DNA from: Rhizobiales bacterium GAS188
GTDB lineage: Bacteria > Pseudomonadota > Alphaproteobacteria > Rhizobiales > Beijerinckiaceae
Assembly: GCA_900104855.1 (NCBI GenBank)
Contig: FNSS01000001.1
Span: 1,302,001 to 1,366,000 of the forward strand
Direction: 5' to 3'
Length of the DNA: 64,000 nucleotides
Program-made: the position numbers and the translations under genes
Shown: in pieces, positions 1 to 64,000 of the stretch
Layout: each line of letters starts with the position of its first letter
How positions within the stretch are numbered: position 1 is the first letter of the stretch
Notes under the pieces: model-generated
Database searches by the model: none
Seen by the model: only the letters and a program-made list of their open reading frames with translations
What the model was told of the DNA's origin: nothing

Positions 1-716
1 TCATGGCGATCGTCGTCATCGCCGTGTTCTATACGGACGAGCTGTCCGTCACGTCGCTGGCGCTCGCGGGAGTTGGCGTTGCGGCTCTCGCATCCCTGAA
101 CCTGCTCGGCGCGCGCAATCGTGCGCTCTATGTCGTGGTCGGCGTCTTCACCTGGGTTTGCGTCCTCAAATCCGGGGTTCACGCGACGCTTGCCGGCGTG
201 GCGGTGGGCTTCGCCATGCCGCTGACCCGTCATGGCGATGAAGACGAAAGCCCTCTCGAGCAAACCGAGCATGCGCTGAAACCCTGGATCAGCTACGCCA
301 TCGTGCCGATTTTCGCTTTTGCCAATGCGGGGGTGTCGCTCACAGGCGTGTCGCTTTCGGCGCTCACGGCACCTGTTCCGCTCGGGATCATCGCGGGGCT
401 GTTCGTCGGCAAGCAGCTCGGCGTCTTTGGCGCCTGTCTTGCGGCGATCAAGCTCGGAATTGCGGCACGGCCCGCGGGCGCGTCGATCGTTCAGCTTTAC
501 GGCGTCGCGGTCCTCACGGGTATCGGCTTCACCATGAGTTTGTTCATCGGCACGCTCGCCATCGATGATGAGGCGGTGCAGGTGCAGATCCGCCTGGCGG
601 TGCTCGCCGCGTCGATCTTGTCCGGGATCGTTGCTGCCATCGTCCTGTCGGCGGCGAGGCAGGCCCCCGGCGCGGCGGTTCAAGGCGAGCGCCTTCTCGG
701 CGATCCGGTGGAATAG
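1..716 (+). CDS. nhaA: Na+/H+ antiporter NhaA, C-terminal part (5' end outside the window)
   Basis: Inner-membrane antiporter that exports Na+ in exchange for protons. The reading frame is open from the first base, and the first visible residues (AIVVIAVFYTDEL) match the middle of NhaA, so the N-terminal third lies upstream of the window. The KSGVHATLAGV segment and the late GIGFTMSLFIGTLA helix are typical of the family. About seven hydrophobic segments are visible, and the protein ends in a short polar tail. The next genes belong to an unrelated SOS operon more than 150 nt downstream. The family call is certain; the start is not in view. Confidence 0.93.
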   Translation, partial: MAIVVIAVFYTDELSVTSLALAGVGVAALASLNLLGARNRALYVVVGVFTWVCVLKSGVHATLAGVAVGFAMPLTRHGDEDESPLEQTEHALKPWISYAIVPIFAFANAGVSLTGVSLSALTAPVPLGIIAGLFVGKQLGVFGACLAAIKLGIAARPAGASIVQLYGVAVLTGIGFTMSLFIGTLAIDDEAVQVQIRLAVLAASILSGIVAAIVLSAARQAPGAAVQGERLLGDPVE

Positions 717-770
717 GGGCCGGCGGCAGCAAAGCCCTGCCGGCGCATCCGAGCAATCCCTCCGTTTTAA

Positions 771-795
771 GAGCGGGCGGGACGCCCGCGGTCCC
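771..795 (+). repeat. REP-like hairpin element, copy 1
   Basis: A 6-bp stem (GCGGGC at 773-778 and GCCCGC at 784-789) encloses the loop GGGAC (779-783) and is followed by GGTCCC (790-795). The tail is complementary to the loop. The same 6-5-6 plan with a GGTCC tail recurs at 36768-36790 and 61856-61878 with different but still paired stem bases. It lies between nhaA and imuA. Confidence 0.6.
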
Positions 796-824
796 AACAG
801 CAGGGCCTTGAACAGGCTTGCAAT

Positions 825-839
825 GTTCCTATTTTGTTC
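825..839 (+). promoter_or_regulatory. LexA (SOS) box of the imuA operon
   Basis: A perfect GTTC-N7-GTTC direct repeat: GTTC at 825-828 and at 836-839, with seven bases between. This is the LexA operator form known in alphaproteobacteria. It sits 30 nt upstream of the imuA ATG at 869, so DNA-damage induction of the whole cassette is expected. It also argues against any imuA start upstream of 869, which would place the operator inside the coding region. Confidence 0.9.
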
Positions 840-868
840 TAATATCCGGCAGAACGAGTTGTTGCGTC

Positions 869-1687
869 ATGCCATCATCCGTCGCCCCGATCCAGGGTCT
901 TGCCCAAGATCCTCCCCTAGCCAGAAGCCGCGCCGAAATCGTGGGCGATCTGCGTCGCCTTCTGCCCAAACTGGAGAGCGTTTCGACCTCGAGACAGGGT
1001 TTTTCCTTCGGCCTTCCGGCCCTCGACGCGCATCTGCCAGGGCGCTGCCTCGCGGCCGGTGCGCTGCACGAGGTCGCATCCGAGCGCGAAGGCGACATGC
1101 CGGCAGCCTTCGGCTTCGTCGCGGCCCTGCTCGGGCGCATGCCCGAGGGGGCGCCGTTGCTTCTCGTCCTCTCGCCGCGGGGACTTGCCGATTGCGGGCG
1201 TCCTTACGGGCATGGCCTCGCCGAGCTCGGCCTCGATCCGGCCCGCCTGATCCTGGTCGAGACGCAAGACGAGCTGCAGGCGCTCTGGGCCATGGAGGAG
1301 GCCTTGCGCTCGGCCGTGCCGGCAGCGGTTGCCGGCGCCATCGGCCGGGAGCTCGACCTGAAGGCGAGCCGCCGCCTGCATCTGGCGGCGGGGAGCTCGG
1401 GGCTGCCCCTGATCCTGTTGCGCCCGGCCGGGATGACGGGCTCGAGCGCGGCGGCGACACGTTGGCGCGTCGGCGCCGCCAGGGCGGAGCGCGACCGTTT
1501 CGGCCTTTTCGGGCGAAGGCGATGGCGCTTGCGGCTCGAGCGCTGCCGCAACGGACAAATCGGCGAGTGGTTGGTGGAGTGGGATCATGTTGCGTATCGT
1601 TTCAGTCTGGCTGCCCCGATGGCCGATCCTGCGGCGCCTGGCGGCCGAGGCGAGCAGCCCCTCGCCGCAAGCGCGGCTCGATCCTGA
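869..1687 (+). CDS. imuA: ImuA, RecA-like accessory protein of the SOS mutasome
   Basis: A 272-residue protein of the ImuA family, a partner of ImuB and DnaE2 in damage-induced mutagenic translesion synthesis. Family landmarks are the GLPALDAHLPG segment near residue 43, the LLVLSPRGLADCGRPYGHGL stretch near residue 105 and the LILVETQDE segment near 130. The ATG at 869 is chosen because the LexA box lies just upstream; a TTG at 818 in the same frame would swallow the operator. Its last 101 nt overlap imuB in another frame, so the two are probably translationally coupled. First gene of an imuA-imuB-dnaE2 operon. Confidence 0.9.
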   Translation: MPSSVAPIQGLAQDPPLARSRAEIVGDLRRLLPKLESVSTSRQGFSFGLPALDAHLPGRCLAAGALHEVASEREGDMPAAFGFVAALLGRMPEGAPLLLVLSPRGLADCGRPYGHGLAELGLDPARLILVETQDELQALWAMEEALRSAVPAAVAGAIGRELDLKASRRLHLAAGSSGLPLILLRPAGMTGSSAAATRWRVGAARAERDRFGLFGRRRWRLRLERCRNGQIGEWLVEWDHVAYRFSLAAPMADPAAPGGRGEQPLAASAARS

Positions 1688-3212
1688 GCGCCCCTTCGTG
1701 CTGACGGTCGATGCGGCCGGGGGGCCGCGCATCGCGGCCACCAATATGGCGGCCGAAGCCGCGGGGCTCGTGGTCGGGGACGGGCTCGCCGATGCGCGGG
1801 CGAAGGCCGGTTACCTGCAAGTGCAAACTGCCGATCCGGAGAGCGACGATGTCGCCTTGCATCGCCTGGCGCTCTGGGCGACGCGCTATGCTCCTGCCGT
1901 CTCGCCCTTCGACGAGAAGAGCGGCGCGGACGGCTTCTTCCTCGACATCGGCGGGGCGGCGCATCTCTTCGACGGTGAGGAGGCTCTCATCGCCGATCTC
2001 GCCAAGCGGCTCATGCGCTTCGGCCTGCCGGCGCGCCTTGCGGTCGCCGATACGCCGGGCGCCGCCTGGGCCCTGTCGCGCTTCCATCCCTCGCCTCGCC
2101 TGGTCCTCCCCTCAGGTCAAGAAGCCAATGCCCTGGCGAATGCCATAGCTCCCTTGCCGATCGCGGCGCTGCGTCTTGCGGATGCGACCCGAAAGACCTT
2201 GCGGCGGCTCGGCTTCAAGCATGTCGGCGCGCTGATCGACAAGCCGCGCGCGCCTTTCGCGGCGCGCTTCGAGGCCGAGCTGCTGCAACGCCTCGACCAG
2301 GCGCTGGGCCGCGCGCCCGAGCCGCTCACCTTCATCTCGCCGCCGCCGAGCTATCACCGGCGGCGCTGCCTCATCGAGCCGGTCTTCACGCAAGAGGCGG
2401 TCCTCGACCTCGCCGGGAAGCTCATGGGGGAGCTCGTCCATCCTCTGCAGCGCGACGGCATGGGAGCGCGGCATTTGCGGCTCAGCCTCTATCGCGTCGA
2501 CGGCGAGGTGACGACGGTTGATATCGGCCTCGCCTTGCCGACGCGCAGCCCCCGGCATGTGGCGCGGCTCCTCGCCCTCAAGCTCGAACGCATCGATGCC
2601 AAGCTCGATGCCGGCTTCGGCTTCGAGGTGATCGGCCTCGCTGTCACGCAGGCCGAGCCCTTGCAGGCGCGGCAGGGCGAGCTCACCTCCAGCCCCGATC
2701 AAGCAGATTTGGCCGATTATGCCGACCGGACCGAACGCTGTGCCGCGCTCATCGACGGGCTGCGGCAACGGCTGGGCTCCGGCAGCGTGCGGCGGCTCAA
2801 GCCGGTCGAGAGCCATCTGCCCGAGACGGCCGAAACCTTCCATGACGCGGCCGACATCCAGCCGCCCAACATCTTCCCCAGCATCTCGTCTCCTTGGCGC
2901 AGTCCGGACGCGGCACGGCCCCGCCCCCTGCTGATGCTGCGGCGCGCCGAGCCCGCCGAGGAGGTCACTGCCCTCATCCCCGAGGGCCCTCCAAGGCGCT
3001 TTCGCTGGCGCGGTGTGATGCATAGCGTCGCCCTGGCGCAGGGGCCCGAGCGCATCGCCGGCGAATGGTGGCGCCATCGCAAGCCGCAGCCGACGCGCGA
3101 TTATTACCTCGTCGAAAACGAAATCGGGCGCCGCTTCTGGCTGTATCGCGAAGGTCTCTATGGCAGCGAGACGGCCTCGCCGCGCTGGTTCGTGCACGGG
3201 CTCTTCGCGTGA
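1587..3212 (+). CDS. imuB: ImuB, Y-family polymerase-like protein of the SOS mutasome
   Basis: A 541-residue Y-family homologue that acts as a non-catalytic adaptor between DnaE2, ImuA and the beta clamp in known ImuB systems. The N-terminus ([10 protein letters not shown]) lacks the metal-binding acidic motif of active Pol IV and Pol V, as expected for ImuB. The [12 protein letters not shown] segment near residue 113 is the usual palm motif. The C-terminal region ([20 protein letters not shown]) is characteristic of the family. The ATG at 1587 lies inside imuA (101-nt overlap). The stop at 3210-3212 precedes the dnaE2 start by only 5 nt. Confidence 0.92.
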
Positions 3213-3217
3213 GGGAA

Positions 3218-6200
3218 ATGACCGTGACCGCTTATGCCGAGCTCGCCGTCACCAGCAATTTCTCCTTCCTGCGTGGCGCCTCGCATCCCCAGGAGATGGT
3301 GGCCGCGGCCGATGCGCTCGGCCTTGCCGCCATCGGCATCGCCGACCGCAACAGCTTCGCCGGCGTCGTGCGTGCCTATGCCGAGACGAAGAGGCGACAG
3401 AGCGAGGCGGCGGAGGCGCAAAAGGACGCCGCAACGATGCGGCCACCCATCAAGCTCCTGGTCGGCACACGGCTCGTGACCACGGACGGCTTCGAGGCCA
3501 TCGCCTATCCGATCGATCGCGCTGCCTATGGGCGTCTCTGCCGCTTGCTGACGGCCGGCAATCTCGAGGCGAAGAAGGGTGAGTGCCTGCTCGGCTTCGA
3601 GGCGATCCTCGCCGCGAGCGAAGGGCAGATGCTGATCGCCTTGCCGCAAGAGGAGTCCGCGGACGAGCCGGATCGGGTTTTCCAGGAGCGGCTCGCCCTC
3701 CTGGTGCGTCGGGCCAAGGGCCGTGTCTTCCTTGCCGGCGTGCATCGCCATCGCGGCGACGAACCGCGCCGCCTCAGGCGTCTCGCCGAGCTCGGATCCA
3801 AGCTCGGTGCGCCTCTCGTCGCCGTCAACGACGTCCATTACCATGCAGCCGGGCGCCGGCCGCTCGCCGATATCGTCACCTGCATCCGCGAGAAATGCAG
3901 CATCGCCGATGCGGGCTTGCGGCTGACGATCAACGCCGAACGCTATCTCAAGCCGCCTGCCGAGATGGCGCGGCTCTTCGCCGGTTTCGAAGAGGCGATC
4001 GCCCGCAGCGTCGAGATCGCAGAACGCTGCAGCTTCTCGCTCGATGAGCTCAAATACGAATATCCCGACGAGCCGGTGCCGCCCGGCAAGACGGCCCAGC
4101 AACATCTCGAGGACCTGACCTGGGAGGGCGCCGGGCGACGCTACCCCAAGAACAAATTCCCGCTCGGCCTGCCCGAGGATATCCGCAAGACGCTCGGCGA
4201 GGAGCTCGTCCTCATCGCCAAGCTCCAATTTGCGCGCTATTTCCTCACCGTCCATGACGTGGTCGCCTTCGCGCGCGGCGAAGGCATCCTCTGCCAGGGG
4301 CGAGGCTCGGCCGCCAATAGCGCGGTCTGCTACTGCCTCGGCATCACCGAGGTCGATCCGACGACCACCAAGCTGCTCTTCGCCCGCTTCATCTCCGAGA
4401 AGCGCGGCGAACCGCCCGATATCGATGTCGATTTCGAGCATGATCGGCGCGAGGAGGTGATCCAGCATATCTACAAGCGCTACGGGCGGCACCGCGCCGC
4501 CATTTGCGCGACCGTCATCCATTATCGCTCCCGCCGCGCCATCCGCGAGGTCGGCAAGGTTCTGGGGCTGACGCCGGACGTCACCGCGGCCCTCGCCAAG
4601 ACCGTCTGGGGCAGCAATGATGAGGGCATCGCCGGAGAGCATATCCGCCAGATCGGGCTCGATCCCGGAAATCCGGCCATCCGCCAGGCCGTGGAGCTCG
4701 CGGGTGCCCTCATCGGCTTTCCGCGGCACCTCTCCCAGCATGTCGGGGGCTTCGTGCTGACGCGCGAGGCGCTCGACGAGACGGTGCCGATCGGCAATGC
4801 CGCCATGGAGGACCGCACCTTCATCGAATGGGACAAGGACGATATCGACGTGATCGGCCTGATGAAGGTCGATGTGCTGGCCCTCGGCATGCTGAGCTGC
4901 CTGAGGCGGGGCCTCGATCTCCTGAAGACCCATTACGGGCAAAACGACATCTCGCTCGCCTGCGTGCGGCCGGGTGATGCCCGTGACGACCCCAAGGTCT
5001 ACGAGATGCTGTCGCGCGCCGATTCGGTCGGCGTGTTCCAGGTGGAGAGCCGGGCGCAGATGTCTATGCTGCCGCGCCTCAAGCCGCGGCGCTTCTACGA
5101 CCTCGTCATCGAGGTCGCGATCGTGCGGCCGGGCCCCATCCAGGGCGATATGGTGCATCCCTATCTGCGCCGGCGCGACGGCATCGACAGGACGCATTAT
5201 CCCTCGCCCGATCCGCGCTATGGCGATGCCGACGAGCTGAAGGAGGTGCTGCAGCGCACCCTCGGCGTGCCGCTCTTCCAGGAACAGGCGATGCAGATCG
5301 CCATCACGGCCGCCAAATTCTCGCCGAGTGAAGCCGACGGCTTGCGGCGCGCCATGGCGACCTTCCGTCATAACGGCACCGTGCATCTCTACCGCGAGAA
5401 GTTCATCTCCGGCATGACCCGGCGCGGCTATGAGCGGCAATTCGCCGAAAGCTGCTTCAACCAGATCGAGGGTTTCGGCGAATACGGATTTCCCGAGAGC
5501 CATGCGGCGAGCTTCGCGCTGCTCGTCTACGTCTCGGCCTGGCTCAAATGCCACTATCCGGAAGTGTTCTGCGCCGCCATCCTCAACAGCCAGCCCATGG
5601 GCTTCTACCAGCCGGCCCAGCTGGTGCGCGATGCCTGCCGGCATGGCGTGGAGGTGAGACAGGCGGACGTCAATTACAGCTCATGGGATTGCACGCTCGA
5701 AGCCGCTACGGATCCGACGCAGCGTCCTTTCGCCGTGCGCCTCGGCTTCCGCCAGATCCTGGGCCTGCGCGAAGAGGAGATCGTCGGCCTCGTCGCGGCG
5801 CGCGGCAACGGCTATGCCAGCATCGAGAGATTGGCTGCGATCGGCAGCGTCTCGCGCTTCACCATCGAGCGCCTGGCCGAAGCCGACGCCTTTCGCTCGC
5901 TGGGGCTCGACCGCCGCGACGCGCTCTGGGCCGCAAGGCGGCTCGACGCCATCGGCATCGAGAGGGCGCGCGCCGGCGTGAAGGCCGCGACCGCCGCGGA
6001 AATTTCACTTCCGCTGTTCGCCGCCCATATGGGCGACGAGCTGTTCGAGGAAGCCCGGATCGCGCTGCCCGCCATGCCGCTCAACGAGCATGTGGTGGAG
6101 GATTATGTGGCGACCGGGCTGTCGCTGAAGGCGCATCCGGTGAGCTTCCTGCGCGACAAGCTGGCGCGGCTCGGCGCGCTGCCCAATGCCGTGCATCGCG

Positions 6201-6577
6201 GTGAGGAGCTGCCGCCGAATATGCGCCAGGATATGCGCATCACGGTCGCCGGCCTCGTGCTCATGCGGCAGATGCCGGGAACCGCCAAGGGCGTCGTCTT
6301 CATGACGCTCGAGGACGAGACCGACATCGCCAATATCATCGTCTGGCCGAAGGTCTTTGCCAGGAACCGCATCACGGTCATGACCGCGCGCCTGCTCGCG
6401 GTGCGCGGGCGCCTGCAGCGCGTCGGCATCGTGGTGCATGTGATCGCGGAGGAATTCGTCGACCTCACCGAGGATCTGCGCTGCCTGCCGGATAGCGGCT
6501 CTGCCACACCGCGCAGCGACGATATGCGGCCGCGCGGGCCGAGCCTGTCGCTCCTCAAGAGCCGCGATTTCCACTGA
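3218..6577 (+). CDS. dnaE2: Error-prone DNA polymerase III alpha-type subunit DnaE2 (ImuC)
   Basis: A 1119-residue C-family polymerase, the catalytic member of the ImuA-ImuB-DnaE2 mutasome. The N-terminal PHP domain starts with [19 protein letters not shown]. The polymerase active-site motif PPDIDVDF lies around residues 398-406. The helix-hairpin-helix and OB-fold region is visible in the last 130 residues ([20 protein letters not shown]). The ATG at 3218 is taken because the PHP domain begins right after it and a GAGGGA Shine-Dalgarno overlaps the imuB stop. The same frame is open further upstream to 3065, but that part is antisense-like and overlaps imuB. Confidence 0.95.
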
Positions 6578-6588
6578 CGAGACCCCTG

Positions 6589-7398
6589 ATGCAACTCCAG
6601 CTTCCTTTCGACGATGACCCGATCCTGCCGCGCATCCGCGCGCGCCTCATCGCCGTGCATGGGCCGCAGCATGACGCCGAGCGCGCTGATCCGACCACGC
6701 AGCTCGTCAAGGCGATGATCGGCTCGCGCAGCTTGGACGTCGTCTCCGACGCCGCCTTCGAGCAGTTGCGCCGGCACTTCCCGTCCTGGGACATGCTGCC
6801 CGATGCCGAGCCCGCCGCTATCCTGCCGCACCTCGCCGAAGTGACTTACGCTTCCGACAAGGCCATGCGCCTCATCGATTGCGCCCGCCTGATCCGCGAC
6901 CGGCGCGGCCGCTTCGATCTCGCTTTCCTCGACAGCTGGACGGCCGATCACGCCATGGCCTTCTTGCAGAAGCTGCCCGGAATCGGCCCGGAAGTCGCGG
7001 CGACGACGCTCAATTTCAGCAGCTTGCGCAAGCGCGTCTTCGCGGCCGACACGCATGTGCTGAGGACTTGCTTCCGGCTCGGCCTCGTGCCCGGCCCACG
7101 CGGCTCCGCCCGCGAGCTGCGCCTGCTCGCCGAGCATGTTCCCGACAGCTACGATGCCGATGACCTCTACGAATTGCACTGGCTGTTGAAAGCGCATGGC
7201 CAGGCGCGCTGCCATCATCGGTTGCCCGCTTGCGATGCTTGCCCGCTCGCAGACCTCTGCGCCCATCGCCAAGCCGGCGCGGCGACGCCGTCCGAGCTCG
7301 ACCGGGACGGTGGCCCGGCCATGCCCGTCGCGGATGAGATCGCGCCGACGACCTCGACGGTTGCAGTCACGGAAGAGGCGGCGATGGCGATGAGCTAA
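6589..7398 (+). CDS. Endonuclease III-like HhH-GPD protein with [4Fe-4S] loop, catalytic Lys replaced by Glu
   Basis: A 269-residue member of the Nth/HhH-GPD base-excision family. The helix-hairpin-helix LPGIGPE lies at residues 130-136; E. coli Nth has LPGVGRK here, so the Schiff-base Lys120 position is Glu. The catalytic Asp of the AADTH motif (residue 154) is kept. Four cysteines at 208, 215, 218 and 224 form the C-X6-C-X2-C-X5-C iron-sulfur loop. The start is 11 nt after dnaE2, so it is probably read with the SOS cassette. Without the lysine a beta-lyase activity is unlikely; a monofunctional glycosylase or a damage-recognition role is possible. The C-terminal 40 residues are low-complexity. 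Confidence 0.85.
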   Translation: MQLQLPFDDDPILPRIRARLIAVHGPQHDAERADPTTQLVKAMIGSRSLDVVSDAAFEQLRRHFPSWDMLPDAEPAAILPHLAEVTYASDKAMRLIDCARLIRDRRGRFDLAFLDSWTADHAMAFLQKLPGIGPEVAATTLNFSSLRKRVFAADTHVLRTCFRLGLVPGPRGSARELRLLAEHVPDSYDADDLYELHWLLKAHGQARCHHRLPACDACPLADLCAHRQAGAATPSELDRDGGPAMPVADEIAPTTSTVAVTEEAAMAMS

Positions 7399-7732
7399 CC
7401 CTACGGCGATGGTCGCATCGAGCGACTTCGCCGGGCGCTCGCGGTGAAGATCAAATAGATCATGCGCGAAGCAATGGACCGCTTTGGTGGATTGCGGACC
7501 TTCAAGCCTTGGGTGCCACATCGGCCAAGTCGACATTTAGCCAGAGCAGCACCCAACGAACTCGCGCCGTCTCATTCGATCACCTCGTCGGCTTCGGCGA
7601 GCAGCGATGGCGGCAGGTCGAGACCGAGTGCCTTCGCGGTCTTCACGTGCGAGTTGCCACTGTTGCCAGCGCAGGAATGTATGACTACGGTTTACCCTAG
7701 GTAGGCCCAAACGGTCGATCGGCCGGACGCTC
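7399..7732. other. Intergenic stretch holding a substrate-binding-protein relic
   Basis: No intact gene seen. The only recognisable content is the minus-strand relic at about 7572-7650. This stretch opens a 10-kb region of low coding density. Confidence 0.6.
7572..7650 (-). pseudogene. Relic of the C-terminus of a PF04392-type ABC substrate-binding protein
   Basis: Read on the minus strand this gives KTAKALGLDLPPSLLAEADE followed by VIE and a stop. It corresponds to KTAKALGITIPPSLLARADE plus VIE at the end of the substrate-binding protein at 15416-16404. Similarity stops just upstream of the first Lys codon, and no start or signal peptide is nearby, so only about 26 codons remain. It shows that members of this family have been gained and lost in this accessory stretch. 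Confidence 0.7.
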
Positions 7733-8527
7733 ATGCCCAAGTTCCTTCGCATCGGAGTCCATCAGGCGAACGTCTCCGGATACACGTCAAAGGCATGGTG
7801 CGTTCGACGGGTTGGCTCGACGGTTTTCCTCAAGTGGGGCGCCGTGGAGGTCCGTGGCGTCGGAGATGGGCGACGGGTTTACTGGACGTTTCCACCGAGG
7901 GCCAAAACGATTCGTTGCGGTACGGTTGAGCGTGCCAAAGTCTATGCAAAAGCCGCAATCGCGCGGCGACGCAACCATCGCTATGAACTATTGGCTGGAA
8001 AAATGGCGATCCGGCGTCGAACCGCCGACCATAGCGCCGAGCTCGAACAAGCGCTCGCCACGATCCTCTTTGTTGATATCGTACGGTCTACCGAAAAAGC
8101 CGCACGGCTGGGCGATTCGCGTTGGACACAGGTGATGAATCACTATTACGCCGCCGTCCGTAGAGAGCTGAAGGCTTTGCGCGGAAAAGAAGTCGTGACG
8201 ACGGGGGACGGACTGCTAGCGACGTTCGGCACGCCGGCTGCCGGGGTCCGTTGCGCGACCGCGATCCGCGAGGCGGTGCGCACGCTGGGGCTAGAGATCA
8301 GGGTGGGGCTGCACGCGGGCGAATTCAAGGTGAGCGGAGCGGAGGTGTTCGGTCTCGCGTTTCACATCGGCGCGCGCGTCGCCGCTAAAGCGCGTGCCGG
8401 CGAAGTCCTTGTCTCGAGCGCGGTCAAGGATCTGATGTCGCAATCTGGAATCCGCTTCAAGGATCACGGCGTTCACCAACTCAAAGGCGTGCCGGAGCGA
8501 TGGCGCCTATACCGGGTCGAACATTAA
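7733..8527 (+). CDS. Class III adenylate/guanylate cyclase with a WGR-like N-terminal domain
   Basis: A 264-residue protein. Residues about 110-260 form a class III nucleotidyl cyclase domain with both metal-binding aspartates (FVDIVRSTE, Asp115; TTGDGLLATF, Asp159) and the transition-state Arg in HIGARVAAKA (Arg215), so it should be catalytically able. The first 90 residues contain KWGAVEVRG and a basic, Tyr-rich tail (RRRNHRYELL) that look like a WGR domain; that assignment is by eye. No membrane segment or signal peptide is seen, so it is likely cytosolic. No obvious partner gene is adjacent. Confidence 0.8.
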   Translation: MPKFLRIGVHQANVSGYTSKAWCVRRVGSTVFLKWGAVEVRGVGDGRRVYWTFPPRAKTIRCGTVERAKVYAKAAIARRRNHRYELLAGKMAIRRRTADHSAELEQALATILFVDIVRSTEKAARLGDSRWTQVMNHYYAAVRRELKALRGKEVVTTGDGLLATFGTPAAGVRCATAIREAVRTLGLEIRVGLHAGEFKVSGAEVFGLAFHIGARVAAKARAGEVLVSSAVKDLMSQSGIRFKDHGVHQLKGVPERWRLYRVEH

Positions 8528-8578
8528 GGGTACCTCGACTACCCGAGTAGGAGGTCGGCCAAATCGACGTTGATGACC

Positions 8579-8695
8579 CTAATCGGCACCAGTGCGTTTG
8601 CTGTGGTGAGCGGCGCGACCACAGCAACCGGCAGCTTCAGCGGGAATGACCCTGCCCACCAGGATGCTGCCCACCAGGATGCTGGCGGCTTTCAT
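8579..8695 (-). CDS. Small putative exported peptide with duplicated signal core
   Basis: A 38-codon frame starting MKAASILVGSILVGRVIP and continuing AEAA, a plausible signal peptide with a cleavage-like AEAA, then a short Cys/His-containing tail. A GGAGG Shine-Dalgarno lies 7 nt before the ATG at 8695. The hydrophobic core contains SILVG twice, from an exact 15-bp tandem duplication. No recognised family. It may be a real tiny gene or a remnant; the ribosome site is the main support. Confidence 0.35.
   Translation of the reverse strand: MKAASILVGSILVGRVIPAEAAGCCGRAAHHSKRTGAD
8654..8683. repeat. 15-bp exact tandem duplication
   Basis: The 15-mer GCCCACCAGGATGCT occurs twice head to tail (8654-8668 and 8669-8683). 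It keeps the minus-strand frame open and doubles the SILVG pentapeptide in the putative signal sequence. Confidence 0.85.
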
Positions 8696-9214
8696 GATTG
8701 TGCCTCCAGCTGCGTCCCCGGGAAGTACTCGGCGTGGGTCTCGCCGGTCACGCAAGTCATTGATGATGAGCCCCAGCAGGACTGCTTCTGGCGCAACCCT
8801 GCCGTTCGCTGTGTGCACCGCCATGCCCCACCAGGTCGCCTTGTCCGTCGGCGTCGATGTTGGGGCGTCTGGTCATCCGCCGCTAGCCTTCTTCCAAATA
8901 GCCGAGCGGACGCCCGAGGAGACGCTGCTCGTCAGAGGTGGGTGATCGACGAGCAGCTGGCGCGGAGCGGCGCGGCAAGGGCGCAGTAGAATGAGGCGCG
9001 ATTCGGCGCCCGCCTCAACCGGATTTTGTTTTCGGAGTGGAGCGGGCGCAGTTGAAGGTCAGCGGAGGATGGTTTCCTTCCTTCAACTGGGCGGTCCCCG
9101 CCCGTGGTCACGGCGTCAACCGGGGGGATCGTCGCCATCGCCAACGGTCACGCTACCACGCCCCTTCAGGAAGCCCCAGGGAGCCCGCAGAGCCCGGGCA
9201 CGGGGCCGCCCCCG
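8696..9214. other. 519-bp stretch with no supported gene
   Basis: Several frames stay open because of the high GC content, but none has a ribosome site or family resemblance. I see nothing else in it. Confidence 0.5.
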
Positions 9215-9475
9215 CTAATATACCTTCGGGCGTCCCACCAGCTCGTCACCGCGCTCGCGGAGCAGCCGGGCAATCTCGTATCGGCCAATCGTCGATCCGT
9301 CTGGGCACTCGATCTCCCACGTAGTGATACCGCCGCCCACGCGATCCCTGATCAGCCTTGCCATGCCAAGTGCGTCGTCGAGTTCAGTGTATGACATGGG
9401 CGGAAGGCGCGGCTTCATTTCCCGATATTGCGACTCGGAGGTCCACTGCGGAGCGCAATAGAGTCTGTATCGCAT
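9215..9475 (-). CDS. Conserved-type hypothetical protein, 86 aa
   Basis: A small soluble protein starting MRYRLYCAPQW. The middle (SYTELDDALGMARLIRDRVGG) resembles small rhizobial proteins that combine a helix with a short sheet reporting on a 'gene-specific' Asp/Gly segment. No catalytic motif is visible. A GAAGGTGG purine-rich site precedes the ATG. Isolated gene on the minus strand in the accessory stretch; function unknown. Confidence 0.6.
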   Translation of the reverse strand: MRYRLYCAPQWTSESQYREMKPRLPPMSYTELDDALGMARLIRDRVGGGITTWEIECPDGSTIGRYEIARLLRERGDELVGRPKVY

Positions 9476-9555
9476 TTGCTTTTGCCACCTTCTAATGGTG
9501 GGCGCTCAAAATAAGCCGGAGGACGAGCCTTACCCGGAATTCACTCACATAGGCT

Positions 9556-9600
9556 GCAGACCCCACCGAGGTGGGAATCCGGTGAGGTCCCGGCCACGGG
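9556..9600. repeat. Palindromic repeat, copy A
   Basis: A short imperfect inverted repeat containing ACCCCACC and GGAATCCGGTGAGGTCC. A second copy lies at 10728-10771. Both sit outside genes in the accessory stretch and look like a REP-type element different from the GGTCC-tailed hairpins elsewhere in the window. Confidence 0.6.
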
Positions 9601-9687
9601 GCGATGATCACCGGGGCCGAATCAGATTTTATCACGGACGTGCAAGCGGTGCCTGGGTTTGATACACCATGAGCAAGCAAATCCGGG

Positions 9688-10086
9688 ATGCTTTGCTTGA
9701 AACTGGACAGACATCGGTCGGCGAGGGCTCGGCGAGCACTATGCGCGTTGCTGATGGCTGCTCAGTTCGCGTTACCGGCGAGCGGGCAGGACAAGATGAG
9801 AGTTGCGCCGTTCCCAGTCACCGAAGGCTTGTTGAATGTCCTGATGGCGGGGAAGTCCTGCTTGAACATCGTCGTCGATCAGGCGGCGTTCAATCGCTAT
9901 CTGGCCGATCACGGCATCGACGCAGCCCAACTTTCCAGGACAGGGCCTCACGGCGTGAAGGTTGTCGAAGTGCGTCACAAGCTCCGAAGGGCGTTCATGC
10001 GTCACAATAACGAAATGTGCGAATTGTCGTTCGCCATGTTCGGGCCAGACGGAACGGCAATCCCCGGCATGTTGCGGAGGCCCTAG
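9688..10086 (+). CDS. Hypothetical exported protein, 132 aa
   Basis: The N-terminus has an Arg-rich segment followed by a hydrophobic core (ALCALLMAAQFALPASG), a likely signal peptide cleaved near residue 34. The mature part contains a DQAAFNRYLADHGID helix and two cysteines (KSCLNIV, NEMCELS) that could pair. No family recognised. It is oriented away from the 86-aa gene at 9215-9475. The codon pattern is gene-like, but no strong Shine-Dalgarno is seen at the ATG. Confidence 0.5.
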   Translation: MLCLKLDRHRSARARRALCALLMAAQFALPASGQDKMRVAPFPVTEGLLNVLMAGKSCLNIVVDQAAFNRYLADHGIDAAQLSRTGPHGVKVVEVRHKLRRAFMRHNNEMCELSFAMFGPDGTAIPGMLRRP

Positions 10087-10129
10087 AGGACCTTCAACAC
10101 CAAGGCCAGGTGGATGAACGCAGGAGCGA

Positions 10130-10372
10130 TCAAGTCACCATTTCTCTGGCTCTGCGCGTCAGGGCGCCGATGATACGCACAGCGTCGCGCTTTTCCTGCG
10201 GCCTAGGCTCGCCCTCATCGTCTCCGATATTGTCCAGGGCGAGAGTTCCAAAGCTGGTCAGCGCGCTTTGGGGGTCGCTCTCCGAGCATGCAAACCTTAG
10301 CATCAGCTCGATCAACAGCGCCTCGACCGCGAGCCGCCAAGCTGCGTGCTTATCCTCAGCCTTTTCCGTCAT
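10130..10372 (-). CDS. Small orphan protein, paralogue 1 of a pair (80 aa)
   Basis: An 80-residue acidic-basic helical protein: HAAWRLAVEALLIELMLR near residue 9 and LDNIGDDEGEP near 46, ending in a basic helix (ALTRRAREMVT). It is clearly paralogous to the 80-aa protein encoded at 12896-13138. DNA similarity extends a little past the coding region. GGGGCCGC precedes the ATG. No known domain recognised. That two copies have both stayed open with conservative changes suggests a real, selected gene. Confidence 0.65.
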   Translation of the reverse strand: MTEKAEDKHAAWRLAVEALLIELMLRFACSESDPQSALTSFGTLALDNIGDDEGEPRPQEKRDAVRIIGALTRRAREMVT

Positions 10373-10727
10373 CTGCGGCCCCTGTTGCTAGCCCTAGATG
10401 CACGCCGGGCGCAACCATTCCAGGGTGAGGTGTGAGGGTGGACTCCGCCGGCATACCGGAGCGCCAGCGGAGTCCTGGCCGCGACCGGTGGTCCTATGGG
10501 GGCATAAGGTCGCGGTTAACGCAGAAGGTTAACAGGCGCCGTGGGGCCCTCACATATACAAGAAATGATGTTGTGCTTGGGCTAGCCATCCAGGCCACTT
10601 TACGTTCCGTGTCCGTGCCCGGTTTGATTCGAGCAAGACGGCGGACTCGACAGGAAAAGCGCCCTCTAAGTTCAATGTTGGTTCCCCATGCGGGCGCGCA
10701 ACCGCGAATCCATCCAGCGATTAGGCG

Positions 10728-10771
10728 GACCCCACCGGGGGGCGACGGGAATCCGGTGAGGTCCCGCCACG
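10728..10771. repeat. Palindromic repeat, copy B
   Basis: GGACCCCACCGG near 10731 faces CCGGTGAGGTCC near 10754, a 12-bp stem with one mismatched pair. It is the second copy of the element at 9556-9600; the right arm GGAATCCGGTGAGGTCC is identical between the two. Confidence 0.65.
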
Positions 10772-10825
10772 ATGGGTGTATGGGAAAACGCTCCGTGGCC
10801 AACTCCGGCCTATCCGATCCAACTA

Positions 10826-10858
10826 GCCCCCTCCCCGAAAAGAGGCGGGGTTTTTGTT
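10826..10858 (+). terminator. Possible intrinsic terminator
   Basis: A C-rich arm (CCCCCTC) can pair with GAGGCGGGG across the CCCGAAAA loop, and TTTTTGTT follows at once. It lies just upstream of the small membrane-protein gene at 10881, so it would end some transcript from the left; which one is unclear. Confidence 0.4.
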
Positions 10859-10880
10859 GGGCAGGGGCTATACTGCCGGC

Positions 10881-11051
10881 ATGTCGGATCAACCTTCGCC
10901 CGGCCGGCCCGGCCGCCGTGGTTGGCCCGGTCGGCTCGGTTGGCGCCATCAGCCCGGTCAGCCCAGCGGGCGCGACTACGCGGTGTTCGCGATAATCCTA
11001 TGCCTCGCCGTGATCGGCATCGCGTTGGGGCTGATCTTCAAGTTGTGGTGA
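10881..11051 (+). CDS. Small single-pass membrane protein, 56 aa
   Basis: The first 32 residues are Pro/Gly/Arg-rich (SDQPSPGRPGRRGWPG), followed by one hydrophobic helix (YAVFAIILCLAVIGIALGLI) and a short FKLW end. This suggests a protein anchored by its C-terminal end with a cytosolic disordered head. The ATG at 10881 follows GCAGGGG; an in-frame TTG nine codons upstream is less likely. No known family. Confidence 0.55.
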   Translation: MSDQPSPGRPGRRGWPGRLGWRHQPGQPSGRDYAVFAIILCLAVIGIALGLIFKLW

Positions 11052-11192
11052 GAGCCGACAGCGAGCTTAAGCCGCCGGTAACCCTACAGCCGCATACTGA
11101 TTCGGCGCGGGAAGGTCTCTCCCGCGCACCGGAGTGGGGGCGGGCGGGTTTTCCGTATTGCGTCCCCGCTCGTCCTCTTCGCTGCTCCGCGC

Positions 11193-11303
11193 TCAGTTCT
11201 CTGCGCGACGGAAGATCGCCTTTCTCAGCGCGCCGAACACCTTGCCCAGGCTCCGCACGAACTTGGCCGGCACCGCCCACTCCCGATAGGGCTTGCCGTC
11301 CAT
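11193..11303 (-). CDS. Possible tiny basic peptide, 36 aa
   Basis: The frame begins MDGKPYREWAVPAKFVRSLG and ends in a basic amphipathic segment (ALRKAIFRRAEN). GTAGGGGC precedes the ATG. It lies just downstream of, and on the same strand as, the 50-aa membrane peptide at 11354-11506. Only the ribosome site and composition support it. Confidence 0.28.
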   Translation of the reverse strand: MDGKPYREWAVPAKFVRSLGKVFGALRKAIFRRAEN

Positions 11304-11353
11304 GCCCCTACGGCCTCTTGCGCGGTCATCTTGGTCAACCTCGCTCCGCCGTC

Positions 11354-11506
11354 TCAGAGAAGGCGGCTGGCCAGGGAGATCAAGATCCCCACCCAAGCAA
11401 ATGTCACCAGACCCAGCGCCGCTAAGAACAGCAGCTCAAGGGCCCGTGTTTCATATTCGAGTGTCAGCGGCCGGGGCTTGATCCGCGCAGGTAGGCTGGT
11501 CGGCAT
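11354..11506 (-). CDS. Small membrane peptide, 50 aa
   Basis: Starts MPTSLPARIKPRPL and ends in one hydrophobic helix (LELLFLAALGLVTFAWVGIL) with a short tail. A strong purine-rich site (GGAAGGGGGAAGGGAC) sits immediately before the ATG at 11506. It is too short for domain assignment. With the 56-aa protein at 10881 it is one of two tiny single-helix proteins in this sparse region. Confidence 0.45.
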   Translation of the reverse strand: MPTSLPARIKPRPLTLEYETRALELLFLAALGLVTFAWVGILISLASRLL

Positions 11507-12167
11507 GTCCCTTCCCCCTTCCTCCCCTGCTTTTCTCGGCGGCGAACTCCAAATCGCCCGCCAGAACACACAGCCACCACCCTTCCACGACAGAGTTTGC
11601 GCGGACCTTGTAGTTTCTGCGTTCTCCAGAGGAAAACGTGTTGACGGCTCGCTAGTTCCGACTGCCCTTCCGCAGCGTCACGCCCGCCTCGGATTTCGCA
11701 TCCGTCAGTAAAAGCGATCACCCCCAGCGCCGACATATGGATTCTGTGCGGTGTATCGAGGCACCTCCGCGTAACTGAAGCGCAAGCGGCATCGGCGCGT
11801 TGCCGCCCGCCCTTCCCTCTCAATCGATCAGGTCCGCCTTCCTGGCCTCGCGCTTGGCGACGGCGCGGGCCGGCACGTCCGCCAATTCGGGATAGAAGGT
11901 GGCCCCGCCAAACGGGGGAATGCCCAGCGGGGCCTGGCAACGGCCAGTTGTGAGACAACCGACCATCACCAAGACCGATCGTCACAATTTCCATGCCCGG
12001 CTCGTCCAGTGGACGCGCCAAGTTGCCTCTGCAGCGCCGCGAGACCGACCAATAGGAACCAATCGACCACTATCCGAGTTATAGCGGAAAAGGGCGTGGG
12101 GCTTACTCCGTGCACAGTTCTGCCTCGCATGATGGCTGTTGTGCGCAGGATACTCGGGAGGTCGCCA
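11507..12167. other. 661-bp stretch with no supported gene
   Basis: A minus-strand frame stays open for most of it but is Arg/Gly-rich without structure, typical of GC-driven open frames. Nothing else recognised. Confidence 0.45.
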
Positions 12168-12386
12168 ATGACCCCTACAGACATTGTCGGGGCTCTCACA
12201 AAGTTTGTGCAGAACCCATATCTCGACATCTATGAGAAGATGCCCGAATACGAGCTCACTGCCTGGAAACAGGTTTTCGAGCAGTCAATAGCTCTGAGGC
12301 CAAGCCGCGAAAAGGTCTTGCGCCTGCGCGCCATCAATCGAGCGTTGAGAACCATTGAAAGCAGCAGGATGTCCCGAGCCGCTTAA
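12168..12386 (+). CDS. Hypothetical small helical protein, 72 aa
   Basis: Starts MTPTDIVGALTKFVQNPY and contains MPEYELTAWKQVFEQSI, a helical soluble protein of unknown role. A strong GGGAGG lies about 5 nt before the ATG at 12168, so this start is preferred over in-frame ones further upstream. The next small gene on the same strand begins 66 nt downstream. Confidence 0.55.
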   Translation: MTPTDIVGALTKFVQNPYLDIYEKMPEYELTAWKQVFEQSIALRPSREKVLRLRAINRALRTIESSRMSRAA

Positions 12387-12452
12387 GGCAAGAGCATCAG
12401 GCCGGGATCGATATTTCAGGACATCTGATCCCGTCGGACCTACGGAAATAAG

Positions 12453-12698
12453 ATGCAGATGACCCGCTATTTCGCGGTGGGCGTCGAGCAAACCCCTGAC
12501 GGAGAGTTCGTAGCCGGGAGGTGTGACGAGGTGCTAAGCGCACAGTCTGCCGTTAGGAAAGCCCGGTCGCTCGCTTACCAAAGGGGAGGCGCCGTCGCCT
12601 TTGAATGGCGAGGCGAGATTGAGTTCGGGCGTCCCGGATCGATCGAAATTCTCGCGGGCTTCGGAGAGCTGCCTGCCCCATTGAGGAGCTGCTCATGA
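12453..12698 (+). CDS. Hypothetical small protein, 81 aa
   Basis: Reads MQMTRYFAVGVEQTPDGEFV followed by a helix (SAQSAVRKARSLAYQRGG) and a strand (AVAFEWRGE). The pattern resembles small rhizobial proteins with a beta-helix-beta core and an 'A-V-A-F' strand. Function unknown. It follows the 72-aa gene on the same strand. Confidence 0.55.
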   Translation: MQMTRYFAVGVEQTPDGEFVAGRCDEVLSAQSAVRKARSLAYQRGGAVAFEWRGEIEFGRPGSIEILAGFGELPAPLRSCS

Positions 12699-12895
12699 GA
12701 GGATTGTCACCGAGCTTGTTTCTGAGCGTGGTATCTCGCGCGGCCGGATGGTTGATTGCCAAACTCTTCCGGCGTCGCGCCTTGATCTCCATTGGGAGGG
12801 CACGGGACGCAATGTCCCGATCGTGCTCGACCCAGTAGCCCACGACCATCGTCAGGTCGGAAGAACCCAACAACCCGGAAGGTCATACGGCGTGA

Positions 12896-13138
12896 TCAAG
12901 CCATCAACTCCCTCGCTCTGCGCGTCAGGTCGCTGATGATACGCACAACTTCGCGCTTCTCGTGCGGCATAGGCTCGCCCTCATCGTCCCCGACATTGTC
13001 CAGGGCGAGAACTCCCAAGCTGACCAGCTCGTAGGCTGGGTCGCTTTGGGAGCTTGCGGACCTTAGCATCAGCTCGATCAAAAGCGCCTCGACCGCAATC
13101 CGCCATGCTGCGTGCTCATCCTCCCCATTTACCGTCAT
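12896..13138 (-). CDS. Small orphan protein, paralogue 2 of a pair (80 aa)
   Basis: Same length and plan as the protein at 10130-10372: HAAWRIAVEALLIELMLRSA, then LDNVGDDEGEPMPHEKRE, then a basic C-terminal helix. Most differences between the copies are conservative (V/I, D/E, K/R), and both frames are intact. AGGCCGC precedes the ATG. The duplicated block includes a few bases either side of the gene. No known family recognised. Confidence 0.65.
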   Translation of the reverse strand: MTVNGEDEHAAWRIAVEALLIELMLRSASSQSDPAYELVSLGVLALDNVGDDEGEPMPHEKREVVRIISDLTRRARELMA

Positions 13139-13407
13139 CTGCGGCCTCTGCTTACCGCCGCCCCCGGGAACGAATCAGTGCAACGCACCGCTCATCCTAC
13201 GAATTGCCGCAAGCCTCAATACGGCTCCCTCGGTCGCTATCCACAATTCTCGTCTTAGAGCGCTGAGCGCGAGTCCAAATCGCGATGGCAACAGCAATGG
13301 GAACCGCGAAGGCCAATCCGGCGTTGTTGTCATGATCTGCCAGCGGGCGACTCGATCTCCACCAACATACGCGACACAGACGGGCCGCTCAGGAGCGGAG
13401 AGCGATA

Positions 13408-13644
13408 ATGGGCAAGGTCCCCAATTCTATGACTGCGGCTGAGATCGGCATGTTGAAGCGCGCTCCCGATCGTTGGGAACATCTCCCCCACTTCCGGGAC
13501 GGGGCTCGCTACGTGGCCGCTTCCCTCTACGACTGGGGATATATCGACATAGACCACCGAGAGGGCAAATGGCGCCGGACGGATGCCGGTCTAAAGGCCG
13601 TTACTCATTTTGATCAAGAGGCCTTCAACCTGGGTGACGGATAA
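13408..13644 (+). CDS. Hypothetical small protein, 78 aa
   Basis: Starts MGKVPNSMTAAEIGMLKRAP. The middle (ARYVAASLYDWGYIDIDHRE) and GKWRRTDAGLKAV give a helix-turn-strand pattern like small winged-helix domains, where a loop of the 'xGxYxLTxxG' type precedes the last helix. This is only a resemblance. GGAGCGGAGAG precedes the ATG. Confidence 0.55.
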   Translation: MGKVPNSMTAAEIGMLKRAPDRWEHLPHFRDGARYVAASLYDWGYIDIDHREGKWRRTDAGLKAVTHFDQEAFNLGDG

Positions 13645-13656
13645 GCGCGGCTCTTG

Positions 13657-13884
13657 TCAGAGCGGACGTTTCCCCCTGCTCGGCGGATCGCGGCGGTCTG
13701 TGGCGAGCGCCTCATCCATTATTTCAAGTCTGTTCATGCAAGACGCAAGCTCTCGCCAGCTGCCAGCCATAGAGATCAAGGCGGCCTTGTTCGCCACGTC
13801 ACGTGTTTTGGCCGCCAATTTCACAAGGTCGGCCGCATGGTGCCAATACTCAGCCGATTTCCGCACGGCGATTTTTACCCACAC
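13657..13884 (-). CDS. Hypothetical helical protein, about 75 aa (start uncertain)
   Basis: The segment AEYWHHAADLVKLAAKTRDV followed by ANKAALISMAGSWRELA resembles the small rhizobial proteins with a 'xYWRxRAEEARxxAxxxxDPxAxxxMLxIAxxYexLA' helical hairpin. The GTG at 13884 gives 75 residues; the frame is open upstream to 14100, but that part has no family resemblance. It overlaps nothing supported on the plus strand. Confidence 0.5.
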   Translation of the reverse strand: MWVKIAVRKSAEYWHHAADLVKLAAKTRDVANKAALISMAGSWRELASCMNRLEIMDEALATDRRDPPSRGKRPL

Positions 13885-14254
13885 TCCGATACTGCGGGAA
13901 CGCAATTGTTCAAACCGGGTTCCCTGTTCTGGTCTGAAAACTCGCTCCCTCCAGGGGGCCACCGGGTCGACGACCAGCCCGAACGCCCCGCCGAGCCCGT
14001 CCGGGAATCGTACACGGCGTTTGGGGGCTTGGAGGGCAAACCACCCTAGCCCGGACGCCGGAACGGCCGTCCTGGGGCGTCCTGTGGCTTCCAATCTCAA
14101 TATGCGACAATATGTTGCGATTTCCCTCGGAAAAATGAGCTTGTTTGGGGTGCTGATCCCGGCTTCGAGGAGCCCTGGCCATCAGGATGGCGTTTCCGAG
14201 CCCTGGGGGCTTCCAGGACGGCCATTCCCCGCCTCGCCGGCTAGGATGGTGTTT
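13885..14254. other. 370-bp stretch with no supported gene
   Basis: No ribosome site or recognisable frame on either strand. Lies between the helical small protein and the tiny lipoprotein gene. Confidence 0.45.
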
Positions 14255-14386
14255 TCAGAACTTCGAGTCGAAGCCGCATCCAGCGGTCGTGCATCGGGGA
14301 GTGCCGCAGCTCGCCAATGCAGAGAGCGCCAGAAGCACCAGCGCTGCAATCGAGACCAATCGCCCGCGTGCTTTGAACTTCTTCAC
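14255..14386 (-). CDS. Tiny putative lipoprotein, 43 aa, next to an integrase relic
   Basis: From a GTG at 14386 the frame reads MKKFKARGRLVSIAALVLLA then LSALASCGTPRC, a classic signal with lipobox LASC, followed by a short Cys-rich tail (CTTAGCGFDSKF). GGAGG lies 6 nt before the GTG and overlaps the end of the integrase fragment, whose stop is 2 nt upstream. The Lys/Arg-rich start, hydrophobic core and lipobox make chance unlikely. Function unknown. Confidence 0.55.
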   Translation of the reverse strand: MKKFKARGRLVSIAALVLLALSALASCGTPRCTTAGCGFDSKF

Positions 14387-14388
14387 AG

Positions 14389-14574
14389 TCAGCCTCCAGT
14401 CACCGCCCTGATTTGCGCAGGGGCAGATGGCAGCAACGGCACCACCGCCTTCGCAGCCAGCTCATCCATGGCGTCGACGATGTATGCCGAGTAGTTCTTC
14501 TCGATCATCTCCGAGCTTGTGTCATGCAGTGCGGCGACAAGCCGGATCGGAAGCCCCGCGCCCAGTCTGAGCAT
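14389..14574 (-). pseudogene. C-terminal relic of a tyrosine-type integrase
   Basis: The fragment GAGLPIRLVAALHDTSSEMI then EKNYSAYIVDAMDELAAKAV matches the C-terminal end of phage/island integrases: the DTSSEMIEKNY segment corresponds to the 'HSSxxxTxxxY' block with the nucleophilic Tyr (residue 28 of the fragment). The Arg-His-Arg part and the whole N-terminus are absent. Upstream sequence on the same strand is the 3' end of a DUF4399 gene, so the gene was cut by a rearrangement near 14605. It marks a lost mobile element. Confidence 0.75.
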
Positions 14575-14605
14575 GGAGCGGTTGCTCCTGCCGGGCGTCC
14601 TCGCA

Positions 14606-15034
14606 TTATTCTACTTTTATGGTGATCCGGTCGGACAGGACTGGCGGCTCGTGCGGAACGTGCGTCCAGTCGCCAAGCACGAGCTGCAGCGTGTGGGTCC
14701 CCGCAGGCAGGTTCAGGACGGCCTCAGTTTGACCCTTGCCGTAATGCAGGTGATTTTCATCCATCGGGATGGGCTGCTTGAGCTCGTCGCCGTCGAGTTC
14801 GGCATTGATGAGCAGGTGATGGTGGCCGGTATTGGGTTGATTCTCTACGCCGGCCGGCGCAATGCCCATACCCGATAGGCCGAAACGCACGACGAACGGG
14901 CTCTTGACGGTGTCGCCGTCCTTCAAGCCTATGAAATAGACTACGGCGCCAGGCGCCGACGGGGTCGCCAGCGCCAGACCGAGAGTGCAGAGCATGGCCG
15001 TCACAAGGCAACAAATACGTATCACGTTCGACAT
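14606..15034 (-). CDS. DUF4399 domain periplasmic protein
   Basis: A 142-residue protein with a clear signal peptide (CLVTAMLCTLGLALATPSAP). The mature part has the DUF4399 pattern: LKDGDTVKSPFVVRFGLSGM, then GHHHLLIN near residue 70, HLHYGKGQTE and the final LQLVLGDWTHVPHEPP. The His-rich motif may bind metal; no function is established. It stands alone on the minus strand beside the integrase relic. Confidence 0.85.
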   Translation of the reverse strand: MSNVIRICCLVTAMLCTLGLALATPSAPGAVVYFIGLKDGDTVKSPFVVRFGLSGMGIAPAGVENQPNTGHHHLLINAELDGDELKQPIPMDENHLHYGKGQTEAVLNLPAGTHTLQLVLGDWTHVPHEPPVLSDRITIKVE

Positions 15035-15415
15035 GGGCGCCCCTTTGGCGTCCGTCTCTTCCGAGGCGGCGGGCCAGCACTTGGTGCAGCGTCGGACATA
15101 GCATAGCGCGGTCAGGCAAGTGGCTCAACGAATCCATTTCTTAGTCTTCGCACATATCTAATTCCCGACCTTTGATCCGCTCGTTCGGACTACAACCCTG
15201 CGGAGGCTGCCCCCGCTTCGAACGGTCAAGCGAGTTGTAGGTGGCAACTCTGGGTCAGTTCGCTTGATAGGACTCTCCGCGACGAATGACCGGAAAGGTG
15301 GTAAGCGGTCACTCGTGAAAGCCGGCTGAATGAGGCCGGTGCGCAAAGGCAGCCATCCCAACCAATTCAATTTCTGTTCGGCAGCAGCATCAAACTAGCA
15401 TCAACTCGCGCTGCC
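15035..15415. other. 381-bp stretch with no supported gene
   Basis: Nothing recognised on either strand. Confidence 0.4.
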
Positions 15416-16404
15416 TCATTCGATCACCTCGTCGGCTCGGGCGAGCAGCGACGGAGGAATGGTGATGCCAAGCGCCTTCGCGGTCTTGAGATTGATGACC
15501 AACTCGAAGTTTGTGGGCTGTTGGACTGGAAGGTCTAGCGGTTTAGTGCCCTTAAGGATGCGGTCGATGTAGATCCCCGCTTGGCGGAACTGATCAACGC
15601 GAGCGACTCCGTAAGCCACCAAGCCGCCGCTTTCGGCGAACTGGCGGTCAGCATAGATGATCGGAAGACGGTACTCGGCCGCGATCGAAATGATTAGGTC
15701 GCGACGCCGAAGTGTAAAGGCATCAAGGAGAACGACGAGGCCCGTGTCTTGCTCGCGCGCCAGTTTGGCGAGGGCGCGCATGATATCCGCTTCGTCATGA
15801 ACCGGCAGATCGAAGGGTTGCACCGCGACTAATGGTGCAGCCGCTTCCATGGAGCGGAAATACAAGGTGGAATAAGGGGCCACAGCGGGGTTGAACAACA
15901 GCGCGACCCTTTTGGTTGCCGGCGTCAACTCCTTGAGCGCTTCCAGCCATTTGGCTCCCATCGATGCCTCAAAAAGCGCAAATCCCGTGATATTGCCGCC
16001 CGGATGCGCCAGGCTCTCGACGAAGCCTTGGGCGAGCGGATCGGAGACCTGAACGAATACGATTGGAAGCGAGCGCGTCGCATCACGCGCGGCAGCGAGT
16101 GCCGGCGTGCCTTGAGCGACAATGAGGTCTGTCAAATCAACGAGCTGTCCGCGTCGGCGCGTAAACGGTCTGGGTCCCCCGCGGTCCAGCGGTAGTCAAC
16201 TTTGATGTTCTCTCCTTCCACCCAACCCAGAGTGCGAAGTCCCTGCTTGAAGGCGCGCAGATCAGCCTGCGCCTCGGACTCAGTCTCAGCAATGATCATG
16301 AGCAAGCCGATTCTCCGGATGCGATCAGACTTCTGTGCGCGGGAGCCACCTGGCCACGTCATCGCCGCGCTGCTCAGGAGCACAATGAAATCCCGCCGTC
16401 TCAT
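15416..16404 (-). pseudogene. PF04392-type ABC substrate-binding protein, broken by a frameshift
   Basis: The 5' part (from 16404) encodes a Tat-like signal (MRRRDFIVLLSSAA) and IRRIGLLMIIAETESEAQAD, ending at a TGA at 16132-16134. The 3' part resumes in another frame as LVDLTDLIVAQGTPALAAAR and runs to VIE at 15416. The match to the family continues across the junction when one base is restored near 16148-16152, so this is a one-base deletion rather than two genes. The remaining domain is full length. No permease or ATPase lies nearby, as is common for this expanded rhizobial family. A sequencing error at this spot would give the same picture. Confidence 0.75.
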
Positions 16405-16665
16405 CTGGCTTCTCCAGGCTGGACCACGCAGTGCACCATGGATGCATAGCATATCGCACCGGCGCTATGCGAATTGGGTCACGTCCAGAACGGCCGAGAG
16501 GCCATTCTTCTTTCTCCGCTTCGAGGGCAGCTGTGGTCAATTTGGGCCACACGGCGGCCCCGGCCCCGACGGCCCGCCATGGGTCGACTCCGGACGTTCA
16601 GGCCTGAGGCGCCAGTGGTAGAGGTTCACCAATGGCGAACATTTGGCACCGGATTTCTGCACGGG

Positions 16666-16722
16666 CTAAGCGATTGATTGGACGACGCTCAGCAGGAGCC
16701 GGTCGGTCTGGGCGCGATCCAT
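16666..16722 (-). pseudogene. Truncated start of a DUF2182 membrane-protein gene
   Basis: After GGGGAGAGG the frame reads MDRAQTDRLLLSVVQSIA and stops. The start resembles that of the intact DUF2182 protein at 54589 (RRDRLLVV at the same distance from its Met). The spacing to the DUF1326 stop (76 nt) is similar to that in the intact DUF1326-DUF2182 pair (51 nt). Everything after the first dozen codons is missing. The match is short, so this is an inference from position and ribosome site. Confidence 0.35.
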
Positions 16723-16798
16723 GGCAGCCTCTCCCCACGACGACGGTTTCGCGCCGCGGCGAGGTTCGAGACAGCGGCGAGCGGTGACCGGCGCGCTG

Positions 16799-17425
16799 CT
16801 AGTTCGACCAGTTGATCGGCGCGTAGTGGCCGTTCTTGCCGGAATTGTCCCACCGCATGCCGTGGTCGGCGAAGGTGCTGCCCTTGCTGCCCACGCCGAA
16901 CGCAAGCTTGTCCGGTGCGACCGGATGGCCTATCGCGCCCCAAATCTCCCCGCTCGGGTGCATGCTCGCCAGCGGCTCCACCGCCATGTGCATGATGCCG
17001 GGGATTTCCGCTGAACGGGCCTTACCGTTGATGGCGTATTTGATCGCCACCTTCTTCGCGCCGAGATGCTTGCCGACGAGCGGGGCGAAGGCCGCCATAG
17101 GGCCGCCCTCGGCACCGCCGAAGATTGCGCCAAGCGCCGCGGTCTGCTCGTCGTCCGCGCGCTCGTCGATATAGGCCGCAAGCGTCCAGTTGCCGTCCGC
17201 CATGGCGCCTGGCGTATGGCCGATGACGGCGACGTTGAGCCCGTCGAGCGAAACCTGGCCGTAGCTGCCCTTGTCGATGTGGAAGACAAGCGCCACGTCA
17301 CACATGCCCTGGCTCGGCCGTGCCGTGAGCGGTGCGGCGGGCGAGACAAGGCATGGGCAAACTACGTCGCAGTTGCAGTTCTCGAAATAGTCGCCGGACA
17401 GACGCCATTTGGTTTGCGCTGCCAT
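16799..17425 (-). CDS. DUF1326 domain protein
   Basis: A 208-residue cytosolic protein with the family hallmark ENCNCDVVCPCLVSP near residue 16; the cluster of four Cys suggests metal binding. The end contains MHMAVEPLASMHPSGE and HGMRWDNSGKNGHY, also typical. A second DUF1326 protein is encoded at 53905-54537 next to DUF2182. Here the partner seems to have been lost (see 16666-16722). The biological role of the family is not established. Confidence 0.88.
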   Translation of the reverse strand: MAAQTKWRLSGDYFENCNCDVVCPCLVSPAAPLTARPSQGMCDVALVFHIDKGSYGQVSLDGLNVAVIGHTPGAMADGNWTLAAYIDERADDEQTAALGAIFGGAEGGPMAAFAPLVGKHLGAKKVAIKYAINGKARSAEIPGIMHMAVEPLASMHPSGEIWGAIGHPVAPDKLAFGVGSKGSTFADHGMRWDNSGKNGHYAPINWSN

Positions 17426-17793
17426 TTCATCCTCCCTGCATGACGGCTAGACAGGGAATTGACCCTAGCACCGCTGTCCGTCGACCGCCAATCCTTGGTT
17501 GATATTCAACAGGCGTTGGATAGTTCCTCCTCGGCTGCGCGAGGATAGCATTCGACATCGCTGCTCGTGCTTTCCTCCGCCACAGATTGCGAACCCCGCC
17601 GACTGGTCCTCCCGGACGCCGGATTGCCCCTCGGCTTCTTGCGAATGATGTAGCTTGTGAAGCCCCCCGAATTTCCGGCGCCCAAAACACGGACAAGCCG
17701 CATTGATGGATCTGCGCCGCGAATCTTGCGGCGCGTGGGGATTTCTCGGGGAGCGAACTCGAATGTGTCGTCGGGCAGGCAGTTCTGATTTGA
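17426..17793. other. 368-bp intergenic stretch with a hairpin
   Basis: No supported gene. A perfect 7-bp stem (GCGCCGC at 17714-17720, GCGGCGC at 17728-17734) with a 7-nt loop lies 60 nt past the stop of the substrate-binding gene and could help end that operon, though no T-run follows. Confidence 0.4.
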
Positions 17794-18633
17794 TCAGGGG
17801 ATTGGCGTGAACTGAAGTTGGCTGATGGGAACGACCTTTTCCGTGCGCACCATCTTGTATTCCGTCGTAGGGCCAAGCCACTTGTCCCAAATCTGATTGA
17901 TCTCTCCGCTCTTGTCCAAGGCTACCAACGCCTCATTGATCTTGGCGAGCAGGGCCGGTTCATCCTTCTTCATTCCGACGCCGACCGGCTCGAGAAGCAT
18001 TGGGTCCTCGATCATTTTGAGCTCAACGCCGCTCTTCGACTCGCTGACCAATTTGGTGATCGTCATCGTGTTGGCCACGATGCCCAGAGCCTTGTTCTGC
18101 TGGACGGCCATGAAAGCCGAACCCGTATCCTGGAAGGTCAGCGGATCAGAACCGTTGAGCTTGATCGAAAGCTCCGACGTGGAGCCCTTGGTCGAAGCCA
18201 GCCTCTTGCCCTTGAAGTCGATCTTCTTTGTGCTCGGGTTACTGGCTTTCACCGCGAGCATTTCCTTTGCGACATAGTAGGCGTCGCTGAACTGGATCTG
18301 CTCGGCGCGGCCGAGCGTGTAGGCAAGATTGGCGACGGCGATGTCCACGCGGCCGAGCTTGACCTCCGGAACACGCGCTTCGACGGACAACGGCGTGACC
18401 TTGGCGGTCACGCCGAGTTGCTTGGCGATGGCGGAACACAGATCGACATCGAAGCCCACCATCTCGCGGGTCTTCGGATCGGGGGCGGCGAAGGGCGGGA
18501 CGTCAGCGAAGGTGCCGCACCGCAGCTCCTTGCGTTGCATGATGTCTTGCAACTGATCTGCCCGCGCGCCGACTGACGCCATGCCAAAGCCGACCGCGAC
18601 GACGATATGAATGACCGAAACTCTCGAGAACAT
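17794..18633 (-). CDS. Polar amino acid ABC transporter, periplasmic binding protein
   Basis: A 279-residue SBP_bac_3 family protein. The signal peptide is VSVIHIVVAVGFGMASVGAR, cleaved near residue 25. The mature domain shows LRCGTFADVPPFAAPDP, MVGFDVDLCSAIAKQLGV and AVANLAYTLGRAEQIQFSDA, the usual ligand-pocket regions of glutamine/polar amino acid binders. ATG at 18633 with AGGAGA just upstream. It is the last gene of a minus-strand unit SDR-permease-permease-ATPase-binder. The ligand cannot be read from sequence; the neighbouring 5-oxoprolinase-like genes suggest a nitrogen-containing amino acid or lactam. Confidence 0.92.
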   Translation of the reverse strand: MFSRVSVIHIVVAVGFGMASVGARADQLQDIMQRKELRCGTFADVPPFAAPDPKTREMVGFDVDLCSAIAKQLGVTAKVTPLSVEARVPEVKLGRVDIAVANLAYTLGRAEQIQFSDAYYVAKEMLAVKASNPSTKKIDFKGKRLASTKGSTSELSIKLNGSDPLTFQDTGSAFMAVQQNKALGIVANTMTITKLVSESKSGVELKMIEDPMLLEPVGVGMKKDEPALLAKINEALVALDKSGEINQIWDKWLGPTTEYKMVRTEKVVPISQLQFTPIP

Positions 18634-18668
18634 GATTGATCTCCTCTTGGATCGAGACGAAGCCATAG

Positions 18669-19403
18669 TCAGTGGGAGCGCAGGTCGGAGAGAAACCGCT
18701 GGGCGCGGGGGTGATTGGGATTGTTGAAGAACTCGTCGGGCTTGGCCGTTTCGAGGATGCTGCCGGCATCCATGAACCAGACCCGGTCCGCGACTTCTCG
18801 CGCGAAACCCATTTCGTGGGTCACGCACATCATCGTCATTCCCTCATTCGCGAGACCGCGCATGACCGCCAGGACCTCGCCGACCATTTCGGGATCGAGC
18901 GCGCTGGTCGGCTCATCAAACAGCATCGCCGGTGGCTCCATCGCCAGGGCTCGCGCGATCGCGACGCGCTGCTGCTGACCGCCGGAGAGCTGCCCCGGAT
19001 AGGCGGCGGCCTTCGAGAATAGGCCGACCCGCTCGAGCAGGCTCATGGCCTTGTCCCGAGCCGTGCTGCGATCGACGCCGTTGATGCGGATCGGCGACAG
19101 CATGACGTTGTCGAGAACGCTGAGATGCGGGAACAGGTTGAAACTCTGGAACACGAATCCGATGCGGCTGCGCAGGCGGTTGAGCTGCGCGCTCTTCATC
19201 TTCGCGTGAACGTTCAGCCCATCGAACATCAGCTCGCCGGATTGGATTTCCTCGAGCCGGTTGACCGTGCGTATGAGCGTCGACTTGCCCGAGCCCGAAG
19301 GGCCGCAGACGACCACGACCTCGCCTCGATCGACTTCCGCGTTGATATCGACGAGAGCCGGATAGGCGCCGTACCACTTGTTCACATGCGAGAATTTGAT
19401 CAT
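18669..19403 (-). CDS. Polar amino acid ABC transporter, ATP-binding protein
   Basis: A 244-residue ATPase of the GlnQ/HisP type. Walker A is GPSGSGKST near residue 34, the signature LSGGQQQR near 139, Walker B with [10 protein letters not shown] near 160, and the H-loop in [13 protein letters not shown]. It powers the two permeases encoded just upstream, whose second gene overlaps it by 4 nt. Length and motifs are normal. Confidence 0.95.
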
Positions 19404-20176
19404 TGACCGATCTCCCGAACCGCATCTCCAAGCCTCGTCGCGGACTGGCCCTCGATTGTTGGCCCATCAGTCGTCTGGCCGGTCGCCCGCTTTGCGGCGA
19501 CGCGACGCTCGAGCCAGTTCGCGAGCTGCGTGAGGCTCCAGCAGACGGAGAAATAGATGATCGCGAGAATGAAGAAGACTTCGAATGGCTTGGTGAGAAG
19601 CCTGTTGTTGATCTGACTTGCCGCGAATGTCAGTTCCGGAACATTGATCACATAGCCGAGCGTCGTCTCCTGGATCGTGGAAACGAACTGGCTGACGATG
19701 CTGGGCAGCATGTTGTAGAGCGCTTGGGGCAGGATGATGTAGCGCATCGCGCTGAGGCGGCCATGGCCCAAGGCGCGCGCGGCATCCATCTGTCCCGCCG
19801 GGAGCGCCTGTATCCCCGCCCGCACCACTTCGCTGAGGAATGCGGCCTCGTAAATCACGAGAGTGCACACCATCGTGACGAAGCCGGGAACGCTCTTTCC
19901 GATCAACAAGGGAACCAGGAAATAGACCCAGAAGATCACCATCAGGAGCGGAATTCCGCGCATGATGTAGATGAGGGCGGTGGCGGGCCCGCGCAGAGCC
20001 GCAAAGGACGACAGCCTCGCCAGGGCGATCAGCACGCCGAGCGGGAAGGCGAGCGTGATACCCAGCAGCGACAGCAGCATCGTCGCCGCGATGCCGCCAA
20101 GCGGTCCGTTCGGGTATTGGCCGATCAGCAAGAGCAGCCAGTTCTCGCTGACGATGTGGTAAATCTCGGCAAGCAT
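19400..20176 (-). CDS. Polar amino acid ABC transporter, permease
   Basis: A 258-residue inner-membrane permease of the HisMQ/GlnP family with about five hydrophobic segments. The ATPase-coupling EAA-type loop is [20 protein letters not shown] followed by [17 protein letters not shown]. It overlaps the ATPase gene by 4 nt and starts 3 nt after the other permease stops, so the two form a heterodimeric channel. The C-terminus carries a charged tail of about 35 residues. Confidence 0.94.
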
Positions 20177-20179
20177 CGG

Positions 20180-20881
20180 TCAGCGTGCCCCGGCTAGCTC
20201 TGCGCGACGGCTGAGCCGTGCACCGAGCGCCATGAGAGTGAGCGAGCAGGCGAGATAGACGAGGGTCGCGATCAGGTAGGTCTCGAAGGTGCGGAAGCTC
20301 TCGTTTTCGACCTCCTTGGCTGCATATGTCAGCTCAGACACCCCGATGGCCATCGAGAGGCTGCTGTTCTTGAACAGGGAAACCGTGTGGTTGATGAGCG
20401 CGGGAAGAGCGTTTCGCAGGGCCTGCGGCACCAGCACGAAGCGCATGGCGCTGATGTAGCCATGCCCCAGCGCTCTTGCGGCGTCGGCCTGGCCCGGTGG
20501 GATGGATCTGAGGCCTGAGCGCAAATCCTCGCTGAAATAGGCCGCCTGGCATAGGCCGAGCCCGATGATCGCGAAGGTCGCTTCCGCATTGTGCTGGCCG
20601 AGCCAGGCCTGAACGGCGCCCGGAAGCAGGCTGGAGATACCGAAATACCAAAGTATCAACTGCACGAGCGTCGGTACGTTGCGATGATAGGTGACGTAGG
20701 CTGCAACCGCGCCCTCGGCGATGCGGCTCGAGGTCAGGCGGATCATCAATAGGACGATGGCCAAGCTCATCGCGAGAAGCCACGAGCTGAGCGCGACGAT
20801 AATGGTCATCTCGAAACCGTCGACGAGCATCCCTCTGAATTCGGGCTTCAGCAGGACGGCTGTGAGGTCGAAGCTGCTCAT
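20180..20881 (-). CDS. Polar amino acid ABC transporter, permease
   Basis: A 233-residue HisMQ-type permease. The EAA-type loop is EDLRSGLRSIPPGQADAARA followed by LGHGYISAMRFVLVPQA, closely parallel to that of its partner. Family markers YHRNVPTLVQLILWYFGISS and NHTVSLFKNSSLSMAIGVSE are present. Its start overlaps the SDR stop by 4 nt, tying the dehydrogenase to the importer in one transcript. Confidence 0.94.
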   Translation of the reverse strand: MSSFDLTAVLLKPEFRGMLVDGFEMTIIVALSSWLLAMSLAIVLLMIRLTSSRIAEGAVAAYVTYHRNVPTLVQLILWYFGISSLLPGAVQAWLGQHNAEATFAIIGLGLCQAAYFSEDLRSGLRSIPPGQADAARALGHGYISAMRFVLVPQALRNALPALINHTVSLFKNSSLSMAIGVSELTYAAKEVENESFRTFETYLIATLVYLACSLTLMALGARLSRRAELAGAR

Positions 20882-21648
20882 CCAGGCGCTCCGGCCTGTG
20901 CCGGCGCCGCCGCGGGCTTGGCCGTGGAGAGTCCGCCAGGCACCTGGAGCGTCGGCGTGATCTCCATGTGGCCGATATTGACAGCGACCGGAGCTGAGAT
21001 CGCGAAGGCGATCGCGTCGGCGATGTCTTTCGCTTCCGGCAGTTCGTAGCCCTCGATGAAGCGCTCATAGGTCTCGCGCGAGCTGCCATGGACATGGGCG
21101 AAGATATCCGTCGCAACGCGGCCTGGACAAATCTCGGTGACGCGAACGCGCCGCCCGAATGCGTCGATGCGGAGTTGACGCGACAGCATGCTGATCGCGG
21201 CCTTGGTGGCGTGATAGGAGGAATTGCCACTGAAATTATAGGCGCCGGCGATCGAGCTCATGTTGACGACATGGCCTCGGTCGCGCGCAACCATGCCCGG
21301 AACGATGAGGCGACACAGGTGCAACACCGCGCGGAGATTGACATCGACGAGCAGATCGATGTCCTCGGCATCAGCCTTCAAGAAAGGTTTGGGCCGATCG
21401 ACGCCTGCATTGTTTACGAGGATGTCGAAATTGGTCTCGCCGGTGAGCCGCGTCACGCCCGCCAGGTCCGTCACATCGAGCGCATGGGCGATGCAGCCGG
21501 TGCGTTCAGCCAGTGCGCTAAGCGCCTTCGCGCTGCGCGCCAGCGCGTGGACCTCGAGGCCCTCCTTGCAGAGCCGCTCGACGACGGCAGCGCCGATACC
21601 GGAGGACGCGCCGGTGACGAGAGCTGTTCGATAATCGGAGAAGGGCAT
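20878..21648 (-). CDS. Short-chain dehydrogenase/reductase (YdfG-like)
   Basis: A 256-residue classical SDR. Cofactor motif TGASSGIG at residues 12-19, NNAG near 83, catalytic Ser in NMSSIAGAYNFSG near 134 and YHATK (Tyr-x3-Lys) near 146. The overall pattern resembles YdfG-type 3-hydroxy acid dehydrogenases. The C-terminus is extended by an Ala/Pro-rich tail. It is the first gene of the unit that continues into the ABC importer. A palindromic LysR-type site lies 75-89 nt upstream. Confidence 0.9.
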   Translation of the reverse strand: MPFSDYRTALVTGASSGIGAAVVERLCKEGLEVHALARSAKALSALAERTGCIAHALDVTDLAGVTRLTGETNFDILVNNAGVDRPKPFLKADAEDIDLLVDVNLRAVLHLCRLIVPGMVARDRGHVVNMSSIAGAYNFSGNSSYHATKAAISMLSRQLRIDAFGRRVRVTEICPGRVATDIFAHVHGSSRETYERFIEGYELPEAKDIADAIAFAISAPVAVNIGHMEITPTLQVPGGLSTAKPAAAPAQAGAPG

Positions 21649-21699
21649 CGCAATCCCTCACGTCGATACGCTACGTTATCGAACAGTCATGCGCCGGGC

Positions 21700-21738
21700 T
21701 AAGACGGAATGTCTGTGGCGGGATAAGGGGGTCTTATG
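21700..21738. promoter_or_regulatory. LysR/Nac-type operator upstream of the SDR-importer unit (38-bp repeat, copy 1)
   Basis: Two palindromes side by side: AGAC-N5-GTCT (21702-21714) and ATAAG-N5-CTTAT (21723-21737), the latter an ATA-N9-TAT site as bound by Nac-like LysR proteins. The 38-bp block recurs at 26475-26513 with 32 identities. It sits between the pxpA-like stop (21761) and the SDR start (21648). Confidence 0.7.
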
Positions 21739-21760
21739 CTTGGCAGCGCCGCCCTCGGCC

Positions 21761-22528
21761 TTAGGCGACCTGGCGCGATATCGGAACGACGCTGCCGCCA
21801 TTCGCCTCAATTTCCGTGCGGATGGACCTTGCGAGGCCGACGGCGCCCTCAGTGTCGCCATGCAGCAGAATGCTCGCCGGCCGCATGGGCAATATGTTGC
21901 CGCCATAGGTAACGACTTCGCCCAGCTGAAGAACGCGCCGCACGCGTTCACGAACGAATGCTTCGTCATGAATGACGGAACCAGGCATCTTGCGCGGCAC
22001 GAGCAGCCCGTCATCGTCATAGGCGCGGTCGGCGAGGAAGGTCGTGGCGACCCTGAGGCCACAAGCCTCGGCCGCTGTCTCGATGGCGCGGCTGGTCGAC
22101 GAGATGATGATGAGCCGCGGATCGAAGGCCGCCACGGCCCGCACGAGGGTCGCAGCGAGCTCGGCATCCGCTGCGACCACGTTGCCGAGCGCGCCGTGGA
22201 AGCTCATATGCGTCATGAGGCACCCCTGAGCCCGGCAGATGCCGTGCAGTGCACCGAGCTGATAGATCACCATCGCGGCGAGCTCGACCGGGTCGATCTG
22301 CATCACGCGACGACCAAAGCCCTGACGATCCGGAAAGCCAACATGGGCGCCGACGTCGACGCTTCGCTCCATCGCGCGCTCGACCGTGCGCTGCATGATC
22401 AGCGGATCGCCGGCATGAAATCCGCATGCAAGATTGGCCGACGAAAGCACATCGAGAAGTGCGTCGTCATTCCCCATCGGCCATCGACCGAAGCCCTCGG
22501 CGAGGTCGGCATTGAGGTCAATGTCCAT
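21761..22528 (-). CDS. pxpA: LamB/YcsF family protein, 5-oxoprolinase subunit A-like
   Basis: A 255-residue homologue of PxpA, which with PxpB and PxpC hydrolyses 5-oxoproline to glutamate using ATP. It begins MDIDLNADLAEGFGRW and has SSANLACGFHAGDPLIMQRT near residue 37 and VGAHVGFPDRQGFGRR near 66, all family signatures. The usual KPHGALYN block reads SFHGALGN here, a mild deviation. ATG at 22528 overlaps the preceding gene by 11 nt. Because accB/accC-like genes are in the same operon, the complex may act on a related lactam rather than 5-oxoproline itself. Confidence 0.85.
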   Translation of the reverse strand: MDIDLNADLAEGFGRWPMGNDDALLDVLSSANLACGFHAGDPLIMQRTVERAMERSVDVGAHVGFPDRQGFGRRVMQIDPVELAAMVIYQLGALHGICRAQGCLMTHMSFHGALGNVVAADAELAATLVRAVAAFDPRLIIISSTSRAIETAAEACGLRVATTFLADRAYDDDGLLVPRKMPGSVIHDEAFVRERVRRVLQLGEVVTYGGNILPMRPASILLHGDTEGAVGLARSIRTEIEANGGSVVPISRQVA

Positions 22529-22961
22529 CTCGATCCAGCTCCCATATGTCATGTAGCTCGATGACCTTCGTGCCGTAGCCAACGAGCGCTCCGTGAGCGG
22601 CGAGCACGCCTGCCACCTGTCCGTCTCGAGGCGCACTCACGGGTACGAGCAGAGCGCCGATCTGAACGAGGGCGAGCACCTGGCCGGCCCGCACCCGGCT
22701 TCCAAGCGGAGCAAGCGGCGTGTCGCGCATCGGATGGGTGTGCAGGAGGACGCCGACCGTCGGGGCCGTCAGGACAATGCCCTGTGATACGCAGGGTTCG
22801 CCGTCGACAAGCCCCGGCACCGCATCGTTGGGCTCGGTGCCGAGGCTTTTCCGGTCGACGTCCGGCAGTCTCAGCCGCCCCATTGGGCCGCTGAGATCAA
22901 ACAGTGTTATCCCGGCTTCGGCGAGCCAAGTCGATATCTCCTCAATGTGATCGAAAGGCAT
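22518..22961 (-). CDS. Biotin-carrier-like protein lacking the biotinylated lysine
   Basis: A 147-residue protein with the layout of AccB: an N-terminal helix-strand piece (IEEISTWLAEAGITLFDLSG) and a C-terminal biotinyl-lipoyl barrel (GIVLTAPTVGVLLHTHPM and RAGQVLALVQIGALLVPVSA). At the hairpin where the neighbouring AccB has EAMKTFNE, this protein has QIGALLVP: the biotin-accepting Lys is Ala103. It therefore cannot carry biotin in the usual way. Start at 22961 lies 1 nt after the KipA-like stop. A structural or scaffold role in the Pxp/carboxylase complex is possible, but that is speculation. Confidence 0.75.
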   Translation of the reverse strand: MPFDHIEEISTWLAEAGITLFDLSGPMGRLRLPDVDRKSLGTEPNDAVPGLVDGEPCVSQGIVLTAPTVGVLLHTHPMRDTPLAPLGSRVRAGQVLALVQIGALLVPVSAPRDGQVAGVLAAHGALVGYGTKVIELHDIWELDRDGH

Positions 22962-22962
22962 G

Positions 22963-23949
22963 TCAGCAGTGCCGTTTCTTCGCGCGATAAAGGTCGACCA
23001 GGCGGCGCGCTTCGGCAATCCAGCGTTCGTTGACTTCCAGCGCCGCGACAGCTTCGTCCCAGCTCGCTTCGACGAAACGGATCCGGCTGCCGATCGGCGC
23101 CTGACCGAGGCGCCAGAGATCGGCCTCGATCACCGTTGCGATCTTCGGATAGCCTCCGGATGGCTGCGCATCGCGCATCTGCACGATCGGCTGTCCGTCG
23201 GGCGGCACCTGGATCACCCCCGGTACGATCCCGTGCGAGCGCAACTCGATCGGCGCGGCTGGAATCAGCGGCGTGCCCTCCAGGCGGAACCCGTAGCGAT
23301 CGCTTCGCGGCGTGATCTTCCACGGCTCGCGCCAGAAGCTGTCCCGGGCCGCCTGCGTGTATGCATCATATTCTGCGGCGGGAAGCGCCCGGATGGCGGG
23401 CAGACCGTCTACGAGCATCGGCATCGACAAAGCCGGCGAGCACAGGCCAAATCCCAGGCGCACAGCGTTGCTGGAAGCGCCTGCCGAGAGCCTGTCGCCG
23501 GGACGCAATGCGCGCCCCTCGAGACCGCCGAAAGCGCCCCGCAACTGGGTGCTGCGTGATCCCAGCACAACCGGCACTTCCACGCCGCCAGCGAGGCATA
23601 CATAAGCTCGGCTCGCGGCGCAGGCCCCTCGAGCTGGGAAACCTAGACGAAGCACCTGGCCCGCCTTCGCGCCGTGGGCCCACCAGGGGGGCAGGAGCAG
23701 CTCGTCGAGCTCGGCATTGCAATCCGCCCCGGTGACGGCGAATGCGCAATCTTTCAGGAAGCGGATCTGAAACGGAAAAATCTGGACCTCGACGGCCGCC
23801 GCGTGCTCCGGATTGCCCAGCAGCACGTTTCCGCCCGACAGAGCAAGGCCGTCCATCGCCCCCGAGGCACCGACGCCCCATTTCAGCGCGCCTTTGCGCC
23901 CGATATCCTGCACGGTCGCCAATGCGCCGGTGGACATGATCTCGATCAT
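22963..23949 (-). CDS. pxpC: Biotin-dependent carboxyltransferase family protein, 5-oxoprolinase subunit C-like (KipA)
   Basis: A 328-residue KipA/PxpC homologue. It shows STGALATVQDIGRKGALKWG at the start, SGAMDGLALSGGNVLLGNPE near residue 29, YVCLAGGVEVPVVLGSRSTQ near 115 and the LRSHGIVPGVIQVPPDGQPI block near 243, all conserved in the family. It overlaps the KipI-like gene by 4 nt. It is expected to form a complex with the PxpB and PxpA homologues on either side. Confidence 0.9.
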   Translation of the reverse strand: MIEIMSTGALATVQDIGRKGALKWGVGASGAMDGLALSGGNVLLGNPEHAAAVEVQIFPFQIRFLKDCAFAVTGADCNAELDELLLPPWWAHGAKAGQVLRLGFPARGACAASRAYVCLAGGVEVPVVLGSRSTQLRGAFGGLEGRALRPGDRLSAGASSNAVRLGFGLCSPALSMPMLVDGLPAIRALPAAEYDAYTQAARDSFWREPWKITPRSDRYGFRLEGTPLIPAAPIELRSHGIVPGVIQVPPDGQPIVQMRDAQPSGGYPKIATVIEADLWRLGQAPIGSRIRFVEASWDEAVAALEVNERWIAEARRLVDLYRAKKRHC

Positions 23950-24605
23950 CGGATCACATCCGCGACGATGAAACGGATGCTGTCGCCTGGGCGAAGCAGA
24001 GCGGGAGGATCGAGCGCCGGATCGAAGAAGCGCATGGCGGTGCTGCCGATCGTGTTCCAGCCGCTCGGGCCGTCAGACGCGGACACCCCTGTCTGCCCTC
24101 CGCCAATCGAAACCGCTCCGCCGGGAATTTTGAGGGCCGGCGTCCTGCGTCGCGGCGTGGCGAGCCGCTGATCCATCCCGCCCAGGTAGCAATAGCCGGG
24201 ATGGCTGCCGAGAGCGTAGACTTGATAGGTCGGGGCGCTGTGGATCGCCGCAATCTCGTCCAGGGCGAGGCCGGTATGGGCGATCACGTCCGCCACATGC
24301 GGCCCGCCTTCGCCGCCATAGACGACCGGCAGCTCGATCAACCTCCCCTGCATCGCGAGTGGCACCGCCGCAGCCCAGGCGGCCCGCAGTCGCGCCTCGA
24401 GGGGATCGAGGCTGCGCGGCGGGCACGGAAAGGTCAGCATGACGTTGTTCATGCCGGGCACGGCTTCGCTGATCTCAGGCCATCGCTCGGCCTCCGCCGC
24501 CAAAGCCCAGATTCTCTGTTGGGTGATGAGGCTCGTCGCGCCGGGCGCCTCAAAGAGCAAGGCGCTGGTCCCGAGCAAGCTGATGCGAGGTTCGTTGAGC
24601 GTCAT
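23946..24605 (-). CDS. pxpB: KipI family protein, 5-oxoprolinase subunit B-like
   Basis: A 219-residue KipI/PxpB homologue, the ATP-handling subunit of 5-oxoprolinase in known systems. Signature segments are [20 protein letters not shown] near residue 91, [20 protein letters not shown] near 130 and [20 protein letters not shown] near 162. Start and stop overlap the biotin carboxylase and KipA-like genes by 4 nt each, so these products are made together. Confidence 0.9.
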
Positions 24606-25954
24606 GCTCCGTCGCCCCCGCGCAAGCTGCGTTCGAGATGATGGATATCGACCTCGCCCGAGATGAAAGCCGGATCTGCGACGATGCGTCGGTGGAGCGC
24701 AAGGTTGGTGGCGATGCCGGAGACTCGCATCTCGTCGAGGGCGATCCGCAAACGTCCCAGCGCGTCCTCACGAGTGTCGCCGTGGACGATCAGCTTCGCG
24801 ATCATCGAGTCGTAGTGGCGCGTGACGACGTATCCCGCACCGGCATGGCTATCGACGCGGACGCCGCACCCCCCTGGCACGTCCCAACCCGTGATCAGGC
24901 CCGGAGAAGGCAGAAAGGTTTCGGGGTCCTCAGCGTTGATGCGACATTCGATGGAATGGCCTCGGCAGCCGACATCCTCTTGCGCGAAGGCCAGACGCTC
25001 GCCGCGGGCGACGCGGATCTGTTGCTGGACGATGTCGATCCCGGTCGTCATTTCCGTGACCGGGTGCTCGACCTGCAGCCGCGTGTTCATCTCGATGAAA
25101 TAGAAGGCTCCGCCCTCGACCAGGAATTCGAAGGTGCCGAGGCCACGATAGCCGATCTCTCGACAAGCCTGAGCGCAGCGCTCGCCGATTTCCGCAATCC
25201 GCGATTGAGCGATCCCGAGAGCGGGTGCCTCCTCGAGCACCTTTTGGTGGCGGCGCTGCAAGGAGCAGTCCCGGCTGCCGAGCCAAAGGGCATTGCCATG
25301 GCTGTCTGCTAGCACCTGTATCTCCACATGGCGCGGATGAGCGAGGAACTTTTCGATATAGACTTGGGCGTTTCCGAAGGCCTTGCGTGCCTCCTCGCGC
25401 GTCACCGCGACCGCATCGACCAATCCGGCCTCTTCGGCGACGACGCGCATGCCACGCCCGCCGCCTCCACCCGCAGCTTTCACGATCACCGGATATCCAA
25501 TCTCGCGCGCCAAGCCGCGAAGGGCATCTCGGTCCTGGGGAAGCGCCATGTCCGGGCCGGGAACGCAGGGGATGTTCGCCGCGCGCATCGCTCGCTTCGC
25601 GGCGACCTTGTCGCCCATCATGCGGATGCAGGCGGCATCGGGCCCAATGAAAGTCAATCCAGCTTCCACCACCCGTTCGGCGAAGCTCGCGTTCTCCGAT
25701 AGGAAACCATAGCCAGGATGTATGGCCTCGGCGCCAGTCGCTTCGGCGGCGAGTAAGATCGCGGCCTGGTCGAGATAGCTCTCGGCTGCGGCGGCTGGGC
25801 CGATGCAGACCGCGAGATCCGCCCGGCCAACATAGGCCGCGTCGCGATCCGCCTCGGAATGGACGACGATCGTGCGCAGGCCGAGGCTACGGCAGGCACG
25901 CTGAATGCGAAGGGCGATCTCGCCTCGGTTGGCGATGAGGACGGAGCTGAACAT
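24602..25954 (-). CDS. accC: Biotin carboxylase (AccC-like)
   Basis: A 450-residue ATP-grasp biotin carboxylase, normal for AccC. It starts [20 protein letters not shown]; the ATP-grasp region has [18 protein letters not shown] near residue 155 and the catalytic [20 protein letters not shown] near 288. ATG at 25954 follows GAGGG; an in-frame ATG four codons upstream is less likely. Its position with AccB and Pxp homologues, and the lack of a carboxyltransferase of the AccA/D type, suggest that it serves this pathway rather than fatty acid synthesis. Confidence 0.92.
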
Positions 25955-25962
25955 GGCGGCCC

Positions 25963-26397
25963 TCAAGCGATCCGCATAAGCGGCTGCCCGACCTCGACCT
26001 CGACCCCGGAAGCGACATGCACGGCCTCGATGATGCCGTCGCGCTCAGCGATCACTTCGTTGAAGGTCTTCATCGCTTCGACAACGCAGACTGGCGCTCC
26101 TGCCTTCACGACTTGTCCTGGGACGACAAGGAGCGGCGCGTCCGGCGAAGTGCGGAGATGGACGATCCCGGAAAGCGGAGCACGGATCTCCGTGCTGGAT
26201 GCAGATGTCGCGGCCTTTAGGACTTCGCCTCGTGACCGTTGCTGCGTTGGTGTGGCTTTGCGCGCTGGCCGAGCGGCCAGGCTCCTGTCCCCGCCGCGAA
26301 CGAGCCTGAGCGTCCAGCCGTCCTTGCTGACCTCGAGCTCCGTGAGATCGGACGAAGCCATGGCGTCGATGAATGCCTTGATCTCGTGCAGTTCCAT
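25963..26397 (-). CDS. accB: Biotin carboxyl carrier protein (AccB-like)
   Basis: A 144-residue carrier. The C-terminal barrel has [17 protein letters not shown] with the biotin-accepting Lys at residue 110, and [20 protein letters not shown] before it. The N-terminus ([20 protein letters not shown]) and a short Ala/Pro/Arg linker are as in AccB. First gene of the minus-strand unit accB-accC-pxpB-pxpC-carrier-like-pxpA. A LysR-type palindrome lies 101-115 nt upstream. Confidence 0.92.
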
Positions 26398-26474
26398 GAG
26401 CGCATCCCGGTTCGAGCTTCTCGCGTGAACCCGCAACCGCGACCGGAATGCTATTTACATCGGAGCCGGATCGC

Positions 26475-26513
26475 CAAGACGGAATGTCTTTGCCGCGATA
26501 AGGGTCGCTTATG
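26475..26513. promoter_or_regulatory. LysR/Nac-type operator upstream of the accB-pxp unit (38-bp repeat, copy 2)
   Basis: AGAC-N5-GTCT (26477-26489) next to ATAAG-N5-CTTAT (26498-26512), the same pair of palindromes with the same spacing as at 21700-21738. The ATA-N9-TAT part overlaps the stop codon of the lysR gene and lies upstream of accB, which is read in the same direction. Confidence 0.72.
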
Positions 26514-27450
26514 TCGACGGGCTGTGAGCCGTTTCGAGAGGGGGCTGCGCGCCGCCACGGAGGTTGCCGACGAGTTCCATGAGGATATCCTTGATCGCAC
26601 GCGCCGGCTCCGACAGCGGCAGGTGATCCGACTGGCACAATGCCAGCGGCGCCTCGATCACGGGGTCGACGATGCGTGATAGCCAAGCATTGCAGGAGCC
26701 TGCGATCTCGCGCGCCATCGATTCCGGCAGGATCGTCGCTCCAAGGCCGTCCGCGATGACGGCGGTCAGCGTCCCCGCAGACTCGATCTCGGCAGCGACC
26801 TTCGGGGTGATGCCTATTCCCGCGAAGGCTTCGTTCACCATCCTGCGGACGACGTTGTAGGGGCGCGGCAGATAGAGATCGAGCTCACCGATAGCGCGCA
26901 AAGGCACGTCGGGCGGAGCGGCCACCAGGCTTTCGGGCCCGACGAGGTAGAGCGGTTCCTTGAGCAACGGGATGAAGGACAACCCGTGTATGGCCGTCTG
27001 GCCGCCGTAAAGCACAGCGAGATCCATTCGCCCGTTCATGATGAGCTCGGACAGCGTGCTGCCATAGGTTTCATTCAGGTAGAGCAGTATCGCGGGATGG
27101 CGCGCCCGGACCGTTCGCAGCAGCGGCAATGCCAGGCCCGTGGCGGCCGTGCCGGGCGCGAGTCCGACGGACACCGCGCCGGAGAGTGCTTTCCCCGCCG
27201 CCTTCATGTCGGCCTGCGCCTGCTCGCATTGCCGCAAGATGAGCTGCGCATGGCGGTAAAGGATTTTCCCGGCCTCCGTCGGCGTGACGCCCCGCTTCGT
27301 CCGAAGAAGGAGCTGCTGGCGCACCTCGCCCTCGAGCGTCGCCAACTGCTGGCTCAACGCGGGTTGGGCCACGTGCAGAATGTCCGCCGCTTGAGTGAGG
27401 CTGCCGATATCGACGATCTTCACGAAATACTGGAGGCGTCTGAGATTCAC
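26509..27450 (-). CDS. LysR-family regulator, Nac-like
   Basis: A 313-residue LysR protein. The helix-turn-helix region reads MNLRRLQYFVKIVDIGSLTQ, AADILHVAQPALSQQLATLE and LLLRTKRGVTPTEAGKILYR, very close to nitrogen-assimilation-control (Nac) and related regulators. The GTG at 27450 puts the start exactly where Nac proteins begin, with GGGAG upstream; the frame is open further 5', but that part is not conserved in the family. It lies between the accB unit and the divergent aminotransferase unit. ATA-N9-TAT sites occur before each of the three units around it. Confidence 0.9.
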   Translation of the reverse strand: MNLRRLQYFVKIVDIGSLTQAADILHVAQPALSQQLATLEGEVRQQLLLRTKRGVTPTEAGKILYRHAQLILRQCEQAQADMKAAGKALSGAVSVGLAPGTAATGLALPLLRTVRARHPAILLYLNETYGSTLSELIMNGRMDLAVLYGGQTAIHGLSFIPLLKEPLYLVGPESLVAAPPDVPLRAIGELDLYLPRPYNVVRRMVNEAFAGIGITPKVAAEIESAGTLTAVIADGLGATILPESMAREIAGSCNAWLSRIVDPVIEAPLALCQSDHLPLSEPARAIKDILMELVGNLRGGAQPPLETAHSPST

Positions 27451-27650
27451 ATCGTCGCTCCCGTCCGGCGGCGTGCCTCTGTCAGTTTGAACCCCACCAA
27501 AACCCAAGCTCGTCATTAGAGCATATTCCGCCGAAGCGGGCATCGTTCAGCGACAAGAATACTCTCAAATAATTGATTCAGTGCGAAATCCTGTCGATCG
27601 GATGACTCTATCCAATCGCAAAGCGCGCCGGCGGGACATCGGGTGAAGCC

Positions 27651-27665
27651 ATAAGAGCCTCCTAT
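27651..27665. promoter_or_regulatory. LysR/Nac-type operator upstream of the aminotransferase unit
   Basis: ATAAG-N5-CCTAT, an ATA-N9-TAT site that differs by one base from the perfect palindromes at 21723 and 26498. It lies between the lysR start (27450) and the divergent aminotransferase start (27747), 82-96 nt upstream of the latter. Confidence 0.6.
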
Positions 27666-27746
27666 TGTGGCAGAGTAAACCCATCTTGGTCATGGCCATC
27701 GTTGCGGGCTAACCGTTCCATATCGGCTCCGCATTCGAGGTCTTTC

Positions 27747-28955
27747 GTGAATTCGCTCAGGATCGCAAAGCGCGTCAGGCGCATCAAGCCGTCGCCCAGC
27801 AGCGCCGCCGCCGATCGCGCCAACGAGTTGCGGCGCCAGGGTCGACACATCGTCAGCCTCGTCGTCGGGGAGCCCGATTTCGACACCCCCGCGCATATAC
27901 GCCAGGCAGCTGCCCGGGCCATGGAGAATGGCGCGACCCGCTACACCCCGCTGGCGGGCACGCTCGAGTTGAGGCAGGCCATCGCGGACAAGCTCCAGCG
28001 CGAGAACGGACTCGCCTATGCGGCCGACGAGATCATCGCGACGAATGGAGCCAAGAGCGCCATCTACAGCGCCCTCGCCGCGACGATCGAGCCCGGCGAC
28101 GAGGTGATCATACCCGCCCCCTACTGGGTGTCTTATCCGGACATGGTGTTGGCCTGCGAAGGCACGCCGGTAGCCGTCGCTTGCGGGGAGAAACAGGGCT
28201 TCAAGCTGAGTTCGACACAACTTGAAGAAGCCATCACCGAGAAAACCCGATGGCTCATCCTGAATTCCCCGAGCAATCCCACCGGCGCGAGCTACTCGGA
28301 GACCAATTACCGCGCCTTGTCCGAGGTGCTCGTCCGGCATCCGCATGTGCTCGTCATGACCGATGACATCTATGAGCACATCCGCTTCGCCGGCGCGCCG
28401 GCACCACATCTCCTGGCAGTCGCCCCTCACCTGCGCGACCGTGCGCTGGCCATTAACGGCGTATCCAAGACATACGCCATGACCGGCTGGCGCATCGGCT
28501 GGATCGCTGGCCCGCGTGACCTGATCACGGCCATCGAAACGCTGCTGTCGCAGTCCGCCGGCAATTGCTGCTCGATCAGCCAGGCCGCGGCGGCAGCCGC
28601 GTTGAACGGCGACCAGGCATTCGTGGCGCAAAGCGTCATGACCTATAAGGGAAGGCGCGACGAAGCTCTGGCCCGCATCAACTCTATTCCTGGCTTGAGC
28701 TGCCGTGCGCCGGACGGCGCGTTCTATCTTTACGTGAATTGCGCCGGCCTGATCGGAAAGAAGACGCCTGACGGCAAACGCTTGGATCTCGACGGCGACG
28801 TCGTGCTCTATTTTCTCGAGGGCGCGGGTGTCGCGCTTGTCGCCGGCGCGGCCTACGGACTCTCCCCCTATTTCAGGATGTCGATCGCGACATCGCTCGA
28901 AACATTGACCGAAGGCATCGAGCGCATGGCGAGCGCCGTCTCGAAGCTTCACTGA
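27747..28955 (+). CDS. Class I pyridoxal-phosphate aminotransferase (AspB/AspC-like)
   Basis: A 402-residue fold-type I aminotransferase. Landmarks are RIKPSPSSAAADRANELRRQ, VVGEPDFDTPAHIRQAA, PYWVSYPDMV, NSPSNPTGASYSE and the cofactor-binding Lys in NGVSKTYAMTGWRIGW. The GTG at 27747 (VNSLRIAKRVRRI) has GAGG seven bases upstream and gives the usual N-terminus; a TTG at 27702 would add 15 unrelated residues. First gene of a plus-strand unit with an RraA-like aldolase and a MetE-C-like protein. The amino donor or acceptor cannot be told from sequence. Confidence 0.9.
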   Translation: MNSLRIAKRVRRIKPSPSSAAADRANELRRQGRHIVSLVVGEPDFDTPAHIRQAAARAMENGATRYTPLAGTLELRQAIADKLQRENGLAYAADEIIATNGAKSAIYSALAATIEPGDEVIIPAPYWVSYPDMVLACEGTPVAVACGEKQGFKLSSTQLEEAITEKTRWLILNSPSNPTGASYSETNYRALSEVLVRHPHVLVMTDDIYEHIRFAGAPAPHLLAVAPHLRDRALAINGVSKTYAMTGWRIGWIAGPRDLITAIETLLSQSAGNCCSISQAAAAAALNGDQAFVAQSVMTYKGRRDEALARINSIPGLSCRAPDGAFYLYVNCAGLIGKKTPDGKRLDLDGDVVLYFLEGAGVALVAGAAYGLSPYFRMSIATSLETLTEGIERMASAVSKLH

Positions 28956-28979
28956 CCGCCAACCACGAGAGCCAGAGCG

Positions 28980-29645
28980 ATGCAGACCGCCGGTATCCAA
29001 AAATACCCCTCGGCCTCACAAGCCGATCCGGCCATCGTCACCGCCCTGCGTGACATCCCGGTCGCGCTCTTGAGCGACAACCTGCACCGCAATTGCGGCA
29101 GCGTCGGGCTGCACCCCTATCACAGCCCGGGGCCACTCGCGGGAACAGCCGTCACGGTGCGGACCAGAGGCGGCGACAATTTGGCGGTCTTGCGCGCATT
29201 CGAATTCTGCCGGCCCGGCGACGTGATGGTGGTCGATGCCGGAGGCGACGTCTCCAACGCGGTGATCGGCGGCATCCTGTCCTTTTATGCCGCCTCCATT
29301 GGCCTTGCCGGCATGGTGATCGACGGCGCCATCCGCGACGTCGCGGAGATCGGCGAGCGGAAATTCCCCGTTTACGCGCGCGGCGTCAACCATCGCGGCC
29401 CCTACAAGGACGGGCCGGGCGAGATCAACGTCGCCATCTCGGTCGGAGGCATGGCGGTCAGGCCGGGTGATCTCGTGGTCGGCGATCGAGACGGCTTGCT
29501 GGCGTTCGGGCCGGAAATCGCCGGCTGGCTCATCGAGAAAGCCTTGGCGCAGCGCGCGAAGGAGGAAGAAACCATGCGGGTTATGCGCGAAGGTCGATGG
29601 GACCGCTCGTTCATCGATGCTTTGGAGGCCCGCTGCGCCAACTGA
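28980..29645 (+). CDS. RraA-like protein, probable 4-hydroxy-2-oxoacid-type aldolase
   Basis: A 221-residue member of the RraA/HMG-CHA aldolase family. It has VVDAGGDVSNAVIGGILSFY, MVIDGAIRDVAEIGERKFPV (Arg-Asp of the active site) and RGPYKDGPGEINVAISVGGM. Such proteins cleave 4-carboxy-4-hydroxy-2-oxoacids or decarboxylate oxaloacetate. It starts 24 nt after the aminotransferase. A paralogue with the same YKDGPGEI block is encoded at 61891-62562. Confidence 0.87.
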   Translation: MQTAGIQKYPSASQADPAIVTALRDIPVALLSDNLHRNCGSVGLHPYHSPGPLAGTAVTVRTRGGDNLAVLRAFEFCRPGDVMVVDAGGDVSNAVIGGILSFYAASIGLAGMVIDGAIRDVAEIGERKFPVYARGVNHRGPYKDGPGEINVAISVGGMAVRPGDLVVGDRDGLLAFGPEIAGWLIEKALAQRAKEEETMRVMREGRWDRSFIDALEARCAN

Positions 29646-29743
29646 TGCTCGGCGACGCGCCAACTCTTGCCACCGAACAGAGGAAGTGCCAGCGTCCATA
29701 TTGCGTCCATGCGGTTTGTTCGATCTGATCGTCGGAGCCTCCG

Positions 29744-30853
29744 ATGATTGCGGCACATACCGATGTTGTCGGCAGTCTTCTCCGGCCGGTCGCGTTGCGC
29801 AAAGCACGGGAAGACTGGGTGGCCGGGCGTCTTAGTCAGGCGCAATTCAAGTCCATGGAGGATCGCGCCGTCGATGAGGCGGTCTCCCTGCAGGAGGCAG
29901 CGGGGCTCGACATCGTGACCGACGGCGAAATGCGGCGGCTTTCGTTCCAGAGCCAGATGACCGAGGCTGTCGACGGTTTCGGCGCCTGGGACATCAATGC
30001 CTTCTTGTGGGGCCATTGGCATGGCGACGGCGCCGTCGGGGAGCGGCGCCGCGAGCGGCCGGTCAATCTCGGCGTGGTCAGCAAGCTCGTGCGCAAACGG
30101 CATCTTGCTGCCGAAGAGTTCGTCTATCTGCGTGGCCGCACGAGCCGCGTCGCAAAGGTAACCCTGCCCAGCCCCAGCCTGTTTGTGAATTTCTGGTCGC
30201 CGGAACGTTCCCGGTCCGCATATGCAAGCCTCGAACACTATCTCGCCGACGTGGTCGCGATCCTTCGCGACGAGGTCGCGGAGCTGGTTCGCCTCGGTGC
30301 CACCTATATCCAGATCGACGCACCTCACTATCCTCTGCTGCTCGCGCCTGAGACCCGGACCTTTTATGAATCGCGCGGCTGGACATTCGATGAGTGGTTG
30401 AGCCGCGGGATCGAGCTCGACAACGCCGTGATGGCGGGATTTCCCGACGTGACCTTCGCCATCCACCTCTGTCGTGGCAACCAAGAAGGCCGTTGGCTCG
30501 TCGAGGGCGACTATGAGCCAATTGCCCGGCCGATTTTCCAGCGCATCGGTGCAACGCGGCTTCTCCTCGAATACGACGACGATCGGTCGGGCTCGTTTGC
30601 ACCCCTCCGGCACGTCCCGGACGACAAGACGGTGGTCCTCGGATTGATCAGCACCAAGCGGCCACAAACGGAGGCGCCGGAAGACCTCATCCGTCGCATC
30701 ACGGAAGCAAACCGCTTTGTGCCGCTAGAGCGCTTGGCGCTCAGCCCTCAGTGCGGCTTTGCGTCTTCGATCGTTGGAAACAACCTTTCCATCGAGGACG
30801 AAAGACGTAAGCTCGAGACGCTGTGCGAAACTGCGCGACGCGTATGGAGCTAG
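29744..30853 (+). CDS. MetE C-terminal-like (cobalamin-independent methionine synthase family) protein
   Basis: A 369-residue protein of the UROD/MetE-C fold. It starts IAAHTDVVGSLLRPVALRKA, the typical entry of short MetE-like proteins. The zinc ligand set is present: His241 and Cys243 in FAIHLCRGN, Glu276 in LLEYDDD, and Cys337 in SPQCGF. QIDAPHYPLL carries the usual QxDxP motif. Short stand-alone members often transfer methyl or other groups between thiols and substrates other than homocysteine, or are of unknown role. Last gene of the aminotransferase unit. Confidence 0.85.
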   Translation: MIAAHTDVVGSLLRPVALRKAREDWVAGRLSQAQFKSMEDRAVDEAVSLQEAAGLDIVTDGEMRRLSFQSQMTEAVDGFGAWDINAFLWGHWHGDGAVGERRRERPVNLGVVSKLVRKRHLAAEEFVYLRGRTSRVAKVTLPSPSLFVNFWSPERSRSAYASLEHYLADVVAILRDEVAELVRLGATYIQIDAPHYPLLLAPETRTFYESRGWTFDEWLSRGIELDNAVMAGFPDVTFAIHLCRGNQEGRWLVEGDYEPIARPIFQRIGATRLLLEYDDDRSGSFAPLRHVPDDKTVVLGLISTKRPQTEAPEDLIRRITEANRFVPLERLALSPQCGFASSIVGNNLSIEDERRKLETLCETARRVWS

Positions 30854-31062
30854 CTTCCTTCACCGATCCGGTTCCTCTGGAAGATCGAAGACGGTCTCCG
30901 CGAGCGCGGTGACCTGGCCTGCTCGAACGTGAACCGGCCATCGAGGATGGTCTTGCGCATCGGCTTGCCTCGTGGTGGACTGCCGGCCGTCCCTCTTCAA
31001 TAGAGCGTTGCGAGTACAGCCGATCGAAATTCGGCTCTCGCCGCTCAAGCCGGAGGCCTCCC

Positions 31063-31257
31063 ATGGACGAAGACAGCCTCAACATGGCGATCCGGAAGTT
31101 TCTCAAGGAGGTTGGCGTAACCTCCCAGCGGGAGATCGAACGCGTGCTGCGCGAGGGAAAGGTGAAGGGGTCGACGCTGCGCCTGAAGATGACGCTGACA
31201 TCCGCGGACATAGCCTCGCTCAACCATGTGGTCGAGCAGACAATCGAGCTGAAGTGA
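31063..31257 (+). CDS. DUF6494 family protein, 64 aa
   Basis: A small helical protein: NMAIRKFLKEVGVTSQREIE then RVLREGKVKGSTLRLKMTLT and LNHVVEQTIEL. This is the DUF6494 pattern. GGAGG lies just before the ATG. Its stop overlaps the GTG start of the S49 peptidase gene by 3 nt (GTGA), so the two are translationally coupled. No function is known. Confidence 0.82.
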   Translation: MDEDSLNMAIRKFLKEVGVTSQREIERVLREGKVKGSTLRLKMTLTSADIASLNHVVEQTIELK

Positions 31258-32099
31258 GCGAACGCCGCTTCCTGTCCCGTCTCAACCCGACCAGCTGGCG
31301 TCGACGCCCAACCGTCGGCGTCGTCCGCCTGGCCGGCGCCATCGGCCTGCCCTGGTCGGCGCGCGGGGGCGGCCTGTCGATCGATTCGATCGTCCGCCCG
31401 CTCGAGCGCGCCTTCGGCCTCAAGAACCTCAAGGCAGTCGCGTTGGCGATCAACTCGCCTGGCGGCTCAGCGGTTCAATCTTCGCTTATCGCCAAGCGTA
31501 TCCGTGCGCTTGCCGCCGAGAAAAACGTGCCGGTGCTGGCCTTCGTCGAGGATGTCGCAGCCTCAGGCGGTTACTGGCTGGCGACCGCGGGCGACGAGAT
31601 CTATGCCGACGAATCCTCGATCATCGGCTCCATCGGCGTGATTAGCGCGGGTTTCGGCTTTGTCGACCTGCTGCAGCGCATCGGGGTCGAGCGCCGCGTC
31701 CATACCGCCGGCCCGCGCAAGGCGATGCTCGATCCCTTCCGCGCCGAGCAGCCCGAGGACGTGACGCGACTACACATGCTCCAGCAGGAAATCCATGACA
31801 ACTTCAAGGCGCAGGTGCGCGCGAGACGCGGCAGCCGCCTGAGCGGCGAGGAGGCGGATCTATTCGGCGGGGAGGTCTGGACGGCGCGGTCGGCGCTGGA
31901 GCGCGGCCTCATAGACGGCATTGGGGATCTGCGCACGATCTTGCGCGGCCGTTTCGGGGACAAGATCAATCTTGTTGCAGTGACGCCGCAGCGCAATTGG
32001 CTGCGCCGCCGCCTTGGGCTGGAGCATTCGGAAGGTTTTGCCGAACACGTGCTCGCTACCGTGGAGGAGCTCGCGCTCTGGTCGCGCTACGGGCTGTAA
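31254..32099 (+). CDS. S49 family (SppA-like) serine peptidase
   Basis: A 281-residue membrane-associated or cytosolic peptidase of the SppA/SohB type. It has ALAINSPGGSAVQSSLIAKR near residue 64, the nucleophile in DVAASGGYWLATAGDEIYAD (Ser near 103) and SSIIGSIGVISAGFGFVDLL. The general-base Lys lies further on (GERxxTxxGPxKxMLDPF-type segment, VHTAGPRKAMLDPF). No N-terminal signal is seen. The GTG at 31254 is chosen because it overlaps the DUF6494 stop. Confidence 0.9.
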   Translation: MSERRFLSRLNPTSWRRRPTVGVVRLAGAIGLPWSARGGGLSIDSIVRPLERAFGLKNLKAVALAINSPGGSAVQSSLIAKRIRALAAEKNVPVLAFVEDVAASGGYWLATAGDEIYADESSIIGSIGVISAGFGFVDLLQRIGVERRVHTAGPRKAMLDPFRAEQPEDVTRLHMLQQEIHDNFKAQVRARRGSRLSGEEADLFGGEVWTARSALERGLIDGIGDLRTILRGRFGDKINLVAVTPQRNWLRRRLGLEHSEGFAEHVLATVEELALWSRYGL

Positions 32100-32231
32100 T
32101 GCTGCCTGAATGGCTCCATGAGGCGGTCGCACAATCACCCTCGTTCGGCGCATGCGAGCAGCGTCGGCGCGGCAGCGCAAGACGGGCTAAGCAACTTGAC
32201 TTGCGGCCGCACAGCGACTGAAGAATAGGCC

Positions 32232-32489
32232 ATGCATGCCCCAGCTGTTTATCTTGTCCTGGTGTGCCTGAAGAGCGACCCTCTTTGCGGCTATTTCGGC
32301 AGCCCCTTTGAATCGAATGACTGGAAGGTTTTGGAACCGCCGCTGTCATCGCAAGCCGAGTGCATCAAACGGGGCAAAAGCACGCTGCGCCTGCTCGAGA
32401 GCTTGCGACACCGCAAGCTCGATGACGAGTTCGCTTTCAGATGCGACGAGCTAGGCGTCGGCATGGGGAAAGTGATGCATTTGCGGTGA
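32232..32489 (+). CDS. Hypothetical protein, 85 aa
   Basis: Starts MHAPAVYLVLVCLKSDPLCG, then FESNDWKVLEPPLSSQAECI and a helix with a basic centre (LRLLESLRHRKLDDEFAF). A weak hydrophobic N-terminus and three Cys suggest export or a disulfide, but no family is recognised. Single gene between the S49 peptidase and the convergent hicB. Confidence 0.45.
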   Translation: MHAPAVYLVLVCLKSDPLCGYFGSPFESNDWKVLEPPLSSQAECIKRGKSTLRLLESLRHRKLDDEFAFRCDELGVGMGKVMHLR

Positions 32490-32642
32490 GGCGTAGGGCT
32501 GATGAGCCGCAAGCTGACGGCGATGCCAGGTGATCGAGCGGGCGAACCAGGACAGGAGCGAACCATAGACCGCTTCCAGAAATGCCAAACCTCTAAGACC
32601 GCCCCCTGGCCGCAACCGGCCCATCCGGAGACAGCGTCCCGC

Positions 32643-33158
32643 TTAAGGCGAGGGTTTTTTGATCCGTGATTTTTCCGTTCGCAGCCCGCCCGTCTTGTGC
32701 ACCTTCGAGCGGGGCTCCGCCAAACCCGCCCGAACGCTGCCTGGGACCGGGATTGGGCCCGGGAACCAGCTCAGCGCGTTGGTGGCAGCGAGCCCGAAAA
32801 AGCTGGAGCGACTCATGCCAAGTTCCGCCGCGCGCCTGTCGACCCGGCCAATCAGGCTTTTCGGAAGGTAGACATTCACCCTCTCCGACGGATCCGGGGG
32901 GTCCACGCCGACAATGAAATAAGCCAGGAGGTCGCTGCCCTTGGGAAGCACGATCCGCTCGATCGGTGTCGGCTCGGGAAGCGGCCTGCCATGCTCGGCC
33001 AGCGCATCGACCGCTTGCGCCAGAGTCTTTTCCGCCTTCTCGATTGTCTCCTCTTGCGATTTTCCACCGGCGACGCAGCCGGGAAAATCGGGAAACCAGG
33101 CGCCGAACGTTCCCTTGGGACCGCGCTCCAGAACTGCCGGATAGAGCCGTCTTTTCAT
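32643..33158 (-). CDS. hicB: HicB-like antitoxin without an adjacent HicA
   Basis: A 171-residue protein. Residues 1-60 show the HicB partial RNase H-like fold: YPAVLERGPKGTFGAWFPDF, PGCVAGGKSQEETIEKAEKT. The region RVNVYLPKSLIGRVDRRAAE then LGMSRSSFFGLAATNAL is a ribbon-helix-helix DNA-binding module. A basic, Pro-rich tail extends past the normal end. No HicA-like toxin (small, double-stranded-RNA-binding fold) is visible on either side. Two inverted repeats in its promoter region may be its operators. Confidence 0.8.
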   Translation of the reverse strand: MKRRLYPAVLERGPKGTFGAWFPDFPGCVAGGKSQEETIEKAEKTLAQAVDALAEHGRPLPEPTPIERIVLPKGSDLLAYFIVGVDPPDPSERVNVYLPKSLIGRVDRRAAELGMSRSSFFGLAATNALSWFPGPIPVPGSVRAGLAEPRSKVHKTGGLRTEKSRIKKPSP

Positions 33159-33176
33159 TTGGCCTCTTCATGCCTT

Positions 33177-33218
33177 TGTGCTATTTCACACACACAACGC
33201 GATGTGTTGAATCACACA
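33177..33218. promoter_or_regulatory. Two operator-like inverted repeats between hicB and the methyltransferase gene
   Basis: TGTG-N6-CACA at 33177-33190 and TGTGT-N6-ACACA at 33203-33218, centres 27 bp apart and both with 6-bp spacers. They lie in the divergent promoter region. RHH-type autoregulation by HicB is the first guess; the TGTG-N6-CACA form also resembles CRP/FNR-type sites. Confidence 0.5.
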
Positions 33219-33256
33219 CCACCCTAGCATCGACCCGCATGGGGCGAAAGGGACCG

Positions 33257-34126
33257 ATGGATCGGCAAGGCGAACTCAGCATCATTCGGGCGGCCTACGC
33301 CAAGCAAATTCTGGCCGCCGCGGGCGTCGACGATGCGCGTCTCGGCGCGGCGTTCGGCACAATGCGCCGTGAGGACTTTCTCGGGCCTGGACCTTGGCCG
33401 ATCCTCCGCTGGCTGCGGGACTACGTCCTGACGCCCGACAGCGATCCGGTCTATTTATACACCGATGATCTCATCGGCATTCTGCCCGAACGGCGCATCA
33501 ACAATGGGCAACCGTCGTTGCATGCGCACCTCATTCACCGGGCGTCGCCGGGCGTCGGCGAGCGCGTCGTGCATATCGGAACCGGCACCGGCTATTACAC
33601 CGCCATCCTTGCCTACCTCGCGGGGCCGTCAGGCCGGGTTACCGGAATAGAATATGATTCCGAACTCGCTGCGCGAGCCAAGGCCAATCTCGCGCCGCAC
33701 CCGAACGTCGACATCGTCGCGGGCGACGGCGCTTTGGTTTCGTTCGGTGAAGCCGATGTCATTTACGTCAATGCCGGCTGCACGCGGCCGGCCGAAAGCT
33801 GGCTCGATCGCCTCGCCGAGGGCGGGCGCCTGATCTTGCCGATGACGTCGGACCAGGGCTTTGGCGCAGCTTCGCCGGAGCGAATGGCGAGCGCCGGCGC
33901 TGTCTTTCGAATCGAGCGTCGCGGTCATGACTATTTTGCGACCTGGATTTCGCCGGTTGCGATCTTCCCGTTCGCTGGAAGCCGTGACGAGGTTTCTGAA
34001 CATGCGCTGGCCGAAGCCTTCGCAAAGGGGGGCTGGCAGCAGATCACGCGCCTCTATCGCGATCAGGAGATTGCCGAGGAGCGTTGCTGGCTTCGCGGGT
34101 CAGGGTGGTGCCTCGCCTACAGCTGA
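33257..34126 (+). CDS. Protein-L-isoaspartate O-methyltransferase-like methyltransferase
   Basis: A 289-residue SAM-dependent methyltransferase. The SAM motif is VVHIGTGTGYYTAILAYLAG near residue 104, followed by GIEYDSELAARAKANL. NNGQPSLHAHLIHRASP before it is the PCMT-type substrate loop. The C-terminal 80 residues extend past the catalytic domain. The ATG at 33257 has AAAGGGA upstream; another ATG at 33239 is possible. Divergent from hicB. Confidence 0.85.
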   Translation: MDRQGELSIIRAAYAKQILAAAGVDDARLGAAFGTMRREDFLGPGPWPILRWLRDYVLTPDSDPVYLYTDDLIGILPERRINNGQPSLHAHLIHRASPGVGERVVHIGTGTGYYTAILAYLAGPSGRVTGIEYDSELAARAKANLAPHPNVDIVAGDGALVSFGEADVIYVNAGCTRPAESWLDRLAEGGRLILPMTSDQGFGAASPERMASAGAVFRIERRGHDYFATWISPVAIFPFAGSRDEVSEHALAEAFAKGGWQQITRLYRDQEIAEERCWLRGSGWCLAYS

Positions 34127-34168
34127 CCTGCGGTGATGCGAATTTCGGATTCACTGCGCTAGAAGCTG

Positions 34169-35011
34169 TCATGACGCGTGCGTCGGCGCGGCCCGATCGT
34201 CGCCTGGCTGCAATCGCAGAAACGACCTCACAAGCGGGTTGATGAGATCAGGACGCGTAAGCGGCGCCATGTGACCGCCGCCCGCAATCTCCTTGTAGGT
34301 CCATCCGGGGCAAGACCGGCGCAGGATCGCCGTGATTTCGCGGATGGGAAATACCGTGTTCGGATCGCAGACGAGAAGCGTAGAGCTGGGGAGCAGCTGT
34401 GCCCATTGTTCCACGGGCGTGGTTTCGTTCATCACCGCGTCCCACTCGAAATAATTTGGCTTCAGCGCTTCCGCAAATGCCTTGCGCCGCTCCGCGGGCA
34501 TTTGCTGCCACGACCCCGCGCCGCCCCAATAGTCGGCGAATCGTTCGGCCGCCGTTGCCCACTCGCCGAGTGCTCCGAACGTCTTGATGCAATTGCGTAA
34601 GTCCATGGCCTCGGCGAATGCGTCCGCCCGGCCGGATTGCTCGAGGAGATAAAATGGATTCGTCTCCAGCAGGACCAGCCTGGTGACTCGCCCAGACAGC
34701 CTCGCAGCCAACTTCATGGCTATCGACCCGCCGAAGGAGTGGCCGACCAGGCAAACTGTGTCCGCGTTCGTCGGCAGGGCGGTTTCCACCAGCCGCGCCT
34801 GATCGTCGAGGGACTGCGGTGCGCCGATCGACCAGGGCGGTGTCCCGCCGTACCCAAATAAATTCACCGCACGGACATGAAACTCGTCTTTCAGGTCGTC
34901 CATCAGACGGCGCCATTGGCGAGCGCCCGACACGCTGGAATGCACGAGCATGACCATGGGGCCGGATCCGGCCTCGAGAAAGTCAGCCTTGATGGTTGGC
35001 AAATTGTTCAT
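34169..35011 (-). CDS. Alpha/beta hydrolase
   Basis: A 280-residue alpha/beta hydrolase. The nucleophile elbow is VGHSFGGSIAMKLAA (Ser near residue 90), the oxyanion-hole region is MLVHSSVSGARQWRRLMDDL and the final catalytic His lies in GGGHMAPLTRPDLIN. The lid region (YWGGAGSWQQMPAERRKAF) is typical of ester or C-C hydrolases. Its start overlaps the end of the acyl-CoA synthetase gene by 29 nt, so the two are co-transcribed. Confidence 0.88.
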   Translation of the reverse strand: MNNLPTIKADFLEAGSGPMVMLVHSSVSGARQWRRLMDDLKDEFHVRAVNLFGYGGTPPWSIGAPQSLDDQARLVETALPTNADTVCLVGHSFGGSIAMKLAARLSGRVTRLVLLETNPFYLLEQSGRADAFAEAMDLRNCIKTFGALGEWATAAERFADYWGGAGSWQQMPAERRKAFAEALKPNYFEWDAVMNETTPVEQWAQLLPSSTLLVCDPNTVFPIREITAILRRSCPGWTYKEIAGGGHMAPLTRPDLINPLVRSFLRLQPGDDRAAPTHAS

Positions 35012-36599
35012 CGCCGTCTCGCTCCAAGCTGCCTGCCGCATGGCGCTCGCGCAATTCGCGCTTCAACAGCTTGCCGCTTGGATTCTTCGGCAGGCTGTCG
35101 GTGAGGATGACGCGTTTAGGCACCTTGAACGGCGCCATTTCGGCCTTGCAATGGGCGATCACTAAGTCGGCGTCGAGCGCTTGGCCGGCCTTGACCACGA
35201 TCACCGCGGTGACCGCCTCCACCCAATAGGGATCGGGCAGCCCGATCACCGCCACCTCCGATACTTGCGGCAGGCGGTAGATCGTCTCCTCGACCTCGCG
35301 GCTCGCGACATTCTCGCCGCCGGATTTGATCATGTCCTTCTTGCGGTCGACGACGGTGATATAGCCCTCCTCATCGATGGTCGCGAGATCGCCGCTATGG
35401 AACCAGCCGCCGTGGAAGGCTGATTGCGTCTTCTCGGGATCCGCGAAATAGCCCGACAGCAGTTGCGGCGAGCGATGCACGATCTCGCCGACCTCGCCAG
35501 GCTGCACGTCGCGCATCTCGTCATCGACGACGCGCGTCTCGACATTCAGCACTGCCTTGCCGGCAGAACCGGCCTTGCGCATCTGGTCTTCTGGCTTGAG
35601 CACCGTCGCCAGCGGAGCGATCTCGGTCTGCCCGTAGAAATTCCATAAGCGCACCTGCGGCAGCCTTCGCTGCATCTCCATGAGCACCTCGACCGGCATG
35701 ATCGAGGCCCCGTAATAGCCTTTGCGCAACGCCGACAGATCGGTCACGTCGAAGAGCTGCGAGCGCAGCAGCGCGATCCAGATGGAGGGCGGCGCGAAGA
35801 AGGAGGAGATGCGATGGCGCGCGAGCAGCGGCAAGATCACCTCGGGGCGCGGCAGCCCGGTGATGACATTCGTGGCGCCGAGATAGATCGACGGCCCGAG
35901 GAAGACGTCGAGCTGGGCGCAATGATACAAAGGCAGCGCGTGCAGGACGATGTCGTCGGCCGCGATCTCGCCTTCGATCACGCAGCTCACATATTCCCAG
36001 ATGATTGCCTCATGGGTGAGCACCGCGCCCTTCGACAGCGACTCGGTGCCGCTGGTGTAGACGATCTGCGCCACCATGCGGCTGTCGACCTCGATGTCGG
36101 GCGCCGTGTCGGTGGTGCTCAACAGCCGATCGAAGCTCTCGATGTCGGAAGGCGCCTGCGCCGCCGTCTCGCCCGGCAGCCAGATGAGCCGCTCGACCGC
36201 GGTGCCGCGTGCCGCAGCGGCGCGGCCCATTTCGACGAAATCCGCCCCCATCGCCAGGCTCGTGGCGCCCGAGCTCTTCAAGATGAAGGCGATTTCCTCG
36301 GCGTTCAGCATGAAGTTGATCGGCACGAGCACGGCGCCGATGCGGGCGAGCGCGAAGCGCATGGCCGCGAAGGCGTGCGAGTTGCGCGACAGGATGGCGA
36401 GGCGGTCGCCAACCCCGATGCCTTGCGCCATCAACCCATGCGCCAGGCGATTGCAGATGCGGTCGAACTCCGCATAGCTCCAAGTCACGTCCCCGCAGAG
36501 GATGGCGGGTTTCAGCGGCATGCGCCCGGCGCTGCGGCGCAAGAGGTCGCCGAGCGCGTGTTGCCGCAGCGAAGCCGCCGAAATGCCCGTAACCTGCAT
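34983..36599 (-). CDS. AMP-dependent acyl-CoA synthetase
   Basis: A 538-residue adenylate-forming ligase that activates a carboxylic acid with ATP and CoA. Core motifs: IVYTSGTESLSKGAVLTH (P-loop, A3), NFYGQTEIAP (A5), GWFHSGDLATIDEEGYITVV (A7-A8) and NPSGKLLKRELR with the catalytic Lys (A10). ATG at 36599 with AGGAGAT upstream. The acid substrate cannot be inferred. Co-transcribed with an alpha/beta hydrolase. Confidence 0.93.
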   Translation of the reverse strand: MQVTGISAASLRQHALGDLLRRSAGRMPLKPAILCGDVTWSYAEFDRICNRLAHGLMAQGIGVGDRLAILSRNSHAFAAMRFALARIGAVLVPINFMLNAEEIAFILKSSGATSLAMGADFVEMGRAAAARGTAVERLIWLPGETAAQAPSDIESFDRLLSTTDTAPDIEVDSRMVAQIVYTSGTESLSKGAVLTHEAIIWEYVSCVIEGEIAADDIVLHALPLYHCAQLDVFLGPSIYLGATNVITGLPRPEVILPLLARHRISSFFAPPSIWIALLRSQLFDVTDLSALRKGYYGASIMPVEVLMEMQRRLPQVRLWNFYGQTEIAPLATVLKPEDQMRKAGSAGKAVLNVETRVVDDEMRDVQPGEVGEIVHRSPQLLSGYFADPEKTQSAFHGGWFHSGDLATIDEEGYITVVDRKKDMIKSGGENVASREVEETIYRLPQVSEVAVIGLPDPYWVEAVTAVIVVKAGQALDADLVIAHCKAEMAPFKVPKRVILTDSLPKNPSGKLLKRELRERHAAGSLERDGDEQFANHQG

Positions 36600-36958
36600 C
36601 GTGATCTCCTTGGCCGCCCCCAACCGACATTAGCCAGTCGCGGCTGCCGCCAGCAAGGCGTGGCAATGGCGGTTGGAGCTCGTGCGGAAACAATCGAATC
36701 GCACTTGGCTGAAATCGCGCTTGGCTGAAAGAGCCCCCCACCCGTACCCTCCCGACCACGAAGCGAAGCCGGCTGGAAGCCGGCGGTCCAATCTTCCCTT
36801 GGACCGCCGGCTTCCAGCCGGCTTCGTGGGGGAGGGAGGCGATCAGCGCCGATCATTTCCCTGCGGCTTTGCGTCGAGCGGCGCCGCGCTCTATCCTGTC
36901 GCCTCGAGCCTGACCGAGGCCTCGCCGCCTCGTCGGTTCAGGTTCCGGGAGGATCGCC
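36600..36958. other. 359-bp intergenic stretch dominated by a long inverted repeat
   Basis: Lies between divergent genes (acyl-CoA synthetase and CoA-transferase). No gene is supported. Its main content is the 28-bp inverted repeat at 36764-36826. Confidence 0.6.
36764..36826. repeat. 28-bp perfect inverted repeat made of two head-to-head REP-like units
   Basis: The left arm (36764-36791) and right arm (36799-36826) are exact reverse complements with a 7-nt spacer TCTTCCC. Weaker pairing (CCCTCCC with GGGAGGG, CCACGAAG with CTTCGTGG) extends it outward to about 36747-36838. Each arm contains a REP-like unit: GCCGGC, loop TGGAA, GCCGGC, tail GGTCCA, the same layout as copies at 771-795 and 61856-61878. 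Confidence 0.85.
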
Positions 36959-37786
36959 GTGACGCATGACCCGGTCTCCGATCTCGATCAACTCGCCGCC
37001 GCCATTCCGGACGGGGCGAAGCTCGCCGTGCCGGCCGATTATTCCGGCGTCGCCATGGCGGCGACGCGGGCGCTGATCCGCCGCGGCGCCAGGCATTTGC
37101 ATGTCGTCTGCGTGCCGGTGAGCGGGCTGCAAGCCGAGATGCTGATCGGAGCAGGCTGCGTCGACGTCATCGAGACTTCGGCCGTGACGCTCGGCGAGTT
37201 CGGCCCGGCGCCCCGCTTCGTCGATGCCGTGCGCCAAGGCGCGATCACCCTGAAGGATGCGACCTGCCCTGCCGTCCACGCAGCGCTCCAGGCCGCCGAG
37301 AAGGGCCTCCCCTTCATGCCTCTGCGCGGCATATTGGGAAGCGACCTGATCGCCAACCGCAGCGATTGGAAGGTCATCGACAACCCCTTCGCCGCTGGAG
37401 ACCGCATCGTCGTCCTGCCGGCGATCGAGCCCGATATCGCGCTGTTCCACGCGCCGCTTGCCGATCGGGAGGGCAATGTCTGGATCGGGCGGCGGCGCGA
37501 GCTCATGACCATGGCGCATGCCGCGAAGCGCTGTTTCGTCACGGTCGAGGAGATCCGCGAGGAGAGCCTGTTCGACAGCGAGAGCCTCGCGGCCGGCGTC
37601 ATCCCGGCTCTCTATATCGATGCCGTGGTCGAGGCGAAGCAGGGCGCCTGGCCCCTCGGCCTATGGGGCGCCTATGGACCGGACGAAGGCTTCCTGCGCG
37701 ATTATGTGGCGCAGGCGAAGACGCAAGCCGGCTTCGGCGAGCTCATGGGGCGCTGGCTCGAGCGCCCGCCTCTCGCGGCCGAATGA
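36959..37786 (+). CDS. CoA-transferase subunit A (IpdA/GctA-like)
   Basis: A 275-residue alpha subunit of the glutaconate CoA-transferase family. It shows ADYSGVAMAATRALIRRGAR near residue 26, GVIPALYIDAVVEAKQGAWP near 212 and GAYGPDEGFLRDYVAQAKT near 239. GTG at 36959 with GGGAGGA upstream. The next gene, encoding the beta subunit, starts inside its stop (ATGA). In known relatives the pair acts on a CoA thioester in aromatic or steroid ring breakdown; here the substrate is unknown. Confidence 0.88.
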   Translation: MTHDPVSDLDQLAAAIPDGAKLAVPADYSGVAMAATRALIRRGARHLHVVCVPVSGLQAEMLIGAGCVDVIETSAVTLGEFGPAPRFVDAVRQGAITLKDATCPAVHAALQAAEKGLPFMPLRGILGSDLIANRSDWKVIDNPFAAGDRIVVLPAIEPDIALFHAPLADREGNVWIGRRRELMTMAHAAKRCFVTVEEIREESLFDSESLAAGVIPALYIDAVVEAKQGAWPLGLWGAYGPDEGFLRDYVAQAKTQAGFGELMGRWLERPPLAAE

Positions 37787-38571
37787 GCCTGGCTATGTCT
37801 CAAGAAAGAGCTTGGTCTCAAGAAAGATCCTGGTCTCAAGAGAACGAGCCGACGCGCCAGGAATTGCTGATCGGCGTGATCGCCGAGCTGCTCGCCGGCT
37901 GCCGTCATGTGGCGGTCGGCGCCGCATCGCCGATTCCGGGCGCAGGCGCCCTGCTCGCGAGGGCGCGCTCGGGCGGGGCGCTGCGCGTCTCGGTGCTCGG
38001 CTCGACGCAGCATAATTTCTTCACCAATGGCGGCGTCGAGCTGTTCGATTGCGCCGCGCAAGGGCGCATCGATGCCTTCTTCCTGGGCGGCGGCCAGATC
38101 GACGGACACGGCAATATCAACCTCGTCGGCACCGGCAGCTACCCTCGAACCGACATACGTTGGCCGGGCTCGTTCGGCTCGGCTTATCTCTATTTCCTGG
38201 TGCCGCGCGTCATTCTGTTCCGCGAGGAGCATACGCGGCGCGTGATGGTCGACAGCGTCGATTTCATCAGTGCGCCCGGCCGCAGCGACGATGGCGTCTA
38301 TCGCACGGGTGGCCCGCACGCGCTTCTGACCAATCTGGCGCTGTTCGATTATGAGCGCACAAATCGCCGCTTCCGCCTGAGAAGCGTGCATCCGGGCCAC
38401 AACCTGGAGGAGGTGCTCGACAATACGGGCTTTACCTTCGAGCGCCCCGACATCGTGCCGCAGACCCCCTCCCCGGACGCCGAGACGCTCGCCCTGATCC
38501 GCGCGCGTATCCGCGGCGAGATCGCCGAGGTCTATCCGCGCTTCGCCGCCGCGGCTTTCGCCACCGCTTGA
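37783..38571 (+). CDS. CoA-transferase subunit B (IpdB/GctB-like)
   Basis: A 262-residue beta subunit. The core shows VAVGAASPIPGAGALLARAR near residue 43, LFDCAAQGRIDAFFLGGGQI near 88, NLVGTGSYPR and GPHALLTNLALFDYE. No catalytic Glu in an E-x-G context is evident where CoA-transferases have it, as in IpdB-type hydrolases. The first 25 residues contain three copies of a WSQE(R/N) unit from an 18-bp tandem repeat, absent from the fold proper. Translationally coupled to subunit A. Confidence 0.87.
   Translation: MSLAMSQERAWSQERSWSQENEPTRQELLIGVIAELLAGCRHVAVGAASPIPGAGALLARARSGGALRVSVLGSTQHNFFTNGGVELFDCAAQGRIDAFFLGGGQIDGHGNINLVGTGSYPRTDIRWPGSFGSAYLYFLVPRVILFREEHTRRVMVDSVDFISAPGRSDDGVYRTGGPHALLTNLALFDYERTNRRFRLRSVHPGHNLEEVLDNTGFTFERPDIVPQTPSPDAETLALIRARIRGEIAEVYPRFAAAAFATA
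37798..37848 (+). repeat. 18-bp tandem repeat inside the CoA-transferase B gene
   Basis: Units at 37798-37815, 37816-37833 and a partial third at 37834-37848 read TCTCAAGAAAGAGCTTGG with a few changes. The unit length is a multiple of three, so copy number can change without shifting the frame. Confidence 0.85.
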
Positions 38572-38584
38572 GGCTGCTGCCGGG

Positions 38585-38905
38585 TCAGCCGTGATGCACG
38601 GCGAGCCAGATCGTCGGCGCGCCGGTTTCCGTCCACTCGACGCGGTGGCGCCGATGCGCCGGGATATGCAGGTAATCGCCCTTGCGCAGGACGCGAACCT
38701 CGCCCTCCCCTTCGATCTTCAGCCCCGCAGACCCCGACAGCACCACCACCCATTCGGCGAAGGGCTGATCGTACCAGAAGCCGGGCGGGCTCGCCTGGCC
38801 GGTCGAGACGATGCGTTCGATGCGCAGATCCTTGGCGGCGACGAGCTCGGTGATCACCTCCTGTGCCGACGCTGCCGGAATATCGTCGAAGAGGTTGTCG
38901 GTCAT
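38585..38905 (-). CDS. Cupin domain protein, 106 aa
   Basis: A single cupin barrel. EWVVVLSGSAGLKIEGEGEV and LRKGDYLHIPAHRRHRVEWT are the two cupin motifs, with His residues for metal binding. ATG at 38905 with no long leader; the frame is open upstream but that part is antisense-like. It converges on the CoA-transferase pair. Small cupins of this kind often have no assigned reaction. Confidence 0.85.
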   Translation of the reverse strand: MTDNLFDDIPAASAQEVITELVAAKDLRIERIVSTGQASPPGFWYDQPFAEWVVVLSGSAGLKIEGEGEVRVLRKGDYLHIPAHRRHRVEWTETGAPTIWLAVHHG

Positions 38906-39028
38906 GAGATGCGGATCATGGGGATAGCGGATCTTGGGGATAAGAGTGTCGGGCCCCGCCTCGCCTCCAGGTTGCGGTTGTCGGGGACTGGCCGGTGCGA
39001 TAACGAAGGTGAACGGTTCCGGGACAAA

Positions 39029-39271
39029 ATGATGTTCGAGAGCGCCGAAGTCGAGAAGATCGTCGAGATGACGATCGCTCATACAAGACATTTGTTGGTC
39101 GAGGGAACGGTCCGGGTCGACATCGCCATCATGGGCGTGCGCAAGGTCGCCGCCGAGCTCGAAGAGGTGTCGCCCGGCCATCCGGCGATTTCACGGCTGA
39201 TGCGGTTCCAGGACGGCCTCGGCCTCGCCTCGGCGATCGACGCCGCCCCGCCCTCCTCACTGCAAGCCTGA
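39029..39271 (+). CDS. Hypothetical protein, 80 aa
   Basis: Starts MMFESAEVEKIVEMTIAHTR, then HLLVEGTVRVDIAIMGVRKV, a helix-strand pattern with gene-like composition. No family recognised and no strong ribosome site. Divergent from the cupin gene. Its 3' end runs into a short degenerate tandem repeat. Confidence 0.45.
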   Translation: MMFESAEVEKIVEMTIAHTRHLLVEGTVRVDIAIMGVRKVAAELEEVSPGHPAISRLMRFQDGLGLASAIDAAPPSSLQA

Positions 39272-39345
39272 CCTCCAAGCTTGACCTGACCTCCAAGCCT
39301 GACCTGACCTCACTGCAAGCCTGAAGCCTCACTGCAGGTTTGAAG
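39253..39345. repeat. Degenerate short tandem repeat
   Basis: CCTCACTGCAAGCCTGA occurs at 39255 and 39308, TGACCTCCAAGC at 39269 and 39287, and CCTCACTGCAGG near 39327. The block spans the stops of the two convergent hypothetical genes and may have altered their C-termini. Confidence 0.65.
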
Positions 39346-39538
39346 CTCCTTGGGCCTTGCCCGGCGAGGCGGCACGCTTGTCGGCGAGTACCGATGTGGC
39401 CATGGCCACGAAATATTGGGCCACGGGATCGATCCGGGCGAGATCGTGGAACAGATAGGTCAATTGGATGAGCGCACGATCGATCTCTTGATCCGCGGGG
39501 AGCAACCGGGGATCGCCGTGAGGAGTGACTCTCTGCAT
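39329..39538 (-). CDS. Hypothetical protein, 69 aa
   Basis: Starts MQRVTPHGDPRLLPADQEID, then RALIQLTYLFHDLARIDPVA and QYFVAMATSVLADKRA. It looks like a soluble helical protein. AAGGAGAG lies 8 nt before the ATG at 39538; a farther ATG at 39574 has none. Function unknown. Confidence 0.5.
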   Translation of the reverse strand: MQRVTPHGDPRLLPADQEIDRALIQLTYLFHDLARIDPVAQYFVAMATSVLADKRAASPGKAQGASNLQ

Positions 39539-39609
39539 GGGCGGATCTCTCCTTTCGATCAGCTTCATGAGCAAATGAGCCCAGTTGGACTTTCAGAGAT
39601 TCGCGGGCT

Positions 39610-40890
39610 TCAGGGTTTCGCGGGCTTTAATGGGTTCGGTCGCGCCAATCCGGCATGGCGCGCCCGCCAGCTGCCGGTCAGGGCCATGGCGCAAGCCGCA
39701 ATGGCTGCCGGATAGGCGAGGGACTGGCCGCTTTTCACGAGCAGTCCCAGCACGATGACGACACTGACGCCGGCGAGCAGGCGTTCGCTCCAGCCCTGCG
39801 CGGTCAACAGCAGGGTTGCGGCGGCGATGCCATAGAGGATCAGGAAATTCTGCCCCGCCATGCTGAGCATGCGGCCGATTCCCAATATTCCCGCGGCGTC
39901 GAGCGTGACGACGCACAGCAAGGCAGCCGCCGTGAAGGCGACGGCCTGGACCGGCGAGCCGTCCCGGGCGGTCTGGAATGTGCTCGGAAGCATGCCTTCC
40001 CGGCTCAGGGCGAAGACGAGGCGTGATACGCCCCAGATGGCGCCTGAGAGATTGGCGAAGACGATGATGACCGCGGTCACCGAGACGAGGACGCTGCCGA
40101 GGCGCCCGAGCGTCGGTTCGACCATGGCGACGAAAGGCGAGGTGAAGTTGCCGGCAAGCTCGACGCGCTGCGACAGAAAGGCCGCGGCCGCGTAGAGCGA
40201 GACCGCTATCGCGAAGGAGAGAAACATGGCGATCGGCAGATCGCGTCGCGGATTCCTGAACTCCTCCGAGATGCCGGCGCCGACTTCCCAGCCCGTGAAA
40301 GCAAAGAAGATCATCATGAAGGGCGCAAAGATGGTGTCGAGATCACCGAGCCCGGGCGTGGCGAGCGCGGGCGAGCGGCTCGCCGCCGGAAGCCCGAAGA
40401 AGCCGATCGAGAGAAGGATGACGAGCGCCACCACCACCGAGGCCGCGACCACGCTGTTGAATTTCGCCGCTCCCGTGCTCGAGACGAGATGAATGGCGGC
40501 GCCGAGCACGATCAGGAGAGCCGCATAGAGATGGGCATCGCCGCCGAGAATGCTCTTGGCGTAATAGCCGCCGGTGAGCGCGATCGAGGGCAGGCCGAAG
40601 ATGACGGCACCGAGCAAAAGGAAGCTCGCGACCGCATAGCCGGCCGGCCCAAAACCTTGTCTCGCGAGATGCGCCACGCCGCCGGCATCGGGAAAGCGGC
40701 GGCCGAGCAGCAGGAAGACGCCGAGCAACGGCAGGGCCGCGATCGCGCAGGCGATCCAGCTCCAGATCGCCAGGTCTCCTGCCTCCTGGACCGCGAGGCC
40801 CGGCAGCACCAGCAGGCCTGCGCCGATGACGATGTTGAGCATCAGCGCAGTTCCGCGCGCCGCACCGAGCGATTTGACCAGCGTCGTCAT
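39610..40890 (-). CDS. APC family amino acid permease
   Basis: A 426-residue inner-membrane transporter with about 12 hydrophobic helices. It begins LNIVIGAGLLVLPGLAVQEA (TM1 with the G-x-G of the family) and has FFAFTGWEVGAGISEEFRNP near residue 225 and IWGVSRLVFALSREGMLPST near 296, typical of APC transporters. ATG at 40890 overlaps the stop of the upstream cupin gene by 4 nt. Third gene of a minus-strand unit YqcI/YcgG-cupin-permease divergent from an Lrp regulator. Confidence 0.92.
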   Translation of the reverse strand: MTTLVKSLGAARGTALMLNIVIGAGLLVLPGLAVQEAGDLAIWSWIACAIAALPLLGVFLLLGRRFPDAGGVAHLARQGFGPAGYAVASFLLLGAVIFGLPSIALTGGYYAKSILGGDAHLYAALLIVLGAAIHLVSSTGAAKFNSVVAASVVVALVILLSIGFFGLPAASRSPALATPGLGDLDTIFAPFMMIFFAFTGWEVGAGISEEFRNPRRDLPIAMFLSFAIAVSLYAAAAFLSQRVELAGNFTSPFVAMVEPTLGRLGSVLVSVTAVIIVFANLSGAIWGVSRLVFALSREGMLPSTFQTARDGSPVQAVAFTAAALLCVVTLDAAGILGIGRMLSMAGQNFLILYGIAAATLLLTAQGWSERLLAGVSVVIVLGLLVKSGQSLAYPAAIAACAMALTGSWRARHAGLARPNPLKPAKP

Positions 40891-41201
40891 TGCCAGAGCT
40901 TCACGGCGTGGAAGGCGATCAGGTAGATCGCGCCCTTGTCGAGGGCGACCGATCCGTGCGGCGCCCCGCTTGGCAACGAGATCACATCGCCAGGAAAGCA
41001 GATGCGTTCGCCCTGCTCCCAATAGAAACGCAGGCTGCCGTCGAGAACCAGGATGGTCTCGTCGGTCTCATGCGTGTGCCAGGCATGTTCCTTGCCGGGA
41101 ACGTCCCGCTGGATCTCGACGCATCCCTGATCCGGCAAAGCGCTGAAGATCAGATCGGGGATCTGGGTCGGTTCGAGCTTCTGGCGATAGATCATGGTCA
41201 T
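40887..41201 (-). CDS. Cupin domain protein, 104 aa
   Basis: A single-domain cupin: HAWHTHETDETILVLDGSLR with two His and one Glu of motif 1, and GDVISLPSGAPHG with the motif 2 His. It overlaps its neighbours by 4 nt at both ends. In this unit it may act on, or sense, the compound carried by the APC permease; that is inferred from position only. Confidence 0.85.
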   Translation of the reverse strand: MTMIYRQKLEPTQIPDLIFSALPDQGCVEIQRDVPGKEHAWHTHETDETILVLDGSLRFYWEQGERICFPGDVISLPSGAPHGSVALDKGAIYLIAFHAVKLWQ

Positions 41202-41932
41202 GCGGCCTTCTCCTTTTGCGGCTGGGTCAAGGAATGGAACGGACATTTGGCGGGCCTATCCGTATCGTCGAGGAAATATTGCTGGAATTCGCGGGTCCCT
41301 GGGTCGCCGTAACGCCCAAGCGCGGGTGCCGGCGGCACAAGATCGTATTCCGCCAGCCGGCGTCGGACCTTGGCGAAGGCGAGATCCGCGGCGCGCTTCG
41401 AGCCGAGAATGTTCTCGAACACCCAGCGCGGCTGGAAGGTCAGCATCATCGACGATGCCCGGCGGCTCTGGCGGAAGATATGCGCCGGCGTATTGCAGAC
41501 CACGAAGAGCGGCTCGCCGCCGAAGCAGAACTCCCAGCCCGGCGTGTCGAGCCCATCGGGGATCTCGGCGGGCCAGGGCTTGTCGTCGAGGATCGCCAGA
41601 TCTTTCAGAATGTCCCAGAAGCGGCGCCGGTAACGCTCCATCGGCACGATCGGCCCCGGTCGCGAGAATATGATCAAGGAGGTATTGGGGCCGAAGCTGC
41701 GGGCTTGCGACAGATATTCCTCGAGAGCCGGCGCAATGGCGCCTGCATCCAGAGGATCGACGAAAACATAGCGCAGTTGATCGGCTTTGAAGCCGTTGAC
41801 CCCGAATACGCAAGGGTAAGGCCGTATTTCGCTCAGCATCGTCGCGCTGAATTCGGAAAACAGAACGGCCTGCCAACTCCGCGCGGGGAATTGGCTCTTG
41901 ACCGCCTCACTCCTCAAGATCGTCGCTGCCAT
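41198..41932 (-). CDS. YqcI/YcgG family protein
   Basis: A 244-residue protein of the YqcI/YcgG family, whose role is not established. Signature parts are YPCVFGVNGFKADQLRYVFV near residue 40, EFCFGGEPLFVVCNTPAHIF near 134 and MLTFQPRWVFENI. Divergent from the lrp-type gene, with about 117 nt between starts. Confidence 0.82.
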   Translation of the reverse strand: MAATILRSEAVKSQFPARSWQAVLFSEFSATMLSEIRPYPCVFGVNGFKADQLRYVFVDPLDAGAIAPALEEYLSQARSFGPNTSLIIFSRPGPIVPMERYRRRFWDILKDLAILDDKPWPAEIPDGLDTPGWEFCFGGEPLFVVCNTPAHIFRQSRRASSMMLTFQPRWVFENILGSKRAADLAFAKVRRRLAEYDLVPPAPALGRYGDPGTREFQQYFLDDTDRPAKCPFHSLTQPQKEKAA

Positions 41933-42049
41933 GACTTGTCCCCTCCACTGCCCGAGGGTGCCGATCCAAATCGGCTTTTGCCATCTGCCGAAGTGGCGGG
42001 GTAAGATCAAAACGGAACCGCGATCAACAGCTCAGCTGAGGAGGACCCC

Positions 42050-42586
42050 ATGGGGGACCAGATCGACGTGCTCGAACCCAACAACGGCATCAAGCTGTCG
42101 CCAACCGACCGCCAGCTGCTGTCCTTGCTGCAACAGAACTCCAGGCGATCGGTGACCGAGCTCGCAGCCATCCTCGGCCTGTCGCGGACGACCATCCGCG
42201 AACGCGTCGAGCATATGGTCGAACGCGGGGTCATCCGGCGATTTACCGTCGACGTCGCCGATATTCGCCTCGGCGACGGCACGAATGGCACCGCTATCTT
42301 TCAGATCCGCCTGAAGCGGCCGGTCTGCCGCATCATTTATGGCTCGATCTGCGGCTGGCCGGAATTGCTCGGCTGCTGGTCGATCGCCGGCGATATCGAC
42401 ATGGTGATACTCCTGTCATGCTCCTCGAATGTCGAGCTCGAGCGCCTGCGCGATCGCCTCGCCCGGCATCCGGAGGTCAAATCGCTGACCACGCTGAGCA
42501 TATTGAGGGAGTGGACCCATAAGGCGTCGCTGCATGGCGCAACCCAGATGCTGCCGGAGGACAGCGTCGAGGAGGTCGAAGCCTAG
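42050..42586 (+). CDS. Lrp/AsnC family transcriptional regulator
   Basis: A 178-residue regulator. The N-terminal helix-turn-helix is SPTDRQLLSLLQQNSRRSVT then ELAAILGLSRTTIRERVEHM. The C-terminal part (LGCWSIAGDIDMVILLSCSS) is the RAM ligand-binding domain. GAGGACC precedes the ATG. It lies between the divergent YqcI unit and the flavin oxidoreductase gene, whose GTG overlaps its stop by 1 nt, so it probably controls both in response to an amino acid-like ligand. Confidence 0.92.
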   Translation: MGDQIDVLEPNNGIKLSPTDRQLLSLLQQNSRRSVTELAAILGLSRTTIRERVEHMVERGVIRRFTVDVADIRLGDGTNGTAIFQIRLKRPVCRIIYGSICGWPELLGCWSIAGDIDMVILLSCSSNVELERLRDRLARHPEVKSLTTLSILREWTHKASLHGATQMLPEDSVEEVEA

Positions 42587-44628
42587 TGACGTCTTCGGAT
42601 CCCCTGCTCGCGCCCTTCCGGCTCAAGCACCTCACCTTGCGCAACCGCATCATGTCGACCGCGCATGAGCCCGCCTATACCGAAGACGGCATGCCGAAAG
42701 CGCGCTACCGCCTCTATCATCGCGAGAAGGCGAAGGGCGGCATCGCGCTCACCATGATCGGCGGCTCGTCGATCGTGGCTCCCGACAGCCCGCCGGCCTT
42801 CGGCAATATCGTGCTCTATCGCGACGAGGTGGTGGGTTGGCTGAAGGAGCTCGCCGACGATGTGCATCAGCACGGCGCCGCCGTGATGATCCAGATCACC
42901 CATCTCGGGCGGCGCACGAGCTGGAGCAAGGAAGATTGGCTGCCGGTCGTCGCGCCCTCCCCGATCCGCGAGCCGGCGCATCGCGCCTTCCCCAAAGCGG
43001 CCGAGGATTTCGACCTGCGGCGCATTCGCGACGCCTATGCGGATGCGGCCGAGCGCTGCAAGGCTGCCGGCCTCGACGGCCTCGAATTCGAGATGTACGG
43101 GCATCTCCTCGACCAGTTCTGGTCGCCGGCGACCAACCGGCGCGACGACCTCTATGGCGGCGCGATCGAGAACCGCATCCGCTTCTCCCTCGAGGTGCTG
43201 GACGCAGTGCGCGGGCGCGTCGGCGACGACTTCATCCTCGGCTGCCGGCTCGTCTGCGACGAGGATTGGGATCGCGGCCTCACTCGCGACGATGGGATCG
43301 CCATCGCGCAACGTCTCGCCGCCACCGGCAAGGTCGATTTCCTCAACGTCATCCGCGGCCATATCGACACTGACGAAGCGCTGTCGCATGTCATCCCCGG
43401 CATGGGCGCGCCCTCCGCCCCGCATCTCGATTTCGCCGGCGAGGTGAAGCTGGCCGCGCGCCTGCCGGTGTTCCATGCGGCCCGCATCCAGGACGTGGCG
43501 ACCGCGCGCCATGCGATCGCGAGCGGCAAGCTCGACATGGTCGGCATGACGCGCGCCCATATCGCCGACCCGCATATCGCGGCGAAGATCGCTGCCGGAC
43601 GCGAGCACGAGATCCGCCCCTGCGTCGGCATGGGTTATTGCATCGACCGCATCTATTTCGGCGGCGAGGCCTTGTGCATCCACAATGCGGCGACCGGCCG
43701 CGAGGCGACGATGCCGCATGAGGTCGAGCGCTCGCAAGGCCCAGCGAAGAGCGTGGTCGTGGTCGGCGCCGGCCCCGGCGGGCTGGAGGCTGCCCGTGTC
43801 GCCTCGGCACGCGGGCATCGCGTCGTCGTGTTCGAGGCGGCGAACGAAGCCGGCGGCCAGGTGCGGCTGACGGCGCATCTGAAGCGCCGGCGCGAGATCA
43901 TGGGCATCGTCGATTGGCGCCTCGACCAATGCGCCAAGCACGGCGTCGACATCCGCTACGGCATCTACGCCGAGGCCGACGAGATCCTCACTGAGGAGCC
44001 GGACATCGTGGTGATCGCGACCGGCGGCGTGCCGAACACCTCTTTCCTCGATGCCGGCGAGGAGCTGGTGACGACGAGCTGGGACATCCTGTCGGGCAGC
44101 GCCAAGCCCGCCGAGACGGTGCTGCTCTATGACGATAACGGGGCCCATCCGGGGCTGACGGCGGCCGAATATCTGGTCGGTGCTGGCGCGCGGCTCGAGA
44201 TCGTCACGCCCGAACGCATTCTCGCCCCTGAAGTCGGCGGCACCAATTATCCTGCGTATTTCAAGGCGATCTCGGCGGCCGACGCCAAGATCACGCTGAA
44301 TCTCAGGCTGGAGCGCGTCTCGCGCGAGGGCAACGGCCTCGTCGCCCATCTCTTCAACGAGTATAGCCGGCGTCACGAGGAACGCCGCGTCGACCAGATC
44401 GTGGTCGAGCACGGTACCTTGCCGAATGACGAGCTCTATTTCGCCCTCAAGCCGCAATCTCGCAACGAGGGCGAGATCGACCATGCGGCGCTGATCGCCA
44501 ATCGGCCCCAGGCCCTGAGCCGCAACCCCGACGGGCGTTTCATACTCTACCGCATCGGCGATGCCGTCGCCTCGCGCAACATCCATGCGGCCGTCTATGA
44601 CGCGCTGCGGCTGGCGAAGGATTTTTAG
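42586..44628 (+). CDS. FMN/FAD, [4Fe-4S] oxidoreductase of the 2,4-dienoyl-CoA reductase family (DgcA/N-methylproline demethylase-like)
   Basis: A 680-residue two-part enzyme. Residues 1-370 form an Old Yellow Enzyme-like TIM barrel (RIMSTAHEPAYTEDGMPKAR, MIQITHLGRRTSWSKEDWLP, TNRRDDLYGGAIENRIRFSL). Cys residues at CVGMGYCIDR and ALCIHNAATGRE bind the Fe-S cluster. The second half is an NAD(P)/FAD domain with VVVVGAGPGGLEAARVASAR. The pattern is closest to the demethylases for dimethylglycine or N-methylproline (stachydrine) breakdown. GTG start at 42586 is coupled to the lrp-type gene. Confidence 0.88.
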   Translation: MTSSDPLLAPFRLKHLTLRNRIMSTAHEPAYTEDGMPKARYRLYHREKAKGGIALTMIGGSSIVAPDSPPAFGNIVLYRDEVVGWLKELADDVHQHGAAVMIQITHLGRRTSWSKEDWLPVVAPSPIREPAHRAFPKAAEDFDLRRIRDAYADAAERCKAAGLDGLEFEMYGHLLDQFWSPATNRRDDLYGGAIENRIRFSLEVLDAVRGRVGDDFILGCRLVCDEDWDRGLTRDDGIAIAQRLAATGKVDFLNVIRGHIDTDEALSHVIPGMGAPSAPHLDFAGEVKLAARLPVFHAARIQDVATARHAIASGKLDMVGMTRAHIADPHIAAKIAAGREHEIRPCVGMGYCIDRIYFGGEALCIHNAATGREATMPHEVERSQGPAKSVVVVGAGPGGLEAARVASARGHRVVVFEAANEAGGQVRLTAHLKRRREIMGIVDWRLDQCAKHGVDIRYGIYAEADEILTEEPDIVVIATGGVPNTSFLDAGEELVTTSWDILSGSAKPAETVLLYDDNGAHPGLTAAEYLVGAGARLEIVTPERILAPEVGGTNYPAYFKAISAADAKITLNLRLERVSREGNGLVAHLFNEYSRRHEERRVDQIVVEHGTLPNDELYFALKPQSRNEGEIDHAALIANRPQALSRNPDGRFILYRIGDAVASRNIHAAVYDALRLAKDF

Positions 44629-44671
44629 GACCGCAACCGAGCTTCCGGCAGACTTGCAGGCTGGCGGGATC

Positions 44672-44687
44672 ATACAAAATATTGTAT
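44672..44687. promoter_or_regulatory. Operator palindrome in front of higBA
   Basis: ATACAA-N4-TTGTAT, a perfect inverted repeat whose right arm ends 4 nt before the toxin ATG at 44692. The AT-rich palindrome stands out in GC-rich surroundings and is where a HigA dimer would be expected to repress its own operon. Confidence 0.7.
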
Positions 44688-44691
44688 ATTG

Positions 44692-45033
44692 ATGGACGAG
44701 CCTGCCAAGACGGTGAATTTTCGGGGCACTGCCCTTGACGATCTGCGCGCCTTCCCCGAAGCGGCGCGGAGGGAGGCCGGCTACCAGATCGACAAAGTGC
44801 AGAACGGCCGCGATCCAACCGACTGGAAGGCGGTTAACACAGTCGGGCGCGGTGCCCGGGAGATTCGGATTTGGGACGCCGGTGGCGCGTTCCGCGTCCT
44901 GTACGTCGCGAAGTTCGCCGATTCCGTCTACGTGCTACATTGCTTCCAGAAGAAGACGCAGGCGACCAGCAGGGCGGATCTCGATTTGGCTGCGAGACGT
45001 TACCGAGACTTGCTGAGGGAGCTAGGTCAATGA
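44692..45033 (+). CDS. higB: HigB-like toxin (RelE/ParE superfamily, Gp49 type)
   Basis: A 113-residue mRNA interferase-like protein. It shows DDLRAFPEAARREAGYQIDK, AREIRIWDAGGAFRVLYVAK and VYVLHCFQKKTQATSRADLD, the standard Gp49/HigB segments. The gene comes before its antitoxin, as in higBA, and overlaps it by 4 nt (ATGA). A TTG one codon upstream is in frame, but ATG is preferred. Confidence 0.88.
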   Translation: MDEPAKTVNFRGTALDDLRAFPEAARREAGYQIDKVQNGRDPTDWKAVNTVGRGAREIRIWDAGGAFRVLYVAKFADSVYVLHCFQKKTQATSRADLDLAARRYRDLLRELGQ

Positions 45034-45311
45034 GCAATGAAAGCTTCGCCAGTGTGTGGGATGCGATCGAGGACACCCCGGCCGAAGCGGAGAACATGAA
45101 GCTTCGCTCGACGCTGATGATGGCGCTCGAAGAACATATCCGACGTCGGGGCTGGACCCAGGTCGAGGCCGCGCGCCGGCTCGGCGTCACCCAGCCACGT
45201 ATCTCCGACTTGCTGCGTGGCAAGATCAACCTGTTCGGCCTGGATACCCTGGTGAACATGGTGGTGGCTGCCGGCCTGCATATCGAAATACGTGTCGGCA
45301 AGGCAGCCTAA
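45030..45311 (+). CDS. higA: HigA-like antitoxin (XRE family)
   Basis: A 93-residue antitoxin with a Xre-type helix-turn-helix: RRGWTQVEAARRLGVTQPRI followed by SDLLRGKINLFGLDTLVNMV. The acidic N-terminus (DAIEDTPAEAENMKLRS) probably contacts the toxin. The ATG overlaps the higB stop. It should bind the palindrome at 44672-44687. Confidence 0.9.
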   Translation: MSNESFASVWDAIEDTPAEAENMKLRSTLMMALEEHIRRRGWTQVEAARRLGVTQPRISDLLRGKINLFGLDTLVNMVVAAGLHIEIRVGKAA

Positions 45312-45330
45312 AGCCACAACGGTGCCAAAT

Positions 45331-45354
45331 ATTCCGCGCCCTTCGCGGGGGAAT
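45331..45354. terminator. Hairpin between convergent higA and the M24 gene
   Basis: CCGCG (45334-45338) pairs with CGCGG (45344-45348) around CCCTT, with ATT/AAT flanks adding to the stem. No T-run follows on either strand, so it is only a candidate bidirectional terminator. Confidence 0.3.
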
Positions 45355-45387
45355 GAAGCGCACGCGGCACTCGCGGATTGACGACAG

Positions 45388-46701
45388 CTACACCTCGATC
45401 GCGTCGACGAAAGGCGCTTTCGACATGGGCGCGGCGCCATTCCTGGTGATCAGCACCTGCTGCTCGAGCTTGACGCCCTCCCTATGGCCGACCTCGCCGA
45501 TATAGCTCTCGATCGAGACCACCATGTTCTCCTCGAACACGCCGTCATAGCCCCATTCGGCGAAGTCCTGCGCATAGGCAAGGCTCGGATACTCGTCGAC
45601 GAGGCCGACGCCATGCACCATCATCATGTAGCGGTTCGGCACGAAGGCCTCCGGCACCGGCCAGCAAGCCTCGCCGAACTCGCGGAAGGTGAGGCCAGGC
45701 CGGATGAGATCCGTGTTGAACAGCACCTGCTCTTGGGCGAGCTCATAGAGCTTGCGCTGCTCCGCCGTCGGCTTGCGGCCGGGGCACACGATCGAACGCG
45801 ACACATCGGCGAGATAGCCGAAAGGCCCGACCATATCGGTGTCGAAGCCGACGATGTCGCCCGGCTCGATGACCCGATTGCCGCATTCCTGGAACCAGGG
45901 ATTGGTGCGCTCGCCCGAGGCGAGCAGGCGGCATTCGATCCACTCGCCGTCATGGGCGATATTGGTGTCGTGCAGGATGGCCCAAAGCTGGTTCTCCGTG
46001 ATCCCAGGCGCGATATTGGTGCGGATGCGGTCGATGGCGATGTCGCAGACATCCATCGCGAGCCTCAGGCACTTGATCTCCTCTGCCGATTTGACCGTGC
46101 GGGCCTTCTCGATCGGCACTTGCGCGTCGATCAGCTCGATGCAGTGGCGCGCCAGCAAGGCCGCGCCCCAGGGCTCGCAGCGGTCGATCGCGAGGCGCCG
46201 ATTCTTGCCGCCATGGCGCGTGACGAGCTCTGCGACCTCCTTGGCCCAGATCGCGGTCTTCTCGGCGACACGCGGACCCGCGAGGAAATAGAACCAGGGC
46301 GTCGAAATGCGTGTCTCGTCGACGACGCTCGAACCGGCGCTCACATGTTTCGAGGCGCCGAACTCGAACAGCACCACGGGGCCTTGCGTGGCGACGAAAG
46401 CGTAGCGGCCGCCGGGGGCGTGCATCGTCCACACCGCCATGTTGCGCGTTCCCGTCGCGTAACGGATGTTCATGGGATCGGCGAGCAACGCGCCGGCGAC
46501 ATCGGCCTTGACCAGCTCGGCACGCAGCCGCGCCAGGCGATACCGGTCGAGAGCGCCCCTGTCGATCTCGGCGATGCGCGCCTTGATGTCGAGGCCGAGC
46601 GGCATTCCCGGCCATGCGCGTGCCGGCGCATCGGCGGCGACACGGCCCATCTGACTGATGCGGCTCTGTTTCGGATCGAAGGGAGGGTCCTTCTGCATCA
46701 T
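45388..46701 (-). CDS. M24-fold protein closely resembling the DMSP lyase DddP
   Basis: A 437-residue protein of the M24 creatinase/aminopeptidase P fold. It resembles DddP along its whole length: DPMNIRYATGTRNMAVW near residue 75, GEWIECRLLASGERTNPWFQ near 252. All metal ligands recalled for Ruegeria DddP are present at a constant offset of 8: Asp287, Asp289, Asp299, His363, Glu398, Glu413, and the catalytic Asp369 in HGVGLVDEYP. DddP turns dimethylsulfoniopropionate into acrylate and dimethyl sulfide. It is the last gene of a peptide-type ABC operon, overlapping the ATPase gene by 4 nt. A related onium or peptide substrate remains possible. Confidence 0.8.
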   Translation of the reverse strand: MMQKDPPFDPKQSRISQMGRVAADAPARAWPGMPLGLDIKARIAEIDRGALDRYRLARLRAELVKADVAGALLADPMNIRYATGTRNMAVWTMHAPGGRYAFVATQGPVVLFEFGASKHVSAGSSVVDETRISTPWFYFLAGPRVAEKTAIWAKEVAELVTRHGGKNRRLAIDRCEPWGAALLARHCIELIDAQVPIEKARTVKSAEEIKCLRLAMDVCDIAIDRIRTNIAPGITENQLWAILHDTNIAHDGEWIECRLLASGERTNPWFQECGNRVIEPGDIVGFDTDMVGPFGYLADVSRSIVCPGRKPTAEQRKLYELAQEQVLFNTDLIRPGLTFREFGEACWPVPEAFVPNRYMMMVHGVGLVDEYPSLAYAQDFAEWGYDGVFEENMVVSIESYIGEVGHREGVKLEQQVLITRNGAAPMSKAPFVDAIEV

Positions 46702-48761
46702 CTCGGTGCCGCCGTCATGTGCTCCCGCTGCAGGATCGGCTCGACCGCCGCGAGCTCGGCGAGCGGGATATGGCAGAGGATCACATGGCCGCCTTCGCCC
46801 TTGCGCACCGGCGGGGGCGTGTCGTCGCAGATCGGCCCGATCTTGCGCGGGCAGCGCGACGCGAAGCGGCAGCCCTTCGGCACGTTGATGGGGCTCGGCG
46901 TCTCGCCCGAGAGGCGGATATGACGCTGCTCGGCAGTCGGGTCCGGCACCGGCACGGCCGAGAGCAGCGCTTCGGTGTAAGGATGGAAGGGCGGCGCGAA
47001 CAGCGAGGTCACGGGCCCGCTTTCCATGACCTTGCCGAGATACATGACGATGACCTGGTCGGCGAGATGGCGCACCAAAGCCAGGTCATGGCTGATGAAG
47101 ACGATCGTGGTTCCCTTGGTCTTCTGGATCTGCAGCAGCAGATTGACGATCGCCGCCTGCACCGACACGTCGAGCGCCGAGACCGGCTCGTCCGCGACCA
47201 GGATGTCGGGTGCGGCCGCGAAGGCGCGCGCGATGGCGACGCGCTGCTTCTGGCCGCCGGAGAGCCGCGCCGGACGCATGCGCATCAGCGAGGGCGCGAG
47301 CCGCACCATCTCGAACAGCTCGGCGACGCGCGCCTGCGTCGCCTTCCTGCCGCTGGTGATGCCGAACTTCTTCAAGGCGCGCGCCACCGGGAAACCGGCG
47401 CTATGGGACGGGTTCAAGGTCGCGTCCGGGTTCTGGAACACCATCTGCACGGCCGAAAGCTGGTCAGCCGTGCGGCTCTTTGCGGTCGTTGAAGCGAGGT
47501 CCGTGCCGAGCACCACGAGACGCCCGCTGGTCGCGTCCTGCAGGCCCGCAAGAATGCGCGCGAAGGTCGATTTGCCCGAGCCCGATTCGCCGACGATGGC
47601 GATGATCTCGCTCTTCTTCGCCGAGAAATTGAGGTCGTCATTGGCGGTCAGCTCCGCCCCGCGTCTCGAGCCGAAGAAGGACGAGCCGAGCCGATAGGTC
47701 TTGGACAAGGTTTGCGCCTGCAGAACCACCTCCTCATGGGGAATGGCGGGCGCAATGATCTCGCCGAGCGCGACATCGAAAACCTCGGTCTCGCGATGCC
47801 GGAAGCAGCGCACGCGATGCTGCGGCTCCACCTCCTCCACCGGCACCGGCCGGTCGCACAGACCGGCCTTGAAGCCAACGCAGCGCGGCGAGAAGGCGCA
47901 GCCGCTCGGCCGGTCGCGCAATGATGAGGGCTGGCCGGGGATCGGCATGAAGCAGGTGGTATGCTTGTCGCCGTCGAGGCGCGGCACGCAGGACATCAGC
48001 CGGCGCGTATAGGGGTGGCGCGGCGACGCGAACAGCGCCCTCACCGGCGCCTCCTCCACGAGATCGCCGAGATACATCACGCCGACCCGGTCGCAGACCT
48101 GGGCGACGACGCCGACATTATGCGTGATGTAGATGAGCGAGGTGCCGTATTTGCCGCGCAACTCGTCGATGAGGTCGAGCACCGCCGCTTCCACGGTCAC
48201 GTCGAGCCCCGTGGTCGGCTCGTCGAGCAGCAGCAATTTCGGATTGGCGAGCAGCGCCATGGCGATCACCACGCGCTGCTTCTGCCCACCCGAAAGCTGG
48301 TGCGGGAAGCGCTCCATGACGCTCTTTTGATCGGGCAGATGCACATCGGCGAGCACGCGCTCGGCCCGGCTTCTCGCCTCGTCGAGCGATACACCCGCAT
48401 GCAGCATCGGCACTTCGACGAGCTGGCGCCCGATCTTCAGCGTCGGGTTCAAGGCGGCATTCGGGTCCTGATAGACCATCGAGATGCCGCTGCCGCGCAT
48501 GCGCCGCAGCTCGGCGGAGGACGAGGTTAGGATGTCCTTACCCTCGAAGAGCACCCGCCCGGCGGTCGCAGCGCCGCTCGGGCCGAGATGGCCCATGATT
48601 GCCATCAGCAAGGTCGACTTGCCGCATCCCGATTCGCCGACGATGCCGAAGCTTTCCCCCTGCGCCAGATCGAAGCTCAGATCCGGGATCGCGGTGACGC
48701 TGCCGGTGGAGGAGCGGTATTCCACCTTCAGGTTCTCGACGCGCAGCAGAGGAGCCGTCAT
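46698..48761 (-). CDS. Peptide-type ABC transporter, two ATPase domains fused (DppD-DppF-like)
   Basis: A 687-residue protein with two full ATPase halves. Half 1: Walker A GESGCGKST near residue 40, LSGGQKQR, DEPTTGLDVT. Half 2: [27 protein letters not shown]. Each half ends with the oligopeptide-type C-terminal Cys motif (GCAFSPRC, GCRFASRC). ATG at 48761, downstream of the permease gene. A single fused chain replaces the usual DppD and DppF pair. It serves the permeases and binder upstream. Confidence 0.93.
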   Translation of the reverse strand: MTAPLLRVENLKVEYRSSTGSVTAIPDLSFDLAQGESFGIVGESGCGKSTLLMAIMGHLGPSGAATAGRVLFEGKDILTSSSAELRRMRGSGISMVYQDPNAALNPTLKIGRQLVEVPMLHAGVSLDEARSRAERVLADVHLPDQKSVMERFPHQLSGGQKQRVVIAMALLANPKLLLLDEPTTGLDVTVEAAVLDLIDELRGKYGTSLIYITHNVGVVAQVCDRVGVMYLGDLVEEAPVRALFASPRHPYTRRLMSCVPRLDGDKHTTCFMPIPGQPSSLRDRPSGCAFSPRCVGFKAGLCDRPVPVEEVEPQHRVRCFRHRETEVFDVALGEIIAPAIPHEEVVLQAQTLSKTYRLGSSFFGSRRGAELTANDDLNFSAKKSEIIAIVGESGSGKSTFARILAGLQDATSGRLVVLGTDLASTTAKSRTADQLSAVQMVFQNPDATLNPSHSAGFPVARALKKFGITSGRKATQARVAELFEMVRLAPSLMRMRPARLSGGQKQRVAIARAFAAAPDILVADEPVSALDVSVQAAIVNLLLQIQKTKGTTIVFISHDLALVRHLADQVIVMYLGKVMESGPVTSLFAPPFHPYTEALLSAVPVPDPTAEQRHIRLSGETPSPINVPKGCRFASRCPRKIGPICDDTPPPVRKGEGGHVILCHIPLAELAAVEPILQREHMTAAPR

Positions 48762-48802
48762 AACAGAGGAGCCTTCATTATTGAGAAGCCATCTTGGGAT
48801 CC

Positions 48803-49783
48803 TCAATCCGTCAGGGACAATTCGCGCACGCCGTCGGCGAGCAGGTTGAATCCGAGCACCAGCGAGACGATCGCCACGGCCGGAAACAGCGACATGAAGG
48901 GATGCACCGAGATGATCGTCGTGCCCTCCTTGACCATGGTGCCCCAATCGGGATCGGGCGGCGGCAGGCCGAGCCCCAGGAAGCCGAGAATGCCGATGGT
49001 GATGATGGTGTAGCCGACGCGCAGGCAGAAATCGGTGATCAGCGGCCCGCGGCAATTCGGCAGAAGCTCGACGAACATGACGTAGAGCGCGCTTTCCTTG
49101 CGCAATTGCGCCGCCGCCACATAGTCGAGATGGCGCTGCTCGAGCGTCAGGCCGCGCACGATGCGGCCGATGCCGGGGCCTGCCGTCAAGACCACGGCGA
49201 GCACGATGTTCCAGAAGGACGGGCCGATCTGCGAGATCAAGATCACGTAGAGGATGATGATCGGGAAGGCGAGGATGATGTCGGACAACCGGCTGACGAT
49301 GAGATCGACCTTGCCGCCGTAATAGCCCGCGAGCAGGCCGAGCGGCATGCCGATCAGATAGGCGCAGATGGCAGCGAATGGCGCGACGGCGAGCACCGTG
49401 CGGGCGCCCCAGATCAGCCGCGAGAGGATGTCGCGCCCCTTGACGTCGACGCCGAGCCAATGCTTCGCCGAAGGCAAGGGGTTGGCGAGCGAGGCGTAGT
49501 CCTGCTTGTTCGGCGCGTCGAGCGGCAGCAACGGGGCGGCGATCGCCAGCAGCACCCAGATCAGGATCAGGGCGAGCCCGACCATCGCGACCGGCGAAGT
49601 CGGCAGGCGCCGCACCAGGTTCGGCGGTTTTCTATCGATGATGGCGACCGGAGCGCCGGGCGCCAAGGGCGCGGCAAACGAGGTCAAGCTCGCGGCGATC
49701 GCGTCCGGCATCAGCTCGGGCAGCGGCCGCCTGTCCTCGCCGGGCAGGCGCGGCAGGTCGGGGGCTGCGTCGGCGGTCGCCAT
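48803..49783 (-). CDS. Peptide-type ABC transporter permease (DppC-like)
   Basis: A 326-residue permease with a long cytosolic N-terminus of about 55 residues and six hydrophobic helices. LGVDVKGRDILSRLIWGART is the DppC hallmark, and the coupling loop is DYVAAAQLRKESALYVMFVE. Start at 49783 overlaps the stop of the DppB-like gene by 1 nt. Confidence 0.93.
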   Translation of the reverse strand: MATADAAPDLPRLPGEDRRPLPELMPDAIAASLTSFAAPLAPGAPVAIIDRKPPNLVRRLPTSPVAMVGLALILIWVLLAIAAPLLPLDAPNKQDYASLANPLPSAKHWLGVDVKGRDILSRLIWGARTVLAVAPFAAICAYLIGMPLGLLAGYYGGKVDLIVSRLSDIILAFPIIILYVILISQIGPSFWNIVLAVVLTAGPGIGRIVRGLTLEQRHLDYVAAAQLRKESALYVMFVELLPNCRGPLITDFCLRVGYTIITIGILGFLGLGLPPPDPDWGTMVKEGTTIISVHPFMSLFPAVAIVSLVLGFNLLADGVRELSLTD

Positions 49784-50799
49784 CAGCGCACCCTGATCTG
49801 CGGGTTGAGCAGCGCGTAGCCGACATCGCTCATGAGCTGCGTCGTGGTGGCGATCGCGAGTGCGACGAGGGTCGCTGCCTCGATCAGGGCGATGTCGCCG
49901 AACAGCGAGGCTTCGAGCAGCATGCGGCCGAAGCCCGGATAAGCGAACACCATCTCGGTGACCACGACGCCCGAGATCAGGAAATTGATCTGCAGCAGCA
50001 GCACCGTGAAGGGCGCGATCATGGCGTTGCGCACCGCATGGCGCCACACCACGGTGTTGAAGGGCAGGCCCTTGAGGATGGCGGTGCGGATATAGGGCTT
50101 GTTCATCACCTCGGCGGTCGAGCCGCGCACCATGCGCACCACATAGCCCGCATCGTAGAGCACCAGCACGATGACCGGCAGCACGAATTGCGAGGCGATC
50201 GACCAGCCGCCTCCCCCGGTCTGCAGCGGGCTCGTGCCCGGCAGGAGCCGCAAGCCGACGACGAAGATCGCGACCAGGAAGACGCCCGAGGCGAATTCGG
50301 GGATCGAGGTCGCAATGATGCCGAAGACCGAGATCGTGCGGTCGAGGACGCTGCCTTCGCGCATGCCGGCGAGCACGCCGAACACAAGCGACAAGGGCAC
50401 GATGAGCGCAAATGCAATTCCGGCGAGGATCGCGGTATTGCCGAGCCGGTTCCAGATCACGTCATTGACCGGCAGCTTATAGAGCGTCGAATAGCCGAAA
50501 TTGCCGAAATAACGGTCGCCGCGCGGGTCCTTGAAGTCGAGCTTGAGGGCCGGATCCTGGAGCGGATCGGCGATCACACCCGTCAGCACGCCGAGCCAGC
50601 GCGCATAGCGGACCGGCAGCGGGTCGTTCAGATGCAGCTTCTGATAGAGGAGATCGACGCTTTCCTGCGCCGCGAAAGGGCCGAGCGTCTTCCTCGCCAC
50701 ATTGCCGGGTGAGAACTCGGTCACCGTGAAGACCAGGAAGGAGGCGACCAGCAAAGTGCCGAGCAGGCCGAGAAGGCGCTTGCCGATGAAGCCGATCAT
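49783..50799 (-). CDS. Peptide-type ABC transporter permease (DppB-like)
   Basis: A 338-residue permease with DppB features: TVTEFSPGNVARKTLGPFAA near the N-terminus, MVRGSTAEVMNKPYIRTAIL and KGLPFNTVVWRHAVRNAMIA in the coupling region, and VTEMVFAYPGFGRMLLEASL near the end. It lies 72 nt downstream of the binding-protein gene. Confidence 0.93.
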   Translation of the reverse strand: MIGFIGKRLLGLLGTLLVASFLVFTVTEFSPGNVARKTLGPFAAQESVDLLYQKLHLNDPLPVRYARWLGVLTGVIADPLQDPALKLDFKDPRGDRYFGNFGYSTLYKLPVNDVIWNRLGNTAILAGIAFALIVPLSLVFGVLAGMREGSVLDRTISVFGIIATSIPEFASGVFLVAIFVVGLRLLPGTSPLQTGGGGWSIASQFVLPVIVLVLYDAGYVVRMVRGSTAEVMNKPYIRTAILKGLPFNTVVWRHAVRNAMIAPFTVLLLQINFLISGVVVTEMVFAYPGFGRMLLEASLFGDIALIEAATLVALAIATTTQLMSDVGYALLNPQIRVR

Positions 50800-50871
50800 T
50801 GCACGAAACGACTCTTGCCGGGCGGCGTCGGACGCCGCCCAGCTTGGTTATCGCGGAGCGAGAGCAACCGA

Positions 50872-52551
50872 TCAAGCCTCGGCCAGACCGAGCTTCCACC
50901 CGAAGAGATAATTGGTCGGATGCATCGAGAAGCCCTTCACCCGCTTGTCCATGAAGGTGAAGGTGTCGCGGAACAGGGGCTGCACCAGCGGCCCGTCATC
51001 CTGCAGGATCTTCTCGAGCTTCGCCATGATCTCGCGCCGCTTGCCGACATCGAGCGTGCCTTCGGCGATCACGAGCAGATCGTCGAATTCCTTGTTGGAA
51101 TAGGCCGTTTCGTTCCAGGGCGCGCCGGTGCGATAGGCAAGCCCATAGGTCATGATCGCCAGCGGGCGATGATACCAGATGGTCGAGCCGAACGGCACCT
51201 TGGTCCAGACATCCCAATAGGTCGCGCCGGGCATCAGGTTGATCTTCACCCGGATGCCGGCTTCCTTCCACTGCTCGACGGCCGATTCCACCTGCACCTG
51301 CCCCCAGGGGAGATCGGTCGGCACGAAGATCTCCGTGTCGAGCCCATTGGCGAAGCCGGCCTCGCTGAGCAGCTGCTTGGCCTTGGCGACGTCGCGCTTG
51401 AAGGGCGGCAGCTCGGCATATTCGGGATGGGCCGGGGAAGTGTGGTGGTGCTGGCCGGCCCGGCCGAGCCCGTGCAGCGCCACCTGCAGGATCGGCGCCT
51501 GGTCGATGGCGTAGCGCATCGCTTGGCGCACCCGCACATCGGTGAAGGGCTTCTCCGTCATCTTCATGCGCATGACCACGGTCTCGCCGGTCGCCACCGA
51601 ATAGAGCTGGAGATGCGGCAGCGCGGCGAGCGCGTCATATTGCAGGGGATCGGCGAATAAGAGCCCGTGCAGCTGTTTGGAAGCGAGCGCCGAGATCGCG
51701 GCCGTGGGGTCGTCGCCGGTATCGCTCATCTCGATCGTGTCGAGATTGGCGTCGCCGCCCCAATAGCCCTTCTTGGCCTTGAAGGTCGCTTTCTTGCCCA
51801 CCTCGAACTCGACGAGGTCGAAGGCGCCGGTGCCCTTCGAGCCGATCTGGAACACGCCCTTATCGTCCGGATGCAGGATCGCCATCACGTAATGGAAGAG
51901 ATGCTCGGGCACCGCGATCTGCGCCGCCTGGCAGTTGAGGCGGAAAGTGTGGTCGTCGACCTTCTCGATGGCGTTCGCGTCCCACAGCACCTGCTTCGGC
52001 TTGCCCTTGGCATCCTTCAGGGTCGGATCGTCCTTGAGCATGTAGCCCGACATCAGGCCGATCATCGAGGAGCCGACTTCCGGATCGAGAACGCGCTTGA
52101 GATTCCAGACCACATGATCGGCGGTGAGCGCTTCGCCATTCGACCATTTCACGCCCGGACGAAGCTTGAAGGTCCAGGTCTTCAGATCGGGTGAAGCCGT
52201 CCAGCTTTCGGCGAGGTAAGGATTGGTGACGCCCTTATCGTCGGTGAAGGTCAGATATTCGACCACCTGGCGCGACATGTTGGAATCATAGCCGCCCCAG
52301 GAATAGGCATGCGGGTTCTTGATGTCCTTGATGCGGTTGCCGAGCCGCAGCGTGCCGCCCTTCGGCAGCGCATCGGCGCGCGCCGCCGGAGCGAAGGGCT
52401 CTCCGCTGATCTTGCCGGCGAGGCCATAGGCAGTAGTCGCCGACAGACCGAGCAAAGTCGCGAAGCGCACGAACTCGCGACGATCGATCTTCTTCTCCGA
52501 CAGCTCCTTGGCGAGGGTCTTGATATGCGGATTGTTTCGATAGTCCGTCAT
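50872..52551 (-). CDS. Peptide-type ABC transporter substrate-binding protein
   Basis: A 559-residue SBP_bac_5 family protein. The N-terminus carries a Tat-type signal (KKIDRREFVRFATLLGLSAT) cleaved near residue 59 (ARADAL). Mature landmarks: SWTASPDLKTWTFKLRPGVK, WSNGEALTADHVVWNLKRVL and FTDVRVRQAMRYAIDQAPIL. ATG at 52551 with GGAGG upstream. First gene of the five-gene operon that ends with the DddP-like gene, so its ligand is probably that enzyme's substrate or a precursor. Two palindromes lie 19-49 nt upstream. Confidence 0.92.
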   Translation of the reverse strand: MTDYRNNPHIKTLAKELSEKKIDRREFVRFATLLGLSATTAYGLAGKISGEPFAPAARADALPKGGTLRLGNRIKDIKNPHAYSWGGYDSNMSRQVVEYLTFTDDKGVTNPYLAESWTASPDLKTWTFKLRPGVKWSNGEALTADHVVWNLKRVLDPEVGSSMIGLMSGYMLKDDPTLKDAKGKPKQVLWDANAIEKVDDHTFRLNCQAAQIAVPEHLFHYVMAILHPDDKGVFQIGSKGTGAFDLVEFEVGKKATFKAKKGYWGGDANLDTIEMSDTGDDPTAAISALASKQLHGLLFADPLQYDALAALPHLQLYSVATGETVVMRMKMTEKPFTDVRVRQAMRYAIDQAPILQVALHGLGRAGQHHHTSPAHPEYAELPPFKRDVAKAKQLLSEAGFANGLDTEIFVPTDLPWGQVQVESAVEQWKEAGIRVKINLMPGATYWDVWTKVPFGSTIWYHRPLAIMTYGLAYRTGAPWNETAYSNKEFDDLLVIAEGTLDVGKRREIMAKLEKILQDDGPLVQPLFRDTFTFMDKRVKGFSMHPTNYLFGWKLGLAEA

Positions 52552-52569
52552 CGTTGCCTCCGTTTGCTT

Positions 52570-52600
52570 ACAGTCGACCGACTGTCTTTTCGTTACGAAA
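52570..52600. promoter_or_regulatory. Two adjacent palindromes upstream of the binding-protein gene
   Basis: ACAGTCG-AC-CGACTGT (52570-52585) and TTTCGT-T-ACGAAA (52588-52600), 2 bp apart. They begin 19 nt upstream of the ATG at 52551. The position would suit a repressor or activator of the DddP-type operon; which protein binds is unknown. Confidence 0.5.
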
Positions 52601-52804
52601 GACCGGATCGAATTCGCCCCCCGTGGAAATGCAAGCCTATTGCACGCGATGCGGCAATTGCCTGGTGGAGACGAAGCATAATGCAAGTTCAAGGAGCGGC
52701 GGCTCGGTTTGAACCGCCTGAGAGGGTGCGGCGTGTCTGCCGCGGATGGCCATGCTATGTCCCGTCAGGAGCATCCGCATTCCCGTGTTGAACAGCATCC
52801 TCAC

Positions 52805-53797
52805 ATGATCCTGCTCCAGGACGATGCCTTTGGCAAATGGCTCGATTGGCCAAGTCTGGTCGACGCTTTGCGGCGGGGGCATGAGGCGGGCGTCGATGCG
52901 GTCGAGCGCCTGCTGCTGAGCGAGGTCGAGCGGGGAGCGGAGCCGCAGAACCATCTGCTGATCTGGCCGGCCTGGCGGTACGGTGCCTATTGCGGCGCCA
53001 AGCTCGTGACCGTCTTCCCAGGCAATTCAGGTCGCGCGGGCGCCGCCACCAATGCCACTGTGTATGTGCTGTTCGACGGGCGCGACGGACGCCCGCTCGC
53101 GGTGATCGAGGGCGCCGAGTTCACCTTGCGCAAGACGGCGGCCGATTCCGCGCTCGCCGCCACGTATCTTGCCCGCAAGGACGCAGATCGCCTGCTGATG
53201 ATCGGCGCGGGCGCGCAGGCGCCGGCCCAGATCCGCGCCTTCTGTGCCGTCTGTCCCGGCATCCGCGAGGTGAAGATTTGGAACCGGAGCTTCGCCAAGG
53301 CGCGGGCGCTCGCCGCGGCGCTGGCGCGGGACGGCATTCGCCCCGATGCCGCAGGGGGTGAGGCGCACCTCTCGATCGAGGCGACCGACGATCTCGAGGG
53401 CGCGGTGCCGCAGGCTGCGATCATCTCCATGGCGACCGCGGCGACGAGCCCGCTTCTCGAAGGGGTTCTGCTGTCGCCCGGAACGCATGTCGATCTCGTC
53501 GGCTCCTTCACGCCGGAGATGCGCGAGGCCGATGACGCGACCTTGCGGCGCGGGAGCCTGTTCGTCGACAGCCGGCGCTTCACGGTCGCGGCGACCGGCG
53601 ATCTGGCGATCCCCATCGCCTCCGGCGTGATCCGCGCGGAGGATATCCGCGCCGATCTCTTCGAGCTCGCGGGCGGACGTCATCCCGGCCGGACATCCGA
53701 TACCGAGATCACCGTGCTCAAGAATGGCGGGGGTGGCCATCTCGACCTGATGGTCGCGATCGCGCTTTATGAGCGAGCATTGCCGGAGGCCGGCTAA
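52805..53797 (+). CDS. Ornithine cyclodeaminase / mu-crystallin family protein
   Basis: A 330-residue NAD(P)-dependent protein. It has GAKLVTVFPGNSGRAGAATN, ATVYVLFDGRDGRPLAVIEG and LRKTAADSALAATYLARKDA, then the dinucleotide motif LLMIGAGAQAPAQIRAF near residue 136 and VDLVGSFTPEMREADDATLR. Family members deaminate ornithine or reduce ketimines and cyclic imino acids. The ATG at 52805 fits the family start; an ATG at 52757 is in frame. Divergent from the DddP-type operon. Confidence 0.9.
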   Translation: MILLQDDAFGKWLDWPSLVDALRRGHEAGVDAVERLLLSEVERGAEPQNHLLIWPAWRYGAYCGAKLVTVFPGNSGRAGAATNATVYVLFDGRDGRPLAVIEGAEFTLRKTAADSALAATYLARKDADRLLMIGAGAQAPAQIRAFCAVCPGIREVKIWNRSFAKARALAAALARDGIRPDAAGGEAHLSIEATDDLEGAVPQAAIISMATAATSPLLEGVLLSPGTHVDLVGSFTPEMREADDATLRRGSLFVDSRRFTVAATGDLAIPIASGVIRAEDIRADLFELAGGRHPGRTSDTEITVLKNGGGGHLDLMVAIALYERALPEAG

Positions 53798-53827
53798 GTT
53801 GTTAGGCTGAGAGCTCAGCTCGAGGGC

Positions 53828-53843
53828 CGACCCCGGTGGGTCG
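53828..53843 (+). terminator. Hairpin after the ornithine cyclodeaminase-like gene
   Basis: CGACCC and GGGTCG pair around CGGT, followed nine bases later by CTTTTCTT. It may end the upstream transcript before the DUF1326-DUF2182 unit. Confidence 0.4.
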
Positions 53844-53904
53844 ACCGCGCCTTTTCTTCAAAACGTGAGTGTGGGGGGCCGACTTCCAACCAGGGAGGCA
53901 TCTC

Positions 53905-54537
53905 ATGGCTCAAGCCAATTGGCGTCTTGAAGGCGAGTGGATCAAGAACTGCAACTGTGCATTCGGCTGCCCTTGCGATTTCAATGCGAGGCCGACAAAC
54001 GGCAATTGTCAGGGCCTTGCAGGGATGCGCATCACCAAGGGCCATTTCAACGACGTCGATCTCAAAGGCTTGAGCTTCTTTGTGACGGTGTCCTTCCCGG
54101 GGGCGCTGCACGAAGGAAATGGGCAACTCCAGCCGATCATCGACGAGCGGGCAAGCCCGGCCCAGCGCGAGGCGCTGTTCAACATCCTGTCAGGGCAGAA
54201 CTCGGCCGAGGGCACGCTCTTTCATATCTTCAGCCTGATCGTGACCAAGATGCACGATCCCATCTTCGCTCCCGTGACATTCCAGTTCGACAAGGGCGCC
54301 CGGACCGCGCATCTCAGTATTCCGGGCGTGCTCGAGACCGACGTCGAGCCGATCAAGAACCCGGTCACCGGGACGCCGCATCGCATCCAGATCGTCATGC
54401 CCGAGGGTTTCGAGCACAAGGAGGGCGAGGTCGCCTCGTCCAATATCCGCAGCAGCGGCGCCATCAAGTTCGAGACCAAAGGCACGCACAGCACGCTCGC
54501 CCATGTGGTGCAGACCCCGGAAGGCGTCGCGGCTTAA
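53905..54537 (+). CDS. DUF1326 domain protein (with DUF2182 partner)
   Basis: A 210-residue protein with the family signature KNCNCAFGCPCDFNARPT near residue 15 and FSLIVTKMHDPIFAPVTFQF near 107. It is a distant paralogue of the protein at 16799-17425 and keeps the same N-C-N-C-x3-C-P-C motif. ATG at 53905 with GGGAGG upstream. The DUF2182 membrane-protein gene follows 51 nt later, a pairing seen in many bacteria. Its function is not established; the Cys motif hints at metal. Confidence 0.88.
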   Translation: MAQANWRLEGEWIKNCNCAFGCPCDFNARPTNGNCQGLAGMRITKGHFNDVDLKGLSFFVTVSFPGALHEGNGQLQPIIDERASPAQREALFNILSGQNSAEGTLFHIFSLIVTKMHDPIFAPVTFQFDKGARTAHLSIPGVLETDVEPIKNPVTGTPHRIQIVMPEGFEHKEGEVASSNIRSSGAIKFETKGTHSTLAHVVQTPEGVAA

Positions 54538-54588
54538 CCAGGACGCGACTGCCTACAGATGCGTCTCTTCGCTGATGGGTGAGGCTCC

Positions 54589-55359
54589 ATGATCGAGGGC
54601 GCGCTGCGGCGAGACCGCCTTCTTGTCGTCGCCGCCATGCTGGCGGTTACCGCCCTCTCATGGGCGTATCTGTTGGCCGGCGCCGGCATGAGCATGCACG
54701 AGATGGACGGCATGCTGATGCCGATGCGTGTCGGGCCGTGGACGCCTGGATATGCCGCACTCCTCCTCGTCATGTGGGCCACCATGATGGCGGCGATGAT
54801 GCTGCCTGGCGCAGCACCAATGATCCTGTTCTACGGCTCTATCGCCAGACGCCGCCGGGAGCGGGGCGATCTCGCGGCCGCCACCGGGGCATTCGCCTTC
54901 GGCTACCTCGCCATATGGGCCGCATTCAGCCTCGCGGCTGTCATCCTCCAGTTCGGGCTGGAGCGAGCGGCCCTGCTCTCGCCGATGATGCAGACGACGA
55001 GCGTCGCATTTGCGGGCGCCGTGTTGATCGCCGCCGGCGTCTATCAGTGGACGCCGCTCAAGCAGGCCTGCCTGCGGCATTGCCGATCGCCGCTCGACTT
55101 CGTCATGACCGAATGGCGCGAAGGCAAGCGAGGCGCCTTGGTGATGGGGCTGCGGCATGGCAGCTATTGCGTCGGCTGCTGCTGGGTCCTCATGCTGCTG
55201 CTCCTCGTCGGCGGCGTCATGAACTTTGCATGGATCGGCGGCCTCGCCCTTTTTGTCTTGGTCGAGAAGGTCGCCCCTGCCGGTCATTGGCTTGGCCGGG
55301 TCGCAGGTCTGGGGCTCATCGCTTGGGGTGGCACCGTCCTCGCCGGGCTCTCATGGTGA
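54589..55359 (+). CDS. DUF2182 integral membrane protein
   Basis: A 256-residue protein with about six hydrophobic helices. Family landmarks are LLVMWATMMAAMMLPGAAPM near residue 65, PLKQACLRHCRSPLDFV near 160 and HGSYCVGCCWVLMLLLLVGG near 190. The Met/His/Cys-rich composition (SMHEMDGMLMPM at the start) is why such proteins are called predicted metal-binding. Operon partner of the DUF1326 protein. Confidence 0.88.
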   Translation: MIEGALRRDRLLVVAAMLAVTALSWAYLLAGAGMSMHEMDGMLMPMRVGPWTPGYAALLLVMWATMMAAMMLPGAAPMILFYGSIARRRRERGDLAAATGAFAFGYLAIWAAFSLAAVILQFGLERAALLSPMMQTTSVAFAGAVLIAAGVYQWTPLKQACLRHCRSPLDFVMTEWREGKRGALVMGLRHGSYCVGCCWVLMLLLLVGGVMNFAWIGGLALFVLVEKVAPAGHWLGRVAGLGLIAWGGTVLAGLSW

Positions 55360-55371
55360 GGCGCGCCGGGC

Positions 55372-57018
55372 TCAGTAGCCCAGCGCCATGCCGTCCTTGC
55401 GGTGGTCCGAGCCGCCCATCAGGACGCCGCGGGCCTCGTCGATAAGGATCGCCTGGCAGCCCCCGAGCGGGTCGGGCGCCCAGGCCGTGCGGTGTCCGCG
55501 CCGGGTGAGATCCGCGAAGACGCTCTCGGGGATGGTTGTCTCGAGCGACAGCACCCCGTCGATGCTGAAGCTGCGCGGCCGATCCGATGCCTGTTGAGGG
55601 TCATCGCCGCGATCGAGCATCTGCGACAGGAAATGGGCATGGCCGGCCGCCTGGAATTGCCCGCCCATGACGCCGAACGGCATGACGGCGCGCCCATTGC
55701 GGCTCAACATGCCGGGGATGATGGTGTGCAGCGGCCGCTTGCGCGGCGCGATGGCATTGCGATGCCCGCGCTCGACCCGGAAGCCGGTGCCGCGGTTCTG
55801 CAGGAGCACGCCGGAATTGGGCGCGTAGATGCCGCTCCCAAAGGCCGAGAACAGCGAGTTGATGAAGGAGATGGCGTTACGGTCCTTGTCGACCACGCAC
55901 AGATAGATCGTGTCGCGATGCGTCGGCCCGTCCCACACCGAGGCCTCCTGTGCCTTGTCGAGCGTGATCGGGGCACGCAGGCGCGCGATCGAAGCGTCCG
56001 AGAGCAGCTTGTCGATATCGAGCGGCTGGTGATCGGGATCGGCCACCAGCTGATCGCGTAGCCGGTAGGCAGCCTTCGTCGCTTCCGCATGCAGATGGAT
56101 GCGGTCGGCTTCGCTGAGCGCCGTGCTGCCGAGGTCGAAGCCTTCCAGGATGCGGACGATCAGCAGGGCCGCGAGGCCCTGGCCGTTGGGCGGGCATTCG
56201 AACAGCTCATGGCCGCGATAGGTCGCCGAGATGGGATCGACGTAATTCGCGCTATGCTCCGCGAAATCCGCGACTGTATGGAAGCCGCCGAGCCCGGCGA
56301 GGCAGGCGGCGAGTTCCTCGGCCACCTCGCCTTCATAGAAGGCCTTGCGGCCCTCACGCGCAATGCGCCGCAGCATGCGCCCGAGCGCCGGATGGCGCAG
56401 TTTGTCACCGACGCTCGGCGCCTTTCCGCTCGGCAGATAGACCTTGGCGGCGGCTTCATGCGCGGCGACCCGCCCGGCGAAGCGGCTCCAATCGCCGGCG
56501 ACGCGCGGCGTGATCGCAAACCCCTCCTCGGCTGCCCGGATAGCGGGCGCGAACACTTCGTCGAGGCTCTTGGTGCCGTGATCGGCCGACAGGCGGCACC
56601 AGGCATCGACGGCGCCCGGTATGGTGACGCAATGGGGGCTGAGGTCCGGAATGGCGTTGAAGCCCTTCTCGAGATACCAGTCGATCTCGGCGCCGGCCGG
56701 AGCGCGTCCGGACCCGTTGAAGGCGATCGGCTTGCCGGCGCGCGGCGCGTAAAGATAGAAGCAATCGCCGCCGATGCCGGTCATATGTGGATCGACCACC
56801 GCCTGCACTGCGACGGCAGCGATCGCCGCATCGACCGCATTGCCGCCCGTCCGCAGCATGTCGAGCGCGGCGAGCGTCGCCAGGGGGTGCGAAGTCGCCG
56901 CCATCCCGTGCTCCGCAATAGCGACCGAGCGGCCGGGCTTGGTGAAGTCGCGCAAAGTCCCCACTGGTCGATTCTCCTTCAGTGTCGAGAGGGTTTCGGA
57001 CGGCATGCCAGCCGGCAT
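55372..57018 (-). CDS. Gamma-glutamyltransferase family protein
   Basis: A 548-residue Ntn-type enzyme made as a precursor and self-cleaved. The nucleophile Thr370 lies in HRDTIYLCVVDKDRN, aligned with Thr391 of E. coli GGT. AATSHPLATLAALDMLRTGG near residue 41 and ECPPNGQGLAALLIVRILEG near 284 are family hallmarks. No signal peptide is visible, which fits cytosolic GGT-like acylases. Its ATG lies directly after the stop of the ROK regulator gene. Substrate could be a gamma-glutamyl compound or another amide. Confidence 0.9.
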   Translation of the reverse strand: MPAGMPSETLSTLKENRPVGTLRDFTKPGRSVAIAEHGMAATSHPLATLAALDMLRTGGNAVDAAIAAVAVQAVVDPHMTGIGGDCFYLYAPRAGKPIAFNGSGRAPAGAEIDWYLEKGFNAIPDLSPHCVTIPGAVDAWCRLSADHGTKSLDEVFAPAIRAAEEGFAITPRVAGDWSRFAGRVAAHEAAAKVYLPSGKAPSVGDKLRHPALGRMLRRIAREGRKAFYEGEVAEELAACLAGLGGFHTVADFAEHSANYVDPISATYRGHELFECPPNGQGLAALLIVRILEGFDLGSTALSEADRIHLHAEATKAAYRLRDQLVADPDHQPLDIDKLLSDASIARLRAPITLDKAQEASVWDGPTHRDTIYLCVVDKDRNAISFINSLFSAFGSGIYAPNSGVLLQNRGTGFRVERGHRNAIAPRKRPLHTIIPGMLSRNGRAVMPFGVMGGQFQAAGHAHFLSQMLDRGDDPQQASDRPRSFSIDGVLSLETTIPESVFADLTRRGHRTAWAPDPLGGCQAILIDEARGVLMGGSDHRKDGMALGY

Positions 57019-58302
57019 TCAGGTCAGTGAGGCGGCGGCGTCAAGTGCGGGCACCGCTTGTCCGCCTTCAGCTTGCGCCGCGTCGAACCGCACGGGCGGC
57101 AGCGCAAAGGCGCTCGGAATGCCCGGAAACCCGAACAGCTCGTCATGGAGCTGTGTCAGGGCCATGCCGATCGCCCCGATGATCGTCGCGCGATTGCCGA
57201 GCGCGCTCGCCACGACCGGCAGCGGATCGGCCATGTAGCGCAGGACCAGGGCCCGGACCCGTTCGATGAGCTCGAATCGCTGGCCGATGCTGCCGCCAAG
57301 CACGATCATTTCCGGATCGGCGACGGCGCGCACGGCCATCAGCGCCTGCACCAACAGGCGGGCGACCTCGTCGAGCGTCGCCTCGGCGGCGGCGTCGTCA
57401 TGCTGGAGGCGCTCGAAGATGCCGCGCACATCCTGCGCCGCCTCCCCGCCAAAACCGCGATAGCGCTCCAGGATCGCCTGGCTGCCGAGCGCCGATTCGA
57501 GAGTTCCGTGTCGATATCCGCGCGAATCGAATGGATCCCCGCCGAACGGCAGATAGGCGATCTCGCCCGCTGCGCCGCGGGCGCCGCGCAGCAGCCGTCC
57601 ATCCGCCATGAGCCCCATGCCGATGCCTGTCCCCAAGGCCACGAAGGCGAAGCTCCCCATATCGCGGCAGCAGCCTTGCCATTGCTCGCCCTTGGCGGCG
57701 AGGTTGACGTCGTTGTCGACCGCCATCGGAAAGCCGAGCCGCTCGCGCAGCGCTTGCGTCACATTGATGCGATCGAGCCCCAATATGTTGGGCGCGATGG
57801 TGATGCGCCCCGAATCCGGTTGGCACACTCCCGGGCTGCCCATGGCGCCGCAGCGGATCCGGCCGGGATCGACGCTGGCCTCGGCCACGACGCGCCGCAT
57901 CATCGCCCCGATCTGGCGCACCACGTCGAGGCCCCCTTGTGGATGCGTCGGCTCGACCGCTTCGGCGACAATGCCACCCACCAGATTGGCGAGAGCCAGA
58001 TGGATCTTGGTGCCGCCGAGATCGACGCCGAGGACGAAAGCCCCGCTATCCTGCAGCTCGTAAGTCGCAGCGCTGCGCCCGACCGCGCCCTGCTTGCGGC
58101 CGCGCGCCCGGATCCAGCCGCCCTGTTCCAGTGCCCGGATCACCTCGGATGTGGTCTGCTTCGAGAGGCCGGTGAGGCGGGCGAGCTCGGCGCGCGACAC
58201 CGAACCTTGGCGCAGCACCGCCTCCATGATGGAGCGCACCGAGATCTGGCGGGCGACCGGGCTGGACTGGGCGTTCGTCATCATCGGTCCCAGCTTCGTC
58301 AA
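57019..58302 (-). CDS. ROK family transcriptional regulator
   Basis: A 427-residue protein with an N-terminal winged helix (SVSRAELARLTGLSKQTTSE) and a ROK sugar-kinase-like domain (VLGVDLGGTKIHLALANLVG, VALGTGIGMGLMADGRLLRG). The usual CxCGxxGC zinc motif of ROK proteins is absent: the site reads DSRGYRHGTLE. Two Met starts 21 nt apart are possible. It precedes the gamma-glutamyltransferase gene and is divergent from the peptide-type ABC operon at 58483, so it probably controls one or both. Confidence 0.9.
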   Translation of the reverse strand: MTKLGPMMTNAQSSPVARQISVRSIMEAVLRQGSVSRAELARLTGLSKQTTSEVIRALEQGGWIRARGRKQGAVGRSAATYELQDSGAFVLGVDLGGTKIHLALANLVGGIVAEAVEPTHPQGGLDVVRQIGAMMRRVVAEASVDPGRIRCGAMGSPGVCQPDSGRITIAPNILGLDRINVTQALRERLGFPMAVDNDVNLAAKGEQWQGCCRDMGSFAFVALGTGIGMGLMADGRLLRGARGAAGEIAYLPFGGDPFDSRGYRHGTLESALGSQAILERYRGFGGEAAQDVRGIFERLQHDDAAAEATLDEVARLLVQALMAVRAVADPEMIVLGGSIGQRFELIERVRALVLRYMADPLPVVASALGNRATIIGAIGMALTQLHDELFGFPGIPSAFALPPVRFDAAQAEGGQAVPALDAAASLT

Positions 58303-58482
58303 GTTAGCGAACTAATTGCGGGTGGAATTGCTATTCTGTCAAATCCCATTGCGCGATCGAAGCCGGCATCCCGCGCATAAATCGGAAAAGCGCATACTTT
58401 CACTGCCTGATTCGTCAGCTATCTTTACAAATAGGGCAGGCCGTGCATCCTGGAGCTTCAAAACCTGCGGGAGGGGTCATCC

Positions 58483-59991
58483 ATGCGCAATTGTCGCTCT
58501 GTTCTGATGGCCCTGACTTTCCTCGGTGCGGCCCTTGCCACGAGCGCGGGTGCTGCCACCTTGCGGGTCGGCATCCAGGACGATCCGGATGCGCTCGATC
58601 CTGCGACCAGCGGCACCTATGCGGGGCGCTTCGTCTTCGCCGCAATGTGCGACAAGCTCGTCGATATCGCGGCTGATCTCAGCATCGTGCCGCAGCTCGC
58701 CGAAAGCTGGCAATGGAGCCCCGACCGGAAGGCCATCACCTTCACCTTGCGGCACGGCGTGACCTTCCATGACGGAGAGGTTTTCGACGCGCCCGCCGTC
58801 AAGTTCAACATCGAGCGCATGCTGACGATGAAGGATTCGCGGCGCAAGGCCGAGCTGTCGCCGGTCGCGGGCGTCGAGGTGCTGGCGCCGGACCAGGTGC
58901 GGATCGACCTGAAGACGCCTTTCGCACCGCTGCTCTCGGTGCTCAGTGACCGGGCCGGCATGATGGTGTCGCCGAAGGCCGCCGCCAAGGACGACTTCGC
59001 CGCCCATCCGGTCTGCGCAGGACCATATCGGTTCGTCGAGCGCAAGGCGCGCGACGTGATCAGGCTCGCCAGATTTCCCGCCTATTGGGACGCCGCCCGC
59101 TATGGCTATGACGAGGTCGTCTATTCCTACATCCCGGATTCGACGGTGCGGCTCGCGCGAGTGCGCGCCGGCGATCTCGATATCGCCGAGCGCATTGCGC
59201 CGACCGATCTGAAGACCGTGCGCGACGATCCCAAGCTCAAGCTGCACGCTTCGCCCGGGCTTGCGGTCTCGCATCTGATGGTCAATGTCGGCGCCGGCGA
59301 GAAGGCCAACAGCCCGCTCGGCAAGGATGCGAAGCTGCGCAAGGCCTTCGAATTGTCGCTCGATCGCAACATCATCGACCGCGTCGCCTTCAATGGCGAA
59401 TACACGGCCGACAACCAGATGATCCCGCCCTCGGACCCGTTCCATGCGAAGAGCGATCCGATGCCGGCGCGCGATGTCGCGGCTGCCAAGGCGCTCATTT
59501 CCGCGAGCGGCGCCACGACGGTGCCGGTCGAGCTCACCTTCGAGAACGCGCTGACCGATGCGCGCGTGGCGCAGATCGTGCAGTCGATGGCCAAGGAAGC
59601 GGGATTCGAGGTGAAGCTCGTGCCGCTCGAGACCTCGACTGCGATCGAGCGCTACCTCAACGGCAATTTCGAGATGTATATCGGCAATTGGAGCGGGCGC
59701 GGCGATCCCGACCCGACGCTCTATTCCTTCTTCAGTTGCGGGGGCGGCCAGAACGTCAACAAATACTGCAATAAGAGCCTTGAAGCCGTGTTGGACGCGG
59801 CCCGCGCCGAGGGCGATATCGGCAAGCGCAAGGAGCTCTACGAGAAGGCGACCGGTATCTACCTGACCGATCTGCCCTCGATCCCACTCTACCATCCGAA
59901 CTGGTTCTTCGCGGCGCGGGCCACGGTTCAAGGGATCACGGTCCTGCCCGATGGCCTGCTGCGACTGCGGGACGTCAAGCCGTTACCCTAG
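58483..59991 (+). CDS. Peptide-type ABC transporter substrate-binding protein
   Basis: A 502-residue SBP_bac_5 protein. Signal peptide LMALTFLGAALATSAGAATL, cleaved near residue 24. Mature motifs: RVGIQDDPDALDPATSGTYA, ESWQWSPDRKAITFTLRHGV and TFHDGEVFDAPAVKFNIERM. GGGAGGG lies about 10 nt upstream of the ATG. First gene of an importer unit with two permeases but no ATPase in the window. Next to a gamma-glutamyltransferase, a gamma-glutamyl peptide or glutathione-like ligand is conceivable. Confidence 0.92.
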   Translation: MRNCRSVLMALTFLGAALATSAGAATLRVGIQDDPDALDPATSGTYAGRFVFAAMCDKLVDIAADLSIVPQLAESWQWSPDRKAITFTLRHGVTFHDGEVFDAPAVKFNIERMLTMKDSRRKAELSPVAGVEVLAPDQVRIDLKTPFAPLLSVLSDRAGMMVSPKAAAKDDFAAHPVCAGPYRFVERKARDVIRLARFPAYWDAARYGYDEVVYSYIPDSTVRLARVRAGDLDIAERIAPTDLKTVRDDPKLKLHASPGLAVSHLMVNVGAGEKANSPLGKDAKLRKAFELSLDRNIIDRVAFNGEYTADNQMIPPSDPFHAKSDPMPARDVAAAKALISASGATTVPVELTFENALTDARVAQIVQSMAKEAGFEVKLVPLETSTAIERYLNGNFEMYIGNWSGRGDPDPTLYSFFSCGGGQNVNKYCNKSLEAVLDAARAEGDIGKRKELYEKATGIYLTDLPSIPLYHPNWFFAARATVQGITVLPDGLLRLRDVKPLP

Positions 59992-59992
59992 G

Positions 59993-60930
<938 letters not shown>

Positions 60931-60934
<4 letters not shown>

Positions 60935-61800
60935 CGGATGCCGACGCCTTCGTGCTCGCGCGGCCTGCGCGGGCTCGCATGACGACCTTCCGGCGGCTGC
61001 TGCGCGAGCCCAGCGCCCTCATCGGCGGCAGCATCGTGCTCGCCTGCCTGTTCGTTGCGATCTTCGCGCCTCTCATCGCACCTTACGACCCCATCGCCTC
61101 CGACTGGATGGCGGTGCGGCTGCCGCCCGACTTCGCCCATCCGTTCGGCACGGACGACCTCGGACGCGATATCCTGTCGCGGGTGATCTTCGGGGCGCGC
61201 GCCTCGCTCGCGGCGGGCTTCGCCTCGGTCGCGATCGCGCTCGTCATCGGAGTGCCGCTCGGCCTCATCGCCGGCTATTTCGGCGGCCTCACCGACATGC
61301 TGATCTCGCGTTGCGCCGACGCCGTGCTCGCCTGCCCGTTCCTGGTGCTCGCCATCGCGCTCGCGGCCTTCCTGGGGCCGAGCCTCGAGAACACCATGAT
61401 CGCGATCGGCGTCTCGGCCATACCGATCTTCGTGCGCCTGGCACGCGGCGAGACGCTCTCGGTGCGCGAGGAGGACTATATCAGCGCCGCGATCTCGCTC
61501 GGTCTCCCGCATACGAAGATCCTGCTCACCCATGTGCTGCCGAACGTCATGCCCCCGATCGTGGTCCAGGCGACGCTCACCACGGCGATCGCCGTGCTCG
61601 CCGAAGCGAGCCTCGCTTTTCTCGGCCTCGGCCAGCTGCCTCCCGCGCCCTCCTGGGGCAGCATGCTCGACGCGGCACGCCAATTCCTCCTCGACGCGCC
61701 CTGGATGGCGGTTTCACCCGGCCTCGCCATCGTCATCGTGGTGATCGGCTTCAACCTGCTGGGCGACGCCTTGAACGACGTGCTCAATCCCAGAGCCTAA
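60931..61800 (+). CDS. Peptide-type ABC transporter permease (DppC/GsiD-like)
   Basis: A 289-residue permease: HPFGTDDLGRDILSRVIFGA is the DppC hallmark, EEDYISAAISLGLPHTKILL the coupling loop and LAFLGLGQLPPAPSWGSMLD the usual late block. Its ATG overlaps the stop of the DppB-like gene by 4 nt. No ATPase gene follows; the next gene is on the other strand. Confidence 0.93.
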
Positions 61801-61855
61801 CCCGTAGCGTAACCCGCGAAAGCGCCTGGAATCGTGGGCCACACTAAGAGGAAGA

Positions 61856-61878
61856 GCGACCGGGACGGTCGCGGTCCC
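61856..61878 (+). repeat. REP-like hairpin element, copy 3
   Basis: GCGACC (61856-61861), loop GGGAC, GGTCGC (61867-61872), tail GGTCCC (61873-61878). Loop and tail are identical to copy 1 (771-795) while the stem differs at paired positions, so pairing is kept. It lies between convergent genes. Confidence 0.6.
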
Positions 61879-61890
61879 AGGTGCGGCCGA

Positions 61891-62562
61891 TCAGGACGCC
61901 AGCACGCCCTTGGCGCGCAAGGCCGCATCGACCCAGGCGCGGTCGTAGCGCCGCGCCGCGATATCGGCCAGCGCCTTGTTCTCGCGCTCGGCCTGCTTGC
62001 GCGCCGCGGCCAGCACCTCGGGCGCGAGAGAAGGCGAGACCGCGACGACGCCGTCCTCATCCCCGATCACGATATCGCCGGGGTTGATGACGAGGCCGCC
62101 GATGCTCACCGGCACATGGATCTCGCCCGGCCCGTCCTTATAGGGCCCCTTATGCGTCTCGCCGCGCGCATAGCAGGGGAAGTCCGAGCTGACGAAGGCC
62201 GCGACGTCGCGGATCGCCCCGTCGATGACGAAGCCGACCACGCCCTGCGTCTCCGCATAGGTCTTCATCAGCTCCCCGACCAGCGCCTGGCTGACATCGC
62301 CGCCGCCATCGACCACCAGCACGTCGCCGGCCTGGGCAAGATCGAGCGCCTTGTGGATCATCAGATTGTCGCCCGCCCTGACCTTCACGGTCAGCGCCAC
62401 GCCGACCAGCTTGCCGCGCTGATTGTAGCGGCGCAGCCCGAGAGCCCCGCAGATGCGGCTCATATTGTCGCTCACATGCGCCGTCACGATATCGCGGAAT
62501 TGCGCGACGAGGTCCGGGGCTGGCCGCTTCGGGGCCTGGTGGATCTGAAAGCCGATGGGCAT
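61891..62562 (-). CDS. RraA-like protein, probable 4-hydroxy-2-oxoacid-type aldolase
   Basis: A 223-residue RraA/HMG-CHA aldolase-like protein. VLVVDGGGDVSQALVGELMK, VIDGAIRDVAAFVSSDFPCY (active-site Arg-Asp) and KGPYKDGPGEIHVPVSIGGL are shared with the paralogue at 28980-29645. ATG at 62562 starts the family domain; the frame stays open upstream, but without resemblance. Convergent with the peptide-type ABC operon. Confidence 0.87.
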   Translation of the reverse strand: MPIGFQIHQAPKRPAPDLVAQFRDIVTAHVSDNMSRICGALGLRRYNQRGKLVGVALTVKVRAGDNLMIHKALDLAQAGDVLVVDGGGDVSQALVGELMKTYAETQGVVGFVIDGAIRDVAAFVSSDFPCYARGETHKGPYKDGPGEIHVPVSIGGLVINPGDIVIGDEDGVVAVSPSLAPEVLAAARKQAERENKALADIAARRYDRAWVDAALRAKGVLAS

Positions 62563-62960
62563 GGGTTTCCTCGTGCGGATGATGGCCGTGGACGCAAAGC
62601 GCAGCCGTTGCGGTGAGCAGCGATCGCCGCGGCAGCGACTCCTGCTCGTCAGTATATCGGGCGAGACACTTTCGGAAGCTCTGCGCGCAAGAGCAGGCAA
62701 GTGTCCGCTATCCGGGCGCACAGGGCCGGCGCGTTGACAGAGTCTGGGCCTGGCCGATCCCCCTTGCCAGCAAAACTGGAACAGCGCAGTCTTGAACAGA
62801 TGAGGCGGGCAACCTCGCCGGGGAAGAAGGACCCGGCTTCGCGCCGCCATGGACGAAGGGTTGCGATGCGCCCGGCGCAGTGTGCCGCTCCCAGGACTGC
62901 GCAGAGGGCTTCGCGCTGTATTCCCTGAGGTCACGAGGGGGGCCGGAGAGGTTGACGGCG
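62563..62960. other. 398-bp intergenic stretch
   Basis: Divergent promoter region between the RraA-like gene and the lipoprotein gene. I see no gene or repeat in it. Confidence 0.5.
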
Positions 62961-63437
62961 ATGAAAGATCTTTCAGCGAGGAGGATCGCCGGTGCCGCGA
63001 TCTCTGCGGTGCTGCTATCCGCATTGGCCGGATGCGTATCTCAGAGCTCGGCGCCGTCAGCTGCGGCAGCGCCATCCTTGAGTGCTTCAAGCATTCCGGC
63101 TGACTCGCTCGTCGGCCGCTGGGGCTTGGCATCGTATCACAATGAGGCGGACCGAAAGCGGACCGAAGTGGCCGCGCGCGGCCAGTGCCATCAACCCTAC
63201 GTGATCGGCAAGGGGCAATCGGGTGGCGTGATGATGCGCCTCGCCGATAGTGCCAAGGAAGAGGAGGTGTTCGTCAGGAGCGACGCCAATGGCAAAAGCT
63301 TCATCGGCCCGTCCGGTGCGACCGCCGAGCAGTCCAGCCTCGAGATCGTGTCGCTGGACAAAAAGGAGCTGGTCGCCCGCTGGATCGATCCCGAAATAGC
63401 CGCTCGCTATGGGACGATGGTCTACGTCCGGTGCTGA
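62961..63437 (+). CDS. Putative outer-membrane or periplasmic lipoprotein, 158 aa
   Basis: Signal with lipobox: RIAGAAISAVLLSALAGC, lipidated Cys near residue 25. The mature part (VGRWGLASYHNEADRKRTEV then AARGQCHQPYVI) and the end (LVARWIDPEIAARYGTMVYV) form a small beta-rich domain of unknown role. GGAGAGG lies about 10 nt upstream of the ATG at 62961. An L,D-transpeptidase gene follows on the same strand, suggesting a cell-envelope context. Confidence 0.75.
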   Translation: MKDLSARRIAGAAISAVLLSALAGCVSQSSAPSAAAAPSLSASSIPADSLVGRWGLASYHNEADRKRTEVAARGQCHQPYVIGKGQSGGVMMRLADSAKEEEVFVRSDANGKSFIGPSGATAEQSSLEIVSLDKKELVARWIDPEIAARYGTMVYVRC

Positions 63438-63517
63438 GCGCGGGAAGCGGAGGAGGTCAGGCTTTCATGCGTGCATGGCGCGCCGCTCGTTTTCCCTAAG
63501 GAGGAGAGAACCGTCCG

Positions 63518-64000
63518 ATGAAACTCGCGTTCGCATATTTGGGCAGGCTCGGACAGGCATTGGCGCTCTTGGCTGTCGCAGCTTTGGCAACGAGGCTCGC
63601 GAGCGCCGAGGCCCGCGCCGGCCAGCGCCCCGCCGCCCCGGGCCAGGAGATGCAAATCGACGATCAGCCTGGATATGTGCCCAGCGCCGAAGAGGAGCAG
63701 CTCGATCCGCAATATCAGCGGCAATTCGTTTTCTTTCGCACCAACGAGACCCCCGGCACGATCATTGTCCAGACCGGCGAGCGTTTCCTCTATGTCGTGC
63801 AAGGCAATAACCGCGCGATCCGCTACGGAATCGGGGTCGGGCGGGAAGGCTTTCAATGGGGAGGCCTGTTGAAGATATCGCGCAAGCAGGAATGGCCGGA
63901 TTGGCGCCCGCCCCCCGAGATGATCGAGCGCCAGCCTTATCTGCCGCGCTTCATGGCCGGCGGAAAAGGCAACCCGCTGGGGGCCCGCGCAATGTATCTC
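63518..64000 (+). CDS. L,D-transpeptidase (YkuD family), N-terminal part, cut by the window end
   Basis: The first 161 codons of an envelope enzyme that cross-links peptidoglycan stem peptides. Signal peptide LGQALALLAVAALATRLASA. The YkuD domain begins ETPGTIIVQTGERFLYVVQG, then YGIGVGREGFQWGGL and KQEWPDWRPPPEMIERQPYL, with GNPLGARAMYL at the edge; the catalytic His/Cys lie beyond the window. AAGGAGGAG sits just upstream of the ATG. The family is certain; the length is not in view. Confidence 0.9.
   Translation, partial: MKLAFAYLGRLGQALALLAVAALATRLASAEARAGQRPAAPGQEMQIDDQPGYVPSAEEEQLDPQYQRQFVFFRTNETPGTIIVQTGERFLYVVQGNNRAIRYGIGVGREGFQWGGLLKISRKQEWPDWRPPPEMIERQPYLPRFMAGGKGNPLGARAMYL

Follow-up and report, generated by a model that had tools for sequence, protein, structure and literature searches.

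The window, that is, the whole 64,000-nucleotide stretch of DNA that was analyzed, contains three gene sets with an apparent role in the uptake and degradation of a ring-shaped amino-acid compound. One set, on the reverse strand, begins with accB1 (25963 to 26397), encoding a biotin carboxyl carrier-like protein with the AMK motif (PF00364; BCCP model 83 bits, below the cutoff of 115), and continues with accC for biotin carboxylase (24602 to 25936; TIGR00514, 634 bits versus a cutoff of 626.5), pxpB (23946 to 24605; TIGR00370, 188 versus 145.6 bits), a pxpC-like gene for a carboxyltransferase-domain protein (22963 to 23949; TIGR00724, 306 versus 230 bits), accB2 for a biotin/lipoyl-domain protein lacking the AMK motif (22518 to 22961; PF00364, 27.9 versus 22.1 bits), and pxpA of the LamB/YcsF family (21761 to 22564, scanned as 21761 to 22636; NF003814, 319 versus 226 bits). 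By sequence models, the set resembles a PxpABC 5-oxoprolinase in part, the PxpA and PxpB models being above their cutoffs and the PxpC equivalog model (NF045499) below, at 301 bits against 500. A second reverse-strand set starts with an SDR oxidoreductase (20878 to 21648; PF00106), for which none of the best 25 NCBIfam models exceeded its cutoff, and includes a polar amino-acid ABC importer (17794 to 20881) of two permeases, an ATPase (PF00005), and a binding protein (PF00497), the permeases being assigned via the RefSeq annotation of matching genes. The third set, on the forward strand, encodes a class I/II aminotransferase (27747 to 28955 with GTG 27747 as the proposed start; PF00155, scanned from 27702), an RraA-like aldolase (28980 to 29645; PF03737), and a MetE C-domain protein (29744 to 30853; PF01717), possibly the last gene of this unit here. 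Between the units, on the reverse strand, is a gene for a NAC-family LysR regulator (26509 to 27450, GTG start at 27450). The initial annotation had called it Nac-like, and indeed it scored 484 bits with the NAC model NF008410, for which the cutoff is 309, and has a helix-turn-helix domain (PF00126, 70 bits) and an effector-binding domain (PF03466, 102 bits).

Each unit is preceded by a copy of a 15-bp palindrome, ATAAG-N5-CTTAT. Site A (26498 to 26512, reverse strand) belongs to the accB promoter and shares bases with the stop codon of lysR, site B (21723 to 21737, reverse strand) lies in the SDR-importer promoter, and site C (27651 to 27665, forward strand) lies in the divergent aminotransferase promoter. 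Sites A and B are exact and site C has one mismatch, as had been reported. The distances to the first genes, given earlier as 75 to 115 nt, were close to those measured: 100 nt from site A to the accB start codon (ATG 26397), 74 nt from site B to that of the SDR gene (ATG 21648), and 81 nt from site C to the aminotransferase start, provided that this is GTG 27747. Sites A and B had also been placed in a 38-bp direct repeat with 32 identities; we counted 31 of 38 in the frame 21700/26475 and 32 of 38 when it was shifted by one base, and a repeat finder gave it as 41 nt at 83%. The AGAC-N5-GTCT palindrome noted in this repeat is present in both copies, its center 22 bp from that of ATAAG-N5-CTTAT in each. 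For the shorter core ATA-N9-TAT, 1.19 copies are expected in the window and five are present, two of them outside sites A to C, at 25709, within accC, and at 63396. At two mismatches the 15-mer has five sites in the window against 3.9 expected, which is no excess by count. It is the placement and conservation of the sites, rather than their number, that is non-random.

The similarity among the three sites extends over a longer element, in which the palindrome is followed by GTCTTGG centered 22 bp downstream, an overlapping -35 TTGG, and a -10 TAnnnT. In all three cases, this second element and the promoter boxes keep constant offsets and read on the same strand as the unit they serve. At site A, the second element is AAGAC-N5-GTCTT (26472 to 26490, reverse strand) with the overlapping -35 TTGGCG at 26472 to 26477, and the predicted -10 of the accB unit is TAGCAT (26448 to 26453, reverse strand), suggesting a start near 26441. 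At site B, it is CAGAC-N5-GTCTT (21697 to 21715, reverse strand) with -35 TTAGCC at 21697 to 21702, a predicted -10 TAACGT for the SDR unit (21673 to 21678, reverse strand), and a start likewise predicted near 21666. The counterpart at site C (27673 to 27691, forward strand) is not a palindrome and retains just the ATCTTGG half clearly; its overlapping -35 is TTGGTC (27686 to 27691), the predicted -10 of the aminotransferase unit is TAACCG (27710 to 27715, forward strand), and transcription may start near 27722. This layout would place the palindrome near -64 and the second site near -42, the usual arrangement of LysR activators, with the start points themselves predicted.

We compared the window with 43 further loci that were fetched by the LysR protein sequence alone, and in this set of 44 the sites were kept wherever the gene order was kept. 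The ATA-N9-TAT core stands before accB (site A) in 44 of 44 loci, in one of them with decayed arms, before lysR (site C) in 44 of 44, and, as site B, in every one of the 37 loci that have the SDR unit downstream. Indeed, all 124 sites counted have this core, as a T-N11-A palindrome, and across the 44 loci the palindrome arms are conserved while the spacers are free. The exact 15-mer occurred 72 times in 656 kb; the reversed control gave 0, and 49 permuted arms averaged 0.10. At the fixed offsets, TCTT was found at 42/43, 34/37, and 37/44 of sites A, B, and C, respectively, TTGG at 39/43, 33/37, and 40/44, and the TA of the -10 at 38/43, 23/37, and 41/44. Few -10 regions match TATAAT in at least four of six positions (6/43, 11/37, and 5/44). 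The second element is weaker in L106, L107, and L114, with four or five of the seven GTCTTGG letters. Site B is absent from L070 to L072, which have an inverted importer and gave no SDR match. In four Rhizobiaceae-type loci (L109, L110, L112, and L115), the filtered scan gave one site, before the SDR unit, and none before the acc-pxp unit; thus, members of the wider family do not all have the three-site layout. L108, which has a NAC-family copy but no pxp matches, gave no match to the 40-bp element at up to five mismatches. The unit proposed as aminotransferase-RraA-MetE-C stood in part: of the 44 loci, 41 have the aminotransferase beside site C, and an RraA-like aldolase was matched in 30 of the 43 related loci, but the MetE C-domain gene was found in 0 of 43, with many loci ending earlier.

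In light of site rarity, orientation, spacing, and conservation, the earlier proposal that the three units form one regulon is strongly supported. The NAC-family LysR protein is very probably a local activator of the three units acting through two-site promoters; most likely, it responds to a putative inducer and its regulon serves the catabolism of a 5-oxoproline-type lactam. In its favor, the DNA-binding domain is 82 to 84% identical to that of two enteric NACs, and the core site of enteric NAC is ATA-N9-TAT. From the sequence we infer binding by the LysR protein, activation, the start points, the inducer, and the substrate. A LysR tetramer would place one dimer on ATAAG-N5-CTTAT near -64 and the other on GTCTTGG near -42, where the latter would adjoin the TTGG of the -35 box; the promoter would be of the sigma70 type, its -10 being weak. 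The inducer, probably the imported lactam or its product, would shift the second dimer so that RNA polymerase starts, jointly turning on the SDR-importer unit, the lactam-opening AccBC-PxpABC genes, and the divergently transcribed aminotransferase-aldolase unit. Site C probably has a second role, holding down the transcription of lysR. The whole looks like a real control circuit, for which we found no description. It would indicate the importer, SDR, aminotransferase, and aldolase that work jointly on one compound, and operators A, B, and C are precise enough for one gel-shift series.

That the site matches arose by chance is exceedingly improbable. A scan of the 9.09-Mb genome for equally good scattered matches gave four exact 15-mers, two of them in the window, where the window base composition predicts about 0.94 per genome and 0.0007 per 7 kb. 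A 40-bp pattern with at most one mismatch matched three times in the genome, at the three window sites, and its reversed control not at all; the pattern was derived from the very sites under study, so its independent evidence is only its rarity elsewhere. The count of 15-mers with at most one mismatch does favor chance, 32 in the genome being fewer than the 52 of the reversed control. However, LysR genes lie near 9 of those 32 sites and near 0 of the 50 control sites listed (of 52), using 100 of the 102 LysR matches and leaving out two below cutoff. The conserved arms and free spacers of the 44 loci also count against chance, and conservation in related loci led us to reject it. The nine LysR-adjacent sites adjoin six LysR genes, of which only one is over the NAC cutoff, and two further loci of the oxoprolinase type have the palindrome beside LysR genes that are not NAC. 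Hence, the 15-mer was rejected as a mark of a Nac-like protein, and since it is common to non-NAC LysR genes, another LysR protein could contribute. It is quite improbable that the palindrome serves several LysR proteins and that the three units form one larger regulon with the pxpBCA genes of L016 and the hyuAB genes of L017. Such a regulon would agree with the exact 15-mers, all four of which are at oxoprolinase-type loci, and with the L017 hyuA site, which has ATCTTGG at the same offset and three mismatches to the 40-bp pattern. Yet L016 and L017 have their own LysR genes flanked by sites, three of seven relatives of the L017 regulator have retained the 15-mer where they are encoded, and the GTCTTGG element is missing from three of the four L016 and L017 sites.

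We also regard it as unlikely that the regulator is a true enteric NAC orthologue and the units are nitrogen-starvation genes controlled through NtrC/sigma54-raised NAC with no inducer. The NAC model score, above the cutoff for only 1 of 81 matches in this genome, a near-identical DNA-binding domain, and the handling of nitrogen compounds by the units speak for orthology, as does the switching on of nac by NtrC in enterics (PMC12304020). Against it, genome G377 holds both kinds, a higher-scoring NAC without nearby pxp genes and, within a pxp cluster, another copy. In a tree from which L079 was excluded for its overlong reading, 10 enteric-type rows lie together to one side of a branch (90/81), as do 43 pxp-linked rows with respect to a different branch (88/95), a separation of moderate support, neither branch being starred. 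Within 400 bp around the lysR start, no match to the sigma54 consensus had fewer than four mismatches, and enteric-type sigma54 control of lysR was set aside. By sequence, then, the regulator appears to be a paralogue of NAC rather than enteric NAC itself, and general nitrogen control does not follow. Proteins annotated as NAC in rhizobia and their relatives may be local catabolic regulators.

A broader reading, which we offer tentatively and consider doubtful, is that a sister family of NAC is dedicated to activating lactam amino-acid catabolism, with a hydroxylated 5-oxoproline as substrate. In this reading, the family spans Alpha-, Beta-, and Gammaproteobacteria, frequently lies on rhizobial plasmids, and is automatically annotated as NAC; a local catabolic regulator of this type would have been copied, and the copy, enteric NAC, would later have come under NtrC and become global. 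The pathway would run from ring opening by AccBC-PxpABC through transamination to a 4-hydroxy-2-oxo acid and cleavage by the RraA-type aldolase.

Known systems resemble the locus in part. The NAC proteins of Klebsiella and E. coli share its NCBIfam family, near-identical DNA-binding domain, and ATA-N9-TAT core; they act on many nitrogen genes, whereas a local catabolic cluster is the target here, and the window regulator is on a separate branch with moderate support and no sigma54 promoter seen. Urea carboxylase, which combines biotin carboxylase with PxpB/PxpC-like domains, is similar in that AccC and the PxpB-like and PxpC-like proteins match parts of TIGR02712 or its domains, but the window has separate genes plus PxpA, and the scores of PxpC and AccC fall well short of the TIGR02712 cutoff. 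BhbR1 of Pigmentiphaga kullae has an ATA-N9-TAT recognition site, usually centered near -65, and a second site overlapping the -35 (PMC12016517), as predicted in the window. Such second-site sequences are called non-conserved in a LysR review (PMC4834489); unlike in classical LysR activators, the second site here is itself conserved in sequence, and three promoters are involved instead of one. In a May 2026 report (PMC13274462), the authors state that, to their knowledge, regulation of bacterial 5-oxoproline metabolism was unstudied earlier. The PxpR-pxpTABC system of Corynebacterium glutamicum that they describe likewise places PxpABC and an importer under a local regulator of their own, but this is a GntR-type repressor, the transporter is secondary, and there is one operon (PMC13274462); AccBC, SDR, aminotransferase, and aldolase go unmentioned in the abstract and discussion of that report. 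With the locus in the window, Pxp-type clusters would have a second control system, unrelated to this one.

Three palindromes of the form ATAAG-N5-CTTAT lie where the initial annotation placed them, exact at 21723 to 21737 (site B) and 26498 to 26512 (site A), and with one mismatch at 27651 to 27665 (site C). The direct repeat claimed for the first two was also recovered, as a 41-nt repeat of 83% identity that contains sites A and B. The window corresponds to G000:C1:1302001-1366000 in a 9.09-Mb genome of three contigs. Site A overlaps the stop codon of lysR (26509 to 27450, GTG start at 27450), and site C lies between lysR and a divergent aminotransferase gene. The sites precede unit A (accB1, accC, pxpB, pxpC, accB2, and pxpA), unit B (an SDR and a polar amino acid ABC importer), and unit C (a class I/II aminotransferase, an RraA-like aldolase, and a MetE C-domain protein).

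The three sites are conserved well beyond this genome. We chose 43 related loci from Alpha- and Betaproteobacteria by the LysR protein alone, with no DNA criterion; with the window they make 44, of which fewer are independent because several are near-copies (e.g., L045/L077 and L070 to L072). Site C was found in all 44 loci and site A in 43 at no more than two arm mismatches, the remaining copy, in L078, being decayed. Site B was found in 37; four of the other seven loci (L055, L065, L067, and L074) end before it, and in L070 to L072 the importer is inverted and there is no SDR match. ATA-N9-TAT was intact in 124 of 124 sites counted. Exact 15-bp palindromes numbered 72 in the 656 kb of these loci; the reversed control had none, and 49 permuted arms averaged 0.10. 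The aminotransferase adjoins site C in 41/44 loci, its place being taken by the RraA gene in the Microvirga loci L066, L068, and L069. RraA was matched in 30 and MetE-C in none of the 43 related loci, partly because loci end. The L078 copy (8001 to 9400), from Bradyrhizobium, is rearranged: accB1 comes after lysR, but the acc-pxp unit is mostly absent there; its site A arms are decayed, yet ATA-N9-TAT and GTCTTGG are retained.

The palindrome by itself does not mark the Nac-like regulator. In the genome it has 4 exact matches and 32 at ≤1 mismatch, versus 52 for the reversed control (none exact among the 50 matches listed), and thus the motif is not overrepresented. Its placement is distinctive: in a set of 100 LysR genes, 9 of the 32 sites fall within 214 bp upstream or 955 bp downstream of an HTH start, compared with 0 of the 50 control matches listed. 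If sites were placed uniformly, 0.56 would be expected, an estimate that takes no account of base composition around such genes. All four exact copies are in oxoprolinase-type loci, two in the window, one in a second pxpBCA cluster adjoined by a D-glutamate-cyclase gene (L016), and one in a hydantoinase/oxoprolinase A-B cluster (L017). Against the NAC model, the LysR gene products of L016 and L017 reach 66 and 50 bits, far under the cutoff. Each of these genes lies between two copies of the palindrome, exact or with one mismatch, at 8377 to 8391 and 9397 to 9411 in L016 and at 8487 to 8501 and 9445 to 9459 in L017. Relatives of the L017 regulator have the exact palindrome in 3 of 7 loci (two of the three from one genus), and those of the L016 regulator have a version with 1 to 2 mismatches, 29 to 35 bp upstream of the start, in 7 of 16. 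Its recurrence at these regulators and their relatives makes it a general LysR box.

What sets the three promoters apart is a longer element. With the palindrome as anchor and the target-unit strand as reference, sites A and B align as CATAAG-N5-CTTAT, then CA.AG.CA, CCGTCTTGG, and a TA at about offset 59; site C has the GTCTTGG and TA parts at equal distances, on the strand opposite lysR. TCTT occupies offsets 33 to 36 at 42/43 A, 34/37 B, and 37/44 C sites, TTGG offsets 35 to 38 at 39/43, 33/37, and 40/44, and TA offsets 59 to 60 at 38/43, 23/37, and 41/44. A genome scan with a 40-bp pattern for this element returned three matches at ≤1 mismatch, all in the window, with none for the control; since the pattern was built from these very sites, its rarity elsewhere is the sole independent evidence. 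The next-best match, with three mismatches, is at the hyuA promoter of L017. This fourth-best site in the genome (L017 9444 to 9483) has ATCTTGG at the same offset, and on these two grounds cross-regulation of hyuA is possible.

If transcription is assumed to start at offset 71, the palindrome is centered at -64 and the second element at -42. The predicted promoters are TTGGCG-18-TAGCAT (A), TTAGCC-18-TAACGT (B), and TTGGTC-18-TAACCG (C). A point against this layout is that few -10 regions match TATAAT in at least four of six positions (6/43, 11/37, and 5/44, respectively), as one might anticipate for promoters that depend on an activator. In its long form, the aminotransferase frame opens upstream of the predicted transcription start (region 27702 to 27747); GTG at 27747, with GAGGT upstream, is the likelier start codon.

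The Nac-like assignment of the regulator held at the family level (484 bits; cutoff, 309), and among 81 NAC-model matches in the genome only this protein exceeds the cutoff; the palindrome, read as a Nac-type operator, also stands beside non-NAC LysR genes. The nearest relatives among fetched loci are from Bradyrhizobium. NAC matches at E 1e-80 or better occurred in 17 of 398 sampled genomes of the phylum, 12 of them in one family, taken as enteric because the highest scores occur there. One genome of that family, G377, holds both kinds: a 567-bit copy with no pxp match in the surrounding 16 kb (L094 and L111), and a 509-bit copy adjoining pxpBCA, aminotransferase, SDR, and importer genes, with exact palindromes at the lysR end and before the SDR (L105 and L106). 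This suggests that enteric nac and the pxp-linked regulator are distinct genes. The G222 gene (L107) resembles the second copy. In a tree of 62 rows, 10 enteric-type NACs fall to one side of a moderately supported branch (90/81), and 43 pxp-linked proteins to one side of another (88/95). Related clusters, with the regulator annotated nac, occur on R. etli p42c, R. johnstonii pRL10, and a Rahnella plasmid, and an unannotated Variovorax plasmid (L113) has three copies of the longer element, GTCTTGG included. For L112, L114, and L115, the RefSeq name of the pxp-linked regulator is "nitrogen assimilation transcriptional regulator NAC." The most plausible reading of the window regulator is a paralogue within the NAC family, and the label should not be taken to mean general nitrogen control. 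Our statements on enteric NAC draw in part on PMC12304020.

PxpA and PxpB each exceed an NCBIfam cutoff; PxpC is under its equivalog cutoff (301 versus 500 bits), and AccB1 is under that of the BCCP model. AccB1 contains the biotinylation motif EAMK. The second biotin/lipoyl-domain protein, AccB2 (22518 to 22961), is without the AMK motif; the majority of related loci retain it, with low identity. Judged by its domains, with carboxyltransferase-type PxpB and PxpC, the unit A set resembles a split urea-carboxylase-like enzyme, and the compound it acts on could be something other than 5-oxoproline itself. Aldolases of the RraA type cleave 4-hydroxy-2-oxo acids, and in rhizobial clusters the RraA-type gene carries the annotation 4-carboxy-4-hydroxy-2-oxoadipate aldolase. 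Our guess for the substrate is thus a hydroxylated 5-oxoproline, which would suit a route of ring opening, transamination, and cleavage.

The novelty of the three-promoter regulon is provisional: among the papers listed in literature searches, mostly of open-access work, no title or abstract describes it. The authors of PMC13274462 state that they knew of no earlier study of how 5-oxoproline metabolism is regulated. A word search of the main text of PMC5343134, which compares 33 proteobacterial regulators, did not find Nac or oxoproline as whole words. Most likely, a LysR tetramer would occupy both palindrome and second site, and its activation by a pathway ligand would start transcription simultaneously at the three promoters. 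Footprinting of BhbR1, likewise a LysR protein and one that regulates 3-bromo-4-hydroxybenzoate catabolism, also placed it on an ATA-N9-TAT site (PMC12016517). According to PMC4834489, second-site contacts are essential for activation and located in nonconserved sequence, whereas the second site here is conserved.
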